Shown piece by piece: positions 1-64,000 of a stretch of DNA of 64,000 bases. The notes beneath the pieces are model-generated. The model was not told the DNA's origin. It worked only from the letters and a program-made list of their open reading frames with translations, and made no database searches. Where the stretch lies: positions 153,526,421-153,590,420 of the forward strand of contig JAVIAB010000051.1 of NCBI GenBank assembly GCA_032433765.1. Direction: 5' to 3'. How positions within the stretch are numbered: the stretch's first letter is position 1; every line of letters begins with the position of its first letter. Source of the stretch: Megaustenia siamemsis. Its lineage: Eukaryota > Mollusca > Gastropoda > Stylommatophora > Ariophantidae. The position numbers were made by a program, and so were the translations under genes.

Positions 1-109
1 AACCGTAAACAAACCGACGGAAGGCAACAGAAAACCACCGTCGTAACTTCTTTGTGCAATCATGAATCGCCACAACGATAGAATCTGGCGTGATTGAATG
101 CGATAATCA

Positions 110-305
110 TCGCACAATAAGCCTTATGAGTCACATGACTAAGATATTACTAAGAATCATCATGGGAAGAGTGTGAAACAAAATCAGTCAAAAAATTAGC
201 GATGAACAGTGTGGTTTTGTTGGAGGTAAAGGAACGAGCAATGCCATATACATCATAAGATATTTAGTAGAAAGAGCCATAGAGGTGAAAACAGCCGTCT
301 TCGGT
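110..305 (+). pseudogene. LINE reverse-transcriptase fragment
   Basis: Translating the plus strand gives SLMSHMTKILLRIIMGRV, an in-frame TGA at 174-176, then DEQCGFVGGKGTSNAIYIIR. This matches the early finger/palm part of LINE reverse transcriptases, where a QCGF...G(K/R)(G/S)T motif follows the YR-ISL motif. No start, endonuclease or catalytic YADD is present, so this is a broken internal fragment. What follows to about 580 is not recognisable. The family is probably RTE/CR1-like (inference). Confidence 0.7.
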
Positions 306-582
306 TTTTGGTTCAGAAACCAGAACTGACCAAGATCCACTGCAACCTTGTTGTCATTGAAACGAATTAACTCTTATTCTTCTTTATATCCGAATATCGA
401 GGAAGATGCAAGGTTGTAGTTAAACTACCGATACTAACCATTATCACGTGACGCTGTGAGAGACGTTCCTTGATGTTGTTATCGCAGCTTATTCACGATC
501 AGCAGAAGATCAGCCTTAGTAAGACTATAGTTGGCTGTGGAGTAGAAATTTAAAAAAACAATGGGGAGGGGGGGGGGACAAC

Positions 583-3290
583 TTGTTGATGGGAATGTGT
601 TTTATGTGAGAAAGTAAGGCAATAGAAGAACATCCTGTTGATGGGAATGTGTTTAATGTGAGAAAGTAAGGTAATAGAAGAACATCCTGTTGATGGGAAT
701 GTGTTTAATGTGAGAAAGTAAGGTAATAGAAGGACATCCTGTTGATGGGAATGTGTTTTATGGGAGAAAGTAAGGTAATAGAAGGACATCCTGTTGATGG
801 GAATGTGTTTTATGGTTAAAGTAAGGTAATAGAAGGACATCCTGTTGATGGGAATGTGTTTAATGTGAGAAAGTAAGGTAATAGAAGGACATCCTGTTGA
901 TGGGAATGTGTTTTATGGGAGAAAGTAAGGTAATAGAAGGACATCCTGTTGATGGGAATGTGTTTTATGGGAGAAAGTAAGGTAATAGAAGGACATCCTG
1001 TTGATGGGAATGTGTTTTATGGGAGAAAGTAAGGTAATAAAAGGACATCCTGTTGATGGGAATGTGTTTTATGGGAGAAAGTAAGGTAATAGAAGGACAT
1101 CCTGTTGATGGGAATGTGTTTTGTGGGAGAAAGTAAGGTAATAGAAGGACATCCTGTTGATGGGAATGTGTTTTATGGTTAAAGTAAGGTAATAGAAGGA
1201 CATCCTGTTGATGGGAATGTGTTTTATGGGAGAAAGTAAGGTAATAGAAGGACATCCTGTTGATGGGAATGTGTTTTATGGGAGAAAATAAGGTAATAGA
1301 AGGACATCCTGTTGATGGGAATGTGTTTTATGGGAGAAAGTAAGGTAATAGAAGGACATCCTGTTGATGGGAATGTGTTTTATGGGAGAAAGTAAGGTAA
1401 TAAAAGGACATCCTGTTGATGGGAATGTGTTTTATGGGAGAAAGTAAGGTAATAGAAGGACATCCTGTTGATGGGAATGTGTTTTATGGGAGAAAGTAAG
1501 GTAATAGAAGGACATCCTGTTGATGGGAATGTGTTTTATGGGAGAAAGTAAGGTAATAGAAGGACATCCTGTTGATGGGAATGTGTTTTATGGGAGAAAG
1601 TAAGGTAATAGAAGGACATCCTGTTGATGGGAATGTGTTTTATGGGAGAAAGTAAGGTAATAGAAGGACATCCTGTTGATGGGAATGTGTTTTATGGGAG
1701 AAAGTAAGGTAATAGAAGGACATCCTGTTGATGGGAATGTGTTTTATGGGAGAAAGTAAGGTAATAGAAGGACATCCTGTTGATGGGAATGTGTTTTGTG
1801 GGAGAAAGTAAGGTAATAGAAGGACATCCTGTTGATGGGAATGTGTTTTGTGGGAGAAAGTAAGGTAATAGAAGGACATCCTGTTGATGGGAATGTGTTT
1901 TGTGGGAGAAAGTAAGGTAATAGAAGGACATCCTGTTGATGGGAATGTGTTTTATGGGAGAAAGTAAGGTAATAGAAGGACATCCTGTTGATGGGAATGT
2001 GTTTTGTGGGAGAAAGTAAGGTAATAGAAGGACATCCTGTTGATGGGAATGTGTTTTGTGGGAGAAAGTAAGGTAATAGAAGGACATCCTGTTGATGGGA
2101 ATGTGTTTTATGGGAGAAAGTAAGGTAATAGAAGGACATCCTGTTGATGGGAATGTGTTTTATGGGAGAAAGTAAGGTAATAGAAGGACATCCTGTTGAT
2201 GGGAATGTGTTTTATGGGAGAAAGTAAGGTAATAGAAGGACATCCTGTTGATGGGAATGTGTTTTATGGGAGAAAGTAAGGTAATAGAAGGACATCCTGT
2301 TGATGGGAATGTGTTTTATGGGAGAAAGTAAGGTAATAGAAGGACATCCTGTTGATGGGAATGTGTTTTATGGGAGAAAGTAAGGTAATAGAAGGACATC
2401 CTGTTGATGGGAATGTGTTTTATGGGAGAAAGTAAGGTAATAGAAGGACATCCTGTTGATGGGAATGTGTTTTATGGGAGAAAGTAAGGTAATAGAAGGA
2501 CATCCTGTTGATGGGAATGTGTTTTATGGGAGAAAGTAAGGTAATAGAAGGACATCCTGTTGATGGGAATGTGTTTTATGGGAGAAAGTAAGGTAATAGA
2601 AGGACATCCTGTTGATGGGAATGTGTTTTATGGGAGAAAGTAAGGTAATAGAAGGACATCCTGTTGATGGGAATGTGTTTTATGGGAGAAAGTAAGGTAA
2701 TAGAAGGACATCCTGTTGATGGGAATGTGTTTTATGGGAGAAAGTAAGGTAATAGAAGGACATCCTGTTGATGGGAATGTGTTTTATGGGAGAAAGTAAG
2801 GTAATAGAAGGACATCCTGTTGATGGGAATGTGTTTTATGGGAGAAAGTAAGGTAATAGAAGGACATCCTGTTGATGGGAATGTGTTTTATGGGAGAAAG
2901 TAAGGTAATAGAAGGACATCCTGTTGATGGGAATGTGTTTTATGGGAGAAAGTAAGGTAATAGAAGGACATCCTGTTGATGGGAATGTGTTTTATGGGAG
3001 AAAGTAAGGTAATAGAAGGACATCCTGTTGATGGGAATGTGTTTTATGGTTAAAGTAAGGTAATAGAAGGACATCCTGTTGATGGGAATGTGTTTTATGG
3101 TTAAAGTAAGGTAATAGAAGGACATCCTGTTGATGGGAATGTGTTTTATGGTTAAAGTAAGGTAATAGAAGGACATCCTGTTGATGGGAATGTGTTTTAT
3201 GGTTAAAGTAAGGTAATAGAAGGACATCCTGTTGATGGGAATGTGTTTCAGGCAAAAAAAGTAACGATAATAAAAGGACATCTTATTAAT
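583..3290. repeat. 52-bp minisatellite, about 52 copies
   Basis: Head-to-tail units of 52 bp share the core CATCCTGTTGATGGGAATGT. Three variants mix within the array: GTTTAATGTGAGAAAG near the left edge, TTTTATGGGAGAAAG through most of the middle, and TTTTATGGTTAAAG clustered at about 3040-3230. A G-run at 561-577 abuts the left edge. Long open frames on the minus strand exist only because the units lack stops, and they shift frame from unit to unit, so I do not treat them as genes. The last unit decays at about 3250-3290. Confidence 0.97.
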
Positions 3291-3584
3291 CTCAATGTCC
3301 GTTTACTCTCCCATCTCCGCACCTCCCCGCCTCCATAATCTCAGGCATCCAGGCTAGGATCCTGACAGTGCCTCCCCACCTACTAAATCTCAGGCATCGA
3401 GGATATGGTCCCGTCACCTGCCCCTAATAGGGGATATGGCCAATGAAAATGGCGGAGTTCTCTTCTAGACTTTTTTTTCTATTTGTGTGTGCAAAGATCC
3501 GGGTTAAGTGAGTTAATCCCTGAACAAAATTATCTCCCAGAAAGCCATATCTCATACGTCATTCTATAAGAGGTAATGAGTCCC
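3291..3584. other. unassigned single-copy spacer
   Basis: Nothing recognisable beyond an imperfect local duplication around TCTCAGGCATC (about 3340 and 3390). Confidence 0.5.
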
Positions 3585-4350
3585 TTTCAAACACTCCGAT
3601 ATAAACACTTCCAAAAAGAAAGATCCAAATCTTACACTAACAGTGGCACTAATCTCTTTTAAACACTCCCAGATAAACACTTCTAAAAAGAAAAGATTCA
3701 AATCTTACACTAACAGTAGCACTGATCTCTTTTAAACACTCCCAGATAAACACTTCTAAAAAAGAAAAGATCAAAATCTTACACTAACAGTGGCACTAAT
3801 CTCTTTTAAACACTTCCAGATAAACACTTCTAAAAAGAAAAGATCCAAATCTTACACTAACAGTGGCACTAATCTCTTTTAAACACTCCCAGATAAACAC
3901 TTCTAAAAAGAAAAGATCCAAATCTTACACTAACAGTGGCACTGATCTCTTTTAAACACTTCCAGATAAACAGTTCTAAAAAGAAAAGATCCAAATCTTA
4001 CACTAACAGTGGCACTAATCTCTTTTAAACACTCACAGATAAACACTTTCAAAAAGAAAAGATCTAAATCTTACACTAACAGTGACACTGATCTCTTTTA
4101 AACACTTCCAGATAAACACTTCTAAAAAGGAAAGATTCAAATCTTACACTAACAGTGGCACTAATCTCTTTTAAACACTCCCAGATAAACACTTTCAAAA
4201 AAGAAAAGATTCAAATCTTACACTAACAGTGGCACTAATCTCTTTTAAACACTCCCAGATAAACACTTTCAAAAAAGAAAAGATCTAAATCCCTACACTA
4301 ACAGTGGCACTGATCTCTTTTAAACACTTCCAGTAAGAAAAGATCTATGC
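3585..4350. repeat. 73-bp minisatellite, about 10 copies
   Basis: Units of about 73 bp carry the core CTTACACTAACAGTGGCACT, followed by AATCTCTTTTAAACACT and an A-rich stretch. Units differ by single substitutions and by 1-2 bp indels in the A-run. No coding potential is seen. Confidence 0.93.
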
Positions 4351-4439
4351 CTCACCTGATTACAATCTCAGTAACAATTAATCGACACGATGTTGTCTCT
4401 GTAAGGGATGATTCAAAGTTTCATGTTAGTGACAGAACA

Positions 4440-4640
4440 TGAAGATACCATATGGTCCATTATGATCATTAGCAGAGAAACAGCACACAATATACAAAGA
4501 GATATTGAAATAGATGAAACAAAACTTAGAAATACTTGACGAATGTGGTTATCTAGGATATATGACAAATGATGGAAAATGTGAGACACAAATAAACAAA
4601 AAAATTAGTTGCCTTTGTAAGTCATAGTTGACTATGCATT
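4440..4640 (+). pseudogene. LINE reverse-transcriptase C-terminal remnant
   Basis: At 4530-4605 the plus strand reads YLGYMTNDGKCETQINKKIS, the thumb-region motif YLGS-(I/V)-DG-C--EI--RI of RTE/CR1-type LINE reverse transcriptases. The upstream part (about 4440-4530) is too decayed to align by eye. No other domain is visible. Confidence 0.6.
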
Positions 4641-4654
4641 TTGCAACACCCCTA

Positions 4655-5497
4655 GAAAGTGCTATTTTTCATCTTTTCTTGAGACGTGCTTTTTTTTCTT
4701 GTTCTATAAATGTGTCTGTTTCTTGCTTGAGTTAGAACTTTAGAGTGTGTTTCCAAAGATTGCGGTCTACGACTATCTCTTCCCAGGCTGCAGGGAATAC
4801 GTTTCTTTGTGTTCATGTCACATTTACACACCTCTTCAAATTGAAGTTTTGGGCGCCCCCTAGATCCTTGCCATCTACCAGTTGACCATAGAGTATATCT
4901 TTTGGTACGCGCAATATTTCATACGGTGTACTTGGCCAAGCCAGCTAAACCTACGTTGCAATGTGTAGATGCTAGGGAGGCCAGTGTGAGTAAGGACCTC
5001 GACGTTTGTCACGTTCGTCTTCCAGGTGATACCAAGAATACGGCGCAGACATCGCGTATGGAATGCATTTACCTTTCTCTCCTGCTTTGCATAAGTTGTC
5101 TATGATTCGGTGCCATACAGAAGGATACAAACGATGCAGGAATGATAAACTATAGCCTTTGTTTTAGTTGTCAGTTTTCTGTTTTGCCAAATACGCCTAG
5201 AAAGGCGAATGTGGTAACAGCTTTACTAATACGGCTGTCAATTTCTGTATCTAAAGATAGTGTATCGTTGATGATGGACCCCAGGTAGCAACACCGCTGC
5301 ACGAAATCGTGTTTGTAGTTGTCGACAAACATTTCAGGTGTTGCTTCTACGTCCTGACCGAGTATATTAGTTTTCTGCAAACTTATTGTTAGACCGAAGT
5401 CTCTGCAGGCACGCGAAAAACGATGCATCATGCACTGGAGTTCTTCCTGACTGCGTGACAATGGAGCGTCGTCAGCAAATAACAGATCTCTAATAGT
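4655..5497 (-). pseudogene. Old LINE, 3' half: reverse-transcriptase palm to C-terminus
   Basis: Read from 5497 down, the minus strand gives TIRDLLFADDAPLSRSQEEL (the FADD catalytic box), then RDFGLTISLQKTNILGQD, CYLGSIINDTLSLDTEIDSR, then ILLYGTES and FHTRCLRRILGITWKTNVTN, the usual post-RT region of RTE-like LINEs. Stops and frame breaks below about 5170 make it a pseudogene. Its upstream half lies at 7866-8425; the two were separated by the LINE insertion at 5498-7865, whose 8-bp target duplication CTAATAGT is at 5490-5497 and 7866-7873. The C-terminal part closely resembles the LINE at 48666-49748. Confidence 0.85.
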
Positions 5498-5717
5498 CTC
5501 TCTCTCTCTGCGATCAAGACTCAATCACAGTAGGATTCAATACTCTCTCATGAAGTCAGCTGTCTGTTTAAGCGAATCGATTGCCCCATATAGATTTTCT
5601 TCCAGAGAGGTGGGCGTGGACCACATTGCTCTTCTCAGGTCTGTGTACTGGGGCAATCCTGTAGAACATGTTTTCTAGTCATATTGTCCAGTGTATAGTG
5701 GCATTGACTGGTTGTAC

Positions 5718-7306
5718 CTATTTGAATTTAGTGAACATGTGATTTCTCATTCTATTGTGGCCAGTGCGTAGGCGAAGTATGATGACTTGATCCCTCCTTG
5801 ATAGTTGGTGGTATCCTTCACTATCGTTATGCTTTGGGTGTTCTCGTTTCCATTTTTTATGGAACTGACCCTTGAGGATGGATTTGGCTTCATCATAACT
5901 GAGCGGATGGTTCTCTTGTGGTAATCTCCCTACCTCTTTAGCTAATTTGTCTCCACGTTCGTTCCCGTGTATATTACTGTGTGATGGTATCCACTGAATG
6001 ACTACTCTCTGGAAGTTATTGCATAGTTGGTCCAGGGTTGTTCTCAAGTCATCTAGTTCATTGTTCTTGGGGCTTTTTAGAGCTGATAGTACTGATTGAT
6101 TATGGTTATGGAAGGCCTCGGTATCACAGCAAACGAATTAAAATCCATAATTGCTCAACCGCCCGTGCCAGTGGAATCATCCGAATTACTAACTCATCTC
6201 CCAAACAAAGAAAGGTAACTGTAGTCCCCATCGTAGCAGTCTCAGCACACGCCAAAAGACATAAGGCGAAACCGTGCAGAAAGTGAACACAGCCAACTGT
6301 TCCCTGTCATACGATATCATCATCATCATACTGATAGTACTGACAGTGCATCAGTCAGAATCACCAATGTATTGTGCATGTTATTTTTGTGTTGAGTAGC
6401 CAGTGTTGCAGCATCTCTGATGGCCTCAGTTTCTGCTTTAAAGTTGTTTGAGAATTTTCCAGTAGCTATTGACTTGGTGATCTCGTCCTGATTATTCAGC
6501 GTCAAGAACACACCTCCCACTCCATTTCTGGTGGCATTTGTAACAGAGCCATCTGTGTACATGTGGGACCAAGATTCCTGTGGATAGGTATCGCGTATGT
6601 GTTTTTCTGCTACGTGTTTTCTTTCTGTGTCTGATTGGGTACCTTTTTTCATGATTCCTGTTATATTTTCCTTAAGTTCTGGTATTTTATGCTTTCCATG
6701 AGGAGACATATCAGATGGGCCCAAGGGTTTCGATATTGTTTGGGAAAGTACTGGGTCTCCAGTAGTTAGTTCATATGCAATTGCAGCGAGGTGGCTCAGG
6801 AGCCTTCTATATTTCTCCACTTGTTGCAATACTTTAGTGACCCGTCAGTCATCTAAGGGTTGTAAACCTGTTACTGTTTCTAGAGTTTTGATAGGTATAG
6901 ATTTCATAGCACCAGTGATGATACGGGCAGCTTGGTTCTGTGTTCTGTTAATTTTGCTAGGTGTGATTTGGAAGCCATTGTCCAGGCTGTGACTCCATAC
7001 TCTAGAACTGGTCTGACTCTTCCTACGTATAGTCTTTTCAAAATATTGCTGTCTGGCCCCCAGTCCGTTCCTGCCAATTTCTTCATAATATGTGTTCGTT
7101 TTCTGGCTTTTTTTCTTGCTCTGTCTATCTGATTTTTCCACGTCATTCTGCGATTCATGGTGACGACAAGATATGTTGGGTTTTAGTCAATAGGGAGTGT
7201 ATGGTCTTTTATCTTCAAGTTTACAGAGAGTGTGTTTCTTGATAGGATGAAAATTGTATATGTACTTTTTTTTTCGTTAATTGGTAAGAACCAGGTGTTC
7301 GTCCAT
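5718..7306 (-). pseudogene. Nested LINE: RT C-terminus and RNase H
   Basis: From 7306 down: NEKKSTYTIF, MTWKNQIDRARKKARKRTHI and VRPVLEYGVTAW (RT thumb/connection), then an RNase H domain with MYTDGSVTNATRNGVGGVF (first Asp), FKAETEAIRDAATLA (Glu) and LVILTDALSVLSV (second Asp). After the 235-bp insertion at 6096-6330 it resumes with VVIQWIPSHSNIHGNERGDK (final His/Asp region) and VIILRLRTGHNRMRNHMFTK. A TAG lies near 7184 and the protein stops by 5718. Inactive. Confidence 0.85.
6083..6343 (+). mobile_element. 235-bp retroposon with 13-bp target duplication
   Basis: The segment 6096-6330 splits the RNase H coding sequence and is bounded by the exact 13-bp duplication CTGATAGTACTGA (6083-6095 and 6331-6343). 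It ends in an (ATC)n tail, pointing to LINE-mediated insertion in the plus orientation. I see no A or B box, so it may be a truncated LINE 3' end or a non-tRNA SINE rather than a tRNA-type SINE. Confidence 0.8.
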
Positions 7307-7865
7307 TTTAAGTAGCTATAGACCAATTAACCTACTAAGCTGCATGAGTAAACTCATGGAAAGGCTAGTTAACAGAAAACTTATGGGGCATTTGAAGACA
7401 AAACAACAAATCGTACCACAACAAAGTGGCTTCCGTCAGCACAGATCAACTGAAGACCTGGTCACCTACATTGCACAGGAAATAGAGGATGCTCTACAAT
7501 AAAAGAAACACACACTGATTGTGTGGGTCGACATGGAGAAGGCTTTTGATAGGGTTTGGCGAGAGGGTTTAAAGAACACGCTTTTTAGACTTGGCATCCA
7601 GGGTCGTTTATTCAATTGGGTCTCTCAATACCTTCAGGATAGAACGGCCAGAGTACAAGTACAAGGTCAACTAAGTAAGAAGGTCTCTATCGAACAAGGT
7701 GTCCCACAAGGTGGAGTCTTGTCCCCAACACTCTTTTTAATTTTCATAAATGACATCGTAATGTACATTCCACCCAGAATACACTCAGCAATATACGCAG
7801 ATGATCTGGCGTTATGAGTTCGCGAGGAAACTATGTCGGTGGCTGGACCCAGGATTCAAGATGCC
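7303..7865 (+). pseudogene. Nested LINE: inverted reverse-transcriptase segment
   Basis: The plus strand reads LSSYRPINLLSCMSKLMERL, then QQSGFRQHRSTEDLVTYIAQ, a stop at 7499-7501, WVDMEKAFDRVWREGL, the template-binding box GVPQGGVLSPTLFLIFIND, the catalytic IYADDLAL, a TGA at about 7816 and VREETMSVAGPRIQDAL. These are RT motifs 1 to 5 in order. It is the 5' part of the LINE on the opposite strand immediately to its left; the inversion junction is at about 7300-7306. Confidence 0.85.
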
Positions 7866-8425
7866 CTAATAGTGATATGTCTGATTTTGGACCTTGCCTT
7901 TAGTCTTGCGAGATTGATCAGATCTAGTATGAAGATAGACTCCTTCGTTCGCATTCGAGATTGCATATTTCAATAGAACAGCGAAGAAGATTCTAAATAG
8001 GGTCGGAGCAAGATCGTATCCCTGTTTAACACCGCTGCGTATGTAAAAGGGTTGTGATGTGCTGCCGTCGTATTGGATGGTGCCCTTCATTTCCTCATGA
8101 AACGATTTGACTAGCGTCAGCAGGTTATGTAAGCAGCCTATTTAAGTAGTAATTTGAAGAGACCGTCCCTGCTGACTTGATGAAATACCTTTGTAGGGTC
8201 GATAAAGGCGATGAAGAGAGGCTTTCTCTGCTCTCTAGATTTTTTTTATTGCAGCAGACGTAAAGACAAAATCAAGTCTGCAATCATCTTCTGTATCTAA
8301 AGCCGCATCACGATTCAGGATATATGCTGTCTGCAAGATTTTGTAGCTTTCCTATGATGACTCTGGCGAATGTGTTGCCGGTGATGCTGAGCAAGTAGTT
8401 GAATCTGAAGTTGATGCAGTCGCTT
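7866..8425 (-). pseudogene. Old LINE, 5' half of the reverse-transcriptase domain
   Basis: From 8425 down: FNYLLSITGNTFARVIIGKL, QNLADSIYPES, a stop, a frame-shifted KAFD-box region (LYRPYKGISS in shifted frames), then EMKGTIQYDGSTSQPFYIR, SGVKQGYDLAPTLFRIFFAV and GVYLHTRSD. These are motifs 1 to 4 of a LINE reverse transcriptase; the catalytic box lies in the other half at 4655-5497. Several stops and shifts are present. A run of about 26 T (8429-8454) adjoins its 5' side. Confidence 0.8.
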
Positions 8426-8589
8426 ACACTTTTTTTTTTTTTTTTTTTTTTTTGATAGAGAGTTACAATCACTGAAAAATGTTTTTTTTTTTCAAAGAAG
8501 TGAATAGGAATGGCAAAAAGCAATTTTAACAACATGAAAAATATACTGACATTAAAGCAAATAACATCAGAACTAAAAAAAACTACGAA

Positions 8590-9035
8590 TAGCAAAATGC
8601 TATATTTACTAAACATTCCTGTATGGTGCAGAAACATGGACATTAAATAAGAAACTAGAGCAGAAAATTGGAACCTTTGAAATGTGCATCTCTAGAAAGA
8701 TGGGGAGAGTTGGGTGGAAGGGAAAGAAGACAATAGGGAGGATCTGAATCAGCTAAAAATGGGGGGAAAAAAATAACTACTTAGCACAACTGGAAAAAGA
8801 GAGCTGAGATTTGTAGGCATAAACACAATACCATTCTAAAAGTCATTTCGGAAGGGAAGGTAAAAGGTAGACGAGGCAGAGTCAGACCAAGACTAATGAG
8901 AACTGATACCATGAAAAGGTGATCAGGTGCACCTATGACATGATGCACCGTCAAGACAAGAGACAGAGTAAAATTGCACTGCATGGTAGTCAACCTTCGA
9001 TGTAGAGACAGTACCTAATGAATGAATATGATCAA
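8590..9035 (+). pseudogene. LINE C-terminal remnant
   Basis: The plus strand reads TFLYGAETWTLNKKLEQKIG and FEMCISRKMGRVGW, later shifted pieces matching GRRGRVRPRL, then VVNLRCRDST and a stop at the end. The order (YG-ETWTL, G-RGRPR, VANLRCGD) is that of the C-terminal region of an RTE/CR1-like LINE, and the last part closely resembles the copy at 28661-28934. Many shifts and stops. Confidence 0.75.
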
Positions 9036-9116
9036 TGTGAGAAAGGTCACCTTATTCTGCTACTCTAAAATTAATGAAACAAACTAGTCCAGCCAATACA
9101 CGGCCAGTAGGGATTC

Positions 9117-9578
9117 ACATTTATCCTGAGATGTCGTCTTCCACCCATCGGGGTACCATTTATCCTGAGATGTCGTCTTCCACCCATCGGGGTACCATTT
9201 ATCCTGAGATGTCGTCTTCCACCCATCGGGTACCATTTATCCTGAGATGTCGTCTTCTACCCATCGGGTACCATTTATCCTGAGATGTCGTCTTCCACCC
9301 ATCGGGTACCATTTATCCTGAGATGTCGTCTTCTACCCATCGGGTACCATTTATCCTGAGATGTCGTCTTCCACCCATCGGGTACCATTTATCCTGAGAT
9401 GTCGTCTTCTACCCATCGGGTACCATTTATCCTGAGATGTCGTCTTCTACCCATCGGGTACCATTTATCCTGAGATGTCGTCTTCCACCCATCGGGTACC
9501 ATTTATCCTGAGATGTCGTCTTCTACCCATCGGGTACCATTTATCCTGAGATGTCGTCTTCCACCCATCGGGTACCAG
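9117..9578. repeat. 38-bp minisatellite, about 12 copies
   Basis: Units of 38 bp (39 in the first two, which have an extra G) contain ATCCTGAGATGTCGTCTTC and a KpnI-like GGGTACC. The main variation is a C/T alternation (TTCCACCC or TTCTACCC) that often switches from one unit to the next. Confidence 0.95.
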
Positions 9579-10087
9579 TTGCTACGGGATGAACATCGTT
9601 GATTAGCGTTATATCCGAAGAGATAAATTAATGTTTCTGGGTTCGAGATTTTTCTTTTGTTATCTGCTTCTTCTTCTTTTTGCGTTCACATTTTGATGTT
9701 TTCTTTTTCAGACAAGTGTTTGTGATTAATCTGAAGTCTGAAATTTCTCTTTGGTATCGCTCTGCTTTTATTGTAATGTTGAATTTTTGAAATGCATCCT
9801 CATTAGCTGATCAAACACGGAGCTATGTTGTTGCACATGTTCGACAGTTGTATTATTTAGTGCACGAGTGCACGACGGTGTATCTGACAGTTGCTGTTAT
9901 GTTCGTGTTTGTTCACACCCGTCTATATAGTTTTGTATTTATTCAGTTTGATATGACCAGTTATAGACTTGAAGACAAACGTCGTTCCCAGTCGTTATGT
10001 GGTTTGTATCGTCGTAAAGAGTATCCTGTCTTCTCTTGTATTGGATCTCTCTTTACATCACAGCTGATCATGCTGATTTTAAAGCCT
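9579..10087. other. unassigned single-copy sequence
   Basis: T-rich on the plus strand. No domain, tRNA-like box or repeat was recognised. It borders the start of the 30-bp minisatellite. Confidence 0.5.
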
Positions 10088-10122
10088 ACAATAGACCTGC
10101 TAAATGCGTACATCTATTCAAT
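10088..10122. repeat. Left stub of the 30-bp minisatellite
   Basis: A little over one unit (AATAGACCTGCTAAATGCG followed by TACATCTATTCAAT) stands alone here, 3.2 kb from the main array. The intervening sequence is a minus-strand LINE, and the right junction at 13326-13344 repeats the last 19 bp of this stub with one mismatch. I infer that the LINE inserted near the left edge of the array. Confidence 0.85.
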
Positions 10123-13100
10123 CCTCTTCTTCTTTCCTTCCTCATTTGCATTTCAGCGTCGAGGGGAGATATAATTTGCGGTCTTTTGCTCTTCTGTTCG
10201 CCTCTGCTGCTGTTATGTTTCCTAGTGCTTCTAATATTCCATCGATCTATCTTTTTTGTGGTCGACCCTTGGGTCTGGTGTTCTCACAACGTTTGTTGAA
10301 AGCTCGTTGTGTTGTGTTTTGTTCTTTCTGCCTTGTCCCGTGGCCAAACCATTTTATCTGTTGTTTCCTTATATATTCTATGGCGGGGGCTATTCCTAGC
10401 TTTTTTCTCAGTTCTACATTTCTGATCTTACCTCTCAGACTGTTTCCTGTCATTCGTCGAACATATTTCATCTCTGTAGAGGTTATTTTCTTATTGTTCT
10501 TGCATCTAGGGTCCAGGCATTGGTAGCACAACGCTGGGATGAAGATTGTATTGTATAGTGCTCGTTTTGCCTCCAGAGTTATTTCCTTGTTGGACAATAG
10601 TGGTGATAGCTGTCCAATGATTTGACAAGCTTTGTTGGATCTTGATTCTATCTCTGCAGTTTGAGAATTATTGTTTGTCATTAGACTTACTATGTATTTG
10701 AATTCCTCTACTTGTTTTAGTTGTCTGCCTTCTATAGTTATGTTGATGTTCTGTTTATTTTATGCGACATTCATGACTACTGTTTTGTTGATGTTTTTCA
10801 TGTTGTATTTTGTGCCTGAGATGTTGAGTTTGTTTAAGTGTTCTTGTAGGTCTTCTATTGTTTCATGTATTAGTGCCTGATCGTCTGCAAATAAAAGCTC
10901 GTTGATCTCCTCTGTCTCTGATTGGTTGGCTAGCTTGCATATATGGTCCATGTATGTAATAAACAGTAGGGGGGATAGTACGCACCCCTGTCTTACACCT
11001 GATCTAACTTCGAAGTGGTCCATGTAGCCTGCTGCTGTTCTGAACCTGCAGCTGCTGTTGATGTAGAGACTTTTAATAAGGTTGGTTAGATGTTGGCTTA
11101 CTCCATATGTTGTTAGTATATCCCACAGTTGTTCTCTGTTTACTCTGTCGAATGCTTTTGCCTGGTCAATGAAGGCTATGTATACGTTTTGATTGTGTTC
11201 TGTCGTTTTTTCTGCGAGCTGTTTTAATGTGAATCAGTACATTCTCTGTTTTTTTCGGAACCCCATTTGAGAATCGCTTAACTGTAGTTCTATTATTGGT
11301 CTCAGCCTTTTTTCCAAGATTTTGGCGTATAGTTTCCTACATGGCAGAGAAGAGATATTACCTCTGTATTGATTGCAGTCTCTTTTGCTACCTTTCTTTT
11401 TCCATATTGGTATGATGATTGCCTGTTGCAAGTCTTCTGGGGCTTGTTGTTGGTGCCATGCTGCATTAAATATTCTGTGCAGCCATTGCACTCCTGTTTC
11501 TCCTGCTGCTGCTATTATTTTTATTGGGATGTTATCTATCCCCGGTGCTTTATTTCTTGGTGCATTTTTGATTATTTCTTCAATTTCCTCTTTCATGATG
11601 TTGGGTTCAGTATTTGTGAGTTCTAGCGTGGTTTTTGTTGTCTTATTGGTAGTCGGTATGTTTAACAAGTCTTCAAAATATTCTTTCCATCTCTGTTGCA
11701 TACATTGGTTATTTCATATTGGCTGTCCGTCTTTGTCATTTATCAGCTCAGTAGGATCATGGTTTTCTTTTCTTGCTCTTGTGGCTTTTACTGCTTTGTA
11801 GAAATCTCTTGTGGCTGTCTTGAAGTCTCTGCTTATGTTTTGTCCGAATTCTGTCCAATTCTTTTGTTTAGCTTCTTTGATAAAAATGTTAACTCTTTTT
11901 CGAACTAAGGCATATTTTTCATATTTTTCTTGTTTCTTGTTCTCCCTCCAATTTTTAAACAGTTTCTTCTTTTCTTTAATTGCTTCTCTGATTGTTTCGT
12001 TCCACCACGGGGTGATCTTTTTCCCTTCTCTTGTTCTTAGCTTCGTTCCACAAACTGTTTTAGAGATGTTGGTTACTGTTTCTTTAAATTGTTTCCACTC
12101 TTCTTCTACTGTGCATACTTCGTTAGGGAGTTTCTTGAATTTCTCTGTTAGTTTTTCTTCTAGGGTTTTCATTGTTTCTTGATCTTTTAATTGTTTTATT
12201 TGTATTGTCTGTTCTTTTCGCTTCTTTTGTTTGTTTCCGTATATTCTCTTTATTTTTGGCTGTCTTAGTGTGATCATAACCATCTTGTGATCCGTGTCAT
12301 CTGTAATATTTGGAATTGCTCTACTGTCGGTTACTCTTTTCTTGTTCTGTTGTCTTGTTAGTATAAAATCTATCTGGCTTCTGCATGTTGTGTCATTCCA
12401 TTTGTACCAGGTGTATACTTGCGACTCTCTGTGGTTGAAGAATGTGTTGGTGATAAATAAATCGTTTTGATTGCATAGTTCCAGCAGTCTGCTTCCGTTT
12501 TCGTTTATTTCAGCTGTTTTATCACCAAAGGGTCCTAAGATATCTCTGTTCTCACTGTTGCGTTTCCCAAGCCTTCCATTAAAATCTCCCATCACTAACA
12601 TGTCGTCGCTTTCGTCAATCTTGTTAATAATTTCACTCAATGTGTCGTAGAATTCTTCGCTGTCTTTTTCCTTGTTGTTGCATGGTGCATAGATTTGAAT
12701 GTAATTTGTTCTTCGATCGTCTTCTAGTAGTTTAATTGTGATAATGCTTTCTGAATGGTATTTTATTTCTAGAATGTTCTTTGCGTGTTCTGGGTCGATG
12801 ATAAAACCTACTCCATGTGTTGCTCTTTCTGTGTTGTCGACTCCTGAGACTATTTTCGTGTAGTTCATGTGTGTTTTCTTTATCTGTTGTCCTTTTACTC
12901 TGGTGTTCGCTAATCCTTGTATTTTAATTTTCCTTTTAGTCATTTCTTCTATAAGTTCGATTTCTTTATTTTATATCCCGCATACATTTATCGTTGCTAC
13001 TTTATGTTTATCTATTTCCATCTTCTGTGTATTTCTCTGAGCATAAAAAATGTATCCCTTACTGACTTGCTGAGTCAGTCGTAAGGGCTTAACTTAAGAA

Positions 13101-13325
13101 AAACGCACGTTGGGGGTTTAGCCCGACTGATGTTCCCCCCCCCCACCCCCACGTATTTGATCACTAAGGTCTCACATGCGACCTTTTACGATCTAAATAT
13201 AAAACTTTAGCTGGTTACATTTAAAAAAGTACTTATCAGTTATTATCTTCCTCCTTGGTAGAAAACTTTACATAGTTTTTCGAAAATTATAATCCGTTGG
13301 AAACACTGTATTCAATCACTTTCCT
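10123..13325 (-). mobile_element. Near full-length degraded LINE in the 30-bp minisatellite
   Basis: A 3.2-kb minus-strand LINE is flanked by a probable 19-bp target duplication (10104-10122 and 13326-13344, one mismatch) made of minisatellite sequence. Its 3' end has almost no untranslated region, about 20 bp rich in GGAAGAAG. Its 5' part, 13040-13325, is non-coding and has a C-run at 13135-13150. The single large ORF is described separately. It has an APE-type endonuclease and RT but no RNase H, which suits RTE/CR1-like clades. Confidence 0.85.
10142..13030 (-). pseudogene. LINE ORF2: APE endonuclease and reverse transcriptase
   Basis: From 13030 down: KVATINVCGI (start of the endonuclease fold), stop, IQGLANTRVKG, YIQIYAPCNN, MLVMGDFNGRLGKR (catalytic Asp/Asn), SQIDFILTRQ and DDTDHKMVMI (catalytic His). 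After a linker come QRWKEYFEDLLN, FRKKQRMY, stop, YIAFIDQAKAFDRVNREQLW, VRSGVRQGCVLSPLLF, ELLFADDQALI (the catalytic box) and the C-terminal IKWFGHGTRQK and KGRPQKRWIDGIL. At least four nonsense codons lie near 12970, 11710, 11232 and 10757, but the frame is otherwise long, so the copy is moderately young. Confidence 0.9.
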
Positions 13326-14711
13326 AATGCATACATCTATTCAATAGACCAGTTAAATGCGTACATCTATTCAATAGACCTGTTAAATGCGTACATCTTT
13401 TCAATAGACCTGTTAAATACGTACGTCCATTCAATAGACCTGCTAAATGCGTACATCTATTCAATAGACCTTTTAAATGCGTACATCTATTCAATAGACC
13501 TGTTAAATGCGTACATCTTTTAAATAGACCTGTTAAATGCGTACGTCTATTCAATAGACCTGCTAAATGCGTACATCTATTCAATAGACCTGCTAAATGC
13601 GTAAAGCTGTTCAATAGACCTGATAAATGCGTACATCTATTCAATAGACCTGCTAAATTCGTACAGCTGTTCAATAGACCTATTAAATGCGTACATCTAT
13701 TCAATAGACCTGCTAAATGCATACATCTATTCAATAGAACTGCTAAATGCGTACATCTATTGAATAGACCTGCTAAATGCGTAAAGCTGTTCAATAGACC
13801 TGATAAATGCGTACATCTATTCAATAGACCTGCTAAATTCGTACAGCTGTTCAGTAGACCTATTAAATGCGTACATCTATTCAATAGACCTGCTAAATGC
13901 ATACATCTATTCAATAGACCTGCTAAAGGCGTACAGCTGTTCAATAGACCTGCTAAATGCGTACATCTATTCAATAGACCTGCTAAATGCGTACAGCTGT
14001 TCAATAGACCTGCTAAATGCGTACAGCTGTTCAATAGACCTGCTAAATGCGTACATCTATTCAATAGACCTGCTAAATGCGTACAGCTGTTCAATAGACC
14101 TGCTAAATGCGTACAGCTGTTCAATAGACCTGCTAAATGCGTACATCTATTCAATAGAACTGCTAAATGCGTACAGCTGTTCAATAGACCTGCTAAATGC
14201 GTACATCTGTTCAATAGACCTGCTAAATGCGTACATCTATTCAATAGAATTGCTAAATGCGTACATCTATTGAATAGACCTGCTAAATGCGTACATCTAT
14301 TCAATGGACCTGCTAAATGCGTTCATCTATTCAATAGACCTGCTAAATGCGTACATCTATTCAACAGACCTGCTAAATGCGTACATCTAATCAATAGACC
14401 TGCTAAATGCGTAAGTCTATTCAATAGACCTGCTAAATGCGTACATCTAATCAATAGACCTGCTAAATGCGTACATCTATTCAATAGACCTGCTAAAGGC
14501 GTACAGCTGTTCAATAGACCTATTAAATGCGTACATCTATTCAATGGACCTATTAAATGCGTACAGCTATTCAATAGACCAGCTAAATGCGTACAGCTGT
14601 TCAATAGACCTGCTAAATGCGTACATCTATTCAATGGACCTATTAAATGCGTACAGCTATTCAATAGACCAGCTAAATGCGTACATATATTCAATAGACC
14701 TGCTAAATGCG
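13326..14711. repeat. 30-bp minisatellite, left block, about 46 copies
   Basis: Units of exactly 30 bp (TGCTAAATGCGTACATCTAT plus TCAATAGACC) run without length change, so both strands stay open, but the open frames are artefacts. A common variant has CAGCTGTTC in place of CATCTATTC. A 180-bp block (13561-13740) is repeated as 13741-13920 with a few differences. The block ends exactly at the target duplication of the palindromic element. Confidence 0.97.
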
Positions 14712-14770
14712 AGTAGTATACAAGGGTCCATTTGATTAGCATTTGGCCCGTAAATTAACAAAGATATATA

Positions 14771-14810
14771 GGGCGGCGCGCGGCGCGCATAAAGCGTGCG
14801 GCGCAGGGGG
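14771..14810. repeat. GC-rich subterminal block, left
   Basis: A CG-dense tract (GGGCGGCGCGCGGCGCGC, then GCGTGCGGCGC) starts 60 bp inside the left tip and is mirrored at 27356-27395. It can form local hairpins and stands out in an AT-rich element. A role in end recognition or replication start is inference only. Confidence 0.6.
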
Positions 14811-14965
14811 AGTTAACCATGCCATTTCGTGTCGGTGACCCCGGAGGTGACGTGTTTATGTTTGGTGTAGGCTGACTTTGGAGTTCTTGAGCGATAGTGA
14901 TAGGTTAGTAGATTATACAACATCAATGAAAAACGATCAATATAAGACAGAAGACAAAGATATAT

Positions 14966-14971
14966 TTTATT
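14966..14971 (-). promoter_or_regulatory. poly(A) signal of the left PolB gene
   Basis: AATAAA on the minus strand, about 210 bp past the stop codon; mirrored at 27195-27200. Confidence 0.55.
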
Positions 14972-15180
14972 CTTTTATTATCTCAATAGGTGTATAACAT
15001 ACAGTGGATATTATATAACATTACAAACATATTCAGTACATTGAGTAAATATATAGTACAAGGATAACAATTATTTATAGCTATGTAGTTGGGTGTCTGC
15101 TTAGCTCTATGTCATAAATGAATCATAAGGGGTGAAACTGTTAGAGATTGCTGGGTAGTCTAAGCTGGTAGTGTAAAGAG

Positions 15181-18100
15181 TTAAATATCTAGAGGCGTAG
15201 TCGAGACGTTATCATCAGCTACCTTTCTTTTTATATAGAAATAGAAAAGAGCATTTCTTGTTTGACTGTAGGAAAATATAGAATTATTTAAGACTTTGAA
15301 ACCTACATTTTTCCCACCCTTGGCCTTTTGCGTGGCGAGAACCTCTAAAAACATATCTTTATCTAATTTGTTGTGTTGCTTGCTTAGCCCTTTACAACTG
15401 ATTTTATCGTAATCCCCACTACAATGGTACGTCTTACTACATAAGCTAACAAGAGCTGTCCCTTCGTACTCTAGTTTAAAAAGCCCAGGCGTTCGTTTGG
15501 TGTACGCTTTAACACCCTTACAGTTTATACAGTCTGTCTTGCTAATATGCTCATCGCAAAACTCGGCAGGAAACCAGTCTTTATATACGCTATTAAACTC
15601 ATTCCGCAACGTTGACTTAACTATGTCCTCTAGCTTAGGTGCGCTTAAAGCCAAGTATAAACTATCAGTATCTGTTTCACATAACTGAAAGTCTGACCTA
15701 TCTACAAACTTATCTAAGAACTCGAAATAAAAATCTAACATACGAAGTTTTGCATATTGATAGACGAAGAAACCGATTTGTAGGGGCAAGTCCCAAACAG
15801 TTTTCTTTTTCTCCATCTCAATTTCAAAAAGATCCTCCCCTATTTCAGTCATCTTTTTAAACCGGGAACTATTAATCATTTTCGATATCTCATCCCCCTG
15901 AACGTACGAGACAGCGCTATGATTGGCCTTATTGGTTAGAGTCTTCCCATAGGCTGAGTTTCCTAAGAGCTTCATCGTATCGCTTACTATAGATTGATTT
16001 TCGTCTAGATCACCAGCCCTCCTAGCGTCAGAAACCATTTCCCCAAACTTTTTAAAACAACTAGACGGCTGATATTCTATAACTTGATAAATTTTTGTTA
16101 CCTCCAAGCCGTGGTCTAAATACCATTTTAACAGTGGTGTTGCCAACAAAATTTTTTCCCCGACATAACTACCGATTAGAGTGCGACGAGGGGTTGACAA
16201 CAAGTTATGTTTGAGGGCATATTCACCCATAAACGGGCCAATATCATCACGCGTGACATCAATATTTTTGAAAATTGGAGTCATCTCACTGAAATCGGCC
16301 TTCAGCCGGTCGGGGACGTGTAGATCACATTCCACTAAACCAAAACATGTCCCATCTGAAACAGAAGTCAGAATCTGTTTATCACTGAGAGGGAGCCCTT
16401 CTTTAGAGTAAGAGGGTCTAGCTCTAGGGATGGCTTTAGAAAGGAAAGCCCTAATGGTTGGGTCAGACTTTTTCAGAGCCTGCCACTCACATTCCCACAT
16501 AACTTCTACTGGAACTTTTACCTCCTCGGTTAGGTAGGTGTGTATCTCACATGTTTTTTCAAACAGCTCGAACAAGGGCTTATTATTAACAGGGTTTCTA
16601 TCTTTATCTTTGGTGAGGGGACAGTCTTTGTGACCATGGTACAGACAACCATGAAAATTGTAGCCTCTTCTATTGGATTTATCCCACCCATCCACAGGGA
16701 TATTTCTAGCACCTAATCGAAACTCCCTCCCGTTAAACTGAGTTTTCAACTCCACCCCTTTTTGGTGGGCGACCCACGTTAACCACTCTCTACTTTGTTG
16801 GACATAATAGTTATCTTTTTCGACCCTAAACCCGGTCTCCATTCTTCTAATAATTGGGTAATCTGTTGGCATTGGGTTCATCAGAGCCCAAAGATACAAC
16901 GCGTTGGCATCGTAACCTTGGATGGATTTGACGACCTTTGCGCCCCTAATAAGCGTTTTGTCTACCTCGTGATACCTATGAAAAATTATAGAGGGACCCC
17001 CAACGATATTATCTCTAATCATTTTGTGTAGACTCGCCTGTTTGCTCGAACATAAACTAAACATTACACCCCTATCAACGGTCTTAAAAAGATACTTTAA
17101 ACAAACACCCGGAACCGAAATGGCGTCTTTAAAACAGTCCACACCCCGCTCCCCATAAAAGTGAACCTGCTGCTCTAAGGCTTCTAAAAAGGGGACTACA
17201 TCTTTGTTGTTATACCACACCAAAAAGTCCCTAAGTGTGGTCATGTTATTGGTCTTCCAGACCTTTTTGCACAGAGCGTACTCCTCCTTGGAAATGTTGG
17301 AATTTTTTAACGACGAATAAAACGTTTCGTGTGGGGGTAGTTCTGTCTCGTCCAACTTTTGAGGGTCGTCTATATATTCATAACAAAAGTAACCCTTTGT
17401 CTCACTAATCTTATAAGCGGCCAGATATTTACTATAGCTAAACCCGGGGGCTAGATAGTTTACTATATCTAAGAATTTTAACTTTTCTGTTGCAATACAC
17501 ATAAAGTTATTATTTCGTTTAACTATAAACTTGAACGGTTTTGGTACTTTGTAGTCTACGTCCATTTTATCTTCTTCTTCTTCTTCTACTTCTTCTTCTT
17601 CTTCTTCTTCCTTCTTCTTCTTCTTCTTCTCCTTCTTCTTCCTCCTCTTCTTCTTCTTCACCCACTTGGGCAGTGGCATCCATGAAGTGCTTTATTAAAT
17701 AAGGTTTAATGACGTTGACGTCATATTTCCCCGAGTTAAACCCTATCACTGGAAGCTCTTTTAAATACTCATCAAACCTAACTATTAGCTTGTCTTTATT
17801 CAGATCATGGAGTTGAGTAAAAATACTTTCAAACCGATCTCGCAACAACGAGTATGCCTTAGCAGCTATACCAGTGAGGTAGTCAACCATCTGACTAACT
17901 AAAACCTGTGGGTCACCCTTCGTTATGAAGCATATTGGGCCCTCCCACCCGGGGACATTTGACGCTATAGAGCAGGAGAGAGGGACGTGTTTGGCTACAA
18001 AGGTAGTCGAGTGCGTCTCTTTGGGAACATTCCTACTATCAAAGTAACATTCATAATCGAATGTCGCCCTGAATGGGTAAATAAAACACTCTGGAGTACT

Positions 18101-19555
18101 GACCCCTTCAGCGCTGATCGCGTCCCATACACTTTCAGGTGAAGAGTAAACACCACTTTTATATGTCTCTACAGCCATATCCCCATTACACGTTTTTTCG
18201 TGCCTATCCATACGCCCAAACTTTTTCCACAGTTTCCCACATTTTCCACAAGAAAAGCTTTTACTAGCCCTAGAAAGATCGTTTATATAAAAGAAGTGGT
18301 TTTTGTAAAGTAAAAGACGGAGAGTTTCATTATAACTACTTCCGCTTCTCAGAACAATACGCAAGGCTTGCTCAGTATCAAATTCAAAAATATCTATATT
18401 TAGTGCAAAACAATTTTCTAAGAGAGACATTTCAGCAAGAGTTACACCCAGAAAGTTACCTAACTTTAGAGAGGGGTTAAACTGTTTGAAAAGTAGTCTT
18501 GAAGCCTTCCTAGCATCAGTATTTGAAGTTCCTCGATGGACAGCTAGACAACGGAAGAAGCAGAGATTATCATTGTAAACTTTAGAATGGGAATCGGTTT
18601 GAAGGATATTAATACCATGATTTGATGCAATGTAGGGTGGGATATCTAGCAGACACCCTATAGGATAATCTTGAAGTTTATAAATATAAACACTCGTACT
18701 GACTAAGGCTTCTAAAGTATATTTGGTTGTCTCCCTGTTTTTATTTGCATACCCTAATATATCACTTTCATTTAATCTATCAACAAATGTTTCAAAATCA
18801 TGTCTGTTGTTAACTAACAAAGGTTTGTCTAACCCTGTCGCATTATTCGAGCTGGCGTGAAAGTAACGCAGTCCCTTTGTCTCTCTATGTCTTAAGACTA
18901 GATGATGACTATAATTCACCTTGAAACGCTTTTTCTGGCCTTGGAAAATTGGGTTTACAAGGGTCTCCCAATCTATAGGAGTATCAGGCTGATGAAATAT
19001 AGTGTACGTATCCATGTATTTGTTCCTACGTTCATGTGTTCTAATAGCTAACCAGTTGTTCTTATATATCTTCTTAATATCTTGAGGTAACTTATTTAAA
19101 GAGTCTATTTCATTAATAAGTCTTGGTCTCTTTGAGAGCTCTTGAGTCGAACTCTTTACTGCCCGCTTGCGTGAGGTTGTCGATACCAGTGGGCCTGGTA
19201 GTGTTGATGAGGGTGTTGAGTTGTCCACAGCTATGTCATGGCTAGCAAGATGCACTCGCAGATGGGTTGCTCCAGTAAAGCTTTGTTGGCAGATATGGCA
19301 GATATGTGGGTTAGCACTGGTCTCTTTTGAAGGTACATGATCTGTTGACACAGGAGTTGGTGATGCAGGAACCACTGAGGCAAGAGATACAGGATGCTCT
19401 GTCCTGATATGTCTGGCAAGGCTGTCTACTCTTGTATATACTCGTTCACAAACATTACATTTGTATTCCTGACGCCCATGTACACTAGCAACATGTCGTT
19501 TTAGGTCCCGGCTCCGGGTGAAAGTTTTGGCACAGATATGACAAATGTTAGACAT
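15181..19555 (-). pseudogene. Left-arm PolB gene, frameshifted in the GAA tract
   Basis: Mirror copy of the right-arm gene. Translation should start at 19555 (MSNICHICAKTF), directly after a splice acceptor; the upstream in-frame Met at 19636 lies inside the intron. The N-terminal two fifths (19555 to about 17640) hold four zinc fingers, an OTU-like patch and exonuclease motifs I (FDYEC) and II (FNSGKYDVN). Loss of one base-phase in the Glu-coding GAA/GAG tract at about 17610-17640 shifts the frame. The rest (about 17600 to the stop at 15181) is open and holds Exo III (YNNKD), Pol A (GYDANALYL), Pol B (KLLGNSAYG) and Pol C (TDTDS). All catalytic residues are present, and this arm lacks the right arm's 129-bp duplication. 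The shift could be natural, a sequencing error in a simple repeat, or bypassed; I cannot tell which. Confidence 0.88.
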
Positions 19556-19799
19556 CTGTAGAAAAGAAATTGAAACATTACAACTAAAGAGTAAAGAACA
19601 GTAAACATTACAAGAAAAGTAAACAACAAGATACACAAACTATCGAAATTAGGTTACAAAAGTAACACGTGGATACTAAAAAACCAACTTATCGAAAATA
19701 GGTTACTAAAATAACACGTGGATACTAAACAACCAGCTTATCGAAAACAGGTTACTAAAGTAACATACTATAGCATTAAAGAACTAAGATAACACTTAC
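19556..19799 (-). other. Intron in the 5' leader of the left PolB gene
   Basis: On the minus strand the donor AAAAG|GTAAGT is at 19799 and the acceptor TTTTCTACAG ends at 19556, directly before the ATG. The 244-bp intron contains about 2.5 tandem copies of a 58-bp unit with CACGTG. It mirrors the right-arm intron. Confidence 0.7.
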
Positions 19800-19880
19800 C
19801 TTTTATGTGTTTGAAGGCACGAGACACGTCCGGCGGCAACAACTGTAAGCGAAAGTCTGATTAGAAGCTTCACAGTCGCG

Positions 19881-19889
19881 TTATATATA
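19881..19889 (-). promoter_or_regulatory. TATA box of the left PolB gene
   Basis: TATATATAA on the minus strand, about 80 bp upstream of the splice donor, mirrored at 22105-22113. Upstream (19890-20040) lie three imperfect 45-50-bp repeats containing CTATTTTTAGTAACACTTCC. Confidence 0.6.
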
Positions 19890-20059
19890 CACGCCAGAAA
19901 CACCGGAAGTGTTACTAAAAATAGAACTGACCGCTGATGCAATACCGGAAGTGTTACTAAAAATAGCTTTTGACCGCTGACGTGATGCCCGTGGAGTTTC
20001 TAAAAATAGATTTTGACCTATGATGCAATACCAGGCGACTTTATAGGAGTTTTTCCCTT

Positions 20060-20780
20060 GACCCTTTATGAGGGGACGCCCATGAAACTGTTAAAAATAG
20101 TAAATTTAACATATAGACATACCCCAAACTTTATATTAAGCATCCCCATATCAAGAATTTACATAAAAACAAAGTTTGAAATTACTACCCCTGTACCCAT
20201 TTTTGGCGGTTACGCCCATGAAACTGTTAAAAATAGTAAATTTAACATCTAGACATACCCCAAACTTTATATTAAGCATCCCCATATCAAGAATTTACAT
20301 AAAAACAACGTTTGAAATTACTACCCCTGTACCCATTTTTGGCGGTTACGCCCATGAAACTGTTAAAAATAGTCAAATTAACACCTAGACATACCCCAAA
20401 CTTTATATTAAGCATCCCCATAACAAAAATTTACATAAAAACAACTTTTGAAATTACTACCCCTGTACCCATTTTTGATGGTTACGCCCATGAAACTGTT
20501 AAAAATAGTCAATTTACACTCTAGACATATCCCAAACTTCATTTTAGTCATCCCCATATCAAGAATTTACATAAAAACAACTTTTGAAATTACTACCCCT
20601 GTACCCATTTTTGGCGGTTACGCCCATGAAACTGTTAAAAATAGTAAATTTAACATCTAGACATACCCCAAACTTTATATAAACATCCCCAAACAAAAAT
20701 TTACATAAAAACAACTTTTGAAATTACTACCCCTGTACCCATTTTTGGCGGTTACGCCCATGAAATCGATAAAAAAATTT
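20060..20780. repeat. 136-bp tandem repeats, left arm
   Basis: About five units of 136 bp, each with GGCGGTTACGCCCATGAAAC and a CATAAAAACAAC stretch. Short open frames of 70 codons recur because each unit has a Met codon and a stop; I regard them as non-coding. The block lies between the promoter and the centre of the palindrome and is mirrored at 21225-21935. Confidence 0.92.
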
Positions 20781-20993
20781 TTTAACTTATTGGTATACCT
20801 CAAACATAACAATTTGACACTGTACCCATGTTATGAAATGTTATAGTAAAAACATCTCAACCAAAATAATTAATAGTACATACAATGTACAATGTACCCA
20901 GGTTAATGAAATCGATAAAAAAATTGAAGTTTAACCTATTGGTATACCTCAAACATAATATTTGAACGGTAAATTTCTAAAAAATCAAAAAAT

Positions 20994-21128
20994 AGTAGCA
21001 ATGTCAATTAGGAGGGTAGACCTCATATAAGGAAAAATGTGCTTCCATGAGAGGGTAGACTTTTTATATAAGGATTTAGGTGCTTATGGAAGGACATTCC
21101 ACGGTCCTAATTGACATTGTATACTACT
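20994..21128. repeat. Central 135-bp hairpin with element-like ends
   Basis: The palindrome centre begins AGTAG-CAATGTCAATTAGGA and ends TCCTAATTGACATTGTATACTACT (written here split: TCCTAATTGACATT and GTATACTACT). The last 14 bp match the outer right tip (CCTTGTATACTACT) at 13 positions; the left copy has lost TATA. The 91-bp loop (21014-21104) holds two imperfect direct repeats starting GAGGGTAGAC. Thus 14712-21128 or 20994-27454 each looks like a unit element with AG...CT ends. Confidence 0.75.
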
Positions 21129-21224
21129 AATTTTTGGTTGATTTTTTAGGCAAATTTGATACATGGGCGTGTCAAATATTATGTTTGAGGTATACCAATA
21201 GGTTAAACTTCAATTTTTTTATCG

Positions 21225-21935
21225 ATTTCATGGGCGTAACCGCCAAAAATGGGTACAGGGGTAGTAATTTCAAAAGTTGTTTTTATGTAAATTCTTGATT
21301 TGGGGATGTTTATTATAAAGTTTGGGGTATGTCTAGATGTTAAATTTACTATTTTTAACAGTTTCATGGGCGTAACCGCCAAAAATGGGTACAGGGGTAG
21401 TAATTTCAAAAGTTGTTTTTATGTAAATTCTTGATATGGGGATGACTAAAATGAAGTTTGGGATATGTCTAGAGTGTAAATTGACTATTTTTAACAGTTT
21501 CATGGGCGTAACCATCAAAAATGGGTACAGGGGTAGTAATTTCAAAAGTTGTTTTTATGTAAATTTTTGTTATGGGGATGCTTAATATAAAGTTTGGGGT
21601 ATGTCTAGGTGTTAATTTGACTATTTTTAACAGTTTCATGGGCGTAACCGCCAAAAATGGGTACAGGGGTAGTAATTTCAAACGTTGTTTTTATGTAAAT
21701 TCTTGATATGGGGATGCTTAATATAAAGTTTGGGGTATGTCTAGATGTTAAATTTACTATTTTTAACAGTTTCATGGGCGTAACCGCCAAAAATGGGTAC
21801 AGGGGTAGTAATTTCAAACTTTGTTTTTATGTAAATTCTTGATATGGGGATGCTTAATATAAAGTTTGGGGTATGTCTATATGTTAAATTTACTATTTTT
21901 AACAGTTTCATGGGCGTCCCCTCATAAAGGGTCAA
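21225..21935. repeat. 136-bp tandem repeats, right arm
   Basis: Inverse of 20060-20780: about five 136-bp units with the same order of unit variants, for example the GATGGTTACG variant at about 21510. This shows the block was copied as a whole when the palindrome formed or was homogenised. Confidence 0.92.
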
Positions 21936-22104
21936 GGGGAAAAACTCCTATAAAGTCGCCTGGTATTGCATCATAGGTCAAAATCTATTTTTAGAAACTC
22001 CACGGGCATCACGTCAGCGGTCAAAAGCTATTTTTAGTAACACTTCCGGTATTGCATCAGCGGTCAGTTCTATTTTTAGTAACACTTCCGGTGTTTCTGG
22101 CGTG

Positions 22105-22113
22105 TATATATAA
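22105..22113 (+). promoter_or_regulatory. TATA box of the right PolB gene
   Basis: TATATATAA lies 82 bp upstream of a consensus splice donor. Upstream (21965-22095) are three imperfect 45-50-bp repeats with GCATCAGCGGTCA and CTATTTTTAGTAACACTTCC, which are candidate activator sites. Transcription would start at about 22135-22140 (inference from TATA spacing). Confidence 0.6.
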
Positions 22114-22194
22114 CGCGACTGTGAAGCTTCTAATCAGACTTTCGCTTACAGTTGTTGCCGCCGGACGTGTCTCGTGCCTTCAAACACATAAAAG

Positions 22195-22438
22195 GTAAGT
22201 GTTATCTTAGTTCTTTAATGCTATAGTATGTTACTTTAGTAACCTGTTTTCGATAAGCTGGTTGTTTAGTATCCACGTGTTATTTTAGTAACCTATTTTC
22301 GATAAGTTGGTTTTTTAGTATCCACGTGTTACTTTTGTAACCTAATTTCGATAGTTTGTGTATCTTGTTGTTTACTTTTCTTGTAATGTTTACTGTTCTT
22401 TACTCTTTAGTTGTAATGTTTCAATTTCTTTTCTACAG
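22195..22438 (+). other. Intron in the 5' leader of the right PolB gene
   Basis: Donor AAAG|GTAAGT at 22194/22195; pyrimidine-rich acceptor TTTTCTACAG ends at 22438, directly before ATG at 22439. The intron contains about 2.5 copies of a 58-bp repeat (GTAACCT...TTTCGATAAG...CACGTG; E-box palindromes at 22274-22279 and 22323-22328). A spliced leader implies nuclear RNA polymerase II transcription. Confidence 0.7.
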
Positions 22439-25400
22439 ATGTCTAACATTTGTCATATCTGTGCCAAAACTTTCACCCGGAGCCGGGACCTAAAACGACA
22501 TGTTGCTAGTGTACATGGGCGTCAGGAATACAAATGTAATGTTTGTGAACGAGTATATACAAGAGTAGACAGCCTTGCCAGACATATCAGGACAGAGCAT
22601 CCTGTATCTCTTGCCTCAGTGGTTCCTGCATCACCAACTCCTGTGTCAACAGATCATGTACCTTCAAAAGAGACCAGTGCTAACCCACATATCTGCCATA
22701 TCTGCCAACAAAGCTTTACTGGAGCAACCCATCTGCGAGTGCATCTTGCTAGCCATGACATAGCTGTGGACAACTCAACACCCTCATCAACACTACCAGG
22801 CCCACTGGTATCGACAACCTCACGCAAGCGGGCAGTAAAGAGTTCGACTCAAGAGCTCTCAAAGAGACCAAGACTTATTAATGAAATAGACTCTTTAAAT
22901 AAGTTACCTCAAGATATTAAGAAGATATATAAGAACAACTGGTTAGCTATTAGAACACATGAACGTAGGAACAAATACATGGATACGTACACTATATTTC
23001 ATCAGCCTGATACTCCTATAGATTGGGAGACCCTTGTAAACCCAATTTTCCAAGGCCAGAAAAAGCGTTTCAAGGTGAATTATAGTCATCATCTAGTCTT
23101 AAGACATAGAGAGACACAGGGACTGCGTTACTTTCACGCCAGCTCGAATAATGCGACAGGGTTAGACAAACCTTTGTTAGTTAACAACAGACATGATTTT
23201 GAAACATTTGTTGATAGATTAAATGAAAGTGATATATTAGGGTATGCAAATAAAAACAGGGAGACAACCAAATATACTTTAGAAGCCTTAGTCAGTACGA
23301 GTGTTTATATTTATAAACTTCAAGATTATCCTATAGGGTGTCTGCTAGATATCCCACCCTACATTGCATCAAATCATGGTATTAATATCCTTCAAACCGA
23401 TTCCCATTCTAAAGTTTACAATGATAATCTCTGCTTCTTCCGTTGTCTAGCTGTCCATCGAGGAACTTCAAATACTGATGTTAGGAAGGCTTCAAGACTA
23501 CTTTTCAAACAGTTTAACCTCTCTCTAAAGTTAGGTAACTTTCTGGGTGTAACTCTTGCTGAAATGTCTCTCTTAGAAAATTGTTTTGCACTAAATATAG
23601 ATATTTTTGAATTTGATACTGAGCAAGCCTTGCGTATTGTTCTGAGAAGCGGAAGTAGTTATAATGAAACTCTCCGTCTTTTACTTTACAAAAACCACTT
23701 CTTTTATATAAACGATCTTTCTAGGGCTAGTAAAAGCTTTTCTTGTGGAAAATGTGGGAAACTGTGGAAAAAGTTTGGGCGTATGGATAGGCACGAAAAA
23801 ACGTGTAATGGGGATATGGCTGTAGAGACATATAAAGGTGGTGTTTACTCTTCACCTGAAAGTGTATGGGACGCGATCAGCGCTGAAGGGGTCAGTACTC
23901 CAGAGTGTTTTATTTACCCATTCAGGGCGACATTCGATTATGAATGTTACTTTGATAGTAGGAATGTTCCCAAAGAGACGCACTCGACTACCTTTGTAGC
24001 CAAACACGTCCCTCTCTCCTGCTCTATAGCGTCAAATGTCCCCGGGTGGGAGGGCCCAATATGCTTCATAACGAAGGGTGACCCACAGGTTTTAGTTAGT
24101 CAGATGGTTGACTACCTCACTGGTATAGCTGCTAAGGCATACTCGTTGTTGCGAGATCGGTTTGAAAGTATTTTTACTCAACTCCATGATCTGAATAAAG
24201 ACAAGCTAATAGTTAGGTTTGATGAGTATTTAAAAGAGCTTCCAGTGATAGGGTTTAACTCGGGGAAATATGACGTCAACGTCATTAAACCTTATTTAAT
24301 AAAGCACTTCATGGATGCCACTGCCCAAGTGGGTGAAGAAGAAGAAGAGGAAGAAGAAGAAGGAGAAGAAGAAGAAGAAGAAGGAGAAGAAGAAGAAGAA
24401 GAAGAAGTAGAAGAAGAAGAAGTAGAAGAAGAAGAAGAAGAAGAAGAAGTAGAAGTAGAAGAAGAAGATAAAATGGACGTAGACTACAAAGTACCAAAAC
24501 CGTTCAAGTTTATAGTTAAACGAAATAATAACTTTATGTGTATTGCAACAGAAAAGTTAAAATTCTTAGATATAGTAAACTATCTAGCCCCCGGGTTTAG
24601 CTATAGTAAATATCTGGCCGCTTATAAGATTAGTGAGACAAAGGGTTACTTTTGTTATGAATATATAGACGACCCTCAAAAGTTGGACGAGACAGAACTA
24701 CCCCCACACGAAACGTTTTATTCGTCGTTAAAAAATTCCAACATTTCCAAGAAGGAGTACGCTCTGTGCAAAAAGGTCTGGAAGACCAATAACATGACCA
24801 CACTTAGGGACTTTTTGGTGTGGTATAACAACAAAGATGTAGTCCCCTTTTTAGAAGCCTTAGAGCAGCAGGTTCACTTTTATGGGGAGCGGGGTGTGGA
24901 CTGTTTTAAAGACGCCATTTCGGTTCCGGGTGTTTGTTTAAAGTATCTTTTTAAGACCGTTGATAGGGGTGTAATGTTTAGTTTATGTTCGAGCAAACAG
25001 GCGAGTCTACACAAAATGATTAGAGATAATATCGTTGGGGGTCCCTCTATAATTTTCCATAGGTATCACGAGGTAGACAAAACGCTTATTAGGGGCGCAA
25101 AGGTCGTCAAATCCATCCAAGGTTACGATGCCAACGCGTTGTATCTTTGGGCTCTGATGAACCCAATGCCAACAGATTACCCAATTATTAGAAGAATGGA
25201 GACCGGGTTTAGGGTCGAAAAAGATAACTATTATGTCCAACAAAGTAGAGAGTGGTTAACGTGGGTCGCCCACCAAAAAGGGGTGGAGTTGAAAACTCAG
25301 TTTAACGGGAGGGAGTTTCGATTAGGTGCTAGAAATATCCCTGTGGATGGGTGGGATAAATCCAATAGAAGAGGCTACAATTTTCATGGTTGTCTGTACC

Positions 25401-26985
25401 ATGGTCACAAAGACTGTCCCCTCACCAAAGATAAAGATAGAAACCCTGTTAGTAATAAGCCCTTGTTCGAGCTTCATGGGTGGGATAAATCCAATAGAAG
25501 AGGCTACAATTTTCATGGTTGTCTGTACCATGGTCACAAAGACTGTCCCTCACCAAAGATAAAGATAGAAACCCTGTTAGTAATAAGCCCTTGTTCGAGC
25601 TGTTTGAAAAAACATGTGAGATACACACCTACCTAACCGAGGAGGTAAAAGTTCCAGTAGAAGTTATGTGGGAATGTGAGTGGCAGGCTCTGAAAAAGTC
25701 TGACCCAACCATTAGGGCTTTCCTTTCTAAAGCCATCCCTAGAGCTAGACCCTCTTACTCTAAAGAAGGGCTCCCTCTCAGTGATAAACAGATTCTGACT
25801 TCTGTTTCAGATGGGACATGTTTTGGTTTAGTGGAATGTGATCTACACGTCCCCGACCGGCTGAAGGCCGATTTCAGTGAGATGACTCCAATTTTCAAAA
25901 ATATTGATGTCACGCGTGATGATATTGGCCCGTTTATGGGTGAATATGCCCTCAAACATAACTTGTTGTCAACCCCTCGTCGCACTCTAATCGGTAGTTA
26001 TGTCGGGGAAAAAATTTTGTTGGCAACACCACTGTTAAAATGGTATTTAGACCACGGCTTGGAGGTAACAAAAATTTATCAAGTTATAGAATATCAGCCG
26101 TCTAGTTGTTTTAAAAAGTTTGGGGAAATGGTTTCTGACGCTAGGAGGGCTGGTGATCTAGACGAAAATCAATCTATAGTAAGCGATACGATGAAGCTCT
26201 TAGGAAACTCAGCCTATGGGAAGACTCTAACCAATAAGGCCAATCATAGCGCTGTCTCGTACGTTCAGGGGGATGAGATATCGAAAATGATTAATAGTTC
26301 CCGGTTTAAAAAGATGACTGAAATAGGGGAGGATCTTTTTGAAATTGAGATGGAGAAAAAGAAAACTGTTTGGGACTTGCCCCTACAAATCGGTTTCTTC
26401 GTCTATCAATATGCAAAACTTCGTATGTTAGATTTTTATTTCGAGTTCTTAGATAAGTTTGTAGATAGGTCAGACTTTCAGTTATGTGAAACAGATACTG
26501 ATAGTTTATACTTGGCTTTAAGCGCACCTAAGCTAGAGGACATAGTTAAGTCAACGTTGCGGAATGAGTTTAATAGCGTATATAAAGACTGGTTTCCTGC
26601 CGAGTTTTGCGATGAGCATATTAGCAAGACAGACTGTATAAACTGTAAGGGTGTTAAAGCGTACACCAAACGAACGCCTGGGCTTTTTAAACTAGAGTAC
26701 GAAGGGACAGCTCTTGTTAGCTTATGTAGTAAGACGTACCATTGTAGTGGGGATTACGATAAAATCAGTTGTAAAGGGCTAAGCAAGCAACACAACAAAT
26801 TAGATAAAGATATGTTTTTAGAGGTTCTCGCCACGCAAAAGGCCAAGGGTGGGAAAAATGTAGGTTTCAAAGTCTTAAATAATTCTATATTTTCCTACAG
26901 TCAAACAAGAAATGCTCTTTCCTATTTCTATATAAAAAGAAAGGTAGCTGATGATAACGTCTCGACTACGCCTCTAGATATTTAA
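22439..26985 (+). pseudogene. Right-arm zinc-finger/PolB gene, one frameshift
   Basis: About 1,515 codons across one frame break. Residues 5-110 hold three C2H2 fingers (CHICAKTF, CNVCERVY, CHICQQSF) and a fourth, C2HC, finger near 450 (CGKCGKLWKK). Residues 329-336 (DNLCFFRC) and about 418-426 (KNHFFYIND) resemble the Cys and His boxes of OTU-type proteases (inference). The exonuclease has D500 and E502 (FDYEC), N607...D612 (FNSGKYDVN) and Y796...D800 (YNNKD); a Glu-rich GAA tract of about 46 residues (24333-24470) sits between Exo II and Exo III. The polymerase has D897 (GYDANALYL), KLLGNSAYG at about 26194 and TDTDS at 26491-26505. This motif set is that of protein-primed family B polymerases, as in Polintons. 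A 129-bp duplication (about 25345-25602) lost one C of a CCCC run at about 25546, shifting the frame; the second part is open to the TAA at 26985. Confidence 0.9.
25345..25602 (+). repeat. 129-bp tandem duplication inside PolB
   Basis: The sequence GGGTGGGATAAATCC through CCCTTGTTCGAGCT appears twice with a 129-bp offset (43 codons, in frame). The second copy has GTCCCTC where the first has GTCCCCTC, which causes the frameshift. Absent from the left arm. Confidence 0.95.
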
Positions 26986-27194
26986 CTCTTTACACTACCA
27001 GCTTAGACTACCCAGCAATCTCTAACAGTTTCACCCCTTATGATTCATTTATGACATAGAGCTAAGCAGACACCCAACTACATAGCTATAAATAATTGTT
27101 ATCCTTGTACTATATATTTACTCAATGTACTGAATATGTTTGTAATGTTATATAATATCCACTGTATGTTATACACCTATTGAGATAATAAAAG

Positions 27195-27200
27195 AATAAA
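27195..27200 (+). promoter_or_regulatory. poly(A) signal of the right PolB gene
   Basis: AATAAA about 210 bp after the stop, followed by a GT-rich stretch (TTTGTCTTCTGTCTT). Confidence 0.55.
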
Positions 27201-27355
27201 ATATATCTTTGTCTTCTGTCTTATATTGATCGTTTTTCATTGATGTTGTATAATCTACTAACCTATCACTATCGCTCAAGAACTCCAAAGTCAGCCTACA
27301 CCAAACATAAACACGTCACCTCCGGGGTCACCGACACGAAATGGCATGGTTAACT

Positions 27356-27395
27356 CCCCCTGCGCCGCACGCTTTATGCGCGCCGCGCGCCGCCC
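27356..27395. repeat. GC-rich subterminal block, right
   Basis: Mirror of 14771-14810, 60 bp from the right tip. Confidence 0.6.
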
Positions 27396-27454
27396 TATAT
27401 ATCTTTGTTAATTTACGGGCCAAATGCTAATCAAATGGACCCTTGTATACTACT

Positions 27455-27690
27455 AATGCGTACATCTATTCAATAGACCAGCTAAAGGCGTACAGCTGTT
27501 CAATAGACCTGCTAAATGCGTACATCTATTCAAAAGACCTATTAAATGCGTACATCTATTCAATAGACCAGCTAAAGGCGTACATCTATTCAATAGACCT
27601 ATTAAATGCGTACATCTATTCAATAGACCTATTAAGTGCGTACATCTATTCAATAGACCTGTTAAATGCGTACACCTATTCAATAATCAC
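27455..27690. repeat. 30-bp minisatellite, right block, about 8 copies
   Basis: Same unit, same orientation and compatible phase as 13326-14711. It starts with the duplicated target AATGCG. Removing the palindromic element and one AATGCG gives TGCTAAATGCG joined to TACATCTATTC, a perfect unit. Confidence 0.97.
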
Positions 27691-28050
27691 TGTTAGCGTC
27701 ATCGAGTACCTTGAATGCTCGGTACTGTGATAATGTCTCTCCACAACATTTTCACACTCTCTCTTTCTCTAGTTTCTTTTTTTATCCAGTAAATTTCTCT
27801 TTAAACTGTTCTCTGAAGCTGTAATGTAAATATTCTGCCTGTTTCCCACTACGTTTTCCTTATTTGTCTCAATGCCATATTATTTGTCAGCTGTTTATTT
27901 CTCATTCTGTAGCTAACAAATGGTTATGGCTGATCTTGGCAATAAACTGTCTTCTTTACTGTGGTCTCTTTTACAAAGTCATCGTTACTCTTTGCCAGTC
28001 GTGGTATTCTCATCACTACAGTCAAACTCCATATGTTGACCTCTACTTTC
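27691..28050. other. unassigned single-copy sequence
   Basis: No recognised domain or repeat; T-rich. Confidence 0.5.
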
Positions 28051-28255
28051 TTGTCAAGAAGGGAACCGCGATAGCTCAGTGGTTAGTGATTTGGACTACA
28101 AAGGACAAGAGGTAGGGTTCGATCTCAACCGACGGCTTCTGAAAATCATGTGTTGCAGGTCTGTAAAATTTATGATCACTAACACCATATTCACTATACG
28201 ACACTTGGCGTGACGGGGACTTTTTACTTTTTCTTTTTTTTTGTCTTTGTCAAGA
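28051..28255 (+). mobile_element. tRNA-derived SINE
   Basis: The head at about 28060-28130 resembles a tRNA gene: A box TAGCTCAGTGG and B box GGTTCGATCTC at suitable spacing. These are the internal promoter boxes of RNA polymerase III. A tRNA-unrelated body and a T-rich tail follow. A 9-bp duplication TTGTCAAGA flanks it (28051-28059 and 28247-28255). The folded arms are too poor for a functional tRNA. Confidence 0.8.
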
Positions 28256-28646
28256 CATGTTCACGACTCACTTCCATAAACAAATAGCGGCTCTCTCAAA
28301 CAAAGAAAGACTTTCCTCTCTTACTTCCTTTGTCTAACACTGGTGACGTAATATATTGTTATTCCTTGCAGTGCCCCCTTATCCTGGACAATTAGACAGC
28401 TATTCTAAACAATATTCAGTAAAGAGAAAGCCACGGTTTCAGCTTTTGAACTTGTGGGTACATGGAAGAGAGAAGGTTTGGTTTATCGTTTTTTTTTTTT
28501 AAGATAAAGGCCAGGATGTGCAGGTATTGAAGTTGGTTACTTGGAAGAGTGGAGGTCAAGGTCCGCTGCTGTTTGAGACTAATATTTGAAACAGAACAAC
28601 GCTAATGTTCTTAGCGTTCTCTCTTAAATACACATTTCCTCCAGTT
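28256..28646. other. unassigned single-copy sequence
   Basis: A poly-T run at about 28490-28500; otherwise nothing recognised. Confidence 0.5.
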
Positions 28647-28948
28647 ATTAATGTATGAACTAAAAATGAAAAGAGAACTTCTGAACACAATTAGAACAAG
28701 ACAAATGCGATTCTTGGGCCATGTTAAAAGACACAACAGCCTACTGAAAGTAATCCTGGAGGGGAAAATACAAGGTAAAAGAGGCAGAGGCAGACCAAGA
28801 TTAACTTGGACGAGTAACATCAAAAGATGGACAAATCAACCGATGACAACCTGCACCATCAAAGCAAGAGATAGAGCAGAATGGCGCTCCATGGTAGCCA
28901 ACCTTCGTTGCGGAGACGGCACTCAATGATGATGATTAATGTATGAAC
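28647..28948 (+). mobile_element. 274-bp LINE 3' end with 14-bp target duplication
   Basis: The insert 28661-28934 is bounded by ATTAATGTATGAAC on both sides (28647-28660 and 28935-28948) and ends in (GAT)n. It is open throughout and encodes a LINE C-terminus: KRELLNTIRTRQMRFLGHV, GKRGRGRPRLTW, then VANLRCGDGTQ and a stop. It is a heavily 5'-truncated but recent insertion of an RTE/CR1-like LINE; the same family left 8590-9035. Confidence 0.9.
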
Positions 28949-29108
28949 AGCTTCAATAGTTAATATTAACTGTTGTTATATAGCTTTGTGACGTCATACA
29001 GAAAAATCAATTTGTGGAAAGTAAGGAGAACTTAAGAATAGCCAGCAGAATTCATTAAAATGTATCTACATAGTCATGTGCAGTGTTTGGGAGAGAATGG
29101 AAAACAAA

Positions 29109-29256
29109 GATGCTTTATATCTGCTTCATATCTGCTTCATGTCTGCTTCATATCTACTTCTTATCTGCTTCATTTCTGCTTCATATCTGATTCATATCTA
29201 CTTCACATCTGCCTCATATCTACTTCATGTCTGCTTCATATCTGCTTCGTATCAAC
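29109..29256. repeat. 11-bp tandem repeat
   Basis: About 13 units of TATCTGCTTCA with T/C changes (for example TGTCTGCTTCA, TATCTACTTCA). Confidence 0.9.
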
Positions 29257-29374
29257 CTTTAATTTCTTGGCTGATGTAGACTTTGGTGATGTACAAAGCA
29301 AAAAAAAGTATTCAGAAAGGAATGAAATTAATATTTTTCTATAATGAATTAGTAACAATGAAAAGATCATTACT

Positions 29375-29783
29375 TTGATGGAATTCTCCTACTGTTCTGT
29401 TCTCCTACTGTTCTGTTCTCCTACTGTTCTGTTCTCCTCTTTTCTGTTCTCCTCTGTTCTGTTCTCCTACTGTTCTGTTCTCCTCTGTTCTGTTCTCCTC
29501 TGTTCTGTTCTCCTCTGTTCTGTTCTCCTACTGTTCTGTTCTCCTCTGTTCTGTTCTCCTCTGTTCTGTTCTCCTCTGTTCTGTTCTCCAACTGTTCTGT
29601 TCTCCAACTGTTCTGTTCTCCTACTGTTCTGTTCTCCTCTTTTCTGTTCTCATACTTTTCTGTTCTCCTACTGTTCTGTTCTCCTCTTTTCTGTTCTCCT
29701 ACTTTTCTGTTCTCCTCTGTTCTGTTCTCCTCTGTTCTGTTCTCCTCTGTTCTGTTCTCCTCTGTTCTGTTCTCCTCTGTTCT
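29375..29783. repeat. 15-bp tandem repeat, about 27 copies
   Basis: Units such as TGTTCTGTTCTCCTC, with variants CTACTG, CTCTTT and CAACTG. The 15-bp period keeps all frames open; the resulting ORFs on both strands are artefacts. Confidence 0.95.
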
Positions 29784-30444
29784 GCTCATGGAACTAGTTT
29801 CACTGCGGTCTGGAACTCCCCATATCCTCTCCACTAAAGGCAGAGCTCCCGCCAAAGCGCGTTGGCAAAATCTCATGACAACGTCGACTACCGCGCAACC
29901 CTTACGGCGGCACAGAGGCTTGCAAAAACTAAAACGTTCGAATAAATAAGTTCATTCCTTCCAAGATTTCGACAAGTCTGACTTGGAAATAAGCATAATG
30001 AAGAAAACGGGCAAATCGCCTAGGGTAAGCATTTTTATCTTGGCTAAAAGAGTCAAAAAGAGCTACCAGCAACAAGTGCCTAGAATTGCAGCATCATTGG
30101 TGTTAAAACAGAAACAACAAAACCGAATGGATAACGAGACCAGTATCAAACTTCACAAGTGTAAAATCGTATTGAGATGATTAGTTCTCGAGGTAACAAA
30201 AGCACGAGCCAGCACTGTTCACCATACCTTGTCGCCATACCCTGTAGGAGTGTATGTCCCTCCCAATTATTGGCTCCTCGGCTCCAAATGATGAGTTCTT
30301 TAAGTGCTCCATGATACTAGGGCATATGTAACAGGGTAGCACTGACAAGTTTACATTTACATATAAATCTAGTTATATCTTTAGACGGTTTATGAGTGCA
30401 ATGTATCTTTCTATAATTTTTTTTTTTTAATTAGGATATTAATA
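29784..30444. other. unassigned single-copy sequence
   Basis: Contains a 65-codon plus-strand ORF (29983-30180) with no recognisable motif and a T-run at about 30419-30428. No call. Confidence 0.5.
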
Positions 30445-30617
30445 TTGCAAAACATCAAGAAATTAATGTTGTAAAACACTAGGAAAATAATATCGTAAAA
30501 CATAGGAAATTAATGTTGTAAAACGCTAGGAAATTAATTTGGTAAAACATAAGGAAATTATGTAAACACCAGGAAATTAATGTAAAACACTAGGAAATTA
30601 ATGTTGTAAAACACTGA
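30445..30617. repeat. AT-rich tandem repeat, about 27-bp period
   Basis: About seven degenerate units of GGAAATTAATGTTGTAAAAC with variable spacers. Confidence 0.8.
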
Positions 30618-30679
30618 GGCATGATGATCTGTCTCTAATGAGATCCCTATTGTTCTTCTGTTATCAAGTTCAAGACTCC

Positions 30680-31830
30680 ATTGATGTCCTGAAACCACCT
30701 TCTCCTTGTCTCTTCCTTGCCTCGTTTTCCTGAAACCACCTTCTCCTTGGCTCTTCCTTGTCTCGTTTTCCTGAAACCATCTTCTTCTTGGCTCACCCTT
30801 GTCTCGTTTTCCTGAAACCATCTTCTTCTTGACTCACCCTTGTCTCGTTTTCCTGAAACCATCTTCTTCTTGACTCACCCTTGTCTCGTTTTCCTGAAAC
30901 CATCTTCTTCTTGACTCACCCTTGTCTCGTTTTCCTGAAACCATCTTCTTCTTGACTCACCCTTGTCTCGTTTTCCTGAAACCATCTTCTTCTTGACTCA
31001 CCCTTGTCTCGTTTTCCTGAAACCATCTTCTTCTTGGCTCACCCTTGTCTCGTTTTCCTGAAACCATCTTCTTCTTGGCTCACCCTTGTCTCGTTTTCCT
31101 GAAACCATCTTCTTCTTGACTCACCCTTGTCTCGTTTTCCTGAAACCATCTTCTTCTTGGCTCACTCTTTTGTCTCGTTCTCCTGAAACCATCTTCTTCT
31201 TGGCTCACCCTTGTCTCGTTTTCCTGAAACCATCTTCTTCTTGGCTCACCCTTGTCTCGTTTTCCTGAAACCATCTTCTTCTTGGCTCACCATTGTCTCG
31301 TTTTCCTGAAACCATCTTCTTGGCTCACCCTTGTCTCGTTTTCCTGAAACCATCTTCTTCTTGGCTCACCCTTGTCTCGTTTTCCTGAAACCATCTTCTT
31401 CTTGGCTCACCCTTGTCTCGTTTTCCTGAAACCATCTTCTTCTTGGCTCACCATTGTCTCGTTTTCCTGAAACCATCTTCTTGGCTCACCATTGTCTCGT
31501 TTTCCTGAAACCATCTTCTTCTTGGCTCACCATTGTCTCGTTTTCCTGAAACCATCTTCTTCTTGGCTCACCATTGTCTCGTTTTCCTGAAACCATCTTC
31601 TTGGCTCACCATTGTCTCGTTTTCCTGAAACCATTATCTTGGCTTACCCTTGTCTCGTTTTCCTGAAATCATCTTTTTGGCTCATCCTTATCTCGTTTTC
31701 CTGAAACCATCTTCTTGGCTCACCCTTGTCTCGTTTTCCTGAAACCAGTATCTTGGCTTATCATTTGTCTCGTTTTCCTGAAACCATCTTGTTGGCTCAC
31801 CATTGTCGCGTTTTCCTGACAACCATGTCA
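30680..31830. repeat. 42-bp minisatellite, about 27 copies
   Basis: Core TTGTCTCGTTTTCCTGAAAC followed by CATCTTCTTCTTGGCTCACC. Some units lack one TTC (39 bp). The 42- and 39-bp lengths keep frames open, producing minus-strand peptide repeats (MVSGKRDKGE...), which I reject as genes. The right edge decays from about 31630. Confidence 0.95.
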
Positions 31831-31964
31831 TCCATTATCGTTGCTCCCAGCCCATCATGTCTTTGAATGTTGTCAAAATGTTGTCATTTTCCTGAAACCG
31901 ATATTTTTTACAGACCAGCTTTCTTCATTGTTCAAGTCGCCATTCTTCTTTATTATCGGGGTAT

Positions 31965-32205
31965 TCTGATAATTAAAAAGACTAATAAGGAAGTTCTCAA
32001 AGAGGCCAACACAAAAAGGGAGCTCCTAAAAAACATCAGAGAGAAACAATCACCATTTTTCGGGCACATCATGAGAAGAGGAAAGTTGGGATACTTGGTT
32101 ACAACTGGCAAAATAAAAGGAAAGAGAGTATCGCGAACGACAAAGAGAGAAAATACTGGATAGCTTGGTTTCATGGCATGGAAAACAGTCAACAACAGAA
32201 CTTTA
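31965..32205 (+). pseudogene. LINE C-terminal remnant
   Basis: The plus strand reads KEANTKRELLKNIREKQSPF, FGHIMRRGKLGYLVTTGKIK and, in a shifted frame, LDSLVSWHGKQSTTELY. This is the C-terminal region of the LINE family also left at 41075-41300. Confidence 0.75.
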
Positions 32206-32210
32206 CTGTG

Positions 32211-32290
32211 AGTCATCATCATCATCATGTGCCATACCGGATGGCGTAGGCGATCATGTCCTTCCACAATTTTATATCTACAGTACATCG
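32211..32290 (-). pseudogene. LINE 3' terminus in opposite orientation
   Basis: On the minus strand, KDMIAYAIRYGT is followed by a stop and a (GAT)n tail, the usual end of this LINE family. It lies tail to tail with the plus-strand remnant at 31965-32205. Confidence 0.65.
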
Positions 32291-32457
32291 TGTATCAGTT
32301 TTGTTGTTGACTGTTTTCATGATTATACTAGGCAATATAAGAAGGTAGTTTGCCATTCCTTTCCTTCTTGGCAGTCACTGTACTAGTCGGAGATCGCAGC
32401 CATTGTCTCTATACATGAGATCCATGTGAGTACCAAGAACTTACACACGTGTAAACC

Positions 32458-32533
32458 GTTTTCTTGCATTAAAATATACACATTTTCTTACATTAAAATA
32501 TACACATTTTCTTACATTAAAATATACACATTT
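32458..32533. repeat. Left stub of the 24-bp minisatellite
   Basis: About three units identical to those at 36537-39072 (TTACATTAAAATATACACAT plus TTTC). A LINE now separates them from the main array. Confidence 0.95.
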
Positions 32534-32555
32534 ATTGATGTTGACTGTTTGACTG

Positions 32556-32613
32556 CAGTTGACTGTTTTCCATGCCATGAAACCAAGCTATCCAGTATTT
32601 TCTCTCTTTGTCG
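32556..32613 (-). repeat. 57-bp inverted copy of a neighbouring LINE remnant
   Basis: The reverse complement of this segment (core GATAGCTTGGTTTCATGGCA) matches 32137-32193 almost exactly. It sits at the 5' edge of the 4-kb LINE insertion. Confidence 0.85.
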
Positions 32614-32800
32614 GGCTTCCGGTCGGTGTAATGGCGGACTCAGGGTTGTGTTCTCTGATTCCGTTTCAACTTTCTACATCAATTGGAGTATTTTACACCA
32701 GAATCATGTAGTTTGTTTGTAACTTTCACTGACCAGGAGGTCTATTAACCAAGATCTTCGCCGGTGCTACGGAGTTTCGTGCATCTGAGCTTGAAATTCT

Positions 32801-35800
32801 TTGGAGTATTTTCGTCTAGTGTGTGTTTGTGATCAGTGTTTACGTCGGTCTAAGATGGCCATAGGGCGCTGGGTGTGTAGTCGCTCATCGTCACTTTGTC
32901 GCTCCAGTTTCGTCGGCTCGCTGTCCTCATATAATCCGTCACAGTGCGGTTGTTTACAAACAAAGCGGCCTAAATTTAGAGCTAAGCGTGGGCGTCGAAA
33001 AAGGCAGGGAAAAAGAGCAGGGCTTCGGAAGAATCGTTGCAAGTCAGAAAGATTAGGCCTCACCAACACCCGAATTTTGTACTGGAATTGCGCCAGTGTC
33101 CGCAAGCGTGGAGGCATTTTTGAAAAGCTAATGTTTAGCTGTGATATCTTTGCTATTCAAGAAACAAGACTTGGTGATAAAAAACCTAGATATGCAGGTT
33201 TCCAAGCTTTCTTCAACAACGACCACATGGGGCTAGCAATTTTCGTGCGGCAGGGTTTGTCAGCAACAGAAGTAAATGTTTCTCAGTGGAACAGTTCCAA
33301 AATTCAACTGTTGGCAGTAAAGGTACAGTCCACGCAGCCTTTCTTGTTTGTCAATGTTTACGCCTGCAATGCTGTAGTGGGTTTTGAGGAATGGCAGTTT
33401 CTGAAAGATATTGCAAGTCTAGAAAAAAATACCATTTTCTGTGGCGACTTTAACGCAAAAGGTGCATCCTGGGGCAATACCTCAGCAAATAAACAGGGTA
33501 AGGAGCTCGAAGAAGCCATCACTACACTCGATCTCCTATGCATTAACAATGGCAGCAGCACCAGAACAGCGACTAGACCAGGTGATGAGGACAGCGCCAT
33601 CGATTTAGCACTGGTTTCCTCCTATTTCTCGACATCGTGTAAGTGGGGGGTCCTTGGTCATCATGGCAGTGATCACCTCCCGTGTAGCATCTTAATAGCA
33701 ATGGGTAGATCGAAGCAATGCAGGAGAAAAGTAAAAACTTTTCGTTACAGCTGTGCAGAAGATGATGTCATCAGTAAAGTTCGGCGCGCTAAGAGAAAAC
33801 ATCACAACAAAATAGCTACATATCAACAACCTCCATGGTGGAGCAACGAAGTGCAAAAAGTTTGGCTGGAGAAGAGACAGTCTGTCAGAGAGTGGCAAAT
33901 AGCCAAAGGAAGTTTGTTTGCGTCTCCTGATCATATTTTGTTTTTAAAAGGGATAGTACAGGAAAAGATTACTTCCTTTCAAGAAGTAGCCATGAAAGCA
34001 AAAAGTGATAAATGGGCTGAGTTCTGTGACAGGATAGGTCGTGATAAATCGTTAAAACTGTTCTGGAGGCTGCATAAAAGTATGAACGGTAAAGTGCAGA
34101 GTAAAGCAATCCCAGATTTCCAAGATGCTGATTCTATCTGGCATAAAACTGATGAAAGCAAGGGCAAGGCACTGTTGGCTCACTACCTACAGCAGTGCGA
34201 CCACAAAAATGTAGAGGAAAGAAGAGTTGTGAGAGAACATATTTCTATGCTAGTTGGTGCTGACTTAACAGATAACAGTGATTATGTCTCGGTAGAGGAA
34301 GTAAGACTCGCTTTAAAACGATCTAAGAACAGCGCCCCAGGCCCAGATGGGTTAAGATACGCGGATATCAACAACTTATCCGATTTTGACTTAGGTGAAC
34401 TGGTAAGCATGTATAATGACAGTATCAGGACTGCAATAATCAATGAAGAATGGCTACACAGCTACTTGATACCGCTGCCAAAACCAAGCAAAGACCACAG
34501 AAAAATTCAGGGCTACCGCATCATAACCAAGCAGAATACCATAGGCAAGCTTTTAGAAAAGGTAATTGCAAAGAAACTTTCTTGTTTTTTTTGAAAACGC
34601 AAACTTGTTTCCATCAACGCTTGGAGGGTATCGTCCGTGTAGAGAGACTTGGTCAAATGCTGCCGTGTTTGCTCAGGATGTTTATGAAGGGTTTCAACGC
34701 GGTTTAGAGACATGTGCTGCTGCAATAGATCTGGAGGACGCTTACAACAAAGTACCCTTTAACTTCTTATTCAACCAGCTCATAAATTTAGGCGTCAGTC
34801 CCCGCATCCTAAATTGGCTAACAGCGGCACTTTTTCAGCGCAAAGTGGTTTTTCGATCTGGTAGTTGGACGTCTGATATAATTACGATGTATCCCGGGTT
34901 ACCGCAAGGCTCACCTTTATCTCCCGTACTTTTCAATGCATACACTGTGAAAATCACAAGAGATCGGTTGGAAGGGCCAGGTCGCATTCTTTCTTATGCC
35001 GATGACATTTTGGTTTATCGACAGGGAAAAGATCGAAACAAAATAACTGCGGACCTACAATCAGAACTCAGGCGCATACAAAAGTGGTGTGACGAGGCAG
35101 GTGCCAACGTGAACCCATCAAAAGCTGAAGTAACTTGGTTCTCACTATATAACAACATCGTTAATATTGATACTCCATCTGTAGAAATGTTTTCAGACAC
35201 TTTGCCAAGATCTATGACAATGAAATATTTAGGTATTCATTTAGACCGAAGCCTTGCTTTCGTAAAGCACATTGATAACGTGATAGAGAAAGCAAAAAAG
35301 GGTCTTGCTGCTATGAAAGTAATGGCCGCTGCAGGCAGTGAACAGCGGCACCTGCATACATTATACCAGGGACTGGTTGTTTCTGTTCTAGAATACGCTT
35401 TGGCGATTCAAACTCTCAGCAAACTTCAGTTAGAGAGGCTCGAAAAAATTCAGAACGAGGCTATGCGCATTATTCTTGGCTGCACTAGAGACACGTCATG
35501 CAGAGCGTTAAGATACCTACTTGACATTCCAACCATAGAAAGTAGAATCGAGTTGTGTAGAGCACGCGCTTTTCTGAACATTCTTGCTGATGAAAGACAT
35601 CCTTTAAATTCTGTAGCGCTAGCGCCAAAAGGTGATAGACTCGAGCGAGGCCAGTCGTGGATGGGCAGGGCAGAGAAATCCATTCAAAAGGTGTGCATGC
35701 TAAATGACTTGCAGCGTGGAGAAGAATGGCGGCAATGGCCAAATGACATTTCTACAATTACTATCAAAGTCTGCATAACACTGAATAAAGAATGTAGAAC

Positions 35801-36536
35801 GATGAATCCCAAGGTTGTAGAGGATAAGATTCAGGCCTTAATCAAAGAAAACGTAACGTCCGGCAATATTATTATCTACACAGATGGTTCGGTTGTACGA
35901 AATAAACGATGTTCATGGGCATATACAGCGCAGGTGAAAGGGCAAATGGTGCATGAGGATAGTGGTGCTTTTTCGCAAACAACGAGCAGCATGACAGTGG
36001 AGGTTTTAGCAGTCACTAAGGCAATGACATGGCTCGAAACACAGTCTTTCGCAGGAGTATGTTTTCTCAGTGACTCCATGAGTATGCTTAAGAAGGTTGA
36101 GGCTGGGTGGAGGCGAAGAGAGTGGTTGAAGTCCCTGCAGCTGTCAACTTTAAAAGAAATCGTCTTCATCTACGTACCTGGCCACTCTGGAGTGCAAGGG
36201 AACGAACGAGCTGACAAGCTTGCTGAAAAGGCTAAAATTTCAGATGGCAACGCCATGGACAACGCGGACATTTTACACGCAATCCGCGAGGCGGGAAGAG
36301 TAGCAGACTCTCGAGACGACAAGGATTCAAACGCAATGGCGAGACTAACGCATAGTCGCGTAAGGCTTGGCACAGCTAAGAGCGAACATTTTTCAGGACG
36401 CCAGAGGTGTATGGTTAACCAACTGCGAACCGGCACGATCAGCCGTCACACACTTGTGAATTTACTCGAAAGGAAATCGGAGCACTTATGGGTATGCCCC
36501 TTGAGCAAGGAGGATGATCTTTCGACTAATGACTAA
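32801..36536 (+). pseudogene. LINE ORF2: endonuclease, RT, RNase H; one frameshift
   Basis: A first frame of 597 codons from ATG 32801 (32858 is an alternative start) holds a basic N-terminus and an APE endonuclease: TRILYWNCASV, FAIQETRLGD, CGDFNAKGASWG and GHHGSDHLPC. The RT begins APGPDGLRYADINN. At about 34583-34590 a run of eight T shifts the frame; the second frame continues FENANLFPSTLGGYRPCRE, IDLEDAYNKVPFN, GLPQGSPLSPVLFNAYT and SYADDILVY (34992-35018). RNase H follows: YTDGSVVRNK, MTVEVLAVTKAM, LSDSMSMLKK and VPGHSGVQGNERADKLAEKA. It ends DDLSTND. No other stop is present over about 1,235 residues, so the copy may be intact if the T8 run is a base-calling error. Confidence 0.9.
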
Positions 36537-39072
36537 TACACATTTTCTTACATTAAAATATACACATTTTTTTTACATTAAAATATACACATTTTCTTAC
36601 ATTAAAATATACACATTTTCTTACATTAAAATATACACATTTTCTTACATTAAAATATACACATTTTCTTGCATTAAAATATACACATTTTCTTACATTA
36701 AAATATACACATTTTCTTACATTAAAATATACACATTTTCTTACATTAAAATATACACATTTTCTTACATTAAAATATACACATTTTCTTACATTAAAAT
36801 ATACACATTTTCTTGCATTAAAATATACACATTTTCTTACATTAAAATATACACATTTTCTTACATTAAAATATACACATTTTCTTACATTAAAATATAC
36901 ACATTTTCTTACATTAAAATATACACATTTTCTTACATTAAAATATACACATTTTCTTACATTAAAATATACACATTTTCTTACATTAAAATATACACAT
37001 TTTCTTACATTAAAATATACACATTTTCTTCACTTAAAATATACACATTTTCTTACATTAAAATATACACATTTTCTTACATTAAAATATACACATTTTC
37101 TTACATTAAAATATACACATTTTCTTACATTAAAATATACACATTTTCTTACATTAAAATATACACATTTTCTTGCATTAAAATATACACATTTTTATAC
37201 ATTAAAATATACACATTTTCTTACATTAAAATGTACACATTTTCTTACATTAAAATATACACATTTTCTTACATTAAAATATACACATTTTCTTACATTA
37301 AAATATACACATTTTCTTACATTAAAATATACACATTTTCTTGCATTAAAATATACACATTTTCTTACATTAAAATATACACATTTTCTTACATTAAAAT
37401 ATACACAATATTCTTACATTAAAATATACACATTTTCTTACATTAAAATATACACATTTTCTTACATTAAAATATACACATTTTCCTACATTAAAATATA
37501 CACATTTTCTTACATTAAAATATACACATTTTCTTACATTAAAATATACATATTTTCTTGCATTAAAATATACACATTTTCTTGAATTAAAATATACAAA
37601 TTTTCTTGCATTAAAATATACACATTTTCTTGCATTAAAATATACACATATTCTTGCATTAAAATATACGCATTTTCTTGCATTAAAATATACACATTTT
37701 CTTACATTAAAATATACACATTTTCCTACATTAAAATATACACATTTTCTTACATTAAAATATACACATTTTCTTACATTAAAATATACATATTTTCTTG
37801 CATTAAAATATACACATTTTCTTGAATTAAAATATACAAATTTTCTTGCATTAAAATATACACATTTTCTTGCATTAAAATATACACATTTTCTTGCATT
37901 AAAATATACACATTTTCTTGCATTAAAATATACACATTTTCTTACATTAAAATATACACATTTTCTTGCATTGAAATATACACATTTTCTTGCATTAAAA
38001 TGTACACATTTTCTTGCATTGAAATATACACATTTTCTTGCATTGAAATATACACATTTTCTTGCATTAAAATATACACATTTTCTTACATTAAAATATA
38101 CACATTTTCTTACATTAAAATATACACATTTTCTTGCATTAAAATATACACATTTTCTTACATTAAAATATACACATTTTCTTACATTAAAATATACACA
38201 TTTTCTTACATTAAAATATACACATTTTCTTACATTAAAATATACACATTTTCTTGCATTAAAATATACACATTTTCTTACATTAAAATATACACATTTT
38301 CTTACATTAAAATATACACAATTTTCTTACATTAAAATATACACATTTTCTTACATTAAAATATACACATTTTCTTACATTAAAATATACACATTTTCTT
38401 GCATTAAAATATACACATTTTCTTACATTAAAATATACACATTATCTTGCATTAAAATATACACATTTTCTTACATTAAAATATACACATTTTCTTGCAT
38501 TAAAATATACACATTTTCTTGCATTAAAATATACACATTTTCTTGCATTAAAATATACACATTTTCTTGCATTAAAATATACACATTTTCTTGCATTAAA
38601 ATATACACATTTTCTTGCATTAAAATATACACATTTTCTTGCATTAAAATATACACATTTTCTTACATTAAAATATACACATTTTCTTGCATTGAAATAT
38701 ACACATTTTCTTGTATTAAAATGTACACATTTTCTTGCATTGAAATATACACATTTTCTTGCATTGAAATATACACATTTTCTTGCATTAAAATATACAC
38801 ATTTTCTTACATTAAAATATACACATTTTCTTACATTAAAATATACACATTTTCTTACATTAAAATATACACATTTTCTTGCATTAAAATATACACATTT
38901 TCTTGCATTAAAATATACACATTTTCTTACATTAAAATATACACATTTTCTTGCATTAAAATATACACATTTTCTTGCATTAAAATATACACATTTTCTT
39001 GCATTAAAATATACACATTTTCTTGCATTAAAATATACACATTTTCTTGCATTAAAATATACACATTTTCTT
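36537..39072. repeat. 24-bp minisatellite, about 105 copies
   Basis: Units TTACATTAAAATATACACAT plus TTTC, alternating with TTGCATT variants. The 24-bp length and lack of stops give ORFs of up to 372 codons that are artefacts. Higher-order structure: 37441-37680 recurs at 37681-37920 (10 units), and the TTGCATTGAAATATACAC/AAATGTACAC block at about 37970 recurs at about 38690 (30 units). Confidence 0.97.
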
Positions 39073-39251
39073 CATTAGGAAATGAATAGTCGAGTCCATA
39101 GAGCCAGTCCATGTGTGCGCAAGTTCGATGTCCGGTTGGGTCAAGAGATTTGTGGTTTTTATTTTTAATTTCTGGGTGACGATTATGTCCGTCGTCTTCA
39201 AAGAACGCAATCGGAGGTTGGACTATCACCGACGTTCGTAGATGACGTAGG
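39073..39251. other. unassigned spacer
   Basis: Single-copy sequence between two arrays. A minus-strand open frame (39262 down) is not similar to anything I recognise. Confidence 0.4.
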
Positions 39252-39473
39252 GAGGCTAACAAGGGATGTATCAGAGGCTAACAAGGGATGTATCAGAGGC
39301 TAACAAGGGATGTATCAGAGGCTAACAAGGGATGTATCAGAGGCTAACAAGGGATGTATCAGAGGCTAACAAGGGATGTATCAGAGGCTAACAAGGGATG
39401 TGTCAGAGGCTAACAAGGGATGTGTCAGAGGCTAACAAGGGATGTATCAGAGGCTAACAAGGGATGTATCAGA
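39252..39473. repeat. 22-bp minisatellite, about 10 copies
   Basis: Units GAGGCTAACAAGGGATGTAT plus CA, nearly perfect; two units carry GTGTCA. Confidence 0.97.
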
Positions 39474-41074
39474 GCTCAAAGAAATAATTGAGCACTTGGA
39501 AGACAAGACGATGCAGCAAGGAGTTTAATTAGGGCGCAGTAATAGGCAAAAGAAGACAAGCACACAAGGAAAGCTGTGGGAAGACAAGATCAGAGAATTA
39601 GCAGGATAAACGTTCGCCACTTCTCAGAGAGCAGCATTTGATCGTGTGAAGCTGGAAGGGGATTTGTGTCCCAAAGACCGCCAACGCTACGGGGTTTATT
39701 ATGATGATACTTACCATAGCCTGTGCACTGCGGATTGACACCATTGATCATATCATGCCGTTCCCGGTCCCTCGATGAACTCTTCTATGCAATCTTTCTC
39801 TCATTATTTGCCTAGCATTAAACACCGCTCTCTCCATTAAAAATTCTGCTTGAGCTTGAGTCATTTAGTTTGTGACTGCTGTATACACTTACACACTGGA
39901 CGCTTCTTAGAAATGAAATAGAGAATAATGAACTTTCTAAAACTCTTGAAAATAAGAGCAGCAATTTTAATACTGAGTTTTATGGTAAAAAGCTGTCTGG
40001 ATAATTGATACAAATAGCTGGTGAGATGAGACTCGCAGTCATGTTTTGCTTCACGTGCATACTTTGACAGAGCAAACCGCACGAGAGGTTTCCAAGGTCA
40101 GTTTTTTTTTTAATTTTTGGGCTCGCTTGCTTTATTTAATGATGAAGTTGTATTTTTCTTCCTCCAGAGAGAGATGACGCTTGCATCTTCCAGCCCTCGA
40201 AACTGTCTCGGTGACTGCCTAGTGCCACCTGCGAGTTTTGTTCTGAGGTGCCCCCGTCTGGTTCTTCTCCTGTACCTGCACAAGCCGAGGACACGTCGAG
40301 CTAGAGTTTCAGCGTATAGACTTGAAGCCCCCCACGGTAGACAAACACAGTTTGTATACCCTAAACTGGGTGGGCCTCATCCATACGGACAATGAGGCTA
40401 GTTAGACTTATGATTACTGAGGCTGACTTCCCACGGTGACGTGTTTTATTACACTCGGCATTGATCTTATTGATACTCTTTAATAGCCAATAAACCGAGT
40501 TGAACTCGCCCGAACTAACAGACCTCCAGCAGATAAAGATTTGAAAGGAATGGAAGTAGTAAAAACAATATACAAGAAGAGTACGCATATCACCGCCATT
40601 GAGACGAGTACTGAGTCATGATCACAAAGCATAACAGAAGCAAAGTACCCAGGGAGGTACAATATACCCGCAATGGCGTGCATGCACCGCAGAAATAACG
40701 TAATCATTAAGCGACCTAACGCCGAGTGTAAATCAATAGCGTCTGGTCGCATCTCAATTTGATATTGTCGTCCTTTCTATTGACAAACCGCGTAAAATAG
40801 CGCCCAGTTGTACAAACATTGTCACATTTTCTAATCACAGATTCACATACCCTCTCTTCACTTAATGTGTTTTTCTTGTCTTCAGCTAGACTATCTTAAT
40901 TAATTGTACTCCAAATTGCCTCATAGGTACTTCCTTCCAGCAGATGAGGAAATATATACATCATTGATTCCTCTTTGTGACTAGTGAATCGCATTAAGTT
41001 TTGTTTTCGTCCATTTCAACTTGTGCCACAGTTTGTTTAAAATTTGTGAATTTCTTGGAAACGTCTTCATAATC
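39474..41074. other. unassigned 1.6-kb sequence
   Basis: No recognised protein domain. A plus-strand frame 40117-40395 (92 codons) follows a pyrimidine tract with a possible splice acceptor (TTCTTCCTCCAG at about 40157-40168) but has no known motif; a host exon is possible but unsupported. Confidence 0.4.
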
Positions 41075-41300
41075 ATCATTTTTGGCCATGTTATGAGAAG
41101 GGAACAGCTAGAATATATTGTGACAACTGGGCAAATTGAGGGACGAAGATATAGAGGGAAATAAGGAGAAAAGATACCAGACATATTAAAAGAATAGCTT
41201 GTCAGAAAGTCAACAACAGAAATGATAAATAACTGTCGAGATCGAGAGTTGTGAAGTGACATGATCTCCTACGCCAGCAGGCATAGTACTTGATGATAAT
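41075..41300 (+). pseudogene. LINE C-terminal remnant
   Basis: The plus strand reads FGHVMRREQLEYIVTTGQIE, GRRYRGK, stop, GEKIPDILKE, stop, LVRKSTTEMINNCRDREL, then DMISYASRHST and stops, with a TGATGATAATGA tail. Same family as 31965-32290. Several nonsense codons. Confidence 0.75.
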
Positions 41301-41869
41301 GACTTTACTCTACGTCTGTCTCATCCTTAATCAGACTTTTAAATTGATAATGTCATGCGCATATGTTTCCTTGAACAACATATTAACTCCACACAGTACT
41401 ATAGCACAGATAATGTGAAACAAAGTCTGCGAAAACAGGGAGGCGTACAGTAACGTTGATCTGGACTAATGCCCGTAACATGGAAAGTGCTGGAGGCAAA
41501 TTAGATAAATGGCACGTTACAATTTTTTGAAATGAGTAACCAGTGTAACAATATAATAGATATTTTTGTGAAACAATTTTTGTCGGAGCAGCGATCACTT
41601 TGGCCTAATCTTTTTCAACTTTTAATTACAAATGATTTTTTAACGTGCGCAGAGCGTGCAAAGGAACTTCTGTTTTTCGCCATCATCGGAGAGGCCCTGA
41701 CATTTGGCCTCACTTCCTCAAGATTAAGGGAAAGTAAAACCACAAGAGGTACACGGATTCAAAGATAGCATTCCTGGAACTTTCTTGGGAGAAGTCAGGC
41801 CATACAACCCGACATCTACGGGTTGAAATTGTAGTCTGTGAGAGAATTAGTGCTTGAGTCTGTAGGCAG
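41301..41869. other. unassigned single-copy sequence
   Basis: Nothing recognised. Confidence 0.5.
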
Positions 41870-44800
41870 AGAGAAGTGAACCATCCAGGAGGAGATAACA
41901 TTGAAAGAGAGAAGTAAATGATCCAGGAGGAGATAACATTGAAAGAGAGAAGTAAACCAACAATGAGGAAATAGCATTGAAAGAGAGAAGTGAACCATCC
42001 ATGAGGAGATAGCATTGAAAGAGAGAAGTGAACCATCCAGGAGGAGATAACATTGAAAGAGAGAAGTAAATGATCCAGGAGGAGATAACATTGAAAGAGA
42101 GAAGTAAACCAACAATGAGGAGATAGCATTGAAAGAGAGAAGTGAACCATCCATGAGGAGATAGCATTGAAAGAGAGAAGTGAACCATCCATGAGGAGAT
42201 AGCATTGAAAGAGAAAAGTGGACCATCCATGAGGAGATAACATTGAAAAAGAGAAGTAAATGATCCAGGAGGAGATAACATTGAAAGAGAGAAGTAAACC
42301 AACAAGGAGGAGATAGCATTGAAAGAGAGAAGTGAATCATCCAGGAGGAGATAACATTGAAAGAGAGAAGTAAACCAACAAGGAGGAGATAACAATGGTA
42401 GAGAGAAGTAAACCATCCAGGAGGAGATAACATTAGCAGAGAGAAATAAACCATCAAAGAAGAGATAACACTGGCAGAGAGAAGTAAACCATCCAGGAGG
42501 TGATAACACTGGCAAAGAGAAGTAAACCATCAAAGAGAAGATAACACTGGCAGAGAGAAGTAAACCATCTAGGAGGAGATAGCACTGGCAGAGAGAAGTA
42601 AACCATCCAGGAGGAGATAACAATGGCAGAGAGAAGTAAACCATCCAGGAGGAGATAACAATGGCAGAGAGAAGTAAACCATCCAGGAGGAGATAACATT
42701 GAAAGAGAAAAGTAAACCAACAATGAGGAGATAGCATTGAAAGAGAGAAGTGAATCATCCAAGAGGAGATAGCATTGAAAGAGAGAAGTGAATCATCCAG
42801 GAGGAGATAACATTGGCAGAGAGAAGTAAACCAACAAGGAGGAGATAACATTGAAAGAGAGAAGTAAACCATCCAGGAGGAGATAAGATTAGCAGAGAGA
42901 AATAAACCATCAAAGAAGAGATAACACTGGCAGAGAGAAGTAAACCATCCAGGAGGAGATAACACTGGCAAAGAGAAGTAAACCATCAAAGAGAAGATAA
43001 CACTGGCAAAGAGAAGTAAACCATCTAGGAGGAGATAGCACAGGCAGAGAGAAGTAAACTATCCAGGAGGAGATAGTACTGGCAGAGAGAAGTAAACCAT
43101 CAAAGAGAAGATAACACTGGCAGAGAGAAGTAAACCATCTAGGAGGAGATATCAATGGCAGAGAGAAGTAAACCATCAAAGAGAAGATAACACTGGCAGA
43201 GAGAAGTAAACCATCTAGGAGGAGATAACATTGGCAGAGAGAAGTAAACCATCTAGGAGGAGATAACATTGGCAGAGAGACGTAAACCATCCAGGAGGAG
43301 ATGATATTGGCAGAGATAAGTAAACCATCCAGGAGATTACACTGGCAGAGGGAAATAAACCATGCCGGAGGAGATAACACTGGCATAGAGAAGTAAACTA
43401 ACCAGGAAGGGATAACATTGCCAGAGAAACCATCCAGGAGGAGATAACACTGGCATAGAGAAGTAAACTAACCAGGAAGGGATAACATTGCCAGAGAAAC
43501 CATCCATGAGGAGATAATACTGGCAGAGAGAAGTAAGCCATCCAGGCGGAGATAACGCTGGTATGGAGAAGTAAACCTTCCAAGAGAAGATAGCATTGGA
43601 AGAGAGAAATAAACCACCCAGGAGAAGATACAATTTGGAGAGACAAACTATCCAGACGGAGATAACTTTTGGCAGAGAAAAGTAAACCATCCAAGAGGAG
43701 ATAATACTGGCAGAAAGAAGTAAACCTTGCAGGAGGAGATAACACTGGTAAAGAAATGTAAACCATGCAGAAGGAGATAGATAACACTGAGGAGAGAATT
43801 AAACCATCCAGGAGGAGATAGCATTGCCAGAGAGAGGTAAGCCATTTAGGAGGAGACAACACTGTCACAGAGAAGTAAATCATCCACAAGGACATAACAC
43901 TGTCAGGGAGAAGTAATCCATCCATGAAGAGATGACACTACCAGAGAGAAGTAAACCATAAATGAGAAGATAACCTTGGGAGAGAGAAATAAAGCATTAA
44001 GGAGGAGATAACATTGGGAGAGAGAAATAAGACATTAAGGAGGAGATAACATTGGGAGAGAGGAGTTTACCACCCAGGAGGAGATAACATTGGGAGAGAG
44101 AAATAAGACATTAAGGAGGAGATAACATTGGGAGAGAGGAGTTTACCACTCAGGAGGAGATAACATTGGGAGAGAGAAATAAGACATTAAGGAGGAGATA
44201 ACATTGGGAGAGAGGAGTTTACCACCCAGGAGGAGATAACATTGGGAGAGAGGAGTTTACCATCCAGGAGGAGATAACATTGGGAGAGAAAAATAAACCA
44301 CCCAGAAGGCGCTAACACCAACAAACAAAAGAGAAGATAGTACTGACAGAGAGTAGACAAGCAATTAGTAGAAGATAGTACTGACAGAGAGAAGACAAGC
44401 AATCAGTAGAAGATAGTACTGACAGAGAGAAGACAAGCAATTAGTAGAAGATAGTACTGACAGAGAGTAGACAAGCAATCAGTAGAATATAGTACTGACA
44501 GAGAGAAGACAAACAATTAGTTGAAGATAGTACTGACAGAGAGAAGACAAGCAATTAGTTGAAGATAGTACTGACAGAGAGAAGACAAGCAATTAGTTGA
44601 AGATAGTACTGACAGAGAGAAGACAAGCAATTAGTAGAAGATAGTACTGACAGAGAGAAGACAAGCAACCAAGAAAGGATAGTACTGACAGAGAGAAGGC
44701 AAGTAACAAAAGAGAAGATAATACTGACAGAGAAAAGGCAAGCAACAAAAGAGAAGATAGTACTGAGAGAGAAAAGACAAGCAACAAAAGAGAAGATAGT

Positions 44801-46895
44801 ACTGAGAGAGAAAAGACAAGCAACAAAAGAGAAGATAATACTGACAGAGAGAAGGCAAGCAACAAAAGAGAAGATAGTACTGACAGAGAAAAGACAAGCA
44901 ACAAAAGAGAAGATAATACTGACAGAGAAAAGACAAGCAACAAAAGAGAAGATAATACTGACAGAGAAAAGACAAGCAACAAAAGAGAAGATATTACTGA
45001 GAGAGAAAAGACAAGCAACAAAAGAGAAGATAATACTGACAGAGAGACGGCAAGTAACAAAAGAGAAGAGAGTACTGACAGAGAGAAGGCAAGCAACAAA
45101 AGAGAAGATAATACTGACAGAGAAAAGGCAAGCAACAAAATAGAAGATAATACTGACAGAGAAAAGACAAGCAACAAAAGAGAAGATAGTACTGACAGGA
45201 AGAAGATTAACAACCAAAAGAAGATACTACCGACATTGTGAAGACAGCCAAGCGAAGGTAGTACTGAGAGCGAGAAGACAACAAATAGAAGATAGTGCTG
45301 AAAGAGAGAGAACATCCTAGAGAAAATAGTACGGACAGAGAGAAGACAACCAAAAGAAGATAGTACTGACAGAGAGAATACAACAAAGAGAAGCTAGTAT
45401 TGACAGAGAGAAGACAACAAAGAGAAGCTAGTATTGACAGAGAGAAGACAACAAAGAGAATATAGTACTGACAGAGAGAAGACAACAAAGAGAAGCTAGT
45501 ATTGACATAGAGAGGACAACAAAGAGAATATAGTACTGACAGAGATAAGAGAAGCAACAAAAGAGAATATAGTACTTACAGAGAGAAGGCAACCAAAAGA
45601 AGATAGTACTGACAGAGAGAAGACAACAAAGAGAATATAGTACTGACAGAGAGAAGGCAACAAAGAGAATATAGTACTGACAGAGAGAAGAGAAGCAACA
45701 AAAGAGAATATAGTACTGACAGAGAGAAGGCAACAAAGAGAATATAGTACTGACAGAGAGAAGAGAAGCAACAAAAGAGAATATAGTACTGACAGAGAGA
45801 AGGCAACCAAAAGAAGATAGTACTGACAGAGAGAATACAACAAAGAGAAGCTAGTATTGACAGAGAGATTACAACAAAGAGAAGCTAGTATTGACAGAGA
45901 GAATACAACAAAGAGAAGCTAGTATTGACAGAGAGAATACAACAAAGAGAATATAGTACTGACAGAGAGAATACAACAAAGAGAAGCTAGTATTGACAGA
46001 GAGAATACAACAAAGAGAAGCTAGTATTGACACAGAGAATACAACAAAGAGAATATAGTACTGGCAGAGAGAATACAACAAAGAGAAGCTAGTATTGACA
46101 GAGAGAATACAACAAAGAGAAGCTAGTATTGACAGAGAGAAGACAACAAAGAGAATATAGTACTGACAGAGAGAAGACAACAAAGAGAATATAGTACTGA
46201 CAGAGAGAAGACAACAAAGAGAATATAGTACTGACGGAGAGAAGACAAGCAACAAAATAAAAGATAGCACTGACAGGGAGAAGATTAACAACCAAAAGAA
46301 GATACTACCGACATAGCGAAGACAGCCAAGAGAAGGTAGTACTGATAGAGAGAATACAACAAAGAGAAGCTAGTATTGACAGAGAGAAGACAACAAAGAG
46401 AATATAGTACTGACAGAGAGAAGACAACAAAGAGAAGATAGTACTGACAGAGAGAAGACAAACAACCCAGAGGAGATAATACTGACAGAGAGAAGACAAA
46501 CAACCAAGAGAAGATAATACTGACAGAGAGAAGCCAACTATTCAATAGAAGATATTACTGACAGAGAGAAGACAACCAACCAAGAGAAGATAATACTGAC
46601 AGAGAGAATACAAACAACCAAGAGATGATAATACTGACAGAGAGAAGACAAACAACCAAGAGAAGATAATACTGACAGAGAGAAGCCAACTATTCAATAG
46701 AAGATAATACTGACAGAGAGAAGACAACCAACCAAGAGAAGATAATACTGACAGAGAGAAGACAAACAACCAAGAGAAGATAATACTGACAGAGAGAAGA
46801 CAAACAACCAAGAGAAGATAATACTGACAGAGAGAAGCCAACTATTCAATAGAAGATAATACTGACAGAGAGAAGCCAACTATTCAATAGAAGAA
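41870..46895. repeat. 5-kb compound minisatellite of about 38-bp units
   Basis: About 130 units built on a GAGATAACACTGGCAGAGAG-like core, with changing side sequences. Families occupy separate zones: GAAAGAGAGAAG...CCATCCAGGAG (41.87-43.9 kb), TTGGGAGAGAGGAGTTTACC (43.96-44.3 kb), TACTGACAGAGAGAAGACAA with AGCAATTAGTAG (44.3-44.65 kb), with AGCAACAAAAGAG (44.7-45.2 kb), short ACAAAGAGAA units of about 33-34 bp (45.3-46.45 kb) and CAACCAAGAGAAG/CAACTATTCAATAG (46.45-46.9 kb). Many minus-strand ORFs arise from the absence of stops; none is a supported gene. Confidence 0.95.
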
Positions 46896-47235
46896 AATAC
46901 ACGGTTCAAGGTAACAGAAAGCCTAAATTTCACGGATAACTTCAGTAAATGAAATCGCAGGTTCTTGAAAAAACCTGTCAAGGCACAGGAAGAAGCGGGT
47001 AGTTTTAGAGGTAGTTCACTGTTGTAGGAAATAAGGCAGCCGTGAGGGTTGGTCAAATTCTTTCATTGGAAGGCATTCGTGTGCCAGGAGACATGTTGTC
47101 CCTGCCAGGGATACCCCCTCACGTCTTCAATCCATTTTGTCTCTAGTGTCCACCGACTCCATATTTGTTAGGGTTCTTATCGTCAATGTCGTTTGTCTCG
47201 TCTATTCCTGGAACTGAAGATACAAATAACAAAAT
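46896..47235. other. unassigned single-copy sequence
   Basis: Nothing recognised; ends at the tail of the minus-strand LINE. Confidence 0.5.
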
Positions 47236-48432
47236 ACATCATTATCATCATCGGGTGCCATGCCGGTTGGCTAGGCGATCTCCCGCCGCATCACTCGGTC
47301 CTTCATACATGTCATAATTTCAGTCGGATATATTTTGTTATCGAATAGCAAAGCAAGCTCTCATATGGGAAACAACAGGTAAAAGAAAAAGAGGAAGACC
47401 CAGGGAGACACTGAGAAGAACATTGATGAGAGAGGCAAGAGCAGCAGGAATCGGCTCCCTCAATGAGATAGAACTGCTTGCACAGAACAGAGACAGATGG
47501 CGAGATTTGATAAAATATCTTTAAAAGAAAACTGCTAGAACAAAAATTCATATAGGAGAAGGTGTATCTTGGTCTACGCCCTATGGGCCGGTTACGGCTC
47601 GAAAGGTCAATAGATAGATAGATAGATAGATATTTTGTTATGCCATTTGGATAAGGTGTTCAAATATGTTACTATTCCTTTACCTCTGCTCTTCTTTCCG
47701 TTCATTCTGCCTGTTGTTATAGTATTCCTAATGCCTTATTTTCTCATGTCATGTCCAATAAATGGAGATTGTCTCTTATGATTTTGATGATATTTATGGT
47801 TTCCCCAACTAGTTTTAAACATTCTTCATTTATAATTTTTGTTGTACATGGAATTGGTAGCATTCTTTTGGTAAATCTCAGCTGCCTCTATTGTGCTTTG
47901 TGTTGTCTTGCTTATCGCCCATGACTCGCTTTCATATAGTAAAACAAGTTCAATGTAGCACTTAGGACACGTTTTTTTAACATTAATTGACAATGACTTG
48001 TTACATAGGATGTTTTTGTTTCTATGGAGTTATGTATTTCCTTGTCCTATTCTGCTTCCAATTTCTACACTGGATCTGCCATCTGATGTTATTATTGATC
48101 CCAGGTATTTGAATCTACTCACTTGTTCAGGATTTTCCCATTTACTTTTACTCTACACTTTTGAGTGCTTGTTTTTTTTATATTATCATAGTTTCTGTCT
48201 GTTTGATGTTGCTAGTCAGGCTTTTTGTTCACTTTCAGTCACAATTTCATCTAACAGATTTTGAAATCTTGTTGGTTTTCTGTTATCAATACTATGCCAT
48301 CAGCATACCTGAGGTTCTTTATGTTGCTTACCCCCACTTTAATGCCAGGTTTGTTCACAATTGTTGTTAAAATAAGTTCCACTGTACAAATAAAATAGAT
48401 CTGATGACAATACACACTCACGAGGCACTCTG
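47236..48432 (-). pseudogene. Minus-strand LINE, 3' part of the reverse transcriptase
   Basis: From 48432 down: IRHRVPRECVLSSDLFYLYS in shifted frames (the GVRQGCVLSP box), GIKVGVSNIKNLRYADGIVL (the YADD box with Asp to Gly), LFYYMKASHGR and FIGHDMRK. After the insertion at 47342-47629 it ends with KDRVMRREIA, a stop, PTGMAPDDDND and an (ATC)n-complement tail. It is contiguous with 50051-50160 once the 46-bp array is removed. Numerous stops and shifts. Confidence 0.75.
47330..47641 (+). mobile_element. 288-bp LINE 3' end with 12-bp target duplication
   Basis: The insert 47342-47629 is bounded by ATATTTTGTTAT (47330-47341 and 47630-47641). It encodes an open LINE C-terminus (LIWETTGKRKRGRPRETLRR, then EIELLAQNRDRWRDLIKYL and stop) followed by a 3' UTR of about 80 bp and a (GATA)n tail. 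A recent, strongly 5'-truncated copy in the opposite strand to its host LINE. Confidence 0.9.
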
Positions 48433-48665
48433 TGTCTTATTTGTTGATATTCTCTAAGTTTACAAATCAAAAGATCTTTACTATCGATGTTGATATTCTC
48501 TAAGTTTACAAATCAAAAGATCTTTACTATCGATGTTGATATTCTCTAAGTTTACAAATCAAAAGATCTTTACTATCGATGTTGATATTCTCTAAGTTTA
48601 CAAATCATCAGATCTTTACTATCGATGTTGATATTCTCTAAGTTTACAAATCATCAGATCTTTAC
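48433..48665. repeat. 46-bp minisatellite, left block, about 5 copies
   Basis: Units GATATTCTCTAAGTTTACAA plus ATCAAAAGATCTTTACTATC and GATGTT; later units have ATCATCAG. On the minus strand the unit reads NIDSKDLMICKLREYQ, part of the reverse transcriptase in which it sits. Confidence 0.95.
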
Positions 48666-49758
48666 ATTCGCACAAGACCAGATGGCTCACTGTTCAACCT
48701 AGCACGACTAAGAGCAAAAACCAAAACAAATGTTGCCCTACTTAAAGAATTTTTATTTGCTGACGATGCAGCCCTAGTCGCTCATAGTGAGGCCACCCTA
48801 CAGTCGCTGATCAACAACCTGGATAAAGCATGCGACCTTTTTTCACTGTCAATTAATGTTCAGAAGACAGTAATACTAAATCAAGGTGACTTCAAACCTA
48901 TATCTATTACTCTAAAAGACTGCCCACTAGAATCAGTACAGAAATTTACATATCTTGGATCCACAGTTACGCAAACCATCTCTCTTGATGAAGAAATAAA
49001 CTGTCGAATTGGTAAGGCAGCTACGACCTTCGGCAAACTCACAAAAAGGGCATGGAACAACACGAAACTAACTCAAAAGACTAAACTCTTAATATATCAA
49101 ACTTGTGTGCTTAGCACACTACTATATGGATCCGAAACCTGGACAACATACTCAAACCAGGAAAAAAGACTAAATGTCTTCCACATGCGATGTCTCCGCA
49201 AAATAATGCACATCAAATGGCAGGACAAAATAACCAACTTAACTGTCCTGCAACGTGCTAAGACCCTAACAATCATGTCGATGCTCAGAAGTCGAAGGCT
49301 AAGATGGCTGGGGCATGTCCAACGGATGGAAGAAAAACGCATTCCTAGGCAAATACTATATGGTGAGCTAAAACACGGAAAAAGACAAATCGGCAGACCT
49401 AAACTACGATATAGAGATATCTGCAAATCATCTCTGAAAGACTTCGCCATCTGTGAAAACGACTGGCAACATCTGGCAAGTGATCGCACATCATGGAGAG
49501 CACGTATAAGGAACGGTATAACAACATTTGAGACTGTTCTAAGACAGGACTTAGAAGAGAAGAGACTCATGAAAAAGGATGGTAAACCCTGTGGACCAGC
49601 GAGCCTGACCTGTTCATTATGTGACCGCGTGTATTTGTCAAACATTGGTAGAATTAGCCACGAGAGAAGCTGTTCGGCAAAAACAATACCTCAAAAAAAT
49701 ACGCAATAGCCTCCACTAGACCGTCTGACAAGACGAAAAGGGCCATATAGATCTTTAC
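48656..49758 (+). mobile_element. 1.08-kb 5'-truncated LINE inside the 46-bp array
   Basis: The insert 48666-49748 is flanked by AGATCTTTAC on both sides (48656-48665 and 49749-49758), which is array sequence. Its coding frame is fully open to the stop; only about 39 bp of 3' UTR follow. The retained open frame shows it is young. Confidence 0.92.
48668..49709 (+). CDS. LINE ORF2 fragment: RT palm to C-terminal zinc finger
   Basis: An open frame of about 347 codons without a start codon, because the 5' part was lost on insertion. In order: LLKEFLFADDAALVAHSEAT (RT catalytic box at the N-terminal edge), LFSLSINVQKTVILNQGDF, KFTYLGSTVTQTISLDEEIN, TLLYGSETWTTYSNQEKRLN, FHMRCLRKIMHIKWQDKI, RRLRWLGHVQRM, KRQIGRPKLRYRDICKSSLK and a C-terminal C2HC finger (CSLCDRVYLSNIGRISHERS plus C). 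It lacks most of the polymerase domain and the endonuclease, so it is non-functional despite the open frame. It closely resembles the old LINE at 4655-5497. Confidence 0.88.
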
Positions 49759-50050
49759 TATCGATGTTGATATTCTCTAAGTTTACAAATCATCAGATCT
49801 TTACTATCGATGTTGATATTCTCTAAGTTTACAAATCATCAGATCTTTACTATCGATGTTGATATTCTCTAAGTTTACAAATCATCTGATCTTTACTATC
49901 GATGTTGATATTCTCTAAGTTTACAAATCATCAGATCTTTACTATCGATGTTGATATTCTCTATGTTTACAAATCATCAGATCTTTACTATCGATGTTGA
50001 TATTCTCTAAGTTTACAAATCATCAGATCTTTACTATCGATGTTGATATT
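49749..50050. repeat. 46-bp minisatellite, right block, about 6.5 copies
   Basis: Continuation of 48433-48665 after the LINE insertion. The right edge passes smoothly into RT coding sequence on the minus strand. Confidence 0.95.
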
Positions 50051-50160
50051 TTCTAGCATCTTGATCATCTGTTCATGATTGACTTTATCGAAAGCTTTGG
50101 TGTAATCAATAAAGTACAGGCATAGATCTCTACGTTCCTCCAAGACAGAAGACGGATACA
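50051..50160 (-). pseudogene. Minus-strand LINE, reverse-transcriptase motif 2 region
   Basis: From about 50144 down: ERRDLCLYFIDYTKAFDKVN, HEQMIKMLENINIDSKDL. The KAFDKVNHE box is the conserved RT motif with the first catalytic Asp. It reads in frame into the first 46-bp unit, and the remainder of the gene lies at 47236-48432. Confidence 0.85.
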
Positions 50161-50710
50161 TATAATTAGGGGGAAACACGGAGACAAGAGAGAGAGACGC
50201 ATACAGGAAGGCGAATATTTCAACATGACTTGCAACAAAAGAATTTATGATAGTCTCTTATTTGTTTATCTCACGATTCACTCTTTAATGTTTTTTTTCT
50301 ATGTCGTCTTCTTGTCGTCCTAAACAAACTAGTATCTATTATTAGTCCTTCTCACGATATAATCATCTCTATCGCTGTCGTCCTCTTTCTCGATTACCCT
50401 CTACATTTCTATCTATAGCTTAACCTTCAACACGGTATCAGGCCTCTTTATATGCCCAAAATATTTCACTTCTCTAATCTCTAACTCTTTCAGTAGTTAT
50501 CTTCCCATTCCTAGTTTTTCCTAAAACTGGTTTATTTACGTCCCCTGATCTGCACGATCAAAAAGATCATAGGCTACACATAAACCGTCCAGTAGACAAA
50601 TTAAATTTGTTCCAGCTCTTTTACGCGATCTACTTCTATGATAATCATAAATAATTAATTCATAAAGGCACTGAAATGGAACTTAGGAAAACATACACTA
50701 AACAACAAAA
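50161..50710. other. unassigned sequence
   Basis: AT-rich; nothing recognised. Confidence 0.5.
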
Positions 50711-50790
50711 AAGTCAGAAGGTAGCCGACCAGAATTCGAACCTCAACGTAACGACACAGCGCCGCGCTACAAATTTATTTACAACTTCTT
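50711..50790 (-). mobile_element. Possible SINE head (tRNA-like)
   Basis: The minus strand has GAGGTTCGAATTC, close to the pol III B-box consensus, preceded by TTTGTAGCGCGGCGCTGTGT, which could be a decayed A-box region. No tail or target duplication was found. Confidence 0.4.
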
Positions 50791-51145
50791 GGTAGTGCAA
50801 GGAGTGAAAGGGTAACTCACCGTGGTTATCCCTGCTCCCAGCCCACAGCCCAGGTGGCTCTAATCTACTCCCGAGGTTCTAATTTAACATCAAAGGGACA
50901 CCTTGTCAATTAACCGCGGGGGTAAAAGTGGGAGTTAATATTAAATTATGAGGCCTTGTCGGTGTTGGACTGGCCATACTAGGCGTGGGGCCCTGTTTTA
51001 CGTCTGCGGTCAAGGACGTCCACGATGTAGGGGTCAGCCTAAATGACCTTCGTTCTCTGGCATCAAGTTGGTCTACAAGGGTGTCCAGTGTGGAGACCAG
51101 CGGTTATCACAATGTTTTAGTGTCGACACATCGTTAACATGAAGC
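50791..51145. other. unassigned sequence
   Basis: Nothing recognised. Confidence 0.5.
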
Positions 51146-51310
51146 GGGGCCCTCGGTAGCCCAGTTGGGAAAAGCACAGATGAACTGTTAACAGAGCAGC
51201 CAGGAATAAATTCGCATGCCGAGTGCTGTGTTTGCGCAGTGTGCAGACTTCAGATTTGTATTTCTCTTTCGATTACAAGTGAACGTACCTTTCTACAAAA
51301 AAATAAAACT
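51146..51310 (+). mobile_element. Possible tRNA-derived SINE
   Basis: A-box-like TAGCCCAGTTG (fits TRGYNNARNNG) at about 51156-51166, and a degenerate B-box AATTCGCATGCC about 45 bp later. An A-rich stretch (ACAAAAAAATAAAAC) ends it. No clear target duplication. Confidence 0.5.
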
Positions 51311-52290
51311 GTCATTTATCTCTTCTGCAAAAATACCTTCTTATTTTCTTCCTCTTCTGCTCTGACTTGACGAATACTCTTCTTCTTTGTTCGTCCGCCC
51401 TTACAAGATAGCATAAGGTAGCGAAGTTGCGTTGTGCTGTCGCTTACGGTAAATAGCTATAAATGCGCCATTCAACCTGTTACATTCGACTTTTACAAGA
51501 CAGTTCTGGCTACTATGTTGCCTTCCCTCTTCGACCCGTAACCGCTTGACAGGTCTAGATCATATTTTCTCAGAGACACTACAGGTAGGTGTGTAAGATC
51601 TTAATCAGCTTTTGGGGTTGATCTTGACACCAACAGTCAGCTATAGGTCGACGACCACTTCCAGCTCAGATGATGTTGCCACTAGTTGTCCCTTGTTGTT
51701 ACTTGTTGCCTTTTATTATCCTCTGTTGTTACTTGTTGCCTCCTGTTGCCCCTTGTTCCCCCTTGTTGTCCCTTCTTGCCACTTGTTGCCCCAGTACACA
51801 TTGGTTTAATTAACCCAATCACACGCAATCATGTATTGTCCCTCAGAATAAACTCCATCAACGTTTTGTTCATTCAACTCATCCTTTCGTATTTCTTCAG
51901 GAACCAAACTCCAATACCCCACACACGTAGCCCCAGCCGCAGACCTACACCACTCAACACACATTTTCTACATCTCCTCAGGCGCTCACGTACCACCAGC
52001 TCCTCTTCCTCCTTGCCACCCCTTTTTTCTCTCATTTTTCTCTTATTAATTTATACTCCTCCTTTTATCCATCCTCAGTGAACGATTTCTCCCATTTCAC
52101 TATATTGGACAGCCTTTTTGGCCTTCGAGATCCTACCTGACCTATTGACTATTTATCTTTTAAACAACATCCCATTTGTGCTGGCCACACTTCCTCTTTC
52201 GGTCTTTCAGACCCTTCGAGTTTATCGCCATTTTGAGATAAGTACTTGATTTTCGTTTTTGTGTTTCTATTAATATTTGTTATTTTGTAC
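51311..52290. other. unassigned, C/T-rich sequence
   Basis: Short TTGTTGCC/TTGTTGTCC runs at 51675-51795 and pyrimidine-rich stretches at 51900-52080 keep frames open without recognisable domains. Confidence 0.45.
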
Positions 52291-52315
52291 CTGATAAAGA
52301 CTTTTGTCGAAACGT
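52291..52315 (+). ncRNA. Hammerhead-like motif (weak)
   Basis: CTGATAAAGAC-TTTT-GTCGAAACGT resembles a hammerhead core (CUGANGA, a short stem-loop, GAAAC), but the conserved G8 is A. Such motifs are known in Penelope-like elements and retrozymes. Flanking stems were not verified. Confidence 0.25.
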
Positions 52316-53566
52316 TTTTGGTTGTGTCGACTCTCTATAGATTTAGTTGTTTAATACTATTGTATATTTATTTTACAAACATAGTGCTGAGGAGGTCAAA
52401 CATATCATCTGTTCATCTGTTAGCGAGGCGGTTTGTGTTCTGTTAACAAAAATATGATTTCCTTTTGTTCAGACTGACCTGGTATATAAGTTCATCCAGG
52501 CGGTGCAGGGAAGATGTGAGATTTCCATGAGAAAATAGGCCGCTGGGCATGACGCAGACAACATAATCCACAAATCTGAGGGTTGCCATGAAAAAAGGAG
52601 ATATGCATGAATACCATATCCCACATCCACCGCAAGGCCTGACGGCGACCATTTTGTTCCATGGTATCTGTAAGACATGCTAATGAAGGTTACCGATTGT
52701 TGCAAGCGTCAACAGGTATGCGTCATGCGAGCGTCTTGATAAATGACGCCGACTTACCACATATAATTCTGCTTTGGGACGGAATGTGTGAATTGTCTGT
52801 TTTCGACTGCAAGTTTGCCGCTGAGAGCGGTTTTCATAAAGAAATCCTGGCTCGTGGGATGACCGTCATCGGAACCTCTTCAAAGTCAGAAGACAATTGA
52901 CAAACCACTGACGTATAACGTCTAGACAATTACATAGACATAGACCTCTCCTCCTCTGGTGTATACTTCCTACTTCCCTTTATATATATACACTCCTAGT
53001 ATCCCCCTCAGTTTCTCCGTTTCCCAACTTCTCTAGCTCTCTTGGCACTACTTCCTGCATACCATCCCTCTATTACTCCACTTCTTTCTTACTCCCTCTC
53101 TATCTATTCTCTCCTGACCCACCACCTCTCCTCCTTCCACTTTTCCTATACCTTATTCTTTCCCTTCCTATACTTCATTTCTATTTCTCTTCATCTGGGT
53201 GTTATTCCTTCCCTCTCCCTACCTCTCTATCCTCTTCGATTCCTATGTTTGGATTCCCCCCCCCCTCACAACCTGTTAGGCTCCAGTAGTTTTATGAGAC
53301 CTATTATCTTCTCCTTCTTCCGCTCTTTGTCTTGTCTTACCTGAGCTATTGTTTTGGTTTCTATTTATTTCGACCGGTGTTTCGACACTGGTCTGGCTTA
53401 CCCGCCATTTCTTATCCCCCCCTTCCCAATAATAACCCGCCCCCCCCCTCTTAATTGTCTTCCCACTATTCCTGTATCGCGTTCATCCGCCATGCTATGT
53501 TCCACATACAGTCATTCATTCGTTTCGTTCACGGCGGACAGACAAGTTATTTGAACTAAGATGAAA

Positions 53567-53569
<3 letters not shown>
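52316..53569. other. unassigned, partly pyrimidine-rich sequence
   Basis: Two small frames (52661-52900 plus; 52443-52652 minus) have no recognised motif. 52930-53340 is strongly C/T-rich. Confidence 0.4.

Positions 53570-53641
<72 letters not shown>
53570..53641. repeat. (AT)n microsatellite
   Basis: About 36 TA dinucleotides. Confidence 0.98.
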
Positions 53642-53645
<4 letters not shown>

Positions 53646-53826
53646 TCTCATATTCTTTATATTTTATACATCTTAACACTCATCCTACCTCCCCTCATGT
53701 AGCTTCCTTTTTTTATTTTTAACATCCTACTTTCTTGTTTTCTGTCCACCTCTCCATTCATCTGATCATCTAACATGTAGTTATAGATAATTGTGCTTCA
53801 CCGTTTGTTGTCGTTGTCCCTGTATT

Positions 53827-53855
53827 CTGAAGAAGGCCACAGGCCGAAACGTCAG
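53827..53855 (+). ncRNA. Hammerhead-like motif
   Basis: CTGAAGAAGGCC-ACA-GGCCGAAACGTC has the order CUGANGA, GGCC/GGCC stem with a 3-nt loop, and GAAAC. Position 7 of the core tolerates any base, so the U-to-A change is compatible; an extra A before the stem is not ideal. Sequences of this kind occur in Penelope-like element ends (established knowledge); catalysis is not shown. Confidence 0.35.
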
Positions 53856-53942
53856 TATTGTGTTGTGTTCCTTCCTTGTAAAGCTGTCATCATACCTTAG
53901 AGTGTTTAACACTCCCCACCATTGGCTCCTAATTACATAGAC

Positions 53943-54775
53943 AAAAACATGCTGGGGTTATAGCAACGTTCTATAAAGGAAATGCTGGGGCTATAGCAAC
54001 GTTCTATAAAGGAAATGCTGGGGTTATAGCAACGTTCTATAAAGGAAATGCTGTGGTTATAGCAAATTTATATAAAGGAAATGCTGGGGTTAAAGCAACG
54101 TTCTATAAAGGAAATACTGGGGTTATAGCAACGTTATATAAAGGAAATGGTGGGGTTATAGCAACTTTCTATAAAGGAAATGCTGGGGTTAAAGCAACGT
54201 TCTATAAAGGAAATACTGGGGTTATAGCAACGTTATATAAAGGAAATGGTGGGGTTATAGCAACTTTCTGTAAAGGAAATGGTGGGGTTATAGCAACTTT
54301 CTATAAAGGAAATGTTGGGGTTATAGCAACGTTCTATAAAGGAAATGGTGGGGTTATAGCAACTTTCTATAAAGGAAATGGTGGGGTTATAGCAACTTTC
54401 TGTAAAGGAAATGGTGGGGTTATAGCAACGTTCTGTAAAGGAAATGGTGGGGTTATAGCAACGTTCTGTAAAGGAAATGGTGGGGTTATAGCAACTTTCT
54501 GTAAAGGAAATGGTGGCGTTATAGCAACGTTCTGTAAAGGAAATGGTGGGGTTATAGCAACTTTCTGTAAAGGAAATGGTGGGGTTATAGAAACTTTCTG
54601 TAAAGGAAATGCTGGGGTTATAGCAACTTTCTGTAAAGGAAATGCTGGGGTTATAGCAACTTTCTATAAAGGAAATGCTGGGGTTATAGCAACTTTCTGT
54701 AAAGGAAATGCTGGGGTTATAGCAACTTTCTGTTAAAGAAATGGTGGGGTTATAGCAACTTTCTGTAAAGGAAAT
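53943..54775. repeat. 33-bp minisatellite, about 25 copies
   Basis: Units AAAGGAAATGCTGGGGTTAT plus AGCAACGTTCTAT. Because 33 is a multiple of three and no unit has a stop, 54053-54736 is open for 227 codons with an 11-residue repeat (KGNGGVIATFY/C). Nearly all variation falls at four sites. I favour a non-coding array. Confidence 0.95.
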
Positions 54776-55787
54776 GGTGCTGACTTACTTAATTTATCCC
54801 ATTTTTCTTTCAATTAAAATGTTATCTTGTTAGTTAGAAACATTGGTTTTACTTCACGACTTTCAGTCCACAGCTTGATGTCAAGTCCGGTTAACTCTTT
54901 CGTGAGCTCCTCGCCAGCTCTGCTCAATGACCCTAACGCCGTCATCGTCTGTGAAATATTTCTACCTCATTAATAAAATTATCAAATCAAAAATAATAAA
55001 ATGCACTGTTACTTTTCGATGATCATTGCGACCTAATATAACCTGAAGAACTTCGCCTGAGGTTGAACAGATCGAGCCTCACAAAAAAAAGTGGGCAAAA
55101 CCAGCAAGACAACAACTGAGACGTCTTGCCGTAACCAGACAACCGAGCTGTGAGCTAACCATGATAGACAGCTGGCAGGGAAACAAATTCAAGCGTTCTC
55201 CTTTCTGTTGCTATTCTGGTAGACTTTCAAAGCCCAGACACTCACTTTGCGATTAAATTATCATCGACCTAGCTCATTGACCCGCATTTTGATCACATTT
55301 GAGAATTTTACGCTGGCAAAAATGTATACTCTTGGAAATATTTTTCGACGTGACATCATAAAACATAAAATGAAGTGTCCAGAGATAGAGAAAGAGTGAA
55401 GCGACCAAAGACTGTTTCCAAAAATAGGAGAACGAATGAAACACAGTTCTCACGTCACTCAATGAAAGTGCGTATTTCAAATAAAATTAAGTATTGGCTT
55501 TTTCATTCCTTTAAATAAAATCAAATGAAAGCACTTTTTCGAGATTCATGAAACTTTCGTACTTCACAATTTCCAGACAAATAAAAGTGCACTCTTTAAG
55601 TTTCTAAAATGTTTCCTATACAAAATGTGGAAAGAACACGTTTCAGATAAACTGAATGTGCTTGATTAGACTCCTGAAAGTGCGTAGTCGAGATCTCCCC
55701 ACTATTTCTTGTCTCACGTCATGCGTACTTTTCTGTGTTGCTGATTTACCGGTGTGACCTCACCGTGGATTAATTGCTCTCGAACAG
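54776..55787. other. unassigned sequence
   Basis: No domain recognised. 55440-55690 has a loose recurrence of GAAAGTGC with AAATAAAA, perhaps a decayed tandem repeat. Confidence 0.4.
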
Positions 55788-55928
55788 GTGGACAAACAGA
55801 GAGAGACAGGGAATGAACCAGACAGACAAACAGAGAAAGACAGGAGTGAACCAGACAAACAGAGAGTGGACCAGACAGAGAAACATAGAGAGACAGGGAG
55901 TGAAACAAACACACAGAAAGAGATAGAG
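55788..55928. repeat. GA-rich tandem repeat, left block
   Basis: Degenerate units around GTGAACCAGACAGACAAACA and GAGAGACAGG. Same family as 59962-60170; split by a LINE. Confidence 0.85.
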
Positions 55929-55964
55929 TCTATCTATCTATCTTTCGTTCGCCCGAAGTATTGT

Positions 55965-58900
55965 CTATATCTGCAATGTCGTTTCCTGTATAAATTTTAC
56001 TGTCTTTTGTAATTCTTGCAGTGGCCCATATAGTATTGTCTGTAGTGTTGTATCTATGGGCCAATGGATTTTCCTCAGTCTACTATATTCAGTAAAGTCT
56101 TGAAGTATGTGTTCAGCAGTCTGGGGCGCCTGTCCACATGTACAAGTAGTTGAGGTGCCGATCTTGAATTTTGTATACATGTGACTATGGAGTCGATTGT
56201 GCCCTGTTCTGAGGCGTATAATGATAACTTGTTCATATCTATTCATATTATGAAATGCATCCTGATTTGGGGCTTGTGGTCCTCTGATTGATTTGATTAT
56301 CTGTTTCTTATGATGCTATGTAACCGGTGTATCTAGTTGTCTGCCTGTTGAACCTTCTTTTGCCAACTGATCTGCTTTCTCATTTCCTGATATTCCACAG
56401 TGAGATGGGATCCACTGCAGGGCAACCATGTAGTGCTTGCAGAGTTAAGTCAATAAGGTCTGCAGATGTGGTAATTTTCTGGATTGTAGTGTCTGGAGTA
56501 CTGATCTTGCATCTGTCAAAAACATTACAGGATGTGGGCTAAGATTACTGTTCAGCAGTTTTTCTATTGCCAACTTTAGTGCTTGTATTTCTGCATCATA
56601 ATTGTGACAATATTTTCCTGTTGCTATTTTATTCATATCCCTAGTGTTATTTGGGTACTCTATATATGCACCTGCTCCCCCACTCTTTTGCTGATCCATC
56701 TGTGTACACACGAATCCATAGGTCTTGTGGGTATTCTTCATCCAGGAAACTGAGAGTTATTGTTTTTTGCTGTAGACTATATTGTTCTTCTTTGTCAACT
56801 ATTCCTTTCACTTCTGTCCGTATTTGCACTGATAATCCTGATTCCTCTGTCTAGGGAGTCTGTTCTGGTTGAGTCTGGGCAGTAGGGAGTTAACAACTCT
56901 TGGCATGTCTGGTGTTTGTCTACTTATACGCTTGGCTTGCTGGATAAAGCTGCTTCTCTTAAGTCGTCCCAATGCAAGATTTTGGAATCTGTCCTTCATT
57001 GGATGTCTCGGCATGCATGCAAATTTTTCTGCCAGTATCAGCACCTTTGTGTCTCTCCGTTCTCTCAGTGCTGGTATCCTCCACAATTTCTCCATCTCCA
57101 ATATTTGTGTTTTCATTGCTCCTGTGATGACCCTAAGTGCCTGGTTTTGTACATTATCCAGTTCTTGCAGTGTGATGTTTCATGCTGAGCACCATGCGGA
57201 TGATCCATATTCTAAATGTGGGCGTATACTCTGTTGGTAAACTTTACTGAGTATTTTCCCACTCGCACCCCATGTGGTTCCACACAGCTTTCTTAGAATA
57301 GCCAATTTCCTCCTTGCTTTTTGGGCTGCCTTATTTATCTGCTGTTTCCAAGATAGTTCGTTATCAAATGTAACTCCGAGATATGTAGCTTGTATGTCTT
57401 CTTTCACAGGCTCATTGTTTATGTATATGGCTCCTGCTTTTAGTTTTGGGGAGAGAGTGAAAAGTGTAGTACTGCATTTGTATGTATTGATGCTGATATA
57501 CCATCTACTTGTCCATGAATTCAGTGCATTCATAGCTCTTTGTAACAATTTGGAGGCCACTGTTGCATACTCCTCTGTGTACCACATTACCAAGTCATCT
57601 GCATACATTGCCACTTTGATGCCATGTGGTAGTTCAGTAACTAGGTCATTGATGTAGATCAGAAAAAGTGTTGGAGATAGTACCCCTCCTTGTGGAACGC
57701 CCTGGCGCAGTAAGAGCTTCTTACTCTTAAGACCATCCAGTTGCACTCTGGCTCTTCTGTTATGCAGGTATGCTTTGACCCTTTTGTACATCCTACCATT
57801 TACTCCATAATTTCTCAGTTTCTTCAAAAGCCCTTCTTTCCATACCTTATCAAATGCTTTCTTTAGGTCTATCCATGCTGCTAGTACCAGTTTCTTTTCC
57901 TGAAACGCGTCCTCAATTTCCTGGGAAAGATAGGTTGCCTGATCTTCGGTAGAGTAACACTGTCTAAAGCTTGCTTGTTGTGGGACATGGATATTTTCAC
58001 TTTCCAGGTACCACTGCAGTCTGAGATTGATTATACGTCCCATTGTTTTACACAAACAGCTTGTAATGCTGTTTGGTCTATAGCTGGATGTCGTTGAACC
58101 ATCTTTCCCTGGCTTTAGTTTTGGTATCATAATTGCTACTCTCCATGCCTGTGATCCAGCAAATGTTGTAGATCTGCAGTAGTTTTGCTTTAGCTTCAGT
58201 TCCCAAGTTCTTAATCATTTCATTGGACACTCCATCACTGCCTGGTGACTTTTTCACTTTTAATTTGGATATTGCCTGCTTTAGCTCTCTTTGTGTAATG
58301 GGTATTTCCATGACTTCATGTGTTGTATCTTCTTGTCTTGCATTTTGTTGTTTTAAACGGATCTCTTGTCGTTTCTCTAGGCTAATTTCAATATTATTGT
58401 CATTTGCAAAGAAGTCTGCAAAGTGATTTGCTGCATGCTTACCTGTTAGGATGTTTCCATCCTTCTTCAGTGTAATTTTGGTGTTCCTTTCTGTACCCTC
58501 ACCATTCAGCTGTTTTACAAGCTTCCACACTTTTCTTGTGTCTTGTTCAAGATTCAAGGACTATGTTTTCTCTTTCCAGCTTCTCCGTCTGGCTTGTAAT
58601 TTAGCCCGTTGAAATTTGACTTTAGCATGCTGATAGTTATTGTGGTGTTCCTGGCAAGGGTTATTTTCTGCTTGCTTTCGAGATATTTCCATGTCATTGT
58701 GCAGTTGTTCTAGTTCGCTACTCCAGTATGGTTTGTAGTGTTTCCCTGCCCTCTAGGTATTGTTTCACTGGCAGCTTGTATTATTAGTCTACTGAATTCA
58801 TCAATTATTTTGTTGATGTCTCTATCTGTATTTATATCTTTAGTCAGTACACTGTTGTAGTGCTGATACATTTTCCAGTCTGCCTTTTTGTAATTCCATC

Positions 58901-59570
58901 TCGAGAGAGTGCTGCTCTCCCAGACGGCCTCATTTTGCACCACTAAAAAGACAGGTCGGTGGTCGCTGCCTCCAAGTTGTTTCCCAACAATTCGTGTGAT
59001 ATTCCAATCCAGGTCTGGTGAATGGAAAGCAAGGTCTGGTGTAGATGTGGTATGCCATGATCTGGAGCAGAATGTTGGTGGATCTGTTGACTGGTTTAAT
59101 TGTATAAGCCTATTGTCATCCTGCCAGTTTTCAAGTTCTTCACCTCTCTTGTCCATATGTTCATAGCCCCAGCTCTGTGAATTGCTGTTAAAGTCTCCAC
59201 ATACAATTATTCTTTCTTCTAATGTAATTGTGTCTAGTGCTAGTGGGCGGTCACTTGGACAGTAGTAGTTAAGTAGGTGAATGTCTGTATTTTCTGTCCT
59301 GAGGTGCAGTATTTGATATTCCGTCCCATCCATATACACTTCAATCTGACATGCATTGCATTTGTTCTATACAAGTGTCAATATTCCACCCTTTTGTCAG
59401 TTTTTTTCTGTCAGATCGGTAGCACTGGTATCACCTAATCTTCAAGGCTATGTCTTTGTTTAGATGAGTTTCCAGCAAACAGCATATGCTTATTTGTTCT
59501 TCATGCAGGATATTTTCTAACTCTTCTTTTTACTGTACCCATCTCTTTTGCTGATAATGCCTTCAGTATT
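55965..59570 (-). pseudogene. LINE ORF2: endonuclease, RT, RNase H, CCHC-like end
   Basis: From about 59570 down: MHWNTEGIISKRDGYSKK in shifted frames and LETHLNKDIALK (endonuclease start), RIIVCGDFNSNSQSWGYEH and GSDHRPVFLVV (catalytic boxes), KSPGSDGVSNEMIKNLG, SSYRPNSITSCLCKTMGRII, WIDLKKAFDKVWKEGLLK, GVPQGGVLSPTLFLIYINDL and MYADDLVMWYTEE (RT), RVYTDGSAKEWGSR, DAEIQALKLAIEK and MFLTDARSVLQTL (RNase H), then VIIIRLRTGHNRLHSHMYTK and CTCGQAPQTAEHIL. Frame changes or stops occur near 59340, 58560-58700, 58100, 57180, 56800 and 56250-56440, so it is inactive. Confidence 0.88.
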
Positions 59571-59593
59571 CCAGTGCATTATTTTGAGTGGTC

Positions 59594-59791
59594 TTATTTT
59601 GGATTGACCAGTAGCTCTATTCTCTCGCCCCCTGACTCCACAGAGCGGTTGAGAAGGACATCCAGTAATAATGTTTGGGCCCTTTCGAGGCTGAGGGCCC
59701 GGCGCTGCACCTGCCTGAGTGTCTCACACAGGGCGAGTGACATCGATTTGCGGTTATAGACATACTTCCCATTGGCGTGAGTGCGTGGCAT
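59594..59791 (-). pseudogene. Possible LINE ORF1 remnant
   Basis: A 65-codon frame (MPRTHANGKYVYNRKSMSLA...RALSLERAQTLLLDVLLNR...) sits between the 5' end of the LINE and its ORF2. By position it may be the end of ORF1; no diagnostic motif is visible. Confidence 0.4.
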
Positions 59792-59961
59792 CCTGATTGT
59801 TGTAGTGCGCCTTTTGGCTGGTTGCCTTCGACTTCAGCACTTGAACTTGCTAGAGCAGACTGTGGTCTTGCTCGGTTATAGGAATGCCTGGCCAGTCTTG
59901 GTTTTCACTCCCTGGTGACTGTTAAGCCCCATCCCCACGACAAGGAGCTGGCCTTGATGAG

Positions 59962-60170
59962 GAGATAGAGAGTGAACCAGACAGACAAACAGAGAGAAAT
60001 AGGGAGTGAACCTGAAAGACAGAGACAAGAAGAGTGAACCAGACGGACAAACAGAGAGAAATAGGGAGTGAACCTGAAAGACAGAGACAAGAAGAGTGAA
60101 CCAGACGGACAAACAGAGAGAGACAGGGAGTGAACCAGTCATACAGAGAGGGATAGAGAAAGAGGGATGT
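59962..60170. repeat. GA-rich tandem repeat, right block (62-bp period)
   Basis: About three 62-bp units made of two related halves (AGTGAACCAGACGGACAAAC and AGTGAACCTGAAAGACAGAG). Confidence 0.88.
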
Positions 60171-60865
60171 TAAATTAATGTATCAGATCGGTAACTTACT
60201 AAATGTCAGTACATCAAATGACTGTATACTCTGCACCAGCAACACCGGCCTTTTATCGCTCATGGAAGCTGAGAACACGTAAACTCATTGCACACGTAGG
60301 TCAACGTTTCAGTGGAAGCGGTCACGCTGATCCATTCATCTTGTGTTTACGAATTTTCTCCAGGTTCTCACGTACTCGACTCTTCAATTTAGATCAAAGA
60401 AGAGTAGTCGAATACAGAGGAAATTAAACGATATTAAAGATTGTCGACGGCGGGTATGTGGCTCCTGCGGTATGCGGATTGACATTCTTGTTCTAAGTGG
60501 ATTTACTTACGTTAAAACGACACCTAACCCGTCATATAATCAACATACGCACGAAACACACTAAATGAACCTGCCCGATTTTGTTTCAAGTGAGCGGGCC
60601 TCAGACGGTCTCACAGATCGACAAAGCACCATCTGCAAGTCAATTCTCATGAATATTTCTCGCTGGGATTCTAACATTACAACCATAATGCAATATCGAC
60701 TTTCTTCTACGTTTTCTATTCATCTTTAATGACTTTAGTCTTCACTAAGACAACAACTTTATCCTCATTAAGACTAACAAAAGGAGGTGGATCATTTAGG
60801 AAAACATCACAAGGTGTTCTGTGGTGTGTAGGTGATCATGCCCCGCAAAATATTTCTGTTGGTTA
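60171..60865. other. unassigned single-copy sequence
   Basis: Nothing recognised. Confidence 0.5.
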
Positions 60866-61296
60866 TGTTTTTATCGACTTTACTGTTGATTTCTGTCTAT
60901 GTCAAACTCTTTATCAACTTTAACGCTGATTTCTATCTATGTCAAACTCTTTATCAACTTTAATGTTGATTCCTATCTATGTCAAACTCTTTATCAACTT
61001 TACTGTTGATTCCTATCTATGCCAAGCGCTTTATCAACGTTAATGTTGATTTATATGTATGCCAAACTCTTTATCAACTTTAATGTTGATTTCTATCTAT
61101 GTCAAACTCTTTATCAACTTTAATTTTGATTTATGTCTATGCCAAGCTCTTTATCTACCTTAATGTTGATTTATATGTATGTCAAACCCTTAATCAACTT
61201 TAATGTTGATTTCTATCTATGTCAAACCCTTAATCAACTTCGATGTTGAATTATGTATATGTCAAACTCTTTATCAACTTTAATGTTGATATCTGC
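60866..61296. repeat. 40-bp minisatellite, about 11 copies
   Basis: Units TTTATCAACTTTAATGTTGA plus TTTCTATCTATGTCAAACTC. Each contains the short inverted repeat ATCAAC-TTTAAT-GTTGAT, a potential hairpin. Confidence 0.93.
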
Positions 61297-61985
61297 TGAA
61301 GTGTTACTGTTATAACATATAGACTAGGAATAGATTAGAATAATAGAATGGGAGATATAGGTTGGGTTGGATGTATTAGGGTTACCCATAACGAAGTATT
61401 GGGGAGCAGTAACATAAATAGAAGCGGAGGTGCTCCTCACAGCAGCAAAGCTGGAAGTTGTCAGCGACCCACAGCTGATGGCTTGCGTCAGGATCGGTGA
61501 ACCTGAACTAGACAGACCCTGCTCCACCAATCCGTGGTGCCTCCAGTAACCTGTTTAGTCTGACTAAGCGGTTTGGAATCGAAGAGGGAAGACAACCTAG
61601 TACTCAAAAATGTCGCGCTGAAGTCGGATGTATTGGGCCGAAAGGCGCAAGTATCACAGTTATACTGCAAACCACAACGCAGACACGCCTACTTAACGTC
61701 CTTTTAAGGGCGGATGACGAAGAGGTGTACTCCTTTAGTCATCGGGCGAACGCAAGCAATCAGGTAACATAAATAAAATAACAGCAGCCATTTTAGGAAA
61801 ATTGTGCATGGACAATTTTAGTTTTTAGAGGAATTGAACTTGACTTTTTGCCAAAAGTCGATGTCTCAAGTCCAGAATTTAGGTTTGGTAAAGAACTGAG
61901 AAATGTAGGAAATGGACAAGTTAGGTTTATGTGGTGAGAGATAGATAGAGAGAGATAAAGACATATAGAGAGATATAGAGTGTGA

Positions 61986-61987
<2 letters not shown>
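61297..61987. other. unassigned single-copy sequence
   Basis: Nothing recognised. Confidence 0.5.

Positions 61988-62074
<87 letters not shown>
61988..62074. repeat. (AT)n microsatellite with ACATGT interruption
   Basis: About 40 AT dinucleotides, interrupted by ACATGT at about 62019. Confidence 0.97.
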
Positions 62075-62077
<3 letters not shown>

Positions 62078-62462
62078 TCTTTGAGTACACGCTAGCCATT
62101 ATTTTGAAGCTCAGGGGTTAGCCAGAATGTCAAGATGGAGTTATTGATTGCTCAAAATTTGACACAAAAGTCCAGAGTTTATCCTGGTCTTGATTGATTG
62201 GCTGAGAGAACAACAGTCAGCTACTCTGTCGCAAATTAGGCAGATGAGACAGGGCTGTTTAACCACATGCATTAGGAAAATTAGACAGATAGAGAAAGAT
62301 AGAGTAAAGTAGAGAAGACATAGAACACATAGACAGATAGAGAACAAGCAGAGACAGAGAGCGAGATAGAGAAAGAGAGATGCAGACAAGATGGGGCGAG
62401 ATTCTCTAAATCAACCAACCAAGTTAGATATATTTCTCTTGAAGACATAGTTTAGTTCAGAA
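62075..62462. other. unassigned single-copy sequence
   Basis: GA-rich at 62280-62395; nothing else recognised. Confidence 0.5.
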
Positions 62463-64000
62463 GTGTTCCAAAGTTAGATTAATAATGTGTGTGTTCCAGA
62501 GTTAGATTAATAAATGTGTGTGTTCCAGAGTTAGATTAATAAATGTGTGTGTTCCAGAGTTAGATTAATAAATGTGTGTGTTCCAGAGTTAGATTAATAA
62601 ATGTGTGTGTTCCAGAGTTAGATTAATAAATGTGTTTGTTCCAAAGTTAGATTAATAAATGTGTGTGTTCCAAAGTTAGATTAATAAATGTGTCTGTTCC
62701 AGAGTTAGATTAATAAATGTGTTTGTTCCAAAGTTAGATTAATAAATGTGTGTGTTCCAAAGTTAGATTAATAAATGTGTTTGTTCCAAAGTTAGATTAA
62801 TAAATGTGTGTGTTCCAAAGTTAGATTAATAAATGTGTTTGTTCCAAAGTTAGATTAATAAATGTGTTTGTTCCAGAGTTAGATTAATAAATGTGTGTGT
62901 TCCAGAGTTAGATTAATAAATGTGTGTGTTCCAGAGTTAGATTAATAAATGTGTGTGTTCCAGAGTTAGATTAATAAATGTGTTTGTTCCAAAGTTAGAT
63001 TAATAAATGTGTGTGCTCCAAATTTAGATTAATAAATGTGTGTGTTCTAAAGTTAGATTAATAAATGTGTGTGTTCCAGAGTTAGATTAACAAATGTGTG
63101 TGTTTCAGAGTTAGATTAATAAATGTGTGTGTTCCAGAGTTAGATTAATAAATGTGTGTTTTAAAGTTAGATTAATAAATGTGTTTGTTCCAAAGTTAGA
63201 TTAATAAATGTGTTTGTTCCAGAGTTAGATTAATAAATGTGTTTGTTCCAAAGTTAGATTAATAAATGTGTGTGTTCCAGAGTTAGATTAATAAATGTGT
63301 GTGCTCCAAAGTTAGATTAATAAATGTGTGTGTTCTAAAGTTAAATTAATAAATGTGTGTGTTCCAGAGTTAGATTAATAAATGTGTGTGTTCCAAAGTT
63401 AGATTAATAAATGTGTTTGTTCCAGAGTTAGATTAATAAATGTGTGTGTTCCAGAGTTAGATTAATAAATGTGTGTGCTCCAAAGTTAGATTAATAAATG
63501 TGTGTGTTCCAAAGTTAGATTAATAAATGTGTGTGTTCCAGAGTTAGATTAATAAATGTGTGTGTTCCAGAGTTAGATTAATAAATGTGTTTGTTCCAAA
63601 GTTAGATTAATAAATGTGTGTGTTCCAGAGTTAGATTAATAAATGTGTGTGTTCCAAAGTTAGATTAATAAATGTGTTTGTTCCAGAGTTAGATTAATAA
63701 ATGTTTTTGTTCCAGAGTTAGATTAATAAATGTGTTTGTTCCAGAGTTAGATTAATAAATGTGTGTGTTCCAGAGTTAGATTAATAAATGTGTGTGTTCC
63801 AAAGTTAGATTAATAAATGTGTTTGTTCCAGAGTTAGATTAATAAATGTGTTTGTTCCAGAGTTAGATTAATAAATGTGTTTGTTCCACAATTAGATTAA
63901 TAAATGTGTTTGTTCCAGAATTAGATTAATAAATGTGTTTGTTCCAGAATTAGATTAATAAATGTGTTTGTTCCAGAATTAGATTAATAAATGTGTTTGT
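62463..64000. repeat. 29-bp minisatellite, about 53 copies, open at window end
   Basis: Units GTTCCAGAGTTAGATTAATA plus AATGTGTGT. Variants are CCAAAG/CCAGAG and GTGTTT/GTGTGT; the last few units have CCAGAATTAG, a young subfamily. Every unit contains AATAAA followed by a GT-rich stretch on the plus strand. Confidence 0.97.

Follow-up and report, generated by a model that had tools for sequence, protein, structure and literature searches.

A palindromic element with a polymerase gene in each arm

The window, a stretch of 64,000 nucleotides from the gastropod Megaustenia siamemsis, contains a palindromic element of 12,743 bp (14712..27454) delimited by inverted-repeat alignment. Its left arm (14712..20965, plus orientation) mirrors positions 27454–21172 and its right arm (21172..27454, minus orientation) mirrors 14712–20965, giving terminal inverted repeats of ~6.25 kb each. 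The two arms are 99.8% identical, with 11 substitutions plus indels over 6,108 aligned bases, and chance is no issue for multi-kilobase inverted identity of this kind. The first-pass annotation had described a near-perfect palindrome with the same gene in opposite directions, and the arm identity and the outward-reading gene in each arm confirm this. The mirror sum of 42166 that it gave is exact at the tips (14712+27454) and at the stop-codon ends of the gene (15181+26985); further inside the element the mirror register shifts because of indels in the arms. A GAA tract differs by 44 bp between the arms, the left arm has 146 extra bases near the centre (20760–20905), and the right arm alone carries a 128-bp tandem duplication (25474..25601, plus strand). 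Tandem repeats of 136 bp occupy 20076..20765 in the left arm and 21226..21917 in the right.

The arms are separated by a central spacer of 206 nt (20966..21171), which is itself an imperfect inverted repeat, or hairpin, and which as single-stranded DNA folds 8.7 standard deviations better than its shuffles (z −8.7). Within the spacer lies a mini-element (20994..21128) with inverted Maverick-like tips, the left a degenerate AGTAG and the right GTATACTACT, with counterparts in other copies of the element. A separate insertion of this mini-element was rejected, as no direct 6-bp duplication flanks it in the window.

Each arm contains one gene, PolB, that reads from the centre outward. In the left arm (minus strand) it is represented by an N-terminal open piece with three C2H2 zinc fingers and exonuclease motifs (17567..19639) and a C-terminal open piece with polymerase motifs (15181..17691), and in the right arm (plus strand) by N-terminal and C-terminal pieces at 22355..25636 and 25498..26985. 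The left frame is lost within an acidic repeat and the right one is broken by the 128-bp duplication; since each break is confined to one arm, the gene was probably intact at the time the arms were made. Three coding differences between the arms (15245 and 18157 in the left, 17286 in the right) look derived in one arm when compared with relatives. PolB is the only frame of at least 100 amino acids wholly inside the element, and no integrase, capsid, ATPase or protease frame was found there.

The combination of exonuclease and polymerase motifs marks a product that we take to be a family B DNA polymerase. The Pfam model DNA_pol_B_2 gave no score on the pieces of the window, and PHROGs and PDB sequence searches with PolB returned nothing useful. 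Among the best 120 of 2,812 relatives, at 48–64% identity, many carry PF03175, and named proteins from gastropods, a starfish and a lancelet are among them. The viral contigs scanned held no relative, and matches in the prokaryote contigs scanned came from two contigs filed under an endosymbiont of Escarpia laminata. The modelled structure of the C-terminal piece, with a mean pLDDT of 77.7, has phi29 polymerase chains as its six best PDB matches (E 1.6e-8 to 3.6e-6), at a modest TM to the query of 0.32–0.36, and the model of the N-terminal half matched zinc fingers alone, none with E below 0.001. Terminal-protein and OTU-like domains are reported in related polymerases (PMC12721341), but on these matches we assign neither to this PolB. 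The motifs, the PF03175-bearing relatives and the phi29-like model together support the prediction that the gene of the arms is PolB.

Insertion site and termini

The element is a unit insertion that interrupts a 30-bp satellite array, which runs in the same orientation (plus) on the left (13326..14711) and on the right (27455..27685). The 6-bp target duplication AATGCG is present at 14706..14711 and again at 27455..27460. Across the element, the satellite register is restored with a 6-bp overlap (8 mismatches in 120), and every other overlap tried, from 0 to 29, leaves at least 60 mismatches. The left tip is a 28-bp pattern (14712..14739, plus) that begins AGTAGTATACAAGGG, and the right tip (27427..27454, minus) is its exact inverse. 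The outermost bases, AGTAGT//ACTACT, are the Maverick end motif.

A family of palindromic copies in the genome

The 28-bp tip was searched with up to 2 mismatches in the assembly (2.59 Gb, 155 contigs), where it has 581 matches (295 forward, 286 reverse); the reversed-tip control has none on either strand. In the first ~100 places listed, tips pair as plus followed by minus at distances of 6.4–14.8 kb, making 42 pairs, the window and 41 others. For 12 of these, including the window, DNA was available at both tips, and these are the basis of the flank and arm tests. All 12 have perfect 6-bp duplications, and none of 132 mismatched tip combinations shares the same 6 bp. Mirrored similarity stops at the tips in every one of the 12 and extends outside in none. 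Partner arms of 11 pairs differ by 0–5 substitutions over ~1.4–1.5 kb, and those of the twelfth (L033/L034) are identical for ~1 kb and then diverge. PolB runs through the sampled stretch in 5 pairs, is reduced to its last 125 residues in 6 and is missing from 1; the PolB-deleted copies are mirrored too.

A PolB query of the genome gave 57 scored matches among 10,293 candidates, all at least 96% identical. Within these 57, the 10 pairs of neighbours less than 15 kb apart are all divergent, and the other 37 matches have no listed partner. A recognised tip was found at 22 of 30 PolB loci (8 were without). Both loci were available for 4 further PolB pairs, 3 of which are tipped, each with a duplication. 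Among the best 30 of the 57 listed matches (one contains an internal stop), dS exceeds 0.02 in 416 of 435 pairs, and the median dN/dS of these, 0.114, indicates purifying selection and thus that PolB matters to the lineage. The recurrence of the tip and of divergent PolB pairs rules out a one-off event, and the chance raised at first pass, that no other palindromic copy exists, is answered by the many found. Complete arms were seen only in the window, and other copies were sampled at their tips and centres.

Centres of other copies

In the central 2 kb of ten other copies, mirrored arms of at least 250 bp lie near the middle in 7, and counterparts of the window's spacer are found in 8, in one case for merely 50 bases. 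A small central element with Maverick-like tips on both sides is shared by the window, L063 and L065–L069, and L071 and L072 show it on just one side. Three more small tip pairs were found, and two of them (L080 and L081) are clear cases surrounded by mirrored arm sequence. The copies have this centre in common by descent, which favours a single founding fold-back over a fresh one with every jump. Over the 36 bases shown, the central tip of L063 is identical to that of one of this genome's Mavericks. L067 carries its centre twice, in mirror image, inside a 931-bp palindrome at 98% identity, and looks as if a second fold-back had followed the first.

Some family members are not full palindromes (L033/L034, L063, L064 and L070). 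L063 has the shared spacer with the array in one orientation at its centre, and L064 and L070 lack both the shared spacer and any inverted repeat up to 1 kb from the middle. In L079 the arm and the mini-element of the centre are confined to one side. The first-pass annotation had suggested looking for clean 6.4-kb monomers, and the single test made, at L079, was negative: the tip preceded by AATTTT occurs at 8 places (18 for the reversed control), none of them a few kilobases leftward.

Partner arms resemble each other more than other copies

In 11 elements compared over their first ~847 bases, partner arms differ by 0–2 positions; between elements the median difference is 35 (220 comparisons). 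In 21 of the 22 arms the partner is at least as close as any other arm; L038/L039 has a different sequence and was excluded. Over 2,373 bases of PolB in four pairs, partners differ by 1, 0, 1 and 3 bases and the nearest other copies by 43, 43, 52 and 3, the last being a recent sibling, against median differences of 67–71.5 among PolB copies. The window is uninformative on this point, with its partner arm 1 base apart and the nearest other element (L047/L048) 0–1. Simple inheritance would leave the arms as old as the family, and partner arms have instead been re-copied from each other, which may have taken place at each jump or by conversion.

Mavericks and a second palindrome in the same genome

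Integrase-coding Mavericks are abundant in this genome. An integrase query gave 108 scored matches among 4,140 candidates and a putative major capsid query 89 among 3,936. One Maverick of 14.6 kb (C41:68842749-68857345) has the duplication GACGAG and terminal repeats of ~490 bp. Its PolB lies at the left end, reads outward and is 67% identical to that of the window, and after PolB an ATPase, an integrase and a putative capsid gene follow on the other strand. The position and direction of this PolB indicate that the window arm corresponds to the PolB end of a Maverick. The polymerase of the window element agrees with a family B polymerase of the Maverick type in its motifs, in phi29 as best fold and in this 67% identity, with protein priming itself a prediction. 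None of the 108 listed integrase matches (of 4,140 candidates) and none of the 89 listed putative capsid matches (of 3,936) falls inside the 42 tip-to-tip intervals. A Maverick bearing exactly the tip sequence of the window element was not found. The duplications share a bias, with CG in the middle in 6 of the 12 tip pairs and also in the C41 Maverick and the second palindrome described below.

Names of the putative capsid genes derive from a further Maverick (L001), on a contig filed under the Escarpia laminata endosymbiont. L001 combines a PolB relative carrying PF03175 with an ATPase like Adeno_IVa2, an rve integrase that bears a chromodomain and a frame matching adenovirus protease below threshold. 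Its frames between integrase and protease have no match in Pfam, NCBIfam or the PDB, and for the capsid-like frames the named relatives among the best 120 are all 'hypothetical' or 'uncharacterized'. Because these frames lack library matches, minor capsid, PW and major capsid are named here by gene order alone, following the published Maverick order of integrase, minor capsid, PW, major capsid and protease (PMC8097293).

The second palindrome (C8:47232381-47244112, duplication CACGTG) represents the integrase/capsid end of a Maverick. Both arms contain putative capsid genes and a protease and are 99.0% identical over 4,015 columns, and one integrase lies in the 1.6-kb spacer. The right arm begins within the putative minor-capsid gene, as expected of a fold-back junction. 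Identity falls to 88–92% in the outer parts, below that of the inner arms, whereas a simple snap-back would leave them equal. This is the sole such pair among the 89 listed putative-capsid matches.

Proposed origin and propagation

The window element is best explained, with a probability that we put at roughly 0.7, as a snap-back derivative of the left end of a Maverick (Polinton), belonging to a large amplified family mobilised by integrase in trans. This confidence rests on the PolB palindromes. Their structure, recurrence, duplications and homogenised arms are observations; the snap-back and the trans-acting integrase are inferred. Protein-primed copying of a Maverick would start from the PolB end, and the growing strand would halt immediately past PolB, where Maverick tips enclose a small inverted repeat. 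The 3' end of this strand would fold back on the hairpin and copy the strand as far as the tip, producing a duplex that is a mirrored half-genome and ends on either side in a genuine Maverick end. This satellite could then be replicated from either tip by PolB, its own or that of a sibling in trans, and copying round the hairpin would remake one arm from the other, such that each new insertion starts with identical arms. A Maverick integrase would insert it with a 6-bp duplication. The satellite would thus keep its polymerase and borrow integrase, and its PolB-deleted relatives would borrow both.

A snap-back predicts one mirrored end with genuine tips on both sides, which the window has, and a single-copy hairpin or loop at the centre, seen as the hairpin of the window and as the integrase spacer of the C8 palindrome. 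On its further prediction, arms equal at birth along their whole length, the picture is mixed: the arms of the window element agree throughout, as do 11 of 12 sampled ends, but the C8 arms agree at 99% inside and at 88–92% near the tips. The C8 palindrome, made from the other Maverick end, supports fold-back copying. Both Maverick ends would then have folded back in this genome, and the PolB end would have become the prolific satellite. Both early suggestions for the window fit these results: a distinct class of PolB-only element, now a multi-copy family with the anatomy of a Maverick PolB end, and a fold-back dimer made by protein-primed replication, in favour of which the C8 palindrome also speaks.

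The arms could also have been kept alike by chromosomal gene conversion after an ancestral palindromic Maverick derivative moved whole, as conversion keeps the arms of sex-chromosome palindromes alike. Conversion would equally leave partner arms closer to each other than to other copies and agrees with a centre inherited across copies. We consider it unlikely, given that young copies with perfect 6-bp duplications, at all 12 sites, already have identical arms and that the doubled, mirrored centre of L067 is easier to obtain by fold-back copying. The three arm-private coding differences of the window fit independent decay since insertion, with room for occasional conversion. If conversion had extended the terminal repeats of an ordinary Maverick until they joined and the genes in the middle had been lost, L033/L034, mirrored over ~1 kb only, could be an intermediate, and L064 and L070 would fit through their lack of a central inverted repeat. 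Most examined centres share one hairpin at the fold point, however, and mirroring is also found in PolB-deleted copies, which together render this route highly improbable.

Two elements inserted head to head, or an inverted duplication of the chromosome, would account for the divergence of all ten listed PolB pairs. A single duplication spans the whole unit, though, with none around single arms; an inverted chromosomal duplication would mirror the flanks, whereas mirroring stops at the tips; and the arrangement recurs. Both are refuted for the 12 pairs with flanks and are scarcely credible in general. Least credible of all is an artefact of hairpin reads. Long inverted repeats are a known type of assembly error, and the palindrome is known here from the assembly alone, but the satellite array keeps its direction past the element, overlapping by 6 bp, the arms of the window carry private differences, and all 12 pairs have differing duplications and unmirrored flanks; on these last two features an artefact was rejected.

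The snap-back origin may extend to a broader picture, to which we give even odds: a self-sustaining lineage of hairpin genomes, in which a Maverick satellite without capsid or integrase retains a selected PolB and regenerates its whole palindrome in every cycle through copying around the hairpin at its centre, and in which Mavericks routinely shed integrating snap-back half-genomes as potential independent parasites. Gene content has been the main ground for inferring how Mavericks replicate. Half-genomes formed by snap-back of both ends and then integrated would be fossils of replication intermediates that preserve the fold-back points, and would support protein-primed, self-priming copying. 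Arm identity may serve as an internal clock for each insertion, as in LTR pairs. It is probably easy to dismiss such palindromes as errors of assembly, and similar elements may hide in other genomes.

Comparison with known systems

Foldback (FB) and other long-inverted-repeat transposons are mobile and consist mostly of inverted repeat. Their likeness to the window element is one of layout, and the window element has a Maverick-type PolB and Maverick-type ends. Non-autonomous DNA transposons share ends with an autonomous family and depend on its enzymes. The PolB-deleted copies would be of this sort, but a selected PolB persists in many copies, and the palindrome greatly exceeds a MITE in size. 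No description of a palindromic Polinton or Maverick was found in the titles and abstract openings that searches of open-access papers listed.

Polintons/Mavericks (polintoviruses) share with the window element the 6-bp duplication, the 5'-(AGT)2//(ACT)2-3' ends and a family B polymerase predicted to have the phi29 fold. The window element differs in lacking integrase, ATPase, protease and capsid genes, in its repeats of ~6.25 kb and in having PolB twice. Among vertebrate Mavericks, 6-bp duplications are described with AGTAGT//ACTACT as the commonest end motif, and terminal repeats measure 46–1,447 bp in elements of 12.7–24.6 kb (PMC8097293). Because the ends, the duplication and the polymerase are those of a Maverick and the integrase and capsid are absent, we class the window element as a Maverick-derived satellite and not as a Maverick. 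A virus-like transposon would here have given rise to a satellite that kept the polymerase and lost everything else, a transposon's equivalent of a defective interfering genome, present at hundreds of tips in one genome.

Adeno-associated virus (AAV) forms defective-interfering, snapback subgenomic genomes, of which the 3' type has head-to-head promoters (PMC8235507). In these, as in the window element, part of a genome is mirrored round an internal fold-back and bounded by a genuine viral end, and the head-to-head promoters recall the two PolB genes. AAV is a parvovirus with hairpin ends whose snapbacks are found in virus particles, whereas the form in the window is integrated, flanked by target duplications and amplified.

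Genomic context and related elements

Several long tandem repeat arrays are found in the window (576-3282, 29384-29784, 36536-39077, 41865-46900 and 62463-64000), and the palindrome therefore sits within repeat-rich DNA. Reverse transcriptase/endonuclease frames of the non-LTR retrotransposon type lie on the forward strand at 32795-36533 and 48642-49706 and on the reverse strand at 10763-12970 and 57183-59366.

The integrase/putative capsid end of a Maverick also forms a palindrome, on contig C8 of the same assembly (C8:47232381-47244112; loci L073-L075), with a single integrase positioned at the centre and arms that are 99% identical in their inner parts versus 88-92% in their outer parts. 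CG occupies the middle of its target duplication, CACGTG, as it does in that of the C41 Maverick (GACGAG) and in 6 of the 12 tip pairs of the PolB palindrome family with DNA at both tips (window included). Because CG is so often central, these duplications hint at a common integrase preference.

In one palindrome subfamily (L033, L035, L049, L051, L055 and L061) only the last ~125 residues of PolB remain, fused to other sequence; these elements are mobile, though they presumably need PolB in trans. L079 (C47:25928900-25929270) consists of the central mini-element, the small unit at the palindrome centre, with arm sequence on its left side alone; reading this locus as a clean monomer fails to account for it.

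Maverick genes in contigs filed under a tubeworm endosymbiont

Maverick genes were also found on two contigs filed under an endosymbiotic bacterium whose host is the tubeworm Escarpia laminata (L001, QGON01000029.1; L002, QGON01000009.1). Since their closest named relatives, among the matches listed, are tubeworm proteins, both contigs presumably represent host DNA within the endosymbiont bin. PolB is co-directional with the remaining genes on QGON01000029.1, whereas on QGON01000009.1 it is convergent with them.
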